Assembly (NCBI GenBank): GCA_963556145.1
Contig: OY744464.1
Span: 5,890,001-5,954,000 of the forward strand
Direction of reading: 5' to 3'
Length of the DNA stretch: 64,000 nucleotides
Origin: Hygrocybe punicea
Taxonomy: Eukaryota; Basidiomycota; Agaricomycetes; Agaricales; Hygrophoraceae
The notes beneath the pieces were generated by a model. The model worked only from the letters and a program-made list of their open reading frames with translations. It did not search any database and was not told the DNA's origin. Numbering within the stretch: position 1 is the stretch's first letter; each line of letters starts with the position of its first letter. The position numbers and the translations under genes were made by a program. Of the stretch, positions 1-64,000 are shown in pieces.

Positions 1-654
1 AATATTTTTACTCCCATCTGCTCATCTATGTCCTTCATAAACTTCATCGCCGTCTTACCGAAATATTTTGCTGCTCGGCTGGATAAGGTAGAAGATTAGC
101 ATCATGCAGACAAAAGAAGATTATTAGTACCGTCGTTTGACTTCCAAGGGTGGACCTTGCTGGTTCCAGGCGTCGGCAAGAGCTTCAAATTCTTGTTTTT
201 TCTCTTCGGTCAAGGAACCATAAATATCACTCCACACTTTGCCATAGTGCTTGATGTAGCCGGGCTTTCCTCCAGTTTCTCCAGACAGCTCCACCGTCCT
301 AGCGTCGATTTCCTTGGTCATCTTTTCTCTTGTAACCAACCTTGCATTCCACTTCTTTGTATATTTCGGAGCATCCTCAGTGTCGCTCTCCAATTTTGAC
401 CGATGATTGTGGTACCAAGTTTGAATTTTCTGTATTCATGGTATAATGCTGTTAGGCTTATCTGAAGGGTAGTATTAGAATATACAGACCTGTTGCATAT
501 TTGGGGGCCATTGTGTGTTGGTTTGTTGTGCCGATTTTTTTAAAAGTTTCCTGATCCCTTTCAGGACACGAATACGATCTTCACCAGTGGATCTCCTAAA
601 ATCAGGATAACCGTCCTCGAGGATCTTAGTAAATTCTGGGGTGATCCACTTCAT
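1..654 (-). CDS. Hypothetical protein, three exons, 3' end cut by window edge
   Basis: Three exons on the minus strand join in one frame: 654-490 (55 codons from ATG), 429-131 and 78 to the window edge. The introns are 60 bp (489-430) and 52 bp (130-79), both GT...AG. The protein starts MKWITPEFTKIL, and the last visible exon reads AAKYFGKTAMKFMDIDEQMG. The segment with WNQQGPPLEV followed by a basic stretch resembles a family of unknown function common in Agaricomycetes, often found near transposons; that is recall, not a search. No catalytic motif is visible. If the second intron is ignored the frame stops at 126-124, but splicing extends it with matching phase, so I prefer the spliced model. 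The C-terminus lies outside the window. Confidence 0.7.
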
Positions 655-1029
655 TTAGGCAAAAACTGAGGAGAATGAAGGCAAATGTCGTTGTCTGGAA
701 CAAAGGCAGAACGTCGTTGTCCGGAACAATGGAAGAATGCCTTGTGGTGAACATGAGGTGATGACAAATCACGTGATTGATGGCAACAAATAGCAATGTG
801 GATTACAAGTAGATGACTCAGGGGATTGCAAGTCGGTGCAGGACATGATTAGGAGAATATGATGAATTGTGAATATTGATAAATTCCAGAACACAAGGAT
901 AGAGGAGCAAGTACCAAATCTGTGGCACATGGCAAGGGGTGAGTAAGAGTCCAAAGATGTAAGGTGGGTATGTTCAGAGCAGGCTGAATGAACAGATACA
1001 ACCCACCTGTTGCATTTGTGGCAACACTG
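655..1029. other. Spacer without a supported gene
   Basis: Upstream of the gene at 1-654 there is a short imperfect direct repeat around 687-735 (GTCGTTGTCTGGAACAA and GTCGTTGTCCGGAACAA). I see no coding signal apart from frames that run out of the neighbouring satellite. Confidence 0.6.
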
Positions 1030-1602
1030 TTCCATGGCCAGCCAAAATACCCAGACCCGTCGGCCAATCCACGTTCCATGGCCAGCCAAAATACCCAGCC
1101 AGGTCGGCCAATCCACGTTCCATGGCCAGCCGAAATACCCAGCCAGGTTGGCCAATCCATGTTCCATGGCCAGCCGAAATACCCAGCCAGGTTGGCCAAT
1201 CCATGTTCCATGGCCAGCCAAGATACGTAGTCCGGTCGGCCAATCCATGTTCCATGGCCAGCCGAAATACCCAGCCAGGTCGGCCAATCCATGTTCCATG
1301 GCCAGCCAAAATACCCAGCCAGGTTGGCCAATCCATGTTCCATGGCCAGCCAAGATACGTAGTCCGGTCGGCCAATCCATGTTCCATGGCCAGCCGACAT
1401 ACACAGGGTAGTTGGCCAATCCATGTTCCATGGCCAGCCAAAATACCCAGACCCGTCGGCCAATCCACGTTCCATGGCCAGCCAAAATACCCAGCCAGGT
1501 CGGCCAATCCACGTTCCATGGCCAGCCGAAATACCCAGCCAGGTCGGCCAATCCACGTTCCATGGCCAGCCGATATATCCCTCTGCTTCGGCCAACCCAT
1601 GC
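1030..1602. repeat. 44-bp tandem repeat (minisatellite, variant A), about 13 units
   Basis: The motif TTCCATGGCCAGCC recurs exactly every 44 bp, at 1030, 1074, 1118 and so on to 1558. Units differ by a few bases (CCAGCCAGGT, CCAGACCCGT or GTAGTCCGGT blocks). Because 44 is not a multiple of three and the unit has no stop in several frames, long frames stay open in all minus-strand registers and several plus-strand ones. These are artefacts of the repeat, not genes. Degenerate units continue to about 1740. Confidence 0.95.
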
Positions 1603-1740
1603 TTCTCCGAACATGGAACCCTCGGCCAAGCCATCTGCCCTGGAGAAAGATATTGGTCGGCCGAGATAAGCCAGCCCACTTGGAGTGGGAATTGTCCATC
1701 TCGGCTGACCCATGTATCATGGAAAAGATATGCTGAAAGG

Positions 1741-1865
1741 GCTCCCCGAAAAGTCTCGGCCCAACGGTCTGACACAGGTAACAATACCCCTGAAGAACTT
1801 CGGCCCAACAGTCTATAACAGGCAACAATACCCCCACAGAACATTGGCCCAACAGTCTGAGACGG
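1741..1865. repeat. 44-bp tandem repeat (variant B), left block
   Basis: These units have the form GGCCCAACAGTCTGAGA followed by GGTAACAATACCCC, with the same 44-bp period as the neighbouring array. The block stops abruptly at GAGACGG, where the first LTR element begins, and resumes at 4104. Confidence 0.85.
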
Positions 1866-4103
1866 TGCAGCAGTTGCTGCTAGCCTCTAGGACCCTGGAG
1901 ATCCTTAGCCAGTAGATTCCATTTCCTGTAGTAGCTTAGTCATCCTTCCTTGGGTTTTCCTCAGCTTTCCCCTCCCAGCCACGGCTCCCTCTGAGCTCTT
2001 CCCCTGAGGTCCGGAGATTCCCCCTCCAACGTGGTGATGAGAGAGATTTGAGCCACGCACCCATAGGACGAGATCTTGAAAGATTTGAAACACAAAAAAC
2101 TCGAACATTGAAGCAAGTAACCAGGAAATCCACAGGACGCGCAAACGAAGCGCAAAACACAACCAACACAACGCCCTTTCCCCCTTGCCTCTTTTTGTTT
2201 CCCTTTCCTTAGTTTCTCATCATTCCATCTCATTTTCCCGCCTTTACAGTTTGGTCTCACTTCTCACACTTTGTTTTCACGCGCCAGAATTATTATTTCC
2301 GACTGCATTTCGATTCATACAACCTATGCGACTATACCATGGGACCCAAGACACGAAACCACAAGATCAGGAAGACGGAGAAGGAACTCCATGCGAAACG
2401 TGACACGCGCATACTCGAGCTGCAAAAACAGTTAGCGGACGAACGCGAAACGAAGGAGAAAAATGCGGAGAAAAAGATGAAGGAAAAGACACAACAGAAG
2501 GAAAAGACGGCGAGACAGGTACTCCGTCGAGCAACGGAAGGTATGCACCTCGAGACAACAGCCCAGGACTCACCACAGGCAGAGAACACGCGACCAACGA
2601 CGAACGCGAAGTTGTTCGCGTCCCCCAAGCTACCAACCACCTCACAAGTCCCCACAACATCCACGGCACCCCTGTGTGCCACATCTCAAGCCCCAACGCC
2701 GTCCATATGCACATCCAACACGCCGCCATCGTACAATGCACCCGCCACGTCACCACTTGCCCAACCGTTGCTGCTGCCGCGTATGCAAACGCTGGCACGC
2801 CCAAACGAGACCCAGCCCAACCCAGCCGCTACTGCCACGTCACCAGCAATGCCTGCACATTGAGAACCACCCTGAGACCCAATGCCACCATCCAACGCAT
2901 CGATATCAACCCAGACGCCGCCGCCTTCATTGGCACCATCAATATCGCCCCCAAACGCCTCGCGAGCGGCCCCGCAGACGCCGTGTACCCCGCAGACACC
3001 CCAAAACGCATCAACGGCACCCAAATGGCAGCCCCGGAACCCCATAACGCCAACGCAACCCTCCTTTGTCATGCCACAAGCCCCCGTGCCATTTCCATGA
3101 GTCAATACGCCCGCTGCACCACCATTGACACACGAGCAAACACCCCCCATGCCAATTTCACCCCCCAAAATTGTACAAACAACACCCTGCACCCCAACGA
3201 CGTCCCAGGATACCCCACGAGCACCCCCACAGATGATCCATACCGCATACACACCCCAAAACGCATCACGAACGCACCCCGAAGTCCCACAACGTGATAT
3301 ACCACCCCCCTGAGTGCCGCCATTGGCCCCCACATTTGTTTCACAGATCCGGCCCTCTACCCCCCACGATTTTTCAGATCTATGTACAGGTGCTCGACCG
3401 TGGAGCAGCACCCTCCGCCGTAATCGTCACCTGTTACCCCAACGCCGCACCCGTCACCTGTTTCCCAACCCAGCCATACAGCCTCCTCGCTAACCAGTTC
3501 CCACTGAAATTATCCCACCGATCGCACCACCCCCACGACTCGTCGACGCAGGTACTCAGACTATGGAAGATGAACGGCCGACAATCTTCCCTGTATCAAC
3601 ATCGTATGGTCCTGTCCAGTCATTGATAGTGCTTGCCCTTGGTGTGGCCATCCCATTTGTGATTGATCGATCGTGGGCTATAGCCGAGCTTGCATGGGGC
3701 CCAGGAATCGACTCACGGTATACCTTCTTAGAGCTTCTTCCCCCAGACATGAAGATTGTACTACACGTTCTCATGGAGATGGTAGACCCTCTGTGTGGCA
3801 ACCCCGACCCGCTTTTAGGACCCCTCTTAGCACCAGTGATAGTGAGGATAGTAGATGATTGGGTGGAGTTTCATGGAGGATGAGATTCTCAGAGGCAGGA
3901 GATGTGTGTGAGGGCGCACACCATTGTGGAGGGGGGTACCTGCAGCAGTTGCTGCTAGCCCCTAGGACCCCGGAGACCCTTAGCCAGTAGATTCCCTTTC
4001 CTGTAGTAGCTTAGTCATCCTTCCTTGGGTTTTCCTCAGCTTTCCCCTCCCAGCCGTGGCTCCCTCTGAGCTCTTCCCCTGAGGTCCGGGGGTTCCCCCT
4101 CCA
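1866..4103 (+). mobile_element. Non-autonomous LTR retroelement 1 (2.24 kb)
   Basis: Two 163-bp direct repeats (1866-2028 and 3941-4103) start TGCAGCAG and end CCCTCCA, fitting TG...CA LTRs. I count 8 differences, 7 of them transitions. A possible primer-binding site, TGGTGATGAGAG, lies 3 bp inside the 5' LTR (2032-2043). A purine tract, GGAGGGGGG, precedes the 3' LTR. The flanks ACGG and ATGG fit a slightly mutated 4-bp target duplication. No protease, reverse transcriptase, RNase H or integrase motif is visible, so the element must depend on another. The interior is strongly C-rich on the plus strand. Confidence 0.85.
2339..2863 (+). CDS. Coiled-coil/proline-rich protein inside LTR element 1, possibly gag-derived
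   Basis: A 174-codon frame starts at ATG in a good context (ACCATGG), about 310 bp inside the 5' LTR, where a gag start is expected. Roughly residues 1-70 are rich in Lys, Glu, Arg and Gln with heptad-like spacing (for example ELQKQLADERETKEKN), suggesting a charged coiled coil. The rest is Pro/Thr/Ser/Ala-rich and low in complexity. There is no CCHC knuckle or protease motif. A second frame at 3563-3883 (106 codons, hydrophobic, beginning MEDERPTIFPV) lies near the 3' end and could be another remnant. Both may be non-functional; gag origin is inferred from position and composition only. Confidence 0.4.
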   Translation: MGPKTRNHKIRKTEKELHAKRDTRILELQKQLADERETKEKNAEKKMKEKTQQKEKTARQVLRRATEGMHLETTAQDSPQAENTRPTTNAKLFASPKLPTTSQVPTTSTAPLCATSQAPTPSICTSNTPPSYNAPATSPLAQPLLLPRMQTLARPNETQPNPAATATSPAMPAH

Positions 4104-4459
4104 ATGGGTAACAATACCCCCAAAAATCCTTGGCCCAACAGTCTGACATGGGTAACAATGCCCCCGAAATATCTTGGCCCAATGGTCTGAGACCGGTAAC
4201 CATATTCCCACAGAACTTTGGCCCAATGGTCTGAGATGGGTAACAATACCCCCGAAAAACCTCAGCCCAACAGTCTGAGACCGGTAACAATGCCCCCGAA
4301 ATATCTTGGCCCAACGGTCTGAGACTGGTAACCATATTCCCACAGAACTTTGGCTCAACAGTCTGAGACAGGTAACAATGCCCCTGAAATATCTCAGCCC
4401 AACAGTCTGACATGGGTAACAATACCCCCATAGAACATCAGCCCAATGGTCTCACATGG
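4104..4459. repeat. 44-bp tandem repeat (variant B), middle block, about 8 units
   Basis: Eight units beginning GGTAACAATACCCCC or GGTAACCATATTCCC follow each other at 44 bp, each containing GGCCCAAC(A/G)GTCTGA. Two sub-variants alternate, which suggests higher-order duplication of two or three units. The block ends at CTCACATGG, where the second LTR element starts. Confidence 0.92.
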
Positions 4460-6317
4460 TGTAGCAGTTGTGCCTGGTCAGTCACGTGATCAGGTTCCCA
4501 TGGTTTGACCTAGTTAGTAGCCTTCCAGATGTAGTAGTCAGTCCATCCATCCTATCCAGTCGACTTTCTCTCAAGTCCTGTGCGAGCCCCCGGAGTGGTA
4601 CCTTGGTACCACTCCAACATGGTGATGAGTGTGCACCCACAGACCCCTTCTTCTCTGTGTCTTCCTCTTTTTTTATAATTTTTCTCGCGAGACAACCTTT
4701 TTTCGGCCTCACCACCCACTGCTGTGCAACCGTGCATTTTCTCTTCACTCATGGCCATACAACACTCAAACTACCCCCCGGTGCACATGTTCAACCCAAT
4801 AGGGCCCTGCGTCGCCCTGCGTTGACCCAAAAAACACACCCACGACCGTACTCAGCACCCAAGCAGCAGGCCACGTCACTTTTTTTTGACCCCCCAAATT
4901 TTCACTTTCCCCAGACCCAGCCATGTCCAGACGATCCCCCGCAACTTTGTTCGACATTCCAGAGCCCTGCGTTCCCCATCAGGATCCCACATAGCCCACT
5001 ACTGTGAGTTTTGGGCGGCCCAACGAAAATCGCATCGCTGCCGTGCAGACCCCATTTTTTTTCATGCACCTCGGACCCAAAATGCATGCATTCGACTCTC
5101 CGCACCATCAGCTCATCTGCCAGAACCCCCTGTCGCACCTCGTCGTCTCAAACGAACTGCCCTGCACCTTTTGGTCAGCCACGTCACCACTGTTAGACCC
5201 ACCATTTCTCGTCATCCCCAGCCCCACATGGACCCATTCGACATCCTGTGCCCTCATTCCACTGGCTAGGACCCCCCGTTCCCCTCCATTGTGCCAAATG
5301 AGCCCCCACCATCATTTTCAGACACCCGGGCCATGCGCCACGTCACTATCGCACAGTCCTGTTCTGCCAACATACCCAGCCCCAGACCTACTCACGAAGC
5401 TCCCGGCACACCTGTTCACCATCCCGGAGCACCCCACCTCACTCCAATACCACGAATGGACCGTGCCCACCATTCCCAGACCCCCACCGTGTTCCACCAC
5501 ATCACCAACCCTGGCTGGATTCTTGCACCATACCTGGCTCTGTGAGCCCTCGTTCAGCTCCCTGCGACCTCGTTCTTGACCCTGGCAACTTCCCCGACCC
5601 ATAGGGACCCAAACAAGTCACCGCTGTGACCACTTGGCACCCCAACGCTAGTCCCCTCGTATCGATGCCACCACATGGCCCAATGCACCCATACATTTTC
5701 CTTACCCCATTTACACTGTGCCTTGTCCTGTCCCGTCCCATCCCCTTTCCCCACCCATGACATTTATTGGATATTTGACCTATCTACAAACCATCACTGC
5801 TCAACAGCACCATACCTATTTACTTTCGCACGAACCACCCAGTCTATTTATGGATCACAAGAACTCACACCCTGGGCTACAAGAACTTATGGTTTTGAAT
5901 GTTTTTATCCTACCCTGCGATGTGAGTCCCAGAGGCATTCGAGGATGGAGGAGCAGAGCAGAATTACAGTTTGGTCATCTACCACCCCCAACGATCTTGG
6001 AGGACGATATGGTCCTGCCTCATGTATTAGACCCTGGGGCATCGTGAGGGACTGGGAGTCATGACTGGAGAGTTTTTTCTTGGTCAGTTTTGTTTTGCTT
6101 TTTGTTTTCTTTTAGTAGCAGTATGGTGACAAGGACGTCACCATGAGGAGGAGGGGCACTTGTAGTAGTTGTGCCTGGTCAGTCACATGATCAGGTTCCC
6201 ACAGTTTGACCTAGTTAGTAGCCTTCCAGATGTAGTAGTCAGTCCATCCATCCTATCCAGTTGACTTCCTCTCGAGTCCTGTGCGAGCCCCCAGAGTGGT
6301 ACCTCGGTATCACTCCG
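4460..6317 (+). mobile_element. Non-autonomous LTR retroelement 2 (1.86 kb)
   Basis: Direct repeats of 157 bp at 4460-4616 and 6161-6317 start TGTAGYAGTTGTGCC and end CACTCCA (5') or CACTCCG (3'). I count 11 differences, all transitions and mostly at CpG. TGGTGATGAG lies just inside the 5' LTR, as in element 1, and GAGGAGGAGGGG precedes the 3' LTR. The flanks ATGG and ACGG fit a 4-bp target duplication. A small inverted repeat (GGTGAC...GTCACC, about 6125-6142) lies upstream of the purine tract. The interior is C-rich, with no polymerase motifs. Frames such as the one ending at 6047 lack recognisable domains. The LTR sequence is unrelated to that of element 1. Confidence 0.85.
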
Positions 6318-8791
6318 ACGGGTAACAATATTCTGGCTCAAATCCCAGCCCACTCATCTAACACCATAACTATGACATTCCTGAGTTGCCCCGTCAAGTA
6401 CCTAACAATATCATTTTCTCAGCCCAGATCGGCTGGCTGGTCTTCAACGTAACATTGTCAACCTTGGTTCACCCATCTGACATGGGGAATGTCATGTCAT
6501 GGGCTGTCTATGGGTCTGCTCATGGTGGGGAAGTCTTTCCCACTGTCTTGAATTAGTTTTAGCAGTTCACAAGGTATGTCTACAGCCTGTTTCCATAGCT
6601 AGACATGTACTGATTTAATACACAAGCCGGTTGACTATTTTTGTATGACGGCTGACAGTAATGAAGATCTCCCCCCTCTCAAGAACAAGTCGTGGGTGGA
6701 CTACATATCAGTACTTCTGAATGGAAGCTCATTAAGCTTGCACACCATTGCTTAAAGGTTAGTCATGTTCCTGTCATGTTAGTGTGGTAAACTAATCTGT
6801 TTCAGGTGGTTGCTGCTCAGCATAATGAGCTCTCGAATGAGCAGCTTGCAACTTGCACAAGAGTCCTACCCAGGCAAATGCACAGATTTGGCAGATCAGT
6901 GTGGATCACAGATACAGATCGCTGCAGATATGGGTACGGATACCATTTTTGGTATCCGCCGACCCATGTATCCATATCCGGCAATCCCTGGTCCCTATTT
7001 TGGCAGTGTCACGGTACCCGCATCACACATCAACATCACTAACTAGCGTTATACAACCACCACCACACCCTCGATGGCTACACAAGGGTGAGCATGTGCA
7101 CAGCAACCAGACAACAACAAAAGAAGGAGCAGGAAAATGGCAAGGGGGTGGTGCTCCCACCTCCCGGCCCACAGGTAAGTCTCCATTTTTCATCAAGTAA
7201 GGAACTCTAGCTTACTATGCTATGACAACAACAACAAACATGGGGTGACAGCATGCAACCACACATCCCCCTCTCATCCACCTCATGGACATGCAACAAC
7301 AACAACAATGCGTCCCCCTTCGTCCACCTCGCAGACACGCAACAGCAATGACAATGACGTGTCCCCCACTTGTCCACCTTGCAGACGCAATATTTGGGTG
7401 TGGGTGCGGGTAAACACCACCCCAGGTACGGTGTTCACAGGTATGGGTGCGGTGTCAGCTGACCTGACCTGTTCAAGACCTGACTGCGAGGTACCTGGCA
7501 CCAAGATGGATGATGGTGATATGCTAGTCGAGGTGCTGTGCACTAAAAACAACACTCTACAACTGGTGTGATTGCAAGTAAGTGAAGTAAGTAGCTTCTA
7601 CGAGTATCACAACAATTGCGATCGATAGTGTGACTTAGCAATTAAAGTCGCAACAACAATATAGGGTCAGGGTATTGAACTTAAGTCGGCGATGGTTGAG
7701 CTCAAAGAAAGCAATGTCATAATGATTTTCGGGGGAGATACAATGAAGTGGGAAAGGAGGAACGATGCGCTCTCTGGTCATTAAGCGTAATCTACATAGC
7801 TATTTTATATGTCAACAGTCGGAGATCGGAGGAGAAGTAAAAAGTTGTGGAAAGAAAGAAACTTACTCTAATAGGGGTCGAAAGAAAGGAATATGTATGA
7901 ATCACATGAAAATGTAGCCAAAAACAGTTCTGAAATGAGGATGAAGATGGTCTTGTAACAAAGGAAGAACAAAGGAGTCTGGTGGGAGAAAGGGAATAAG
8001 TGTTCTGAATGAGTTAGTCTATCTAAGATGAAATGAGGCATTGCTGTGTGAAAGGCAAACAATTATGTGAGAGTCCAGGGCTCGATCCGATTCAAAGGTT
8101 TTCTATCTTGGTCCATGACTTTGTCGGAGATGTTCGCAATACGATCGAGAGGTCGCACAAGTGGCCATGAGCCATTGCGAAGTCGCATCATGTCAGGCTC
8201 ATTTTGAAGGATAGCTAGAACCTGTTCAATTCATCAATTTGGTGGTCAGCGCAGGTGAGTGCATATCAACGGGAGCATGGGTGTAGCCCACGCTCCCATT
8301 TCCACAGCTCACAGCTCATCCACGAACGTGACCACCTCGTGAACACACATGTCTGTGACTACACCTGCAACCACCTTGCAAACGCACACATCCATGTCAA
8401 TTGACATGCACATGGCGTTCGCAAGGTGTCTGGCATGGAAACTGTGGGAACCCACCTTCAACAGGTGTGGCTTGGTACCCGTCACCAGGACAGGGGCGGT
8501 TACCATGGGTATGGGCCTGTTTTACCTTGTGCAAGCACGCCGCAACATCAATTGACGTTGGCATGGCGAATGCAAGGTAAATCTGTCTGTATCCATGATG
8601 AAATGAGCACTGTCTGATTCCATACACATCCCACTGGATTCCCAGTCAGGATTCTGGGAATTCCCAGTGGAAATCCACAGCCAAATTCCCACTTTCTCAC
8701 CAAAATCAATTTTTAGAATTAGGGATTCCAGAGGGAATCCCTTGGGAATTCACTGGGATTAACCCGGAATCTACTAGGAATCTACTCAGAG
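6318..8791. other. Gene-poor DNA with decayed satellite and small hairpins
   Basis: Positions 6318 to about 6470 are decayed variant-B units (GGGTAACAATATTCTGG...). An 8-bp perfect hairpin, CGGATACC/GGTATCCG, is at 6937-6958 within DNA rich in GGTACGG-like words, perhaps an old DNA-transposon end. Positions 7245-7400 hold about three degenerate copies of a TCCCCC...TCCACCT block. A hairpin of CACTGG-ATTCCCAG with CTGGGAATTCCCAGTG is at about 8632-8670. Scattered frames below 120 codons show no domain or splice support, so I call no gene. Confidence 0.6.
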
Positions 8792-9030
8792 TTATGAGTC
8801 CCTATAAGGGAATCGTTCTATATGGCGGATTTTTCAACTCAGGGTCACACTCTAATTTGCCAAGCCATGGGAACAAAATTTCCAAACTGTGTGAACAATT
8901 TTGAAGCCCTGGGAATAACTATGAAACCGTGTGACTTGGCGGAGTTGAGTGTGAGAATTTATTGTCCCAATCAGCAAGAACAATAAGGCAGCCGGATCAC
9001 AGCAGCCAAATTGGAAATGGGTAGTGTTAT
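8792..9030 (+). promoter_or_regulatory. Helitron 5' terminal region (non-autonomous copy)
   Basis: These roughly 240 bp align with 20310-20550, including GGATTTTTCAACTCAGGGTCA and AGCAAGAACAATAAGG. Conservation between elements whose interiors differ marks it as a cis-acting terminus for replicase recognition. The end begins TT rather than the usual Helitron TC. Confidence 0.75.
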
Positions 9031-9510
9031 ATTTTGTTAGTATTGCAATTGCAATCAGTGTCTTATAATAATCACAGGCATTGGTAATGCAATGTGCTGT
9101 GTATAAATGAAAAATATGTATGTGCTATCTGTCATGTAGCTACATCTACTGTGTGTATTAGAATTGTTGATAATGAAAAGAGTGACTATTTGTCACACAG
9201 GTCCAAAGGCGTTCGAAGTGTTCGGTCAGTGTCCCAGCCTTAATCTTTGGCATTCCCCTTGCACAAACATCTGTATGACCAACGTATTGAATGTGTCTGC
9301 AATGTAGATGCATGTACAATGTGCATTAGAATTATTGACAATGCAAGCAGTGACTATTTGTCACACAGGCCCAAATGTGTTTGGTGTGTTCAGTAAAGTG
9401 TTCAGTAAGTGTCCCAGCCTTAATCTTGGGCATTTCCCTTGCACAAACATCAGTACGAACAACGTATGGGATGTATCTGTAATGTAGATGCATGTACAAT
9501 GTCCATTAGA

Positions 9511-10035
9511 TAGTGTTGCCGAAGTTCGGTTCGGTCCGGTTTTTCGCTATTTTTGAAAAACCGGAACCGGAACCGATGGTTCGGTTCAGCGAAATGCCAA
9601 ACCCGAACCGGAACCGTGTCGAACGGTTTCACGGCATTCGGTCTGCGTTCAAACGTGGTTCGAACCGCGAACCCACCTCCAAATACCTCGCGCGGGCCAG
9701 ACACGCGTCAATTGACGCGGCTGTCACCCTCATGAGGTAGATGGGGGGGCTCCGTCTGTTTTTGCGAGGTTGGGTTGGGGCCAGGCACTTCCCATGGGCG
9801 TCCGCGCGTGCTGACGACCTTGCGAAGAATGGGGCACGTCAATTGACGTGCTCCATCTGTTTTCGCGAGGTTGGATGGGGCTGGGGACTTCCTATGGGCG
9901 TCCGCACGTCAATTGATGCGGCTAGGGCGTGTTCGTGAGGTGGGTCTTCGTCGTCGCCTCGTCATTCCCCTCGTTAGCCGATGTCGTTGGGACTGGATTC
10001 GGGGGACGTACCTGGCTGCTGCTGCTGGTGTTGCT

Positions 10036-10067
<32 letters not shown>

Positions 10068-10163
10068 GCTGCCGCCGCTGCTGCTGCTGTTGCCGCTGCT
10101 GCTGGTGCTGCTGCTGCTGCTGTTGTTGCGGTCATTTTGCCGTCGTCGTCGTCGTCATTTGGC

Positions 10164-10194
<31 letters not shown>

Positions 10195-10677
10195 GTTGGG
10201 GTGGTGGTATGTGGTGTTGCCACTGCCGTTGCTGCTGGTGCCGCTGCTGCCATCGATTCACTCTGACTCGCGTTGGAACGCGAGGGAGGTTGTTGGGTGG
10301 AGTTGACCACGGGCGCCTTCTTTATGCGGTCAAGATGGGCCACGGGGGGCTGTTCTATGTAATAAAATGTCAGTAAAATATAGTATGAGGCCGTTACTTA
10401 CCGTGGTTGTTGAGTAACGTTCAAGTTAGTGTTTCGCGCGAGTATGTTCAAGGTCACATGACCTAAGTTCACGCGACTGCATAGAAAAAAATGTGAAAAA
10501 TTAAGTATCTAAATGAGTATCTACGTAGGTAACTATACATTACGGTTCGCGGTTTGAACCGCGTTTGAATGCGGTTTGAACCACATGTCAGTGCCAGAAC
10601 CGCAAACTGAACCAGCGGTTCGGTTCGCGGTTCAAACCGGGTTCGGATCGGTTCCGAACCAAACTTCGGCATCACTA
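9511..10677 (+). mobile_element. Non-autonomous hAT-type DNA transposon (1,167 bp)
   Basis: The left end reads TAGTGTTGCCGAAGTTCGG and the inverted right end TAGTGATGCCGAAGTTTGG, continuing as GGTTCGG-type subterminal repeats. An 8-bp direct repeat, CCATTAGA, flanks it (9503-9510 and 10678-10685). The neighbouring tandem units show the empty-site sequence. An 8-bp duplication with YAGNG-like ends is diagnostic of the hAT superfamily. The interior has no transposase: it holds CAATTG-centred palindromes and a trinucleotide tract. Confidence 0.9.
10014..10250. repeat. GCT/GTC trinucleotide microsatellite
   Basis: Long runs of CTG/GCT with CCG interruptions are followed by a GTC run. The tract keeps several frames open as poly-Leu, poly-Ala, poly-Cys or poly-Ser, which I treat as spurious. 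It lies inside the hAT element. Confidence 0.95.
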
Positions 10678-11918
10678 CCATTAGAATTATTGACAATGCA
10701 AGCAGTGACTATTTGTCACACAGGCCCAAATGTGTTCGATGTATTCGGTAAAGTGTTCAGTAAGTGTCCCAGCCTTAATCTTGGGCATTCCCATTGAAAC
10801 ATCTGTACGAACAACATATTGGATGTATCTGACTATTTGTCACACAGGTCCAAAGGTGTTTGGTAAGTGCTTGGTAGGTGTTCCAGTTTTCATCTCAGAC
10901 AATCCCAATGCACAAACCACTGTATGAACAGCACCTTGGATGTGTCTGTGATGTAGCAATATTTAATATGCACTTTGAAATCATTAACAATGCAAGCAGT
11001 GCTTACTCATTTAACAAGTAGAACAATGTATCAGAAAGCATTCAGCAAGCTTCCCAGGTATAATATGGTCTTCTAGCTTCAATGCTGGGCAATGCCATTG
11101 TACAAACAGTAGTATGACCTGTATATTGGATGGGTCTGTACTATTGCTATATAACCTTGCAATGCACATCATACTTAATACAGTCTCAATACAGGTACAA
11201 TAGGATGAATGGTTTTCAGCAAATCATTGGGCCAGTGACTCAGGCACAGTATGCAGCATTGCAGTGCAACAGACACTGTCTGTTCCATAAATTCCATGCA
11301 TGCATGCCACACCTATCTTGATCATGTGTGCTGGAAATGGTTCAGGTGTCCAATACTCATCAAACCGTTTGACAAGAACATTGCCTCACCAATTTCCCAG
11401 CTTCATTTAATCTGCAGCATTGCCAGTGTACACAAGCTGAACCAGTCATATTGTTGATTCCGGTACTCATCAAAACCAGCAATCTTATCAAAGTGATTCC
11501 AATAGCAGTGCAATTGGTATCATTGTGCATGGGATTATTTCTACAGTACTCACAGGAGGTTGTTCCTGACCTGACAAATAATTCAGACACTTAGCATTTC
11601 TGGATATACTTACTACACATTCTGTAAAATCTTCAGAGTAACTATGACTAATAATAAAGTAGTAAGGTAGTTATATATCTGCCAACTCGAACACTGCAAA
11701 CTTTATATGAAATATGTCAATTTGGGATCTGATATTGGGTCATGACAAATTGGAAGGAACAGGATATAATCAATTAATATCATTGTAGTATGGTATCAGA
11801 ATGGTATCTGACTAGCATCAGTATGTAATAATAAAGGAAATATCAATAACTTCGCAAATATTTATTATCATAGAAGGGTAATAATACTATATTATTTGTA
11901 TACTCTCATTACTAAAAA

Positions 11919-11964
11919 GGGACGAGTAACCTGCCATGCAAAGCAATGGCCCGCACCCCACTAG
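11919..11964 (+). other. Helitron 3' terminus: hairpin and CTAG (non-autonomous copy)
   Basis: GCCATGC...GCAATGGC (11933-11950) forms a short stem with one bulge. Ten bases later the element ends CTAG (11961-11964), followed by T. The spacing and ending match the Helitron rule of a hairpin about 10 bp before CTRR. Confidence 0.88.
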
Positions 11965-12499
11965 TCTAGCCCAAATGGCTAGATTATGGGAATCCTGCTG
12001 CTTCCCAGATATTTCACCTGACTACAATAGTTATTATAATAAAGATATTATCAATAATGTAAGCACTAATATTATTTAGCTATTTTGGGACTTAGGCATC
12101 CGATTAAGGAGCTGCCCAGGGTTAAACCCAAGGAATATGGCCTGTGACCCTGGTCTTTATACCAGCATTTTGGCGCACGGACCATCAACAACGCAACGAT
12201 AATCAACAAAACACGTCAACATACATCAGCATGTCTGATCAGGTGACATTGTTGATTACTCGTTCACAGATATTCCATGCCCACAACAACACCAATGCCC
12301 ACCCATCAACCATGCCCACATCCAATGCCACCTCCATGCCCATGCTCATGCCTGCATCCACGCACCACCAACCCCTGAGTTCAAGATCGTTCTCTACACG
12401 ACACAACAACGGGTGCAGATAAGTCTTCCATATCCTTTCATTTATTCTACTAACTAATCAAACAGTTTTAAGCTTTTTTTCGCACCCCCGTGCCAAACG
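11965..12499. other. Spacer without a supported gene
   Basis: Just outside the Helitron end is a short CTAGCCCAAATGGCTAG inverted repeat (about 11966-11982). A 92-codon frame at 12144-12422 is Asn/Thr/Met-rich and of low complexity, and I do not accept it as a gene. Confidence 0.5.
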
Positions 12500-12529
12500 A
12501 ACGTGAGTGCAATGGCAACAATAAGTAGA

Positions 12530-13200
12530 CGTGGATGCGGAACCAGAGGACGAACCGAGAACAGGGACAACCCAGGCCAACCATGACAGCAAGAATGGGA
12601 ATGAAGACGACAGGGTAAATGAAGACAAGAATGAGGACGAACACGATGACGGTGTGAAGGGGGAAGACAACGTGGGAACAGAAGCTACAACAACGGGAAG
12701 ACGACAACGGGAAGATGACAATGGGCAGGGGCAATAAAGATGAGGAGGATGAGGAGGACAGCAGGCATGGGGATGGGAACAGGGATAACAGATGACAGAA
12801 ATAAGGATGACCGGGATGTGGCAATGGGATGATGAGGATGGAAATGGCAAGGATGGGACAGCAACAACAACACGAATGGGACCAGGGCCACAAAGGAATG
12901 ACGACAGAGATGATGATGATGATGATGGGGATAACAACGGGGACAACAATGAGGACGTGGAGCAGCGTGGACACGAGGGGAACCTTGGTAGGTGATTCTT
13001 TTGGTTCCTCCCCTTGCCCTCCCCTTTCCCCTCTCCCCTTTCCTCCCCTTCCTCCTCCTGCCCCTTCTTCCCCTGCCTCCTGCCATCCCCACCTGCCATC
13101 CACCTCCTGCTCCTTCTCTCCTTGCCCACCCCCTCCCATCCCCCTGCTCATTCCCCCTCTCCTCTCCACCACCACCACCACCACCCTCCCTCTTCCCTAA
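12530..13200. repeat. Purine-rich then pyrimidine-rich low-complexity tract
   Basis: The plus strand is G/A-rich from about 12530 to 12985 (GATGATGATGATGATGGGG, many GGGA and GACGA words), then C/T-rich from about 13008 to 13195 (runs of CCCCTTTCCCCTC). Long frames on both strands are by-products of this bias. The two halves could pair as one large imperfect hairpin or form triplex DNA. Confidence 0.85.
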
Positions 13201-14700
13201 TAGTGTATAATTCCATGTATTTAATTAAGCAAAATGATTATTTGATTTACTATGCCTATTCTAAGTAAGTTGCTAAATGTAAATTATTTAAAATTATGTT
13301 ATAACATGATATAATGATTTATGGTATGATTATTATTTTACAACTTAGCAGATGCTGAGCAAGCACCAATCTACTGAAGGGATGTTCCACACAAGGTTGT
13401 GGGATAACCCACTCCTACTGTTAGATATTCAATTGGAGACTCAATATTTAGGGTAACAAAACCTTCATTTGTTGATTGATGACTCGGTCCCCTTACTGAG
13501 ACTAAGTCGTAAGTCCCATTATTTTTATACCCCACATCATCTATTCTAACATTGTATATAGTTCACAATACCTTTAGGTAACTCAAATATACATCAGTCC
13601 CCTTACTGAGACTGAGTATTCACTAGCCCTTTGTTTCTCACCCCACCAAGATGCTTCACTGGCAGTACTAGGAGTGAGTTGAAACCAGTTGTTCAGGTTT
13701 GGAGGTAGCCTGAAGTGACAGCCATGGCAACACACACACACAGTAAAAACTTAGGAGAAAGCAAATGTCTTTATCCAGTATATCTGATTTGTGAATTTTA
13801 TATTCGACTTGTAGGGGACACCCTGTTCCAATTCCAATTCCAATTCTGGATCTTGCCAGGCAACTCAATTTGAGCACAATTGGAACTAGTACTAGTTCCA
13901 GAAAGCCTCACTTCCCCTCACTACTTTGGAACTAGTTCTAGTTGAATCTCAGTTCAGCCTTCACCCTTATATTGTTATTGCTATTTACATACACCCACCC
14001 CAACTCCATTACCCATCATTTCACTGTATTAGTTTGGTACTGTCATCTGTCAATAGAAATATGTCTAAGTTAAAATATCAACAACAATTGGTGGATTGAA
14101 ATTTATAGTCTAGATTTAATGAAACTCCCTACTTACAAACATGCACTTAATACCCAGGTCTGTATTACACTACCTTATCCTAAATGAAAGTTGACAGGAA
14201 GGTCAGTGGCTGATTGCATGGTTGTGAGAATTTGAAACTGTTCTGATCGCAGGAAAATTTAACTGGTTTTTGCATGCCATGTTGTGTCTACATACTGAAA
14301 GAGTTATTCAAAAACAAGAATGAAAAAGGATGAAAGCTGAGCAAGAATCAGGAAATATGGAGTTGGAAGAGCATGGTGATGAAGAAGCTGGAATTGATAT
14401 TGATAGAGAATGTGTTAATATAATTGTTTCATAATGTAATAGTATAAAAGATTAATAAATACGTGTTTGAGTTTATAGATATGAATATTGAATGATGCAA
14501 ACTTATGGGTTTTGCTACAAGCATATACAGTAATCAATGGCTCCTTGAAAAACTACCACTCCATGAACCTTCATATCATTTGTTCCACACATTCCCTAAG
14601 GCCAAATGTAATGCTTATCAGTCCTGTACATCCAATGAATATGTTTAGATATTTGTGTTCATGTAAATGCACCAATAAAATTAGAAAATATGTTTTTGAG
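13200..14700. other. AT-rich spacer without a supported gene
   Basis: I see a short direct repeat, (A/G)GTCCCCTTACTGAGACT(A/G)AGT, at about 13487-13508 and 13597-13618, and CCAATT repeats near 13830. No frame above 75 codons has codon structure or splice support. Confidence 0.55.
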
Positions 14701-14704
14701 TAGG

Positions 14705-15300
14705 AGAGAATATCACACAGGGTGCGCAGTAGCATACCATGTCACACAGTATCTTGAAAGTATTTGACAGGTATACTAAATATCATTACCAAAACTTTCA
14801 GCATGGTATTGTAACAGTATTCAGATATAAACTACAATACTTGTGCTCAAATTCATCTGAAAGTATGAAGGAAAATGAGACTTATACCTTTTCAATAACA
14901 TCAAGCCTTTTGTTTCACTACTTTTACTGTATCTACAGCAAGGTACTGTATAGTTTGGATAGAATACTTGCAGCCTAAGATGAATCAAAGTATTAAACCA
15001 GTAAGGAAGTTGTGCCACTTTCACTACTAGGATACCTTTTGAATCCTATCAAGATACAGTATGAAATAGTATAGTACTGTTGCTATATTTTGGATTTAAG
15101 ATACTGTGTCAATACTTTTAAGATACTGTTTCAATACTTTTGAGATACCGTGTCAATACTTTTAAGATACTGTTTCAATACTTTTAAGGTACTATTTCAA
15201 TAGTTGTAAGTTACTGTTTCAATACTCTTAAAGAACTTTGCAAAATAGTATAGTACTGCTTCAATACTGGTCAGATACTTTGCAAAATGGTATTGAATAG
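14705..15300. repeat. One-ended relic of the MITE at 24160, with a 22-bp tandem array
   Basis: The start (TATCACACAGGGTGCGCAGT, then TTTGACAGGTATACTAAATA) resembles the terminal repeat of the element at 24160-24565. No matching opposite end is present. From 15100 to 15231 lie six 22-bp units of the form GATACTGTTTCAATACTTTT plus two bases. Confidence 0.65.
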
Positions 15301-15667
15301 TTATTTAATGCTAAAACCCTGAGAAATATAGGGCTGGGTAATAGGATTCTGAAGTTCTGGGAATTCTGAGAATTGGAATTCCAAATGCTGGGAAGTCCAA
15401 AAGTGCAGGCATTGGGATTCTGAGAATTGTAATTCCAAGAGTTTGAGAAGTTTGGGAAGTAGAATTTGGAAATTGTGGGAGGTTAGGGATTTGGAATTCA
15501 ACAATTATGAGATTTGAAATCCTGCAAATGTGCATATTAATGCAAATGCCAATAATTGGGAATCCAAATTATGGGAGTTCGGAATCCAAATTCTGGGTAT
15601 TAGGAATCAAATTGGGATTCCATGTTCCCATAATTGTGAATCGAATTCTGAGCCACTGGAACACTCA

Positions 15668-15944
15668 GTAATTTGATGGATTTGTTTGGAATTCACAGGA
15701 ATTCAGATGGAATTGTCTGATGAGATTACTGGATTTGTCACGAATAGTAGTTAAACACTTGAACGCAGAGGAATTGCATCGAATTGTTTGGAATTGGTTG
15801 GAATTTGCATGGAATTGTCTTTTGAGCTCATACGACTCATCACAAATACTGCTGAGCCACTCGAGGACCAAGGAATTGCACGGAATTGTTTGGAATTGGT
15901 TGGAATTTGCACGCAATTGTCTTTTGAGCTCATATGACTCATCA
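15668..15944. repeat. 102-bp tandem repeat cut by a Helitron end
   Basis: GAATTGCA...CGGAATTGTTTGGAATTGG...CTCATATGACTCATCAC begins at 15771 and again at 15873; a degenerate unit lies upstream. The second unit ends exactly where the CTAG of Helitron copy A begins, so that Helitron landed inside the repeat. GAATTC-rich DNA at 15340-15660 precedes it. Confidence 0.8.
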
Positions 15945-18900
15945 CTAGTGGGGTGTGGGCCATTGCTTTGCATGGCAGGTTACTCGTCCCTTTTTCTTTT
16001 TAGCAATGAGAACAAATATTAAAATTGAGCATATATAAAAAGTACAGCATTATTACCATTACATGACAATAAATCAATATTTGAAAAGTCATCTATATCA
16101 CCTTCATTAATGCAAAATGATCGTGTTGACATACCATCATGAAACCATACCATCCTGTTGACGAATATGCATGCAGTAAAATGTATATTACCAAAGTACA
16201 CAATTCCTCTCAATGTGTAAGCAGTGGATATGTCATCAATTGACAAGTTTATAGCTTGGCTAATTATTAAATTCTCAATAGAGTCAACTGTAAACATGAT
16301 TAGAGGTGGAATTTTGTTAAATGCAATAAATTTAGTAATCTCTCCCCAACACAATTGACATTTGTGCCGTTGTCTATTAACTATGATTTGAGCAAGACAT
16401 GCTGAGATTGTTCCAGAAAATGAATATGAACAATGAAAGATGGCATCACATCTATCATTTTCCAGAATGGTTATGTTTTCACAATTCATACCTTTAAGAC
16501 AAGTTGAAGTCATTGGTTCATTTGCTTTCATTATATAATGGGCCAAATCACTTATGGCAATGCCAACTTGACCATAAGGAAATGTTTTGGGTTTATCTTG
16601 GTGCAATAAATGTCTGATTGTATTTCTAACTGTTTCTAAATCTGTTGTGTTATTCTTTGATCGTTTGAATCCTAAGCTCAAAATCTTTAATATTTCATTG
16701 ATGCTATTGAATCTTTTGTTCCAACTTGATGGATCTTCATTCCATATTGCTAGTAGTATTGTAAAGAGTGAATCGTAAGCACAGCTCCAATCTTGCGCAT
16801 CCCATATAAACCCTTTTGGTTCATTTAATTCAATAGTACTTGTTTTTTGTCTTTTTTTCACTATGAAAGATGAACTTACAACTTGTTGTAATTTTCGTTT
16901 TTTATTTTGCAATACATTGGCCGTTGAATTTTTATGAGTGACAGTGATTGGAACAGTTCCTTTTGCAGGAACAAAGTTGAGGTTTCTGAAATCTGCCTTT
17001 TGATTTTTGTTCATAGGTTTAATTAATTGCCATGCAGAGGGTTGTGCTGTGTATTGGTTTAGTTGCTCCGTGGCTTTCCATGCAATAGCATGATGAATGT
17101 CTTTTGGAACATATGACTTTCCTTTCCATTTTCTAAATTGATCAATAATAGAATTTCGCTGATCTCCCTTGACATGTTTTGGTAAGAGTCCTTGATATTT
17201 CAATTTGGTAATCTCATCAAGCAGTTCCAATTCTCTGAATTCTTGCCGGAGATATCCAGAAGCACCCCCAGTAATTACTTTAGGATCAAAGCCTTGCATG
17301 ATGATAGTTCCTGCTGCAGAAGCACTTCTTGATAAGCAAGTATAATAGGATTGGTGGTTTCTACAACTACTGAGGTCAACTACATTGTTAGGACGAGTAC
17401 GTCCTTGACATGCATAATCAGTCATTGCCAAATTAGGTAGTACCAACACTTGTTCTCTTGACAAAGATATCACATCATCATTGGGTAATGAGCACATGGT
17501 GGAAGTGACATGTTTTGTAATCGGCACCACATTTTCAGGAAGTCCTTCTATGTTAATTTTTTTTGGAGGATTCAATAATCTGACAAATAAAGTGTCCAAT
17601 ACAGTTTGTTGCTCAGGACCTATTGCACTCTGCCAACCCACAACCATGCCCTCTGCTCCTTTGGTAATGCAACACTCTGTCACATCATTGTTTCTCAGCA
17701 TCACTGGCATGCCTACACATAGGTCTAATCTTCCTGGTATATGATCAGAGGATGATGCATGTGGTTGGCTCCAAAGTAGTTTTTGAAGTGAAGGTTCCAA
17801 TAACTTTGTGTGTCGAATAGGATCCAAAATTGTTGACATGTGATGAGATTTCCTTTTGCTATTGGAACTAGTAGGATCATTCCATCTGTCTATAGAATAA
17901 AATGATGTTAATGGTCTTTTATTTTCAGCAGCAAAACGTTGAATACCAAGTTCATTGATTTTGTCTTTTTGTGCATTCAATGCAGTTATAACTGACACAT
18001 TCCTGAATTTCTTTTGGGCTAATTTTGGATCATTTGGACCTTTTCCTGCAACACGAGTACGAAGAAATGCAATATCTTTGGGAGTACATGCTTTGTATCT
18101 CATGTTTTCCAAAGCAAGCCTCAGTTGGACATCTGCTTCTGACTGATTGGTTTGTCTCATATTTTCACGTAATATAACAACTGTTGTTATTTGATGCCCA
18201 AGAGCTTTGCCTATAGCCGCTTCCTGATTTGGTATAGTTTGACTGGAATTGATTTGGACACCAACGGTTCCAGAGTATAAAGGAGCACCACTCATAGCTG
18301 GTGGAAGTTGGCCAAAATCTCCTGCAAATATCATATTAATGCCACCAAAGGGTTCATCATAAACGCCACGTGCTTTTGCACACTGAGCACTGATTTTATA
18401 CATATCTCTGCAAGATAACATTGACACCTCATCAATGAAAATGTAATCCACACCATCAAGATTGGCACGAACTTGTGCAAGGGAACGAGATCATCCTCCC
18501 TGATTAATTCCAAGAATGGAGTGATATGTAGATCCATTTACAAGGGCAGCAGCACCACCAGTTGGTGCAAGAACCACAAACCGATGATTTTCGTTGTGTT
18601 TACCAAAGAAACTAGTCAATGCTTTGATGACTTGTGATTTCCCTGTGCCTGCCATCCCACCAAGATACATGCGTAGCTTATCAGAACTGTTAATCAAGGT
18701 AGAGTGATTGGCAATGATATGAAATGCTCTCTTTTGGTCAGTGTTCAACTTGTAATCATTGATAGTTACATCAATAAGATGACGATCAGCTCTGTTTGCA
18801 GGAATAAACATATGGTTGATGTATGCTGCGTCCACTATCTTGACATTATTATATTCAAAATTTCCCAATTTATCTATGGTTGCTGTTTTTGTTGGTAAAT

Positions 18901-20309
18901 TTTTATTTCTGTCATCGATGATTTCCTTTTTCTTTGCAAGGACTGCAGTTCTCCACAATTTTGCTGATTGTACTACAGGTGGTTCTATAGGTATCAACGG
19001 TCCTATATCTGGGGTACCATCAATACAATCATCGAGCCACCCTGACCTTTTCAAAGTTCTTTCAGCTATCAGCATTTGATCTTTCCTTTTTTGTCCTTTT
19101 TGACCAAGTTTCAGGAGTATTTCCGTGTCATTATTGTCTTCATCAATATTGTTGTTGAAGTCGTCGCCATTAAATGCAAATTCAGCATTGTGCATGTCAT
19201 CCAGTTCATCAAGACCGTTTGAGGTCGCCCATGAATACCTTATATTTGCAGTATTATTCTTCTGACGTTTAGCAGAGAAATCATCTCTTGCATCCAAACA
19301 TTCATACCGCAGACCAAAGTATTTCATGATCTCTAGTTCTTTTTTAGAAAACTCGTGGTCTATAAAAGTATTATCCCATGTTTGTAATTTACTTTTGAGT
19401 TCTTTGCCACTTCTCCATGGCTTGAAAAATGTTAACATTGTACAACAATAATATTCTCGATCACCATGGTCAGCCCTTGGCAAAGTGTTCGGAATAAAAT
19501 TAGGAACTATGAAAGGATCATTCCCTTTCATTTTGGCATGGTGGGTAAGATATTGTGGATGATTGGAATGTAAAGTATAATCATTTTCAAATTTTGTCAA
19601 TTTATTAAGATCAACTTCATTTGTTTTATCAGCTATTTCTGTGCCTGCATGTCTATTCAAACCATCAGGTTTTGGAATTTCATCTATCTCCATGAGTATA
19701 TCATTATCAATGACATCAGACAAGTTGTCATCACTGGAGTCATCAACATTAGTAGGTTCAGTGAAAGAGTCAGAAAAATCATCACAGCCTAGATTGTCCA
19801 AAATATGGTTTTGCATGGGGTCTTTTCTGGCCCTTTTGCTTTTTGTTTTGGTGCATCTTTTATTTGGTTCCATAGTGGCAAGACGTATCCAGTCATACAG
19901 TGATACATTATCATACAAGGCTGGTCTGAACTATAATTATTTACTTTGGAAAGTCCAATGTATGCGCCATTATTCTTACCAATAACAACCTTTTGTGTAT
20001 TATTTTGGTCTTCACATATATTAGCAATTTCTTCATCAGACCATGCACTGGTAACCTCTTTAACATAAGATCTCCAAAAGAATGGCACGAATTTATGACT
20101 GGTGTAGTGATCAGGATTTCCAAGGACATATAATGAAGCCATTGGAGCACCAATTTCCATTTTGGAGGTGAGTGAATTGACTATTTGTGTAAACAGTTTT
20201 CTGACTTTGTCTTTTCTTTTCAGGTCACCACCAATCGTTTCGGAATTCTTATCAAAAATACTTTTTATCACTTCAAAAATGCTATAGGTCTTCAAGGAGA
20301 ATTTTGTAA
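15945..20309 (-). mobile_element. Helitron copy A/C, 3' half (fragment A)
   Basis: On the minus strand this is the 3' half of a large Helitron. It ends at 15945 with the inverted CTAG and the hairpin GCCATGC...GCAATGGC (15959-15976), flanked by T. Its internal break at 20309 is exactly complementary to the break of fragment C at 40214: joining them restores GATTATATTACAAAATTC, as seen uninterrupted in copies B and D. A and C are therefore one element split by the insertion of B. Confidence 0.92.
16019..20309 (-). pseudogene. RepHel C-terminal half of copy A/C (helicase and peptidase-like domain), broken
   Basis: Homologous to residues about 1150-2581 of the copy B RepHel. It starts at ITKFSLKTYSIF, just past the second tyrosine of the replicase motif. 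It contains Walker A (GMAGTGKS), the IDEVSMLS Walker B segment, a Cys box (DWSCAYDSLF) and a His box (IHFTACIF). A 1-base deletion near 19933 shifts the frame. A TGA at 18491-18493 interrupts the helicase between GINQGG and SRSLAQVR at the same place as in B and D. The sequence is closer to D than to B (for example EPNKRCTKTKSKRARKDPMQ). The N-terminal half lies at 40214-43667. Confidence 0.9.
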
Positions 20310-20550
20310 TTACGAGTCCCTATAAGGGAATCGTTCTATACGGTGGATTTTTCAACTCAGGGTCAGACTCTAATTTGCCAAGCCGTGGGAACAATTGTTG
20401 CAAACTGTGGGAACAATTTTGAAGCCCTGTGAATAAATTTGAAACCGTGTGACTGCTGACTTTGTAACTGTGAGAATTTGTTGTCTCAAATGAGCAAGAA
20501 CAATAAGGTCACCAGATCAAAGGTGCCAAGTTGGGAAAGTGTAGTCCACT
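20310..20550 (+). promoter_or_regulatory. Helitron 5' terminal region (copy B)
   Basis: Matches 8792-9030 with scattered substitutions. Both begin TTAYGAGTCCCTATAAGG, which contains the small inverted repeat CCCTATAAGGG. It is the likely 5' recognition end for the replicase. Confidence 0.8.
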
Positions 20551-21727
20551 GCTAAGTCGACTTCATGACAATAATCGTATTCTTTGTTGGTGTAATGTGC
20601 ATTATGACATATGGATGAGTTGAAAACCTGTCTGAACAGTACTGAGAGTTCTGTATTGTCCAACTAGTATCCCTGCTGTATTCTGAGGAATTGCCAGTGC
20701 AATATAGACTGAATGAACCAGATATGATATCTTTGTTTACAGATACATATAACAGCTATGTACATTGGAATCACAAGGAACAGGTTTAACACTGGTTTAT
20801 CCGGCGGGTTCATCATTTTTCGGCACAAAGTGTTTTGCAGATGTCCCTACCTGAATCCAGGGCATTGCAATTGCACAAATAATAGCAGAAATAAAAGTCT
20901 GGACAGTTGTTGGATGTGCATTATGTGCCATATTTGACATCCCATATTGAAGCAGAGAAAGTGCAAGCAGAGCTATCAACATTGAGAAACTATGGAGTTC
21001 ACACATTGGTACCCCAGATGCTGTTTCAATGTATTCATTGAATGGGCTCATAAGGGTGAGGTGTATAATTTGTTGATGTTTCATCAAAGGACACGAAAAT
21101 AGTACAATAAATGCAGTCAACTGCATAATGATTCGAGATCCAGACACAAGGACAAGGAACATAATTAGTTCAAGAGAAGCTCCAATCATGCCAGAACAAA
21201 ATAATATGATTGGAAAGCAATTATTAAATAGCAAAGCATCATATTTATGGCAGGATGGGAAGAAGTGAAGGTTGGGCCAAGATACAATCCAATGGTATCA
21301 ATGCAGGAACATAGCAACATAGGCTTCTCAGTACAGCAGTGAATTTCGTCATCAATTTAGATATAAAGGAGTAAATATGCTTGTTGTACCTGCAGATTTC
21401 GTCCAGTTAATATGACACGTCTTTGAACAAAAGGTTATGCATTACATATGCGAAGTAAAGGTAGTTTGATTGAATTTGTACAATGAATTGTAATTCAGTT
21501 TCATGGACCACAAACCGAACATATTGGACATGTTCGGTGTGTTCGGTCAATGTGTTCGGTCAATATGTTCAGGTTACTATTGTCATATGTGATCAGTACA
21601 CATTGAACATTGGATATAGTTAGCTATCCAGTGGTGATACAAAGAGAATATGCAAACATTAAATCTGGATTATAGGTAGATAATGGATTTTCAATAGCTC
21701 ATTCTCATCTTTTCAGCAAAAAGGCAC
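20551..21727. other. Helitron 5' subterminal region, no supported gene
   Basis: Contains a hydrophobic 145-codon minus-strand frame (20797-21234) without ATG start or homology support, a segment like the tandem units of the 8792 element (about 20861-20880), and a cluster of GTTCGGT words at 21516-21575 like the palindrome array near 28900. This region is absent from C and D. Confidence 0.55.
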
Positions 21728-22200
21728 ATTGAGAATTTTGGACTTGGTAGAATTTTGGGTGCTGTGTTTTGTATCTCATGAAATACTGCTTGGATCAAGA
21801 TGGTTATACAGTTTATGATTCTGGTTGTATTTCGAGCCTAGTGACAGACAAACATAGTACAGATGCAATGACGGCTCAAAGGACAAAAATAGAGAAGAAT
21901 ATGGTATATGTACTTCTAGGCCTTGAAAAGATGAACAACCTTCTCCCTCCAGTCTTCTTCATATGAGCTCTTTCAATATCATAATTTGACAATATCATTT
22001 TGGGCGTCAAAAAGTACTGGTCTACCTTTTATTTCATCAACAACTCACTATATCCTAAATATTGTTCAAATGTAATTACAGGCGTAGATAGTCCTCAAGA
22101 CATAGTACAACTTTCCCTGTATAACCATCGTAATCCAAATAGTATTTCATGAGATACAAAACACAGCACCCAAAATTCTACCAAGTCCAAATTTCTCAAT
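21728..22200. mobile_element. Foldback element (473 bp) with 60-bp terminal inverted repeats
   Basis: The left arm, ATTGAGAATTTTGGACTTGG and onward to CATGAAATACT (21728-21787), is repeated inverted at 22141-22200 with one difference. The interior has no gene. A second copy at 52130-52603 forms the centre of the C/D inverted duplication. Confidence 0.88.
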
Positions 22201-22286
22201 TGATTCAAAAAGGTGCAGTTGCTGCCATCAGATAGCAAAACAGCTGTAACATATCAACGGGTTGAGTACACATACAATATTATACA

Positions 22287-23542
22287 TTAGCATCGGTCTA
22301 TATTCATATTATAGAAGCGTCGCCTTGTTTCCACAACACCCTCTGCATCATTACCCTCTTCCACATACCCAACATGCCGTTTGATGGCTATTCTGGGCTG
22401 TGTAGTTGGTGTAGGCAAAGCTGTCTTATTGCAAATCGTAGTTGCTTCCTGAGAATATACATCAGTATTCGTTTAATTCTTGATGTATTGAAGTGTTACC
22501 TCTGTGAAGTCACTGTCTACCAGTGCCAATGACCGTAGATTCAGAATCATCTTGAATTTATCCTTCTTTACCGGAACTGCTGATATTGTAAACTGAACCT
22601 CCACTATATCACTGATTCTAAAGCAAGTTGGGTTTGTTGGAATGAAGCTAATAAATATTTCCATCAGTAGGGATGTGATCCCAATTCATCGTCACTCACC
22701 AATGTCGATTTCTATCAGACTTCAACTTGTAATAAAGTACGCAATTGTCCTGGCCAAGAAAGTAGCGGGAATTCGCAAGTGAGGTTAATATGCCTTTTGG
22801 ATCGATGGCATGCTCGAATGGAATGTGAGGGGAAGAGTTGTCGTGTCGGCGATCAGTGAAATATCGGGTTCCTATTGCGAGTGCCATGAAATCCATGTAT
22901 GTAGAAGGCGTAAAAGCTTGCATTGCTTTGTCAGGAAATTGACGAGCCAGTTTCTGGTGCAGAATCCGAAGGTTATCGATATAGGATAGAAAGCCCATTG
23001 TATCAAGGCCAGTTATGACTATGCTTTGACGTATGAAGGGCGTTCGGTGTTCTGGTTGACTATTGCAGTGATTCATCAGAATGGTATTCAAGGAATTGAT
23101 ACGAATTTAGCACATACCTGGTTGTTATGGGTGGAAGATCTTTCGCCACCAAAATCGCTTGCAAACTTAATACCAATTCTTGATGTTCGGATTCATCATT
23201 GGTTGGAAGTGTAAACTTCCAGCAATTTGGAGAGTCAACATGCACAATATTGACATTTTCAATCTGGCAATGCGGTCAATATGATATACCTTTTCAAATC
23301 CAATGACTTACGTTTGTGGCCTTCGCAAGCTGACTTTCATCATCGTCTAAGCGTGCAGATATGATTTCCTGCAGATGTTCAGCTGTCAATTTGGTGTCAA
23401 ATACTAGCCAGTATATATATGGTGGATATTGCTAACATGCACCCTTGAAGTTGTAATAGTTGTCCATCACGTACAAAGCAGTGGTGAGATGTATATTGCG
23501 TGGCACAATTTCGTCCACTTCATGGATTATATCTTCCGCCAT
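22287..23542 (-). CDS. Cargo gene 4, unknown function, multi-exon (copy B)
   Basis: Exons (minus strand): about 23542-23312, 23263-23118, 23059-22700, 22647-22500 and 22448-22287, with introns of 48, 58, 52 and 51 bp, all GT...AG. The last four exons sum to 816 nt in frame and end at TAA 22289-22287. Visible segments include NCWKFTLPTNDESEHQEL, GLDTMGFLSYIDNLR and FKMILNLRSLALVDSDF. The DIVEVQF...LRSLALVD part and the C-terminal KRHVGYVEEG...TRRRF resemble an uncharacterised Agaricomycete family (recall only). The first exon from ATG 23542 (MAEDIIHEVDE) has an in-frame TAG near 23451, so either this copy is broken there or the true start differs. Gene 3 diverges from it; the shared promoter holds a MITE. 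Confidence 0.6.
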
Positions 23543-24590
23543 CACCGATCATATCCATATTGGCTTTTGATGTCCATGTGATGATAGCTTTCAGGATCCG
23601 TTTTGCTTTTGTTTTTGTATTGCATTCTTCAATATTGAAGTTTGCGTCATTTTGCATAATACGGATCCTTTCCATGTCTTTCAAATGCACCACATAATGT
23701 TGGTTGTCAGCTGTCTGGTTTGGATATGGTATAGTCAAGCATGTACTCCAGCTTTTCCGCATTAATTTTGCATCACAGTATATGTGTGCACAGCATTAAA
23801 ATTAGCCCCTATCCATTATGCATCAATATCTGTTAGTATACCCCATGTTTCTTAATTTGGCATTATGCATTTTTGTTTTATGAATACCCCTTTTTGTTTA
23901 GTCTCCATTCCTAACTTTAATTGAATTTGTCAACAATTCATGAAATCTACCAGTATAAACTTGTGACGAATATCATGTGGACAGTCATCCATTTTTCATG
24001 CATACCTTTGCGCTTTGCATGGAGTACATGGCCCAAGAAGCCTCGTTTGGTATATGAGCATGTGCCAATGGTGGATCCTCTGATGTTATTGTTGAAGTTT
24101 TGGATTCACCGATTCATCTTAAATTCATAGCTTATTGTTTTTGAGTGATTTAAAGCGTGAGTGGAGATGACACAGGATGCATGGTAGTATACTGTATAAT
24201 GCAGTATGTTGAATTTATTGGACAAGTATACTAAATATTGTTATCATATTGTTGCACACAGTATTCAAAGAGTATTAAAAATGATGATTCAATATTTTGA
24301 AACAAAGTACATTACCAGTATTGAATGGCAATTTTACAATACTACTTCAATAATTTCAGTAAATGTCTTGTTATTCAAGCAGTATTCTAAAAGTGTCATT
24401 CAATACTAGTAATTTACTTGGTCTCAAAATATTGTATCATCATTTTGAATACTATTTGAATACTGTGCGCAACAATATGATAACAATATTCAGTATACTT
24501 GTCCAATAAATTCAACATACTTCATTACACAGTATGCTACCATGCACCCTGTGTGATATCCACTATTCCATCAACTTTTACCGCTCTCCA
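23543..24590. promoter_or_regulatory. Divergent promoter region of cargo genes 4 and 3
   Basis: About 1 kb between the two divergent starts with no gene of its own. A MITE (24160-24565) fills the gene 3 proximal part and ends 25 bp before the gene 3 ATG, so it may supply promoter or 5' leader sequence. Fragment C has lost this whole interval. Confidence 0.5.
24160..24565. mobile_element. MITE / foldback element (406 bp) with long inverted arms
   Basis: Left AGTGGAGATGACACAGGATG and right (inverted) AGTGGATATCACACAGGGTG begin arms of about 120-130 bp that include TTGAATTTATTGGACAAGTA and AACAATATGATAACAATATT. Related sequence occurs at 14705-15300. No coding capacity. I could not define a target duplication. 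Confidence 0.8.
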
Positions 24591-26638
24591 ATGCCTCCCA
24601 AGAAGTCCACCACCACGAAATCAAACTCGAAAGCAAAATCCAAGGCCACCATGTATGCATCCCTATTTTACTCGGTATAACTGAAGTTTCTATTGCATGC
24701 ACTAAAGACAGCCTTCTGCAACAATCGAGAAGCGGAAGAAGGTCATCAAGACTTGGGCTGATGATGATATGTATGTGTCATTGTTTTAATCGTTATCTAT
24801 TTTTGACCAATGGACAGTGTGGCTTTGTCCGATGCTAATGATGATGCCGTCAGTATTCAAAGCACTGGCAGTGTAATGGCACCGTCAACGCTCACAAGGT
24901 ATCTATAATCACATATCATTGTTATCCAATATGAGTTAACAAATATCAATATCCTCCTAGGCATTCCGTCAAGTTTCACAACGTTAAAGACGTGTTAGTG
25001 TTTCAATATCAAATATATCCACCATGATATCAATCTGTTACAGTGGAAAGAAACGTCAAATGTCATCTCCCAATGTCACCGACAATGACGACAATGTGTA
25101 AATATTTTTCATAGGTATTGTCTCATCATTGACAGGTTATCTATAGTAAAACGCCTTCCCCCGCCAAGAAATTGAAAGCTGCATCTAATCAATCACGAGA
25201 TGGTGAGGAAGAGGAGGAAGAGGAAGAGGAAGAGGATTACGGTTCTAAGTGAGTTGTTCGGTTATCATAGACATATCCATTTGTTCAAACAAATCGTTTG
25301 ACTGTTTAGGCATCGTCGCAAAGTAGCCTTGATGAAGAACCCTGATAAGCCAATTTCGTGTGTATTTTACGTGCCGATATGAATATTCTCATTCATTAAT
25401 TGTAACAGCGTTTCTAATACTCCATCCAAGAAGTCGAAGTCCATGAAGGCCATCATGCTCGATGATACCGACGATGATAAAGGCTCCAGTGGCGATGAAG
25501 GAGATCTGACCTATGCACTGACGCAGATCACCAGGTGTGTTGGATCTTATTACACCGTGGTGTTTGATGTAGATGTCGTGAATCTAGCTTACCATCTCCG
25601 AACGTTGATGAGTCCGATATTGGCACGAGGGATCCTCAACTTGTTGACACCTACCAAGACTGTGTCAATATCAAGTATGCAATTGCATTTATACCCTTGT
25701 CATTTACTCATAACCATTCAGGGCAGCAGCAATGGTATCCTGGTCCAGTGCAATTGGGAATGGCAACCCACAGTTCAGTGATATCATCACTGACATCTAC
25801 AAGATCAACAGAAAGTACGTTATTTGAACAGCAATTTGAGGTCAATTTGGTCGATTCATTGGATATAATATAGGTTATTGGTTTCTGCCATTACATTTGA
25901 TAGATCTGGGAGGTACTCTAATCTCTCTCGTGATAACCCTGCCCATATCTCCACTGGTGCTTTTGGTCACAACTTCTTTCATGCAGTCGGAGGTGGAATG
26001 CCGACGATCTTTACATCGGTCATCATAGTGGAGTCCTGCTTTCTCGATGAGCCCAAGATTGGTGGCAATACAAAGCCGGTCAAGGTTATACAGGGTGCAC
26101 TACTTCAAGGGGAATGGGAGCGATATGTCGGTGCTATTGGAATGGTGATTCGTGAGTCCGAATTTCGGGCCCAACTGTATAAGGACTATGTGTCCTTCTC
26201 AACGACCACAGCAAGTGGAATGGATACATCTCCCAGTTTGTGCATTAATCATTTTTAGTTGTAATTCCTAATCGATTTTCATAGAGGCATCGACATCCAA
26301 AAATGTACAACTTAGTCCATTCACTCGTCGACCCACTCCATCTTATCATAAGGCCGCTCTATCATTTTACGATATTGGTAAGCATCCGGTCGTCTAATAT
26401 AAATTGATATCTTAAGTATGTGTTGTCAGTGCCCATCTATGATGCATGCAAAGTCAAACCGGACTTCACGTCCACTCTCATATCGCTCCAGCAACTACCC
26501 ATCTTCCCACACAATATCCCTGCAGGATCCTGTGTCATTGTTGGACATACAATCAATACATTCAAGCATGTAGATGACATGATGAAGAGCATTTCACTCA
26601 ATGTGCAATGGGTCATGGTATTGGGAGTGCCGAAATGA
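24591..26638 (+). CDS. Cargo gene 3, 13 exons, Lys/acidic-rich protein of unknown function (copy B)
   Basis: From ATG 24591 (MPPKKSTTTKSNSKAKSKAT) I can join 13 exons with twelve introns near 50 bp. Phases agree from exon 2 on, and the frame reaches TGA at 26636-26638. The exon 1/2 acceptor is ambiguous. The later exons include 25874-26235, 26285-26377 and 26430-26638. The protein is about 470 residues. The N-terminal half is basic, nuclear-like (KSKAK, GKKRQ, SPAKKLK) with a run of nine Glu. The C-terminal half is a compact domain with FSDIITDIYKINRKLLVSA, FDRSGRYSNLSRDNPAHI and FPHNIPAGSCVIVGHT. I do not recognise the domain. The RSGRYSNLSR pattern is reminiscent of uncharacterised Agaricomycete proteins. 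No premature stop is seen in this copy. Confidence 0.75.
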
Positions 26639-26725
26639 TTGCTCCACTTAGCATCATTTATATTTGTATCTTATGTCTGTTTTGTGAAATAAACGCGAAC
26701 CGATCCATTGACTGTACAGATAATA

Positions 26726-28548
26726 TTACAAATATGAGTATGGACCTTTGATGTCAATCAACCATTTATAGAAAACCCCTGCAAATGTGTCTGCTAATGA
26801 GCCAATGGGTGCTTGAACGGATTTCGGACCTGACTTCATGTTCGACCAGAGGCTGCATGTGTGATAACGTTCCACCTCGTTCACGAAATAGGACACAGTA
26901 TCCGTTTTGGAATCCACAATGAGCGATATGTCCATACGGCAAAAAACACTCATCGATGGTTTTCCACCAACCATATTGGACTCTATCGCATAAAGCCCTT
27001 CGTAGGTCTTTTGGACAAAGTCGAAGAACTCGTTTCTGCCTTGCTCTCGAATAGAAATGGCACCCCTGTCCGGATTACACGCCACCGTCTTCAATACAGT
27101 CCCCTGCGTTTGAAATATTCTGACAAAGTTAAGACAATCATGCATATGATATGACAAGTGAAAATGAAGGGCACTCACCTTAACTCATCCAAGGTATAGA
27201 AACTTGAGACGATATCCCACTTCCAGGACTTGCTTTCCTTGTTGTACAGGGTGTGCACCGTATACACGACCTTTCCACCAACTAGAAACACACGCCATTC
27301 GCCCATCTTACTCAGTGGTTCGATGTACGTTTGCCCAAACCAACGTGAACCTGGAACCTCACAGTTATTGCGCATGTATTCCCAATTTCGCTTGGCGTCG
27401 CCAGGTAATAGGACGTGATGACCGGTGTCGCTGTGTGTCCGTTTCAAGACAATATTCGGTGGGAATTGGTCGCCATCGTTTAATAATTTTGCTTGAGGGC
27501 GTATCGTATGCGTTACATTCAAAGTGACATGAAGCAAGTTTTGATTTTGTATCCATTTTGAATGGACCGTGTTCATCTGCTTCGGAGGCGGCCAGATGTG
27601 TGCCGTTCGACAGAGTTCGTCCATGCCAGTCATGAAAATCGACACATTTTCCTGTGTCAATGCGTATTGGTTACCGCTGTCAAGACATCAGTATAATGCA
27701 GCGAAAACGGAGCAGAATTAATTAAAGCGATGTCAATCTTACATATATGACATTCCCATATCCACACCACCAAATACACAATCTGCCGATGCGAACTTTT
27801 GCCACGTATCGCCTTTGTCTTGATGGCGAAGTATTGCATGAAGGAACTCGGGCCAAAATATGTATTTGACATTGAAGCGCCGGGCTCCATCCTCATGATG
27901 TAGTCGCATTCCGATATAAACCTGTTTGTTGTGAAATACGTTTCAGTATCAACAATCCACAAATTAAACAATAGACATTACCCATTCTGGAATACATGCT
28001 GAATAGCGACTCTTGTATGACTTGATGATATGGACGTAACCATCAAGATGGGCAATGGTATCGAGTTCGATGTCGGATATGGTCGTGGTGACGAATGCAA
28101 GATCGTTAATGGCTGCGGCTTTGCTCGCGATATGAGTTGTTGGGTCAAGGATAAAAAGGATTTTGAAAACACGGCCGTCATTGTTGCTTAATGTGGTTAT
28201 ACGGCGTTCATTGTTGCTTACAGTGGTTGGCGGTTCCGTTTCACAGTCAGATGATGTTTCCATCTCAGAGTCGGATGATAGCCTTTTGCGTGGAATGAGA
28301 TCGAGTTCCGCGGCCGTCGCATTGCGGACACCCTGCGAATTTTCACGTATGTTGCGACCAAGACATACCGACTGCGGACAAATTCCAGATGAAACGCATT
28401 TGGGATGTTGGTGTGCGGATCCGACATGTCTTTGGCAGGAGTTGCCTTCCTTCTTCCACAAAAGACATTTCGTTTTTGGAGAGTCGCATTTTCGACCAGG
28501 GCAAATGTGCATGCAAAGTTCATAACCAAGTTCCTTCTTATATGGCAT
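26726..28548 (-). CDS. Cargo gene 2: Cys-rich + ATP-grasp-like protein, 545 aa, 4 exons (copy B)
   Basis: Exons 28548-27982, 27921-27743, 27676-27179 and 27119-26726 (introns 60, 66 and 59 bp, GT...AG) give exactly 546 codons with stop. Residues 12-62 hold eight Cys (12, 16, 21, 28, 38, 51, 57, 62) with His residues, a likely zinc-binding module. An acidic linker follows. Residues about 320-500 look like the catalytic part of an ATP-grasp fold: VLKR (Lys327), a HSDTGHH loop (330-336), GEWRVFLVGGK (374-384), RMD (476-478) and YFVNEVE (492-498), the last two in the positions of metal-binding Asp and Asn/Glu. If so it would ligate an acid to an amine or thiol using ATP; the substrate cannot be told. 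The assignment rests on motif pattern only. Gene 1 diverges from it across a palindrome array. Confidence 0.75.
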
Positions 28549-28794
28549 GTTTGTGGACCTAGGCAGGATTTCGGATGGGTGGGATGAGGAACAGACACAG
28601 ATATCATTAATACATCAATACCTTAATGATTGATTACTTTCAGGGTGGTTGATAGCGGGTGGTGACGATTCCACAAACCTTCTAATTATAAGACGTCGGA
28701 ATTATGTCACCTGACAAGAGTGGCAATGATAAAACAACGAACACGTGCCAAACACGTTGATCAGCAATGGAATCATTTAAATGTCTTGAAAGAG

Positions 28795-29010
28795 CAATAT
28801 CCACCGAACAGATCGGACGTGTTCGGTGTGTTCGGTGGAGATGTTCGGTGGATGTCAACCAACCATTATGAGGAGATATACTACACCGAACACATCGAAC
28901 ATGTTCGGTGTGTTCGGTGTAGTATATCTAGTCGTACATTGACATCCACCAAACATGTCCGGTGACCGAACACACCAAACAACATGTTTGTTGTAGTATA
29001 TCTAGTCCTT
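28795..29010. promoter_or_regulatory. Palindrome array (GAACATGTTC) in the gene 2/gene 1 promoter (copy B)
   Basis: GTTCGGTG and its complement CACCGAAC recur many times. Positions 28873-28928 form a 56-bp palindrome with 27 of 28 pairs matched, centred on GAACATGTTC. The whole interval 28549-29389 has no gene and separates divergent starts, so it is a good candidate for a dimeric activator or repressor site, or a cruciform-forming replication signal. Confidence 0.75.
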
Positions 29011-29389
29011 CTACATCCATCCAACAAGTCAGACTTGTGGTGCTTTTCCGTCAACGGACCAGTCCGTGAATATTCATCGAACGAATTAACTCGATTTATC
29101 GCCTTACCAACTGGAAAATATTCCATACACTGCACATGTCGGTTTTCTGCGTGCAATTACTAGCTTTGGACAACTTCTAAGCTCGAGCCACATCAAAAAC
29201 ATAAATAAATAGATCTGTTGTTTATGCATGCAAAGAAGCCGAACATGAGGTCGAACATGTGGCGATTGATCTGGTCACGTGGTCGTGACATCTGTATTCA
29301 TAGTCTGGAGCGTTGAGTAATAAATCTGCCCTTTTTTTTTGCCCTCAAATCGCCTCACACATCGACCAAAAACTTTTATTTCATCTACC

Positions 29390-31310
29390 ATGTCCTTGCC
29401 CGTCATCAAAACCTCGACTCCTGCCATCAATCCTGCAGCCTTCAAGTACTGGCCTGATGCACCGCCCAAAAAGCTGCAGGAGCTCCATCACATCTTCCAA
29501 ATCCAGTACATGGTCCCGCCCAAGATTCCGGCACCCAACAAGGAATCCGGCACTGTTCCCATATTTTCTTGTAATCTCTATGTACTGAAGACACACCCCG
29601 ACGATGCCACCGCCCGAGGTGAGTTATGGCGCGAAATCCCCGAACGATACGAGGAACCGCTCCGTCGCTTGATTTATCAAATGGATATGTACATCTACGC
29701 GACAGCAGCCATCGCATACAACAAGGCACCCAACTACTCGCCGGACTACGTCAAAAATGATAAGGAAGGGACCGATTCACTTCGGGATTACCTCAAGTAT
29801 ACCGACACCGTCATGGACGAAATTTGGGCAGAAGTCTTGGTGGTGAAACGGGCAAACGAGGTTACCCGTGACTGGCGAAGCAAGATCTTCGATGATTGGC
29901 TCCTGAAAGAATTTTATGTCGGGAAACATTCTCCATCGGCTTTGATTCAACATGGCGCTGTGAACACCGAGATCAAGCCCAAGGATCTAGGTAAGTATAT
30001 ATGTATTTATGGCCAAATGAATTCTCACGTCTGGCATCATAGATTGGGCAAAATACGACGAATCCGTGCCAGCATGGCACAGCGGAACCTTGGCAAATTG
30101 GTCATTCGGTGGGCTTCCAGATGCCACAAAGCTCGAGATCATCAGTCATGTTATTGCTTGGTGTAAAGGACATAGTGTCCTCGTCAATTCTGATGTGGCG
30201 GATGATGATGAAGGTGTGATCTAGAATTACATGTGTGATTGTGCTAATGATATAATACATTTGCACAGAGGAGCCGGTTCCCCAGGGCAAGGGGAAGGGA
30301 AAAGCCAAGTCAAAATCGGTCAAAAAACAGAAGGCATCTTCTGCTGGTTTGTACAAATTTTCAACCATAGTGGTGTATAGATCTATTGAATATTCAGGTG
30401 GCGCAGACAATTCGTCCGAGAAGGACAAAAAGAAGCCCAAGCCCAAGCCCAAGTCCAGTAAGTACTTTCATTGTCTGTGATTGTCATACATGCAAACCCT
30501 TCATCATGACAGAGCGCACAATCAAGTCCAAAGCCGAGGACAACGATGAGGGTGAGTTATTGAATTCCGAATATCAAAACGATGATCCAACACATTTATT
30601 CATGTATAGACGACATAAAGATGGAGGAGGACGTAGCCCCGGTAAAGAAGAAGCAGTCTAAGGCCCAAATGCATACGTTGCTCACCTTGTTATGATTAAT
30701 GCACTGACATCTCGCAGTCGCTGTTGAAATTGGGTTGTTGCGCACAACCCGGCAATCAGCATTAGAGAAATTGACAATGGAGATTAAGCCACCCATCGCC
30801 CCCGAGCCGGATGTTGTGGCACCGGAATCCGCGAAGTTGGACATTTTAGGACCAGAGTGGGCGGGGTTGTTGGATGTTGATAATGATATAACCATGGACA
30901 ACGATGATGGACCTCCCAAACCCAAAAAGGTGCTCCCAGCGATGGTCACAAGGACGGCGAGATGGCAAAGAGGAGGAAATTGGATGTTGCTTCGGAGCAA
31001 GCAGGCATTATTGCAGAGAAGCTCAATCTGGTGAAGCCACCGAAGAAGTCTCCGACTCCGGGTATGTGTTTCAATATCACATGGCTATATCTAATCCAAT
31101 TCTGATCTTATCAATGTCCTAGGATTCCGTCCCAATACGCGTGCATCGTCACGCCACCAGTCATCAACCCCTGCGGAGCCCAGCGCTTCATCGATGGACG
31201 TGGATTGGAACAACATCGTTCCACCTGAAATCCTACTCTCCATTACTCCAAGCCAAACGAGGCCTTCATCTCCCAAGCTGTCGACATCCAAACTTGATCC
31301 CGGGCCTTAA
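29390..31310 (+). CDS. Cargo gene 1, multi-exon, conserved N-terminal domain and charged tail (copy B)
   Basis: ATG 29390 follows CATCTACC. Exon 1 (29390-29990, 200 codons) reads MSLPVIKTSTPAINPAAFKY and includes LRRLIYQMDMYIYATAAIAY. An intron of about 52 bp is followed by DWAKYDESVPAWHSG...WSFGGLPDATK, then further small exons rich in Lys/Pro/Ser and acidic residues (KGKGKAKSKSVKKQK, KPKPKPKS, KSKAEDNDE). Up to about 30660 the phases agree. After that, a segment VEIGLLRTTRQSALEKLTME and a later one KDGEMAKRRKLDVASEQAG lie in different frames around the A-run near 30920, and the terminal exon GFRPNTRASSRHQSS...DPGP stops at 31310. A frameshift or an unrecognised intron must be involved, and it is the same in all three copies. 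Domain not recognised; the tail suggests a nuclear, nucleic-acid-associated protein. Confidence 0.6.
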
Positions 31311-32398
31311 TTTCGGAGGAGTAAGTCCTTCTTTTGTGGAGTATTCATTATATTTGACTAAAAAGACTGTATCCCAGTCGTTGATTTCTGGAAACTTGGT
31401 GACAATCTGTGCCCTCAAATGTCCTCCTCATACATCGCTACTATTAACATTTGTACAGTTTCTATATATGTATTTCTTTTTGCTCCGTTAAAAATGGCTT
31501 GTGTTACTGTCCTATGACCATAAGAATTGAGCATGATAGTGAGCATAGATACAGCGTAAGGCATCAATCTTGTTGACTGAAAATCTGTTTGTCTAAAATA
31601 TATCCTGGTGAATGCATTACTTTCAGTTCAGTCGTACAACCACCTACACACTCAACTTGAGAAGGACAACCTGAGATGACTCTCATTCGGGCTAACAAAA
31701 ATTCAAATTGAATATATGTAAGAAACCAGAATCGCGAACTTTATGGACCTATTAAATGAGGATACAATGATACAAGAGTAACAAAACCCCCTCTTGTAGT
31801 GGAAGATATAACTGTCACTCCAAGGGGAGCTATGACTCTTTGGTACCGGAATAATACAGTATACTTGTGTGGGAATGATACGTACAGCTCCATAAAAATG
31901 ACAATGTATTTCTGACAAGGATGAAGAACAATGATAATTTCCACGAATTACCAAGCAATTGTCAAATATGCACAGTTGTCAAACAGCCTGGTTGTTCAAC
32001 TTCAATACCTGTTTTGTCTGTTGAGCAAGCTAGAAATAAATATCACTGAGACTCTGAAGATTAAATCCACAAAATATCTTAAAAGGGGGTACCATTGTTC
32101 TTCTCAGTCGGTTTGATCAATGTCTTGTCAGCCAGACCCCTAATAAGATCGTAAGGCAGCTATTCATGATACAGATGCATTTTTGGCCTGTATCAAGGCA
32201 TGTCACAGGAACATAGAATGGAATAAAAAAAGTAAACACAGATTTCTAAAGATTCAGGCACACCTTATGGTGTTTTGGGAAAAGCTTACAAATAATATAA
32301 TGTCATATGATCAATCCCATTGTGTTAATTGTTATTCATGATCCGAACCACTTGACTAGTTAAATAGGCGGTGTTTCCTCTGACTGTCACAAATCCTC
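31311..32398. promoter_or_regulatory. Upstream region of RepHel, no gene
   Basis: About 1.1 kb, almost unchanged in the three copies (counterparts 43668-44758 and 55943-57033) up to about 100 bp past position 32000, then slightly more variable. Short frames inside are not supported. It should hold the RepHel promoter and the gene 1 terminator. Confidence 0.5.
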
Positions 32399-35300
32399 AT
32401 GAATCCCCACAACATCATCCGTGTCTGCATTGCATGTTTGACTTATCTATATTTCCTTGCAAATGCAACATTATTTCCACAACTATGCCAAGACAAACTT
32501 ATGTATATCTCTCCTGAACCAATTTCCTGTCCTGTGATATCGACCTTGACCCAAGAATTGGATGTTTTTCAAAGAAAACTCATAGAACATGAGTTGGCCC
32601 CAGATCAGGGCGATGCAACAATATTGATGCAAATAAATGCAACACTATATGTAAAGATCATTGGAATAACAAAAGAAACAAAAGATAAATTGACAGTCGA
32701 TCCATTATTCGTTTGGACTACATTTAAAAATAGCGCCTTCAAAATGCGAATACGTTCTATTCAATATGCCAGAACATATTTCTTACCTCCTAAATATCTC
32801 TTTGCTTTGTATTGTCTTCTCAAACCTATCACTGTCCAATGTCGTTGTAAAATGATCAAAGCATTGCTCATGCGATCGCTATTGAGACGACATGATTTCA
32901 AAGCATATTTATTTCATTGTATTACTAGTTCTCTATCACATGCAACGTTGCTGTGGACCACACTATGTTTCATAATACGGCATAGCCGTTCAAACATAAT
33001 TGTGTTCAATTTGAATTTATTCGGACACTTGTTTAAATCTTTATATATAAATTTCGTTCATAGATATGACTACATTGGTGGTGGTAAACGAATACCAACA
33101 TTCAAGTTTAGCTTTCTTCAATCTTTCATGCTCCCGTCTAATAATATCAACCATGATTCTGACATGTTATTTGGATACGTGGATCATGTTGATCAACAGG
33201 CGGCCAACATTGTATATGGAGATAGAAAAAAATATCTGTGTGTTAAAATGCCTTTGCATGAACTTCTGCCAAAGTTGACGGTGAAGGATATTGGTGAAAT
33301 AACAACAATACATGGTATATATTTGTCAAAGACATTACAAAGATTACATGGACAAGATCTATCTGTGGCATTAATGAGGCATAATTGTTCAGCTTGTGAT
33401 ACTCATGTTTCTATTTTTCTTGTGCATGATATTAAATCACATAAAGACCTGTGTAAACAGTGGTACAGAAGACAAAAAATGACAGAAACATATGAGTGCG
33501 GCAAAGAAGAAACTCAGGCTCAAATGAAAGAAGAATTGGACAAGTCAGATGAGCAATTATTTCCTCCTCCTCCTCCATCTATTGAATTGAAGGAAACCAT
33601 AATCAGCAACTGGTGCAGAGATACATCACCTGAATGTTTCCAAGAAAGTGGGTGTGCTGTATGTGGTCAATTGGTTGCATTGAAAAACATGTCTTTATTG
33701 TCAAAGACAAAGGTTAATCTGAAAATATTAACTAGAGACAATATGGGAATCACAAGATGTGAACGATATCATTGTTCTGATCCAATAGAGGATATCAAAG
33801 GTCCAGTGCTAGATGACACATGTAAATGGATATGCAAACCATGTGTGCTCAGTCTGAATAAAGGCCAAACTCCCAAATATGCTTTGGCAAATGGACTTTG
33901 GATGGGCAGAATTCCTGCACAACTTCAAAATCTAACATTTGCTGAACAACTTTTGATTGCCCGTGTTCGTCACAACAAATGTATTGTTCGTGTCTCATCT
34001 GGGATGCATAAAATGAAAGCAAATGCCATCATGTTTCAAAACCCAACACCAAAGATATATCAACGGTTGCCTCCAACAATTAAAGAACTTGATGAAGTGC
34101 TAGCGTTTATTTTCACTGGTCCTGCCAGACCAACTCCAGAAGACATGGAGCGAACGCCTTTATTGGTTCGCCGAAGGCAAGTTTCTGCAGCTTTAGAATG
34201 GCTGAAATTGAACCACATGGATTACTATGATTTAGATATCTCCTATGAAAATCTAGCACAATACCCAGATCATGGAATTCCTGTTGTGATTGCATATCGA
34301 CCAGCAGACACAAATAAGGAACCGGAAGCCACTAGTGCATTTGACAATGAAGAGGAAGATGGTGTGGAAGATGGGCCTTGTCCCTTTGTTGTTAGTGGAG
34401 TAACTGGTGAAAATCTAGATATTACAAGTCCAAAAGCATTAATAGCTAGAGCGACAAAGCACTTGATAGATGACCATGGTGGTGTTCTTGCCATCAGCCA
34501 TGCTAGAAATCCAGAATCGTTCTTTAATAATCCTCAGTTATATCCTATGATGTTTCCCTGCCTATTTCCATATGGCTTGGGTGGTATTAGCAGCATAAAC
34601 AATGATGTTTTAAGCATCAGTGATATGATGCACAAAAGACATCTTCTGATGTACCATGACAAAAGATTTCAAACTGATCCCTATTTTCCATTGATTGCAT
34701 TCAATCAAGAACAAATCAAGGACAGTACAACCGGAGGATATTTGTTGACTAATAAACATAATTTCAATGATATTGCAGATCGCCTGATGACTATCAATAC
34801 AGCTGTTTTGGATGACCTCTCTAAGAGATTATCTAGAGGTGATAGAGTCAAACCAGATACATCGGAAGAGAAAGCATGCTATAAACTCATTTCTGATCTG
34901 GATCACGTAGCTGGTCAGGTCAAAGGTTCAATTACTAACAAGAAATACATGCGAAATGAGATTTGGTCTCTGATATCCTATATTGGTGCTCCGACTTGGT
35001 TTATCACTTTTGCACCTGCAGACATCAATCACCCACTATGCTTATATTATGCTGACAACAAAGAAATGTTTTATCCTAAACTACGTCTACCCCAGGATTG
35101 TTACAAACTAATCGCAAATAATCCAGTTGCTGGAGCCCGCTTCTTTCACTTTACTACTGAAATGTTCATCAAACATATATTAGGAATGAATGAATCTCAC
35201 CCTGGCCTTTATGGAAACACATCAGGTTATTATGCGACGGTAGAGGAACAAGGACGTCTTACCTTGCATCTTCATATGCTGTTGTGGATAAAGGGATGCC

Positions 35301-38300
35301 TTACACCACAAGAAATATGTGACAAAATTATGGGTGAAAATTCTGACTTTCAGAAAAGATTAGTGCAATACTTGGAAAGTTTGTGTGTAGGACAATTCAT
35401 GACAGGTTCTAAAGATGAGGTATCACAGAAAATGGAACAGACAATGTCGAAACCTGAATATCAACCACCAACATGTGTCATGCCAGATCCACCATCATAT
35501 AATTGTTCCATGAATTGTCAATATCACGACAAAAGATCAACATGGTGGCAAAGGTTTCAAGATATTGTAGATGATCTTTTATTGCGATTAAATGTACATA
35601 ACAGGCATGACGGCAAAAAAAAGCCATATTGTCTTAATTCGAAAGGTGAATGTAAATGACGATTTCCCCGTGATATCTTTCAACAAACTTTTGTAGAACC
35701 TAACACTGGTGCTCTCAACCTCAAGCATGGTGAACCTTGGATGAACACAGTGACACCTGAAGTTACATATATGCTACAATGCAATTCTGATGTGACCAGC
35801 TTATTATCAGGTACTGCTATAAAGGCCATAGTTGCATACATAACAGATTATATTACAAAATTCTCCTTGAAGACCTATAGCATTTTTGAAGTGATAAAAA
35901 GTATTTTTGATAAGAATTCCGAAATGATTGGTGGCGACCTGAAAAGAAAAGACAAAGTCAGAAAACTGTTTACACAAATAGTCAATTCACTCACCTCCAA
36001 AATGGAAATCGGTGCTCCAATGGCTTCATTATATGTCCTTGGAAATCCTGATCACTACACCAGTCATAAATTCGTGCCATTCTTTTGGAGATCTTATGTT
36101 AAAGAGGTTATCAGTGCATGGTCTGATGAAGAAATTCCTAATATATGTGAAGACCAAAATAATGCACAAAAGGTTGTTATTGGTAAGAATAATGGCGCAT
36201 ACATTGGACTTTCCAAAGTAAATAATTATATGTTCAGACCCACCTTGTATGATAATGTATCACTGTATGACTGGATACGTCTTGCCACTATGGAACCAAA
36301 GAAAAGATGCACCAAAACAAAGACCAAAAGGGCCAGAAAAGAACCAGTGCAAAACCAAATTCTTGACAATCTAGGCTGTGATGATTTGTCTGACTCTTTC
36401 ACTGAACCTACTAATGTTGACTATTCCAGTGATGACAACTTGTCTGATGTCGTTGATAATGATATACTCATGGAGATAGATGAAATTCCAAAACCTGATG
36501 GTTTGAATAGACATGCAGGCACAGAAATAGCTGATAAAACAAATGAAGTTGATCTTAATAAATTGACAAAATTTGAAAATGATTATACTTTACATTCCAA
36601 TCATCCACAATATCTTACCCACCATGCCAAAATGAAAGGGAATGATCCTTTCATAGTTCCTAATTTTATTCCGAACACTTTGCCAAGGGCTGACCGTGGT
36701 GATCGAGAATATTATTGTTATACAATGTTAACATTTTTCAAGCCATGGAGAAGTGGCAAAGAACTCAAAAGTAAATTACAAACATGGGATAATACTTTTA
36801 TAGACCACGAGTTTTCTAAAAAAGAACTAGAGATCATGAAATACTTTGGTCTGCGGTATGAATGTTTGGATGCAAGAGATGATTTCTCTGCTAAACGTCA
36901 GAAGAATAATACTGCAAATATAAGGTATTCATGGGCGACCTCAAACGGTCTTGATGAACTGGATGACATGCACAATGCTGAATTTGCATTTAATGGCGAC
37001 GACTTCAACAACAATATTGATGAAGACAATAATGACACGGAAATACTCCTGAAACTTGGTCAAAAAGGACAAAAAAGGAAAGATCAAATGCTGATAGCTG
37101 AAAGAACTTTGAAAAGGTCAGGGTGGCTCGATGATTGTATTGATGGTACCCCAGATATAGGACCGTTGATACCTATAGAACCACCTGTAGTACAATCAGC
37201 AAAATTGTGGAGAACTGCAGTCCTTGCAAAGAAAAAGGAAATCATCGATGACAGAAATAAAAATTTACCAACAAAAACAGCAACCATAGATAAATTGGGA
37301 AATTTTGAATATAATAATGTCAAGATAGTGGACGCAGCATACATCAACCATATGTTTATTCCTGCAAACAGAGCTGATCGTCATCTTATTGATGTAACTA
37401 TCAATGATTACAAGTTGAACACTGACCAAAAGAGAGCATTTCATATCATTGCCAATCACTCTACCTTGATTAACAGTTCTGATAAGCTACGCATGTATCT
37501 TGGTGGGATGGCAGGCACAGGGAAATCACAAGTCATCAAAGCATTGACTAGTTTCTTTGGTAAACACAACGAAAATCATCGGTTTGTGGTTCTTGCACCA
37601 ACTGGTGGTGCTGCTGCCCTTGTAAATGGATCTACATATCACTCCATTCTTGGAATTAATCAGGGAGGATGATCTCGTTCCCTTGCACAAGTTCGTGCCA
37701 ATCTTGATGGTGTGGATTACATTTTCATTGATGAGGTGTCAATGTTATCTTGCAGAGATATGTATAAAATCAGTGCTCAGTGTGCAAAAGCACGTGGCGT
37801 TTATGATGAACCCTTTGGTGGCATTAATATGATATTTGCAGGAGATTTTGGCCAACTTCCACCAGCTATGAGTGGTGCTCCTTTATACTCTGGAACCGTT
37901 GGTGTCCAAATCAATTCCAGTCAAACTATACCAAATCAGGAAGCGGCTATAGGCAAAGCTCTTGGGCATCAAATAACAACAGTTGTTATATTACGTGAAA
38001 ATATGAGACAAACCAATCAGTCAGAAGCAGATGTCCAACTGAGGCTTGCTTTGGAAAACATGAGATACAAAGCATGTACTCCCAAAGATATTGCATTTCT
38101 TCGTACTCGTGTTGCAGGAAAAGGTCCAAATGATCCAAAATTAGCCCAAAAGAAATTCAGGAATGTGTCAGTTATAACTGCATTGAATGCACAAAAAGAC
38201 AAAATCAATGAACTTGGTATTCAACGTTTTGCTGCTGAAAATAGGAGACCATTAACATCATTCTATTCCATAGACAGATGGAATGATCCTACTAGTTCCA

Positions 38301-40144
38301 ATAGCAAAAGAAAATCTCATCACATGTCAACAATTTTGGATCCTATTCGACACACAAAGTTATTGGAACCTTCACTCCAAAAGCTACTTTGGAGCCAACC
38401 ACATGCATCATCCTCTGATCATATACCAGGAAGATTAGACTTATGTGTAGGCATGCCAGTGATGCTGAGGAACAATGATGCAACAGAGTGCTGCATTACC
38501 AAAGGAGCAGAGGGCATAGTTGTGGGTTGGCAGAGTGCAATAGGTCCTGAGCAACAAACTGTACTGGACACTTTATTTGTCAGATTATTGAATCCTCCAA
38601 AAAAAATTAACATAGAAGGACTTCCTGAAAATGTTGTGCCGATTACAAAACATGTCACTTCCACCATGTGCTCATTACCCAATGATGATGTGATATCTTT
38701 GTCAAGAGAACAAGTGTTGGTACTACCTAATTTTGCAATGACTGATTATGCATGTGAAGGACGTACTCATCCTAACAATGTAGTTGACCTCAGTAGTTGT
38801 AGAAACCACCAATCCTATTATACTTGCTTATCAAGAAGTGCTTCTGCAGCAGGAACTATCATCATGCAAGGCTTTGATCCTAAAGTAATTACTGGGGGTG
38901 CTTCTGGATATCTAAGGCAGGAATTCAGAGAATTAGAACTGCTTGATGAGATTACCAAACTGAAATATCAAGGACTCTTACCAGACCATGTCAAGGGAGA
39001 TCAGCGAAATTCTATCATTGATCAATTTAGAAAATGGAAAGGAAAGTCATATATTCCAAAAAACATTCATCATGCTATCGCATGGAAAGCCACAGAGCAA
39101 CTAAATCAATACACAACACAGCCCTCTCCATGGCAATTAATTAAACCTATGAACAAAAATCAAAAGGCAGATTTCAGAAACCTCAACTTTGTTCCTGCAA
39201 AAGGAACTGTTCCAATCACTGTCACTCATAAAAATTCGACGGCCAATGTATTGCAAAATAAAAAACGAAAATTACAACAAGTTGTAAGTTCATCTTCCAT
39301 AGTGAAAAAAAGACAAAAAACAAGTACTATTGAATTAAATGAACCCAAAGGGTTTATATGGGATGCGCAAGATTGGAGCTGTGCTTATGATTCACTCTTT
39401 ACAATATTACTAGCAATATGGAATGAAGATCCATCAAGTTGGAACAAAAGATTCAATAGCATCAATGAAATATTAAAGATTTTGAGCTTAGGATTCAAAC
39501 GATCCAAGAATCACACAACAGATTTAGAAACAGTTAGAAATACAATCAGACATTTATTGCACCAAGATAAACCCAAAATATTTCCTTATGGTCAAGTTGG
39601 CATTGCCATAAGTGATTTGGCCCATTATATAATGAAAGCAAATGAATCAATGACTTCAACTTGTCTTAAAGGTATGAATTGTGAAAACATAACCATTCTG
39701 GAAAATGATAGATGTGACGCCATCTTTCATTGTTCATATTCATTTTCTGGAACAATCTCAACATGTCTTGCTCAAATCATAGTTAATAGACAACGGCACA
39801 AATGTCAATTGTGTTGGGGAGAGATTACTAAATTTATTGCATTTAACAAAATTCCACCTCTAATCATGTTTACAGTTGACTCTATTGAGAATTTAATAAT
39901 TAGTCAAGTTATAAACTTGTCAATTGATGACATATCCACTGCTTACACATTGAGAGGAATTGTGTACTTTGGTGATGCACATTTTACTGCCCGCATATTC
40001 ATCAACAGTATGGTATGGTTTCATGATGGTATATCAACCAGATCAATTTGTATTAATGAAGGTGATATAGATGACTTTTCAAATATTAATTTATTGTCAT
40101 GTAATGGTAATAATGCTGTACTGTTTATATATGCTCAATCTTAA
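32399..40144 (+). CDS. Helitron replicase-helicase (RepHel) with USP-like C-terminus; one frame with two in-frame TGA codons (copy B)
   Basis: A single frame of 2,581 sense and stop-interrupted codons runs from ATG 32399 to TAA 40142-40144, with TGA at 35657-35659 and 37670-37672. In order: Cys-rich, DUF6570-like region (CSACDTH, CAVCGQL, LANGLWMGRIPA, LLIARVRHNKC, FTGPARPTPED); Helitron-like N region (YPMMFPCLFPYGLGG, FITFAPADINHPL); HUH motif LHLHMLLW (His957, His959); two-tyrosine motif AYITDYITK (35834-35860); Pif1-type helicase with Walker A GMAGTGKS (Lys1709) and Walker B IFIDEVSMLS (about 1775-1785); and a C-terminal segment with Cys2328 (DWSCAYDSLF) and His2528 (HFTARIF...VWFHDG), resembling Cys and His boxes of ubiquitin-specific proteases. 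HUH endonuclease plus 5'-3' helicase would nick, unwind and rejoin the element. Both TGAs are shared by the other copies; this copy has the fewest lesions. Confidence 0.88.
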
Positions 40145-40167
40145 TATGTGTTCTCTTGCTAAAAGAA

Positions 40168-40213
40168 GGGACGAGTAACATGCCATGCAAAGCAATGGCC
40201 CACACCCCACTAG
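40168..40213 (+). other. Helitron 3' terminus: hairpin and CTAG (copy B)
   Basis: GGGACGAGTAAC, hairpin GCCATGC...GCAATGGC (40182-40199), CCACACCCCA, then CTAG and a flanking T. Matches 11919-11964 and the inverted end at 15945-15990. Confidence 0.92.
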
Positions 40214-43200
40214 TATAATCTGTTATGTATGCAACTATGGCCTGTATAGCAGTACCTGATAATAAGCTGGTCACATCAGAATTGCATTGTAGCATATATG
40301 TAACTTCAGGTGTCACTGTGTTCATCCAAGGTTCACCATGCTTGAGGTTGAGAGCACCAGTGTTAGGTTCTACAAAAGTTTGTTGAAAGATATCACGGGG
40401 AAATCATCATTTACATTCACCTTTCGAATTAAGACAATATGGCTTTTTTTTGCCGTCATGCCTGTTATGTACATTTAATCGCAATAAAAGATCATCTACA
40501 ATATCTTGAAACCTTTGCCACCATGTTGATCTTTTGTCGTGATATTGACAATTCATGGAACAATTATATGATGGTGGATCTGGCATGACACATGTTGGTG
40601 GTTGATATTCAGGTTTCGACATTGTCTGTTCCATTTTCTGTGATACCTCATCTTTAGAACCTGTCATGAATTGTCCTACACACAAACTTTCCAAGTATTG
40701 CACTAATCTTTTCTGAAAGTCAGAATTTTCACCCATAATTTTGTCACATATTTCTTGTGGTGTAAGGCATCCCTTTATCCACAACAGCATATGAAGATGC
40801 AAGGTAAGACGTCCTTGTTCCTCTACCGTCGCATAATAACCTGATGTGTTTCCATAAAGGCCAGGGTGAGATTCATTCATTCCTAATATATGTTTGATGA
40901 ACATTTCAGTAGTAAAGTGAAAGAAGCGGGCTCCAGCAACTGGATTATTTGCGATTAGTTTGTAACAATCCTGGGGTAGACGTAGTTTAGGATAAAACAT
41001 TTCTTTGTTGTCAGCATAATATAAGCATAGTGGGTGATTGATGTCTGCAGGTGCAAAAGTGATAAACCAAGTCGGAGCACCAATATAGGATATCAGAGAC
41101 CAAATCTCATTTCGCATGTATTTCTTGTTAGTAATTGAACCTTTGACCTGACCAGCTACATGATCCAAGTCTGATATAAGCCTATAACATGCTTTTTCTT
41201 CAGGGGTATCTGGTTTGACTCTATCACCTCTAGACAATCTCTTAGAGAGGTCATCTAAAACAGCTGTATTGATATTCATCAAGCAATCTGCAATATCATT
41301 GAAATTATGTTTATTAGTCAACAAATAACCTCCAGTTGTACCATCTTTAATTTGTTCTTGATTGAATGCAATCAGTGGAAAATAGGGATCAGTTTGAAAT
41401 CTTTTGTCATGGTACATCAGAAGATGTCTTTTGTGCATCATATCACTGATGCTTAAAACATTCTTGTCAATGCTACTAATACCACCCAAGCCATATGGAA
41501 ATAGGCAGGGGAACATCATAGGATATAACTGAGGATTCTTAAAGAACAATTCTGGATTTCTAGCATGGCTGATGGCAAGAACACCACCATGGTCATCTAT
41601 CAAGTGCTTTGTCGCTCTAGCTATTAATGCTTTTGGACTTGTAATATCTAGATTTTCACCAGTTACTCCACTAACAACAAAGGGACAAGGCCCATCTTCC
41701 ACACCATCTTCCTCTTCATTGTCAAATGCACTAGTGGCTTCCGGTTCCTTATTTGTGTCTGCTGGTCGATATGCAATCACAACAGGAATTCCATGATCTG
41801 GGTATTGTGCTAGATTTTCATAGGAGATATCTAAATCATAGTAATCCATGTGGTTCAATTTCAGCCATTCTAAAGCTGCAGAAACTTGCCTTCGGCGAAC
41901 CAATAACGGTGTTCGCTCCATGTCTTCTGGAGTTGGTCTGGCAGGACCGGTGAAAATGAATGCTAGCACTTCATCAAGTTCTTTAATTGTTGGAGGCAAC
42001 CGTTGATATATCTTTGGTGTTGGGTTTTGAAACATGATGGCATTTGCTTTCATTTTATGCATCCCAGATGAGACACGAACAATACATTTGTTGTGACGAA
42101 CACGGGCAATCAAAAGTTGTTCAGCAAATGTTAGATTTTGAAGTTATGCAGGAATTCTGCCCATCCAAAGTCCATTTGCCAAAGCATATTTGGGAGTTTG
42201 GCCTTTGTTTAGACTGAGCACACATGGCTTGCATATCCATTTACATGTGTCATCTAGCACTGGACCTTTGATATCCTCTATTGGATCAGAACAATGATGT
42301 CGTTCACATCTTGTGATTCCCATATTTTCTCTAGTTAATATTTTCAGATTAACCTTTGTCTTTGACAATAAAGACATGTTCCTCAATGCAACCAATTGAC
42401 CACACACGGCACACCCACTTTCTTGAAAACATTCGGGTGATGTATCTCTGCACCAGTTGCTGATTATGGTTTCCTTCAATTCAATAGATGGTGGAGGAGG
42501 AGGAAATGATTGCTCATCTGAGTTGTCCAATTCTTCTTTCATTTTAGTCTGAGTTTCTTCTTTTCCACACTCATATGTTTCTGTCATTTGTTGTCTTTTG
42601 TACCACTGTTTACACAGGTCTTTATGTGATTTAATATCATGCACATGGAAAATAGAAACATGAGTATCACAGGCTGAACAATTATGCCTCATTAATGCAG
42701 CAAATAGATCTTGTCCATGTAATCTTTGTAATGTCTTTGACAAATATATACCATGTATTGTTGTTATTTCACCAATATCCTTCACCGTCAACTTTGGCAG
42801 AAGTTCATGCAAAGGCATTTTAACACACAGATATTTTTTTCTATCTCCATATACAATGTTGGCTGCCTGTTGATCAACATGATCCACGTATCCAAATAAC
42901 ATGTCAGAATCATGGTTGATATTATTAGACGGGAGCATGAAAGATTGAAGAAGGTTAAATTTGAATGTTGGTATTCGTTTACCACCACCAATGAAGTGAT
43001 ATCTATGAAGGGAATTTATATATAAAGATTTAAATGGGTTTCTGAATAAATTTAAATTGAACACAATTATGTTGAAACGACTATGTTGTATTATGAAACA
43101 TAGTGTGATCCAGAGCAACGTTGCATGTGTTAGAGAACTAGTAATGCAATGAAATAAATATGATCTGAAATCATGTCATCTCAATAGCCATCGCATGAGC

Positions 43201-43667
43201 AATGCCTTGATCATTTTACAACGACATTGGACAGTGATAGGTTTGAGAAGACAATACAAAGCAAAGAGATATTTAGGAGGTAAGAAATATGTTCTGGCAT
43301 ATTGAATAAAACGTAATCGCATTTTGAACGCACTATTTTTAAATGTAGTCCAAACGAATAATGGATCGACTGTCAATTTATCTTTTGTTTCTTTTGTTAT
43401 TCCAATGAACTTTACATATTGTGTTGCATTTATTTGCATCAATATTGTTGTATCGCCCTGATCTGGGGCAAACTCATGTTCTATGAGTTTTCTTTGAGAA
43501 ACACCCAATTCTTGGGTCAAGGTCAATATCAAAGGCAAGGAAATTGGTTCAGGAGAGATATACATAAGTTGATTTTGGCATAGTTGTGGAAATAATGTTG
43601 CATTTGCAAGGAAATGTAGATAAATCAAACCTGCAATGCAGACACGGATGATGTTGTGGGGATTCAT
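40214..43667 (-). pseudogene. RepHel N-terminal half of copy A/C, broken by stops and by Helitron B
   Basis: In frame from ATG 43667 down to AYITDY at 40214, where copy B starts. Interrupted by TGA at 43178-43176 (CGA in B), TAA at 42146-42144 (CAA in B) and two adjacent TGAs from 40409 down (the second is CGA in B). All are C-to-T changes with no frameshift in this half. HUH and DUF6570-like motifs are preserved between stops. D shares the first three stops. Confidence 0.92.
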
Positions 43668-44758
43668 GAGGATTTGTGACAGTAAGAGGAAACACCTATT
43701 TAACTAGTCAAGTGGTTCGGATCATGAATAACAATTAACACAATGGGATTGATCATATGACATTATATTATTTGTAAGCTCTTCCCAAAACACCATAAGG
43801 TGTGCCTGAATCTTTAGAAAGCTGTGTTTACTTTTTTTGTTCCATTGCATGTTCCCATGACATACCTTGATAATACAGGCCAAAAAAACGCATCTGTACT
43901 ATGAATAGCTGCCTTATGATCTTAATTAGGGGTCCGGCTGACAAGACATTGATCAAACCGACTGAGAAGAACAATGGTACCCCCTTTTAAGATATTTTGT
44001 GGATTTAATCTTCAGAGTCTCAGTGATATTTATTTCTAGCTTGCTCAACAGACAAAACAGGTATTGAAGTTGAACAACCAGGCTGTTTGACAACTGTGCA
44101 TATTTGACAATTGCTTGGTAATTCGTGGAAATTATCATTGTTCTTCATCCTTGTCAGAAATACATTGTCATTTTTATGGAGCTGTACGTATCATTCCCAC
44201 ACAAGTATACTGTATTATTCCGGTACCAAAGAGTCATAGCTCCCCTTGGAGTGACAGTTATATCTTCCACTACAAGAGGGGGTTTTGTTACTCTTGTATC
44301 ATTGTATCCTCATTTAATAGGTCCATAAAGTTCGCGATTCTGGTTTCTTACATATATTCAATTTGAATTTTTGTTAGCCCGAATGAGAGTCATCTCAGGT
44401 TGTCCTTCTCAAGTTGAGTGTGTAGGTGGTTGTACGACTGAACTGAAAGTAATGCATTCACCAGGATATATTTTAGACAAACAGATTTTCAGTCAACAAG
44501 ATTGATGCCTTACGCTGTATCTATGCTCACTATCATGCTCAATTCTTATGGTCATAGGACAGTAACACAAGCCATTTTTAACGGAGCAAAAAGAAATACA
44601 TATATAGAAACTGTACAAATGTTAATAGTAGCGATGTATGAGGAGGACATTTGAGGGCACAGATTGTCACCAAGTTTCCAGAAATCAACGACTGGGATAC
44701 AGTCTTTTTAGTCAAATATAATGAATACTCCACAAAAGAAGGACTTACTCCTCCGAAA

Positions 44759-46681
44759 TTAAGGCCCGGGATCAAGTTTGGATGTCGACAGCTTGGGAGA
44801 TGAAGGCCTCGTTTGGCTTGGAGTAATGGAGAGTAGGATTTCAGGTGGAACGATGTTGTTCCAATCCACGTCCATCGATGAAGCGCTGGGCTCCGCAGGG
44901 GTTGATGACTGGTGGCGTGACGATGCACGCGTATTGGGACGGAATCCTAGGACATTGATAAGATCAGAATTGGATTAGATATAGCCATGTGATATTGAAA
45001 CACATACCCGGAGTCGGAGACTTCTTCGGTGGCTTCACCAGATTGAGCTTCTCTGCAATAATGCCTGCTTGCTCCGAAGCAACATCCAATTTCCTCCTCT
45101 TTGCCATCTCGCCGTCCTTGTGACCATCGCTGGGAGCACCTTTTTGGGTTTGGGAGGTCCATCATCGTTGTCCATGGTTATATCATTATCAACATCCAAC
45201 AACCCCGCCCACTCTGGTCCTAAAATGTCCAACTTCGCGGATTCCGGTGCCACAACATCCGGCTCGGGGGCGATGGGTGGCTTAATCTCCATTGTCAATT
45301 TCTCTAATGCTGATTGCCGGGTTGTGCGCAACAACCCAATTTCAACAGCGACTGCGAGATGTCAGTGCATTAATCATAACAAGGTGAGCAACGTATGCAT
45401 TTGGGCCTTAGACTGCTTCTTCTTTACCGGGGCTACGTCCTCCTCCATCTTTATGTCGTCTATACATGAATAAATGTGTTGGATTATTGTTTTGATATTC
45501 GGAATTCAATAACTCACCCTCATCGTCGTCCTCGGCTTTGGACTTGATTGCGTGTTCTGTCATGATGAAGGGTTTGCATGTATGACAATCACAGACAAAG
45601 AAAGTACTTACTGGACTTGGACTTGGGCTTGGGCTTCTTTTTGTCCTTCTTGGATGAATTGTCTGTGCCACCTGAATATTCAATACATCTATACACCGCT
45701 ATGGTTGAAAATTTGTACAAACCAGCCGCAGATGCCTTGTGTTTTTTGACCGATTTTGACTTGGCTTTTCCCTTCCCCTTGCCCTGGGGAACCGGCTCCT
45801 CTGTGCAAATGTATTATATCATTAGCACAATCACACATGTAATTCTAGATCACACCTTCATCATTGTCCACCACATCAGCATCGACGAGGACACTATGTC
45901 CTTTACACCAAGCAATAACATGACCAATGATTTCGAGCTTTGTGGCGTCCGGAAGCCCACCGAATGACCAATTTGCAGAGGGTCCGCTGTGCCATGCTGG
46001 CACAGATTCGTCGTATTTTGTCCAATCTATGATCCCAGACGTGTGAATTCATATGGCCAGAAATGCATATATATACTCACCTAGATCCTTGGGCTTGATC
46101 TCGGTGTTCACGGCGCCATGTTGAATCAAAGCCGATGGAGAATGTTTCCCGACATAAAATTCTTTCAGGAGCCAATCGTCGAAGATCTTGCTTCGCCAGT
46201 CACGGGTAACCTCGTTTGCCCGTTTCACCACCAAGACTTCTACCCAGATTTCATCCATGACGGTGTCGGTATACTTGAGGTAATTCCGAAGTGAATCGGT
46301 CCCTTCCTTATCATTTTTGACGTAGTCCGGCGAGTAGTGGGGTGCCTTGTTGTATGCGATGGCAGCTGTCGCGTAGATGTACATATCCATTTGATAAATC
46401 AAGCGACGGAGCGGTTCCTTGTATCGTTCGGGCATTTCGCGCCATAACTCACCTCGGGCGGTGGCATTGTGGGGGTGTGTCTTCAGTACATAGAGATTAC
46501 AAGAAAATACGGGAACGGTGCCGGATTCCTTGTTGGGTGCCGGAATCTTGGGCGGGACCATGTACTGTATTTGGAAGATGCGATGGAGCTCCTGCAGCTT
46601 TTTGGGCGGTGCATCAGGCCAGTACTTGAAGGCTGCAGGATTGATGGCAGGAGTCGAGGTTTTGATGACGGGCAAGGACAT
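44759..46681 (-). CDS. Cargo gene 1, copy C
   Basis: Same structure as 29390-31310, with a few amino-acid changes in exon 1 (for example HNATARGELWREMPERYKEP against DDATARGELWREIPERYEEP). The 3' two-thirds are almost identical to B, including the unexplained frame change near the A-run. Exon 1 ends at the same splice donor, with GTGAGT instead of GTAAGT. No new stop seen in exon 1. Confidence 0.55.
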
Positions 46682-47572
46682 GGTAGATGAAATAAAAGTT
46701 TTTGGTCGATGTGTGAGGCGATTTGAGGGCAAAAAAAAAGGGCAGATTTATTACTCAACGCTCCAGACTATGAATACAGATGTCACGACCACGTGACCAG
46801 ATCAATCGCCACATGTTCGACCTCATGTTCGGCTTCTTTGCATAAACAACAAATCCATTTATTTATGTTTTGGATGTGGCTTGAGCTTAGAAGTTGTCCA
46901 AAGCTAATACTGACTTGTTGGATGGATGTAGAAGGACTAGGTATACTACACCAAACATGTTGTTTGGTGTGTTCGGTCACCGGACATATTTGGTGGATGT
47001 CCATCAATCGGTATGACTAGATATACTACACCGAACACATCGAACATGTTCAATGTGTTCAGTGGACATGTTCGGTCAACGTTGGTAAACCAATATAACT
47101 AGATATATGACACCGAACATGTCAACCGAACACATCGAACATGTTCGATGTGTTCAGTGGCATATCTAGTTATATTGGTTTACCAACGTTGACCGAACAT
47201 GTCCACTGAACACATCAAACATGTTCGATGTGTTTGGTGTGATATATCCCGTCATACCGGTTGATTAACATCCACCGAACATGTTCACCGAACACACTGA
47301 ACAAATCGGACATGTTTGGTGGATATTGCTCCTTCGACATTTAAATGATTACATTGCTGATCAACGTGTTTGGCACGTGTTCATTGTTTTATCATTGCCA
47401 CTCTTGTCAGGTGACATAATTCTGACGTCTTATAATTACAAGGTTTGTGGAATTGTCAACACCCTCCATCAACCACCCTGAAAGTAATCAATTATTAAGG
47501 TATTGATGTATTAATTATATCCGTGTCTGTTCCTCATACCACCCCTCCGAAATCCTGCCTAGGTCCACAAAC
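46682..47572. promoter_or_regulatory. Gene 1/gene 2 promoter with expanded palindrome array (copy C)
   Basis: The array spans about 46936-47325, roughly twice that of B or D. It contains a perfect 43-bp inverted repeat (47064-47106 and 47162-47204) around a 55-bp spacer, plus repeated GAACATGTTC palindromes. Confidence 0.75.
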
Positions 47573-49395
47573 ATGCCATATAAGAAGGAACTTGGTTATG
47601 AACTTTGCATGCACATCTGCCCTGGTCGAAAATGCGATTCTCCAAAAACGAAATGTCTTTTGTGGAAGAAAGAAGGCAACTCCTGCCAAAGACATGCCGG
47701 ATCCGCAAAGCAACATCCCAAATGTGTTTTGTCTGGAATCTGTCCGCAATCGGTATGTCTTGGTCGCAACATACGTGAAAATTGGCAGGGTGTCTGCAAT
47801 GTGACGGCCGCCGAACTCGATCTCCTTCCACGCAAAACGCTATCATCCGACTCTGAGATGGAAACATCATCTGACTGTGAAATGGAACCGCCAACCACCA
47901 TAAGCAACAATGAACGCCGTATAACCACATTAAGCAACAATGATGGCCGTGTTTTCAAAATCCTCTTTATCCTCGACCCGACCACACGTATCGCAAGCAA
48001 AGCCGCTGCCATTAACGATCTTGCATTCGTCACCACGACCATTTCTGACATTGAACTTGACACCATTTCCCATCTTGATGGTTACATCCATATCATCAAA
48101 TCATACAAGAGTCGCTATTCAGCATGTATTCAAGAATGGGTAATGTCTATTGTTTAATTTGTGGATTGTTGATACTGAAACACATTTCACAACAAACAGG
48201 TTTATATCGGTATGCGACTACATCATGAGGATGGAACCCGGCGCTTCAATGTCAAATACATATTTTGGCCCGAGTTCCTTCACGCAATACTTGGCTATCA
48301 AGACAAAGGCGATACGTTGCAAAAGTTCGCATCGGCAGATTGTGTATTTGGTGGTGTGGATATGGGAATGTCATATATGTAAGTTTGACATCGCTTTAAT
48401 TAATTCTGCTCCGTTTTTGCTGCATTATACTGTTGTCTTGACAGCAGTAACCAATATGGATTGACACTGGAAAATGTGTCGATTTTCATGACTGGCATGG
48501 ACGAACTCTGTCGAACGGTACACATCTGGCCGCCTCCGAAGCAGATGAACACGGTCCATTCAAAATGGATACAAAATCAAAATTTGCTTCATGTCGCTTT
48601 GAACGTAACGCATACGATACGCCCCCAAGCAAAATTATTAAATGATGGCGACCAATTCCCACCGAATATTGTCTTGAAACGGACACACAGCGACACCGGT
48701 CATCACGTCCTATTACCTGGCGACCCCAAGCGAAATTGGGAATACATGTGTAATAACTGTGAAGTTCCAGGTTCATGTTGGTTTGGGCAAACATACATCG
48801 AACCACTGAGCAAGATGGGCGAATGGCGTGTTTTTCTAGTTGGTGGAAAGGTCGTGTATACAGTGCACACACTGTACAACAATGAAAGCAAGTCTTGGAA
48901 GTGGGATATTGTCTCGAGTTTCTATACCTTGGATGAGTTAAAGTGAGTGCAGTTCATTTTCACTTGTCATATCATATACATGATTGTCTTAACTTTGTCA
49001 GAATATTTCAAGTGCAGGGGACTCTATTGAAGACGGTCGCGTGCAATCCAGACAGGGGCGCCATTTCTATTCAAGAGCAAGGCAGAAACGAGTTCTTCGA
49101 TTTTGTCCAAAAGACCTACGAAGGGCTTTATGCGATAGAGTCCAATATAGTTGGTGGAAAACCATCGATGAGTGTCTTTTGCCATATGGACATATCACTC
49201 ATTGTGGATTCCAAAACGGACACTGTGTCGTATTTCGTCAATGAGGTGGAACGTTATCACACATGCAGCCTCTGGTCGAACATGAAGTCAGGTTCGAAAT
49301 CCATTCGAGCACCCATTGGCTCATTGGAAGACACTTTTTCAGGGGTTTTTTATAAATGGTTGGTTGACATCAAAGGTCCATACTCATATTTGTAA
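47573..49395 (+). CDS. Cargo gene 2: Cys-rich + ATP-grasp-like protein (copy C)
   Basis: Equivalent to 26726-28548 in B, read on the plus strand from ATG 47573 to TAA at 49393-49395 with the same three introns. All splice sites and the reading frame are kept despite numerous substitutions (for example DELK in place of DELR at the third junction, GNQYGLTLENVS for GNQYALTQENVS). The eight N-terminal Cys and the VLKR, GEWRVF, MDISLIVD and YFVNEVE motifs are present. One difference: CRMD becomes CHMD, replacing the Arg expected in ATP-grasp enzymes. It lies in a dead Helitron, so its open frame is notable. Confidence 0.7.
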
Positions 49396-49483
49396 TATTA
49401 TCTGTACAGTCAATGGAACGGTTCGCTTTTATTCACAAGACATATGTAAGATACAAATATAAATGATGCTAAGTGTGGAGCAA

Positions 49484-51038
49484 TCATTTCGGCACTCCCA
49501 AGACCATGACCCATTGCACATTGAGTGAAATGCTCTTCATCATGTCATCTACATGCTTGAATGTATTGATTGTATGTCCAACAATGACACAGGATCCTGC
49601 AGGGATATTGTGTGGGAAGATGGGTAGTTGCTGGAGCGATATGAGAGTGGACGTGAAGTCCGGTTTGACTTTGCATGCATCATAGATGGGCACTGACAAC
49701 ACATACTTAAGATATCAATTTATATTAGACGACCGGATGCTTACCAATATCGTAAAATGATAGAGCGGCCTTATGATAAGATGGAGTGGGTCGACGAGTG
49801 AATGGACTAAGTTGTACATTTTTGGATGTCGATGCCTCTATGAAAATCGATTAGGAATTACAACTAAAAATGATTAATGCACAAACTGGGAGATGTATCC
49901 ATTCCACTTGCTGTGGTCGTTGAGAAGGACACATAGTCCTTATACAGTTGGGCCCGAAATTCGGACTTGCGAATCACCATTCCAATAGCACCGACATATC
50001 GCTCCCATTCTCCTTGAAGTAGAGCACCCTGTATAACCTTGACCGGCTTTGTATTGCCACCAATCTTGGGCTCATCGAGAAAGCAGGACTCCACTATGAT
50101 GACCGATGTAAAGATCGTCGGCATTCCACCTCCGACTGCATGAAAGAAGTTGTGACCAAAAGCACCAGTGGAGATATGGGCAGGGTTATCACGAGAGAGA
50201 TTAGAGTACCTCCCAGATCTATCAAAGGTAATGGCGGAAAGCAATAACCTATATTATATCAAATGAATTGACTGGATCAACCTCAAATTGTCGTTGAAAC
50301 AACGTACTTTCTGTTGATCTTGTAGATGTCAGTGATAATATCACTGAACTGTGGGTTGCCATTTCCAATTGCACTGGACCAAGATACCATTGCTGCTGCC
50401 CTAAATGGTTATGAGTAAACAACAAATGTATGACTGTGATTGCATACTTGATGTTGACACAGTCTTGGTAGGTGTCAACAAGTTGAGGATCCCTCGTGCC
50501 AATATCGGACTCATCAACATTCGGAGATGGTAAGCTAGATTCACAACATCTACATCAAACACCACGGTGTAATAAGATCCAACACACCTGGTGATCTGCG
50601 TCAGTGCATAGGTCAGATTTCCTTCATCGCCACTGGAGCCTTTATCATCATCGGTATCATCGAGCATGATGGCCTTCGTGGACTTGGACTTCTTGGATGG
50701 CGTATTAGAAACACTGTTACGATTAATGAATGGGAATATTCATATCTGCACGTAAGATACACACGAAATTGGCTTATCGGGGTTCTTCATTAAGGCTACT
50801 TTGCGACGATGCCTAAACAGTCAAACGATTTGTTTGAACAAATGGATGTGTCTATGATAACCGAACAACTCACTTAAAACCGTAATCCTCTTCCTCTTCC
50901 TCCTCTTCCTCACTGTCTTGTGATTTATTAGATGCAGCTTTCAATTTCTTGGAGGGGGAAGGCGTTTTACTATGGATAACCTGTCAATGATGAGACAACA
51001 CCTATGAAAAATATTTACACATCGTCATCATTGTCGGT
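49484..51038 (-). pseudogene. Cargo gene 3 fragment, copy C, 5' exons deleted
   Basis: Retains exons from within exon 5 (CCGACAATGATGACGATGT) to the stop at 49484. The first four exons, start and promoter are missing: sequence at about 51039 jumps to the upstream intron of gene 4. The C-terminal domain coding is nearly unchanged. Confidence 0.8.
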
Positions 51039-52039
51039 ATATAATATTGACCGCATTGCCAGATTCCAAATGTCAATATTGTGCATGTCGACTGTCCAAA
51101 TTGCTGGAAGTTTACACTTCCAACCAATGATGAATCCGAACATCAAGAATTGGTATTAAGTTTGCAAGCGATTTTGGTGGCGAAAGATCTTCCACCTATA
51201 ACAACCAGGTATGTGCTAAATTCGTATCAATTCCTTGAATACCATTCTGATGAACCACTGTAATAGTCAACCGGAACGCCGAACACCCTTCATATGTCAA
51301 AGCATAGTTGTAACTGGCCTTGATACAATGGGCTTTCTATCCTATATCGATAACCTTCGGATTCTGCACCAGAAACTGGCTCGTCAATTTCCTGACAAAG
51401 CAATGCAAGCTTTTACGCCTTCTACATACATGGATTTCATGGCACTCGCAATAGGAACCCGATATTTCACTGATCGCCGACACGACAACTCTTCCCCTCA
51501 CATTCCATTCGAGCATGCCATCGATCCAAAAGGCATATTAACCTCACTTGCGAATTCCCGCTACTTTCATGGCCAGGACAATTGCGTACTTTATTACAAG
51601 TTGAAGTCTGATAGAAATCGACATTGGTGAGTGACGATGAATTGGGATCACATCCCTACTGATGGAAATATTTATTAGCTTCATTCCAACAAACCCAACT
51701 TGCTTTAGAATCAGTGATATAGTGGAGGTTCAGTTTACAATATCGGCAGTTCCGGTAAAGAAGAATAAATTCAAGATGATTCTGAATCTACAGTCATTGG
51801 CACTGGTAGACAGTGACTTCACAGAGGTAACACTTCAATACATCAAGAATTAAACGAATACTGATGTATATTCTCAGGAAGCAACTATGATTCGCAACAA
51901 GACAGCTTTGCCTACACCAACTACACAGCCCAGAATAGCCATCAAATGGCATGTTGGGTATGTGGAAGAGGGTAATGATGCAGAGGGTGTTGTCGAAACA
52001 AGGCAATGCTTCAATAATATGAATATAGACCGATGCTGA
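51039..52039 (+). pseudogene. Cargo gene 4 fragment, copy C, 5' exon deleted
   Basis: Starts in the first intron and continues through exons equivalent to B 23263-22287, ending TGA at 52037-52039. The ATTGAAAATG of B is ATTCCAAATG here. Introns and frame of the remaining exons are kept. The start exon was lost together with the start of gene 3. Confidence 0.75.
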
Positions 52040-52129
52040 TGTATAATATTGTATGTACTCAAACTGTTGATATGTTACAGCTGTTTTGCTACTAGTATCT
52101 GATGGCAGCAACTGCACTGTTTTGAATCA

Positions 52130-52603
52130 ATTGAGAAATTTGGACTTGGTAGAATTTTGGGTGCTGTGTTTTGTATCTCATGAAATACTATTTGGATTAC
52201 GATGGTTATGCAGGGAAAGTTGTACTATGTCTTGAGGGCTATCCACTCCTGTAATTACATTTGGACAATATTTAGGATATGGTGAGTTGTTGATGAAATA
52301 AAAAGGTAGACCAGTACTTTTTGACACCCAAGATGATACTGTCAAATTAGGACATCGAAAGAGCTCATATGAAGAAGACTGGATGGAGAAAGTTGTTCAT
52401 CTTTTCAAGGCCTAGAAATACATATATCATATTCTTCTTTATTTTTGTCCTTTGAGCCGTTATTGCATCTGTACTATGTTTGTCTGTCATTAGGCTCGAA
52501 ATACAACCAGAATCATAAACTGTATAACCATCTTGATCCAAGCAGTATTTCATGAGATACAAAACACAGCACCCAAAATTCTACCAAGTCCAAATTTCTC
52601 AAT
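52130..52603. mobile_element. Foldback element (474 bp) at the centre of the C/D inverted duplication
   Basis: Same element as 21728-22200, in reverse orientation. Beyond both of its ends the sequence is the gene-4-side flank (GAATCAATTGAG... and ...CTCAATTGATTC), so the copy C and copy D arms read outward from it symmetrically. Confidence 0.88.
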
Positions 52604-52693
52604 TGATTCAAAACAGTGCAGTTGCTGCCATCAGATACTAGTAGCAAAACAGCTGTAACATATCAACAGTTTGAGTACATACAATATTATACA

Positions 52694-53303
52694 TCAGCAT
52701 CGGTCTATATTCATATTATTGAAGCGTCGCCTTGTTTCGACAACACCCTCTGCATCATTACCCTCTTCCACATACCCAACATGCCATTTGATGGCTATTC
52801 TGGGCTGTGTAGTTGGTGTAGGCAAAGCTGTCTTGTTGCGAATCATAGTTGCTTCCTGAGAATATACATCAGTATTCGTTTAATTCTTGATGTATTGAAG
52901 TGTTACCTCTGTGAAGTCACTGCCTACCAGTGCCAATGACTGTAGATTCAGAATCATCTTGTTCATTGTTGCTTATGGTGGTTGGCGGTTCCATTTCACA
53001 GTCAGATGATGTTTCCATCTCAGAGTCGGATGATAGCGTTTTGCGTGGAAGGAGATCGAGTTCGGCGGCCGTCACATTGCAGACACCCTGCCAATTTTCA
53101 CGTATGTTGCGACCAAGACATACCGATTGCGGACAGATTCCAGACAAAACACATTTGGGATGTTGCTTTGCGGATCCGGCATGTCTTTGGCAGGAGTTGC
53201 CTTCTTTCTTCCACAAAAGACATTTCGTTTTTGGAGAATCGCATTTTCGACCAGGGCAGATGTGCATGCAAAGTTCATAACCAAGTTCCTTCTTATATGG
53301 CAT
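52694..53303 (-). pseudogene. Gene 2 / gene 4 deletion fusion, copy D
   Basis: From ATG 53303 the gene 2 N-terminus (MPYKKELGYELC, with eight Cys) runs to SNNE. At about 52962 it crosses into gene 4 sequence out of frame and stops at 52917, giving a 128-codon chimeric frame. The remainder to 52694 is the last part of gene 4 with its intron. The junction shows little or no shared sequence, suggesting end joining. The fusion keeps the Cys-rich module without the ATP-grasp-like part. Confidence 0.8.
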
Positions 53304-54019
53304 GTTTGTGGACCTAGGCAGGATTTCGGAGGGGTGGTATGAGGAACAGACACGGATATAATTAATACATCAATACCTTAATAATTGATTACTTTCAGGG
53401 TGGTTGATGGAGGGTGTTGACAATTCCACAAACCTTGTAATTATAAGACGTCAGAATTATGTCACCTGACAAGAGTGGCAATGATAAAACAATGAACACG
53501 TGCCAAACACGTTGATCAGCAATGTAATCATTTAAATGTCGAAGGAGCAATATCCACCAAACATGTCCGATTTGTTCAGTGTGTTCGGTGAACATGTTCG
53601 GTGGATGTTAATCAACCGGTATGACGGGATATATCACACCAAACACATCGAACATGTTCGATGTGTTCGGTGTAGTATATCTAGTCATACCGATTGATGG
53701 ACATCCACCAAATATGTCCGGTGACCGAACACACCAAACAACATGTTTGGTGTAGTATACCTAGTCCTTCTACATCCATCCAACAAGTCAGTATTAGCTT
53801 TGGACAACTTCTAAGCTCAAGCCACATCCAAAACATAAATAAATGGATTTGTTGTTTATGCAAAGAAGCCGAACATGAGGTCGAACATGTGGCGATTGAT
53901 CTGGTCACGTGGTCGTGACATCTGTATTCATAGTCTGGAGCGTTGAGTAATAAATCTGCCCTTTTTTTTTGCCCTCAAATCGCCTCACACATCGACCAAA
54001 AACTTTTATTTCATCTACC
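53304..54019. promoter_or_regulatory. Gene 1 upstream region with palindrome array (copy D)
   Basis: Array at about 53551-53762 with GAACATGTTC palindromes, shorter than in C and lacking the 43-bp inverted repeat. No gene. Confidence 0.7.
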
Positions 54020-55942
54020 ATGTCCTTGCCCGTCATCAAAACCTCGACTCCTGCCATCAATCCTGCAGCCTTCAAGTACTGGCCTGATGCACCGCCCAAA
54101 AAGCTGCAGGAGCTCCATCGCATCTTCCAAATACAGTACATGGTCCCGCCCAAGATTCCGGCACCCAACAAGGAATCCGGCACCGTTCCCGTATTTTCTT
54201 GTAATCTCTATGTACTGAAGACACACCCCCACAATGCCACCGCCCGAGGTGAGTTATGGCGCGAAATGCCCGAACGATACAAGGAACCGCTCCGTCGCTT
54301 GATTTATCAAATGGATATGTACATCTACGCGACAGCTGCCATCGCATACAACAAGGCACCCCACTACTCGCTGGACTACGTCAAAAATGATAAGGAAGGG
54401 ACCGATTCACTTCGGAATTACCTCAAGTATACCGACACCGTCATGGATGAAATCTGGGTAGAAGTCTTGGTGGTGAAACGGGCAAACGAGGTTACCCGTG
54501 ACTGGCGAAGCAAGATCTTCGACGATTGGCTCCTGAAAGAATTTTATGTCGGGAAACATTCTCCATCGGCTTTGATTCAACATGGCGCCGTGAACACCGA
54601 GATCAAGCCCAAGGATCTAGGTGAGTATATATATGCATTTCTGGCCATATGAATTCACACGTCTGGGATCATAGATTGGACAAAATACGACGAATCTGTG
54701 CCAGCATGGCACAGCGGACCCTCTGCAAATTGGTCATTCGGTGGGCTTCCGGACGCCACAAAGCTCGAAATCATTGGTCATGTTATTGCTTGGTGTAAAG
54801 GACATAGTGTCCTCGTCGATGCTGATGTGGTGGACAATGATGAAGGTGTGATCTAGAATTACATGTGTGATTGTGCTAATGATATAATACATTTGCACAG
54901 AGGAGCCGGTTCCCCAGGGCAAGGGGAAGGGAAAAGCCAAGTCAAAATCGGTCAAAAAACACAAGGCATCTGCGGCTGGTTTGTACAAATTTTCAACCAT
55001 AGCGGTGTATAGATGTATTGAATATTCAGGTGGCACAGACAATTCATCCAAGAAGGACAAAAAGAAGCCCAAGCCCAAGTCCAAGTCCAGTAAGTACTTT
55101 CTTTGTCTGTGATTGTCATACATGCAAACCCTTCATCATGACAGAACACGCAATCAAGTCCAAAGCCGAGGACGACGATGAGGGTGAGTTATTGAATTCC
55201 GAATATCAAAACGATGATCCAACACATTTATTCATGTATAGACGACATAAAGATGGAGGAGGACGTAGCCCCGGTAAAGAAGAAGCAGTCTAAGGCCCAA
55301 ATGCATACGTTGCTCACCTTGTTATGATTAATGCACTGACATCTCGCAGTCGCTGTTGAAATTGGGTTGTTGCGCACAACCCGGCAATCAGCATTAGAGA
55401 AATTGACAATGGAGATTAAGCCACCCATCGCCCCCGAGCCGGATGTTGTGGCACCGGAATCCGCGAAGTTGGACATTTTAGGACCAGAGTGGGCGGGGTT
55501 GTTGGATGTTGATAATGATATAACCATGGACAACGATGATGGACCTCCCAAACCCAAAAAGGTGCTCCCAGCGATGGTCACAAGGACGGCGAGATGGCAA
55601 AGAGGAGGAAATTGGATGTTGCTTCGGAGCAAGCAGGCATTATTGCAGAGAAGCTCAATCTGGTGAAGCCACCGAAGAAGTCTCCGACTCCGGGTATGTG
55701 TTTCAATATCACATGGCTATATCTAATCCAATTCTGATCTTATCAATGTCCTAGGATTCCGTCCCAATACGCGTGCATCGTCACGCCACCAGTCATCAAC
55801 CCCTGCGGAGCCCAGCGCTTCATCGATGGACGTGGATTGGAACAACATCGTTCCACCTGAAATCCTACTCTCCATTACTCCAAGCCAAACGAGGCCTTCA
55901 TCTCCCAAGCTGTCGACATCCAAACTTGATCCCGGGCCTTAA
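54020..55942 (+). CDS. Cargo gene 1, copy D
   Basis: Almost identical to copy C (for example HYSLDYVKN against HYSPDYVKN). Same exon layout as B, including the frame change near the A-run. Not recognised functionally. Confidence 0.55.
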
Positions 55943-57033
55943 TTTCGGAGGAGTAAGTCCTTCTTTTGTGGAGTATTCATTATATTTGACTAAAAAGACT
56001 GTATCCCAGTCGTTGATTTCTGGAAACTTGGTGACAATCTGTGCCCTCAAATGTCCTCCTCATACATCGCTACTATTAACATTTGTACAGTTTCTATATA
56101 TGTATTTCTTTTTGCTCCGTTAAAAATGGCTTGTGTTACTGTCCTATGACCATAAGAATTGAGCATGATAGTGAGCATAGATACAGCGTAAGGCATCAAT
56201 CTTGTTGACTGAAAATCTGTTTGTCTAAAATATATCCTGGTGAATGCATTACTTTCAGTTCAGTCGTACAACCACCTACACACTCAACTTGAGAAGGACA
56301 ACCTGAGATGACTCTCATTCGGGCTAACAAAAATTCAAATTGAATATATGTAAGAAACCAGAATCGCGAACTTTATGGACCTATTAAATGAGGATACAAT
56401 GATACAAGAGTAACAAAACCCCCTCTTGTAGTGGAAGATATAACTGTCACTCCAAGGGGAGCTATGACTCTTTGGTACCGGAATAATACAGTATACTTGT
56501 GTGGGAATGATACGTACAGCTCCATAAAAATGACAATGTATTTCTGACAAGGATGAAGAACAATGATAATTTCCACGAATTACCAAGCAATTGTCAAATA
56601 TGCACAGTTGTCAAACAGCCTGGTTGTTCAACTTCAATACCTGTTTTGTCTGTTGAGCAAGCTAGAAATAAATATCACTGAGACTCTGAAGATTAAATCC
56701 ACAAAATATCTTAAAAGGGGGTACCATTGTTCTTCTCAGTCGGTTTGATCAATGTCTTGTCAGCCGGACCCCTAATTAAGATCATAAGGCAGCTATTCAT
56801 AGTACAGATGCGTTTTTTTGGCCTGTATTATCAAGGTATGTCATGGGAACATGCAATGGAACAAAAAAAGTAAACACAGCTTTCTAAAGATTCAGGCACA
56901 CCTTATGGTGTTTTGGGAAGAGCTTACAAATAATATAATGTCATATGATCAATCCCATTGTGTTAATTGTTATTCATGATCCGAACCACTTGACTAGTTA
57001 AATAGGTGTTTCCTCTTACTGTCACAAATCCTC

Positions 57034-60000
57034 ATGAATCCCCACAACATCATCCGTGTCTGCATTGCAGGTTTGATTTATCTACATTTCCTTGCAAATG
57101 CAACATTATTTCCACAACTATGCCAAAATCAACTTATGTATATCTCTCCTGAACCAATTTCCTTGCCTTTGATATTGACCTTGACCCAAGAATTGGGTGT
57201 TTCTCAAAGAAAACTCATAGAACATGAGTTTGCCCCAGATCAGGGCGATACAACAATATTGATGCAAATAAATGCAACACAATATGTAAAGTTCATTGGA
57301 ATAACAAAAGAAACAAAAGATAAATTGACAGTCGATCCATTATTCGTTTGGACTACATTTAAAAATAGTGCGTTCAAAATGCGATTACGTTTTATTCAAT
57401 ATGCCAGAACATATTTCTTACCTCCTAAATATCTCTTTGCTTTGTATTGTCTTCTCAAACCTATCACTGTCCAATGTCGTTGTAAAATGATCAAGGCATT
57501 GCTCATGCGATGGCTATTGAGATGACATGATTTCAGATCATATTTATTTCATTGCATTACTAGTTCTCTAACACATGCAACGTTGCTCTGGATCACACTA
57601 TGTTTCATAATACAACATAGTCGTTTCAACATAATTGTGTTCAATTTAAATTTATTCAGAAACCCATTTAAATCTTTATATATAAATTCCCTTCATAGAT
57701 ATCACTTCATTGGTGGTGGTAAACGAATACCAACATTCAAATTTAACCTTCTTCAATCTTTCATGCTCCCGTCTAATAATATCAACCATGATTCTGACAT
57801 GTTATTTGGATACGTGGATCATGTTGATCAACAGGCAGCCAACATTGTATATGGAGATAGAAAAAAATATCTGTGTGTTAAAATGCCTTTGCATGAACTT
57901 CTGCCAAAGTTGACGGTGAAGGATATTGGTGAAATAACAACAATACATGGTATATATTTGTCAAAGACATTACAAAGATTACATGGACAAGATCTATTTG
58001 CTGCATTAATGAGGCATAATTGTTCAGCCTGTGATACTCATGTTTCTATTTTCCATGTGCATGATATTAAATCACATAAAGACCTGTGTAAACAGTGGTA
58101 CAAAAGACAACAAATGACAGAAACATATGAGTGTGGAAAAGAAGAAACTCAGACTAAAATGAAAGAAGAATTGGACAACTCAGATGAGCAATCATTTCCT
58201 CCTCCTCCACCATCTATTGAATTGAAGGAAACCATAATCAGCAACTGGTGCAGAGATACATCACCCGAATGTTTTCAAGAAAGTGGGTGTGCCGTGTGTG
58301 GTCAATTGGTTGCATTGAGGAACATGTCTTTATTGTCAAAGACAAAGGTTAATCTGAAAATATTAACTAGAGAAAATATGGGAATCACAAGATGTGAACG
58401 ACATCATTGTTCTGATCCAATAGAGGATATCAAAGGTCCAGTGCTAGATGACACATGTAAATGGATATGCAAGCCATGTGTGCTCACTCTAAACAAAGGC
58501 CAAACTCCCAAATATGCTTTGGCAAATGGACTTTGGATGGGCAGAATTCCTGCATAACTTCAAAATCTAACATTTGCTGAACAACTTTTGATTGCCCGTG
58601 TTCGTCACAACAAATGTATTGTTCGTGTCTCATCTGGGATGCATAAAATGAAAGCAAATGCCATCATGTTTCAAAACCCAACACCAAAGATATATCAACG
58701 GTTGCCTCCAACAATTAAAGAACTTGATGAAGTGCTAGCATTCATTTTCACCGGTCCTGCCAGACCAACTCCAGAAGACATGGAGCGAACACCGTTATTG
58801 GTTCGCCGAAGGCAAGTTTCTGCAGCTTTAGAATGGCTGAAATTGAACCACATGGATTACTATGATTTAGATATCTCCTATGAAAATCTAGCACAATACC
58901 CAGATCATGGAATTCCTGTTGTGATTGCATATCGACCAGCAGACACAAATAAGGAACCGGAAGCCACTAGTGCATTTGACAATGAAGAGGAAGATGGTGT
59001 GGAAGATGGGCCTTGTCCCTTTGTTGTTAGTGGAGTAACTGGTGAAAATCTAGATATTACAAGTCCAAAAGCATTAATAGCTAGAGCGACAAAGCACTTG
59101 ATAGATGACCATGGTGGTGTTCTTGCCATCAGCCATGCTAGAAATCCAGAATTGTTCTTTAAGAATCCTCAGTTATATCCTATGATGTTCCCCTGCCTAT
59201 TTCCATATGGCTTGGGTGGTATTAGTAGCATTGACAAGAATGTTTTAAGCATCAGTGATATGATGCACAAAAGACATCTTCTGATGTACCATGACAAAAG
59301 ATTTCAAACTGATCCCTATTTTCCACTGATTGCATTCAATCAAGAACAAATTAAAGATGGTACAACTGGAGGTTATTTGTTGACTAATAAACATAATTTC
59401 AATGATATTGCAGATTGCTTGATGAATATCAATACAGCTGTTTTAGATGACCTCTCTAAGAGATTGTCTAGAGGTGATAGAGTCAAACCAGATACCCCTG
59501 AAGAAAAAGCATGTTATAGGCTTATATCAGACTTGGATCATGTAGCTGGTCAGGTCAAAGGTTCAATTACTAACAAGAAATACATGCGAAATGAGATTTG
59601 GTCTCTGATATCCTATATTGGTGCTCCGACTTGGTTTATCACTTTTGCACCTGCAGACATCAATCACCCACTATGCTTATATTATGCTGACAACAAAGAA
59701 ATGTTTTATCCTAAACTACGTCTACCCCAGGATTGTTACAAACTAATCGCAAATAATCCAGTTGCTGGAGCCCGCTTCTTTCACTTTACTACTGAAATGT
59801 TCATCAAACATATATTAGGAATGAATGAATCTCACCCTGGCCTTTATGGAAACACATCAGGTTATTATGCGACGGTAGAGGAACAAGGACGTCTTACCTT
59901 GCATCTTCATATGCTGTTGTGGATAAAGGGATGCCTTACACCGCAAGAAATATGTGACAAAATTATGGGTGAAAATTCTGACTTTCAGAAAAGATTAGTG

Positions 60001-63000
60001 CAATACTTGGAAAGTTTGTGTGTAGGACAATTCATGACAGGTTCTAAAGATGAGGTATCACAGAAAATGGAACAGACAATGTCGAAACCTGAATATCAAC
60101 CACCAACATGTGTCATGCCAGATCCACCATCATATAATTGTTCCATGAATTGTCAATATCACGACAAAAGATCAACATGGTGGCAAAGGTTTCAAGATAT
60201 TGTAGATGATCTTTTATTGCGATTAAATGTACATAACAGGCATGACGGCAAAAAAAAGCCATATTGTCTTAATTCGAAAGGTGAATGTAAATGACGATTT
60301 CCCCGTGATATCTTTCAACAAACTTTTGTAGAACCTAACACTGGTGCTCTCAACCTCAAGCATGGTGAACCTTGGATGAACACGGTGACACCTGAAGTTA
60401 CATATATGCTACAATGCAATTCTGATGTGACCAGCTTATTATCAGGTACTGCTATAAAGGCCATAGTTGCATACATAACAGATTATATTACAAAATTCTC
60501 CTTGAAGACCTATAGCATTTTTGAAGTGATAAAAAGTATTTTTGATAAGAATTCCGAAATGATTGGTGGTGACCTGAAAAGAAAAGACAAAGTCAGAAAA
60601 CTGTTTACACAAATAGTCAATTCACTCACCTCCAAAATGGAAATTGGTGCTCCAATGGCTTCATTATATGTCCTTGGAAATCCTGATCACTACACCAGTC
60701 ATAAATTCGTGCCATTCTTTTGGAGATCTTATGTTAAAGAGGTTACCAGTGCATGGTCTGATGAAGAAATTGCTAATATATGTGAAGACCAAAATAATAC
60801 ACAAAAGGTTGTTATTGGTAAGAATAATGGCGCATACATTGGACTTTCCAAAGTAAATAATTATATGTTCAGACCAGCCTTGTATGATAATGTATCACTG
60901 TATGACTGGATACGTCTTGCCACTATGGAACCAAATAAAAGATGCACCAAAACAAAAAGCAAAAGGGCCAGAAAAGACCCCATGCAAAACCATATTTTGG
61001 ACAATCTAGGCTGTGATGATTTTTCTGACTCTTTCACTGAACCTACTAATGTTGATGACTCCAGTGATGACAACTTGTCTGATGTCATTGATAATGATAT
61101 ACTCATGGAGATAGATGAAATTCCAAAACCTGATGGTTTGAATAGAAATGCAGGCACAGAAATAGCTGATAAAACAAATGAAGGTGATGTTAATAAATTG
61201 ACAAAAAATGAAAATGATTATATTTTACATCCAAATCATCCACAATATCTCACCCACCATGCCAAAATGAAAGGGAATGATCCTTTCATAGTTCCTAATT
61301 TTATTCCAAACACTTTGCCAAGGGCTGACCGTGGTGATCGAGAATATTATTGTTATACAATGTTAACATTTTTCAAGCCATGGAGAAGTGGCAAAGAACT
61401 CAAAAGTAAATTACAAACATGGGATAATACTTTTATAGACCACGAGTTTTCTAAAAAAGAACTAGAGATCATGAAATACTTTGGTCTGCGGTATGAATGT
61501 TTGGATGCAAGAGATGATTTCTCTGCTAAACGTCAGAAGAATAATACTGCAAATATAAGGTATTCATGGGCGACCTCAAACGGTCTTGATGAACTGGATG
61601 ACATGCACAATGCTGAATTTGCATTTAATGGCGACGACTTCAACAACAATATTGATGAAGACAATAATGACACGGAAATACTCCTGAAACTTGGTCAAAA
61701 AGGACAAAAAAGGAAAGATCAAATGCTGATAGCTGAAAGAACTTTGAAAAGGTCAGGGTGGCTCGATGATTGTATTGATGGTACCCCAGATATAGGACCG
61801 TTGATACCTATAGAACCACCTGTAGTACAATCAGCAAAATTGTGGAGAACTGCAGTCCTTGCAAAGAAAAAGGAAATCATCGATGACAGAAATAAAAATT
61901 TACCAACAAAAACAGCAACCATAGATAAATTGGGAAATTTTGAATATAATAATGTCAAGATAGTGGACGCAGCATACATCAACCATATGTTTATTCCTGC
62001 AAACAGAGCTGATCGTCATCTTATTGATGTAACTATCAATGATTACAAGTTGAACACTGACCAAAAGAGAGCATTTCATATCATTGCCAATCACTCTACC
62101 TTGATTAACAGTTCTGATAAGCTACGCATGTATCTTGGTGGGATGGCAGGCACAGGGAAATCACAAGTCATCAAAGCATTGACTAGTTTCTTTGGTAAAC
62201 ACAACGAAAATCATCGGTTTGTGGTTCTTGCACCAACTGGTGGTGCTGCTGCCCTTGTAAATGGATCTACATATCACTCCATTCTTGGAATTAATCAGGG
62301 AGGATGATCTCGTTCCCTTGCACAAGTTCGTGCCAATCTTGATGGTGTGGATTACATTTTCATTGATGAGGTGTCAATGTTATCTTGCAGAGATATGTAT
62401 AAAATCAGTGCTCAGTGTGCAAAAGCACGTGGCGTTTATGATGAACCCTTTGGTGGCATTAATATGATATTTGCAGGAGATTTTGGCCAACTTCCACCAG
62501 CTATGAGTGGTGCTCCTTTATACTCTGGAACCGTTGGTGTCCAAATCAATTCCAGTCAAACTATACCAAATCAGGAAGCGGCTATAGGCAAAGCTCTTGG
62601 GCATCAAATAACAACAGTTGTTATATTACGTGAAAATATGAGACAAACCAATCAGTCAGAAGCAGATGTCCAACTGAGGCTTGCTTTGGAAAACATGAGA
62701 TACAAAGCATGTACTCCCAAAGATATTGCATTTCTTCGTACTCGTGTTGCAGGAAAAGGTCCAAATGATCCAAAATTAGCCCAAAAGAAATTCAGGAATG
62801 TGTCAGTTATAACTGCATTGAATGCACAAAAAGACAAAATCAATGAACTTGGTATTCAACGTTTTGCTGCTGAAAATAAAAGACCATTAACATCATTTTA
62901 TTCTATAGACAGATGGAATGATCCTACTAGTTCCAATAGCAAAAGGAAATCTCATCACATGTCAACAATTTTGGATCCTATTCGACACACAAAGTTATTG

Positions 63001-64000
63001 GAACCTTCACTTCAAAAACTACTTTGGAGCCAACCACATGCATCATCCTCTGATCATATACCAGGAAGATTAGACCTATGTGTAGGCATGCCAGTGATGC
63101 TGAGAAACAATGATGTGACAGAGTGTTGCATTACCAAAGGAGCAGAGGGCATGGTTGTGGGTTGGCAGAGTGCAATAGGTCCTGAGCAACAAACTGTATT
63201 GGACACTTTATTTGTCAGATTATTGAATCCTCCAAAAAAAATTAACATAGAAGGACTTCCTGAAAATGTGGTGCCGATTACAAAACATGTCACTTCCACC
63301 ATGTGCTCATTACCCAATGATGATGTGATATCTTTGTCAAGAGAACAAGTGTTGGTACTACCTAATTTGGCAATGACTGATTATGCATGTCAAGGACGTA
63401 CTCGTCCTAACAATGTAGTTGACCTCAGTAGTTGTAGAAACCACCAATCCTATTATACTTGCTTATCAAGAAGTGCTTCTGCAGCAGGAACTATCATCAT
63501 GCAAGGCTTTGATCCTAAAGTAATTACTGGGGGTGCTTCTGGATATCTCCGGCAAGAATTCAGAGAATTGGAACTGCTTGATGAGATTACCAAATTGAAA
63601 TATCAAGGACTCTTACCAAAACATGTCAAGGGAGATCAGCGAAATTCTATTATTGATCAATTTAGAAAATGGAAAGGAAAGTCATATGTTCCAAAAGACA
63701 TTCATCATGCTATTGCATGGAAAGCCACGGAGCAACTAAACCAATACACAGCACAACCCTCTGCATGGCAATTAATTAAACCTATGAACAAAAATCAAAA
63801 GGCAGATTTCAGAAACCTCAACTTTGTTCCTGCAAAAGGAACTGTTCCAATCACTGTCACTCATAAAAATTCAACGGCCAATGTATTGCAAAATAAAAAA
63901 CGAAAATTAGAACAACTTGTAAGTTCATCTTTCATAGTGAAAAAAAGACAAAAAACAAGTACTATTGAATTAAATGAACCAAAAGGGTTTATATGGGATG
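57034..64000 (+). pseudogene. RepHel, copy D, in-frame stops, continues past the window
   Basis: One frame from ATG 57034, with TGA 57523-57525, TAA 58555-58557, TGA 60292-60294 and TGA 62305-62307, each a C-to-T change from an Arg or Gln codon as seen or inferred. HUH, two-tyrosine, Walker A and Walker B motifs are intact between stops. The uninterrupted GATTATATTACAAAATTC at about 60480 is the empty site for the insertion of B into A/C. The C-terminal peptidase-like part is cut off by the window edge. Confidence 0.9.

What the first reader, a model, noticed from the sequence alone, without database searches (positions are those of the whole stretch)
22287..31310. Four intron-containing cargo genes in two divergent pairs are stable parts of the Helitron family
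Gene order 4-3-2-1-RepHel is shared by B and C and partly by D. The genes have about 50-bp introns with consistent phases, so they were taken up as DNA and kept. Together with RepHel they may form an undescribed cargo system, perhaps host-interaction or regulatory functions carried by a giant Helitron.
Basis: partly seen in the sequence, partly recalled or inferred. Interest (0 to 1): 0.85.

Follow-up and report, generated by a model that had tools for sequence, protein, structure and literature searches.

The report
Giant Helitron with resident helper genes
A large rolling-circle jumping gene (Helitron) in a mushroom-type fungus carries four intron-containing genes in one fixed order beside its transposase; one resembles the single-stranded-DNA-binding protein of phages and giant viruses and another a peptide ligase, which suggests that the element brings its own helpers for copying itself.

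The parts
20310..40214 (+). Helitron copy B, terminus to terminus (either the first or the last T may belong to the host)
   Evidence: Ends shared with copies in other flanks; empty site for the C3 copy
20310..20334 (+). 5' terminus with hairpin (20312-20334); its first 12 nt are one arm of an asymmetric terminal inverted repeat
   Evidence: DNA fold z -3.22, 0 of 200 shuffles as stable; 341 places in the genome with up to 2 mismatches, 0 for the reversed control
22287..23542 (-). Gene 4: predicted T7 gp2.5/giant-virus-type ssDNA-binding protein, 6 exons, 335 aa; start codon not certain
   Evidence: Exons 23542-23443, 23403-23312, 23263-23118, 23059-22700, 22647-22500, 22448-22287; homologues; model and fold matches
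24171..24553 (.). Insert in copy B within a palindromic stretch (24160-24564), absent from the five other copies; not part of the element
24591..26638 (+). Gene 3: unknown function, 13 exons, 470 aa, basic N-terminal part
   Evidence: Spliced frame open over 470 aa; one homologue, 44% over 31% of the query
26726..28548 (-). Gene 2: Cys-rich N-terminal part and predicted RimK-type ATP-grasp domain, 4 exons, 545 aa
   Evidence: Same model in 7 of 7 copies; homologues; Pfam RimK over cut-off in the Boletus homologue; catalytic residues; dN/dS
29390..31310 (+). Gene 1: unknown function; first part (about 330 aa) firm, 3' part unsettled; window copies carry an indel that five other copies lack
32399..40144 (+). 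RepHel, broken by two in-frame stops that the window copies share; intact copies exist elsewhere
   Evidence: PF14214 114.3 bits (cut-off 28.9), PF05970 30.5 (25.9), DUF6570 148.5; stops; other copies
40167..40178 (+). 3' arm of the asymmetric terminal inverted repeat (10 of 12 against 20310-20321)
   Evidence: 11 of 5000 shuffles of the last 80 nt reach 10 of 12
40182..40199 (+). 3' hairpin ending 10 nt before the terminal CTAG
   Evidence: Centroid; the 69-nt stretch as a whole is no more stable than its shuffles (z 0.14)
40211..52750 (-). Copy C, inverted, head to tail with B, with deletions; outer limit approximate
52520..64000 (+). Copy D, truncated by the window and by deletions in genes 4, 3 and 2; runs on beyond the window

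Best explanation
This is an autonomous Helitron of about 19.5 kb that carries four genes of its own beside RepHel. Most likely mechanism: RepHel nicks and unwinds the element (established Helitron biology); the gene 4 protein coats the displaced single strand, the place held by RPA-like proteins in plant Helitrons, but with an SSB of the phage T7/giant-virus fold; gene 2 is an ATP-grasp ligase that probably joins amino acids or a peptide to a partner protein (RepHel, the SSB or a host factor); genes 1 and 3, with basic stretches, act with them in the nucleus. Shown here: element borders, fixed order in many copies, purifying selection on gene 2. Predicted: fold of gene 4, enzyme class of gene 2. 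Inferred only: every functional step in transposition.
Against: Gene 4 has no excess of synonymous changes between close copies (L041/B 4 syn, 16 nonsyn, expected 5.9 and 13.5). Foldseek TM-scores for the PDB matches are low (0.23-0.36 by query) and only one has E <= 0.001; the model is of a homologue at 30% identity. No sequence search supports an SSB. The gene 2 model failed, and ExN is NExE. No transcripts or assays. Context in other species unseen.
Confidence: 0.6

Rival explanations
1. Passenger cargo: the genes were captured once, do nothing for transposition, and are multiplied only because the element is.
For: Gene 4 shows no constraint between close copies; copies with broken or missing cargo genes exist, such as D; Helitrons are known to capture genes (PMC6431247, passages).
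Against: Purifying selection on gene 2, open frames at 65-77% identity, fixed order in two cargo types, and two genes of classes that fit strand copying or protein modification.
Confidence: 0.2
2. Counter-defence module: gene 2 modifies a host silencing factor and genes 1, 3 and 4 shield the element's DNA, as proposed for the TET/JBP dioxygenases of fungal transposons.
For: Other fungal transposons, Helitrons among them, carry a gene read this way (PMC12730594, passages); ATP-grasp families have been placed in biological conflicts (PMC4431377, passages); gene 4 diverges fastest.
Against: Gene 4 looks like a replication SSB; no known defence target or counter-defence family was matched in the searches made.
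Confidence: 0.15
3. Local artefact: the shared order reflects only one local duplication in this window.
For: C and D are nearly identical inverted copies.
Against: Five further copies in other places with other flanks and the genome-wide lists.
Confidence: 0.01

Closest known systems
HELPO1 Helitrons of Pleurotus ostreatus (PMC4289320; abstract and section 7 read)
   Same: Agaricomycete Helitron with one to four extra genes of unknown function; capB has relatives beside RepHel in other basidiomycetes
   Different: cap genes are described as downstream of RepHel, here the four lie upstream; no SSB or ATP-grasp named in the section read; identity of capB with genes 1-4 not testable here
Helitron2-like FoHeli of Fusarium oxysporum (PMC5148889; abstract and section 6 read)
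   Same: Asymmetric terminal inverted repeats, hairpin at the 5' end
   Different: FoHeli are about 5-11 kb, and the authors found no RPA-like genes; at most one extra ORF
Plant Helitrons with RPA-like proteins, Mothra (PMC4683698; abstract and passages)
   Same: A resident ssDNA-binding protein gene in a Helitron
   Different: RPA-like there; T7 gp2.5/giant-virus-type fold predicted here
T7-type SSB: gp2.5, Enc34 ORF6/DUF2815, ASFV CP312R (PMC5686142 passages; PDB titles)
   Same: Fold of the gene 4 homologue, with the long helix after strand 2
   Different: About 7-12% identity over the aligned parts, in a transposon of a fungus, C-terminal tail not simply acidic
RimK-like ATP-grasp ligases (PMC4431377; passages and section 5)
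   Same: Conserved lysines, strand-4 Asp, ExR of peptide-forming ligases
   Different: NExE in place of ExN, Cys-rich N-terminal part, only four members seen
TET/JBP-carrying fungal Helitrons (PMC12730594; abstract and passages)
   Same: Fungal Helitrons with a resident enzyme gene
   Different: Other enzyme, no four-gene block in the passages seen

Membership tests
Helitron | RepHel protein with Rep (HUH) and PIF1-type helicase parts | tested here: met
   Helitron_like_N 114.3 bits over cut-off 28.9, PIF1 30.5 over 25.9; HLH motif in the translation (motif recalled)
Helitron | Insertion without target duplication, 3' CTRR end with a hairpin just upstream | tested here: inconclusive
   Empty site shows one T where the filled site has a T on either side, so a 1-nt duplication is not excluded; end CTAG; hairpin in the centroid but stretch not above shuffles. 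CTRR recalled
Helitron2/Helentron | Asymmetric terminal inverted repeats | tested here: met
   10 of 12 matches, 3' arm about 35 nt inside; 11 of 5000 shuffles reach this; definition from PMC5148889
Helitron2/Helentron | AP endonuclease domain of Helentrons | tested here: inconclusive
   Not among Pfam matches at E <= 1 of the first and last thirds of RepHel; the middle piece (35660-37672) was not scanned
T7-type SSB (gene 4) | OB-fold with a long helix straight after strand 2 | tested here: met
T7-type SSB (gene 4) | Acidic C-terminal tail | tested here: inconclusive
   C-terminal parts hold acidic runs followed by basic residues
T7-type SSB (gene 4) | Binds ssDNA | not testable with these tools
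   Needs protein
RPA-like protein of plant Helitrons (gene 4) | RPA-type OB-fold | tested here: inconclusive
ATP-grasp ligase (gene 2) | Profile match | tested here: met
   RimK 22.8 bits over cut-off 21 for the Boletus homologue only; the window protein (GSH-S_ATP E 0.033), P0001 and P0002 stay below cut-offs
ATP-grasp ligase (gene 2) | Two lysines, strand-4 Asp, ExN at the end of strand 5, ExR of peptide ligases | tested here: inconclusive
   K289, K327, D478 and E375xR377 invariant in 4 of 4; ExN replaced by N495-E-x-E498; assignment of positions by eye
ATP-grasp ligase (gene 2) | ATP-grasp fold | tested here: inconclusive
   Prediction failed, mean pLDDT 33.5 with 3 sequences

The most novel reading that the evidence does not exclude
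A lineage of fungal Helitrons has taken up an ssDNA-binding protein of the giant-virus type and a peptide ligase and keeps them, with two further proteins, as an exchangeable four-gene replication module, so that these transposons copy themselves in a partly virus-like way.
Probability: 0.3. Interest if true: 0.88.

Novelty: new variant of a known kind. Interest (0 to 1): 0.72.

Why it matters
Extra genes in Helitrons are mostly read as captured fragments; a review calls uptake of full-length genes exceptionally rare (PMC6431247, passages). Here intron-bearing genes are kept in one order in many copies, one is clearly under selection, and two have classes that fit strand copying or protein modification. 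If right, it is a second, unrelated answer to the need that RPA-like genes fill in plant Helitrons, drawn from the phage/giant-virus SSB fold, and makes the question of which helpers Helitrons need directly testable. Searches for 'Helitron' with 'ATP-grasp' and with 'gp2.5' returned 0 papers in an open-licence library; subscription papers are mostly not in it.

Tried and rejected
RepHel stops as recoding: rejected; the window copies share them, and all six matching stretches of the five other copies have sense codons at the first place and all five at the second.

Gene 3 as a second SSB, because of a similar C-terminal pattern: profile comparison gave probability 0.6%, not claimed. Structure of gene 2: failed. 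Relatives of genes 1-4 in IMG/VR viral contigs: none confirmed. Gene 4 in Pfam, PHROGs, NCBIfam and PDB sequences: only weak scattered matches, best PHROG E 0.0034 without known function. Gene 1 3' end: two choices tried for intron 6, neither gives the full frame; that script then stopped with an error before the other copies. A first gene 4 model had a wrong acceptor for intron 4; corrected and the selection test repeated with the same outcome. The gene 4 query was the earlier hand-spliced reading and lacks about ten residues. dN/dS between the two cargo types could not be computed (no letters left).

Full report
The element. Window 20310-40214 is one Helitron, copy B. Five copies elsewhere in the same 92-Mb genome align along it at about 97-99%. 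Measured end to end, three are 19527, 19529 and 19530 nt; the copy on C3 is 23653 nt because part of RepHel is doubled there; the left end of the copy on C1 lies in a run of N, so its length is not known. All five lack the 383 nt at 24171-24553 that interrupt copy B. The flanks differ right at the ends. The C3 copy sits in a repeat of which 13 unoccupied copies match a pattern across the site with 1-2 mismatches; they have a single T where the filled site has a T on either side of the element. The 5' end forms a hairpin (z -3.22). A 3' hairpin ends 10 nt before the terminal CTAG in the centroid, but the 69-nt stretch is no more stable than its shuffles. The 12-nt 5' end recurs inverted near the 3' end with 10 matches; 11 of 5000 shuffles do as well. 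The 5' 24-mer occurs at 341 places with up to two mismatches, 0 for the reversed control.

The genes. Order 4(-), 3(+), 2(-), 1(+), RepHel(+). Gene 4: 335 aa, 6 exons. Gene 3: 470 aa, 13 exons. Gene 2: 545 aa, the same three introns in 7 of 7 copies examined. Gene 1: firm for its first ~330 aa, 3' part unsettled; B, C and D carry an indel that five other copies lack. RepHel of the window copies has two shared stops; the five other copies have sense codons there. In the genome list 33 of 107 RepHel places lie in open frames of at least 2591 aa with no stop in the match (my count). So the window copies are decayed while apparently intact copies exist.

Stability of the order. One exon per gene was searched in the own genome; the lists hold the best 150 places for genes 1-4 (of 241, 227, 293 and 351 first-look candidates for genes 1, 2, 3 and 4) and 107 for RepHel (of 774). 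Of 150 gene-2 places, 61 have all four partners in order and orientation (58 of 124 above 80% identity, 3 of 26 at 74-77%), 144 have at least one and 6 none. The distance limits were wide (roughly 0.4 to 2.2 times the distance in copy B) and the lists capped, so these are lower bounds for the family but not proof of intactness. The real layout gave 449 of 600 partner look-ups, the mirror-image control 4 of 600.

Two cargo types. In the 26 diverged gene-2 places the partners found are gene 3 at 79-80%, gene 4 at 66-70%, gene 1 at 89-92%, yet RepHel at 97-98% as elsewhere; 17, 17, 22 and 11 of the 26 have the respective partner in the lists. Another 21 of the 124 close gene-2 places have gene 3 and/or gene 4 of the diverged type. 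Parts of the block have thus been exchanged between elements while order was kept. Frames remain open: 25 of 26 diverged gene-2 rows and 41 of 44 gene-4 rows at 65-70% have no stop (my counts).

Selection. Gene 2: dN/dS 0.19 (B/C, 95 changes) and 0.16 (C/L040, 84 changes); 0 of 5000 shuffles that keep base and CpG context have as few non-synonymous changes; two closer pairs give P 0.0012 and 0.0016. Gene 1 exon 1: dN/dS 0.25-0.39 in four comparisons and 0.85 in one with 8 changes; P 0.019, 0.081, 0.103. Gene 3, one exon, B/C: 5 synonymous and 2 non-synonymous changes. Gene 4: L041/B 4 synonymous and 16 non-synonymous, expected 5.9 and 13.5; L027/B 5 and 16; two further pairs 3 and 4 each: no sign of constraint at this depth. 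In one exon dN/dS ranged from 0.28 (B/C) to 3.18 (B/L041, 12 changes). This is the chief result against a needed gene 4; the open frames of the diverged type speak the other way.

Gene 2. Three homologues: Boletus reticuloceps, with the UniRef name 'ATP-grasp fold RimK-type', and two without an organism (taxonomy). The Boletus protein passes the Pfam RimK cut-off (22.8 against 21); the window protein and the other two stay below cut-offs with RimK or GSH-S_ATP. Against the template in PMC4431377 (section 5) two lysines, the Asp and the ExR pair of peptide-forming ligases are invariant in 4 of 4; ExN is NExE. The structure prediction failed.

Reading. Rolling-circle transposition makes single strands; plant Helitrons carry RPA-like genes (PMC4683698, passages), and the Fusarium Helitrons had none (PMC5148889, section 6). 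A phage/giant-virus-type SSB would fill the same place. The ligase may modify a partner. Genes 1 and 3 have basic stretches and no assignable fold. All functional steps are inference; passenger cargo and counter-defence remain open.

Literature. HELPO1 Helitrons of Pleurotus carry one to four genes of unknown function; capB has relatives beside RepHel in other basidiomycetes and could be one of these genes, untested (PMC4289320, section 7). A review gives 6-7 up to 14 kb for fungal Helitrons (PMC6431247, passages). Searches for 'Helitron' with 'ATP-grasp' or 'gp2.5' returned 0 papers, in an open-licence library only.

Noticed in passing
window 40211-47064 and 53637-60490: Copies C and D form inverted arms of 6.85 kb at 99.87% identity, 6.6 kb apart, a very recent inverted duplication or gene conversion.
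   Followed up: no
window 26726-28548, copies B and C: Synonymous divergence of gene 2 (dS 0.17) is about four times the divergence of its introns (0.043) in the same comparison; not explained.
   Followed up: partly
window 38900-40144: The C-terminal part of RepHel holds a WDxxxxSCAYDSLF-like stretch that recalls a cysteine peptidase (OTU- or tegument-like domains are reported in other Helitrons); no Pfam match.
   Followed up: partly
window 20797-21297 (-): Open frame of 166 codons between the 5' end and gene 4, no Pfam match; possibly a fifth gene.
   Followed up: partly
window 28820-29032: Repeats in direct and inverted orientation in the intergenic stretch between the divergent genes 2 and 1, present in several copies.
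   Followed up: no
window 24160-24564: Palindromic stretch of about 400 nt (87% between arms) interrupting only copy B, like a MITE.
   Followed up: partly
window 940-1687: Array of a 44-nt unit in long open frames of a GC-richer region.
   Followed up: no
window 15944-20310 (-): Fragment A: the 3' part of another copy with a proper 3' end, directly abutting the 5' end of B.
   Followed up: partly
L039, G000 C3:5158891 and C3:5162954: The C3 copy has part of RepHel doubled within one element.
   Followed up: no
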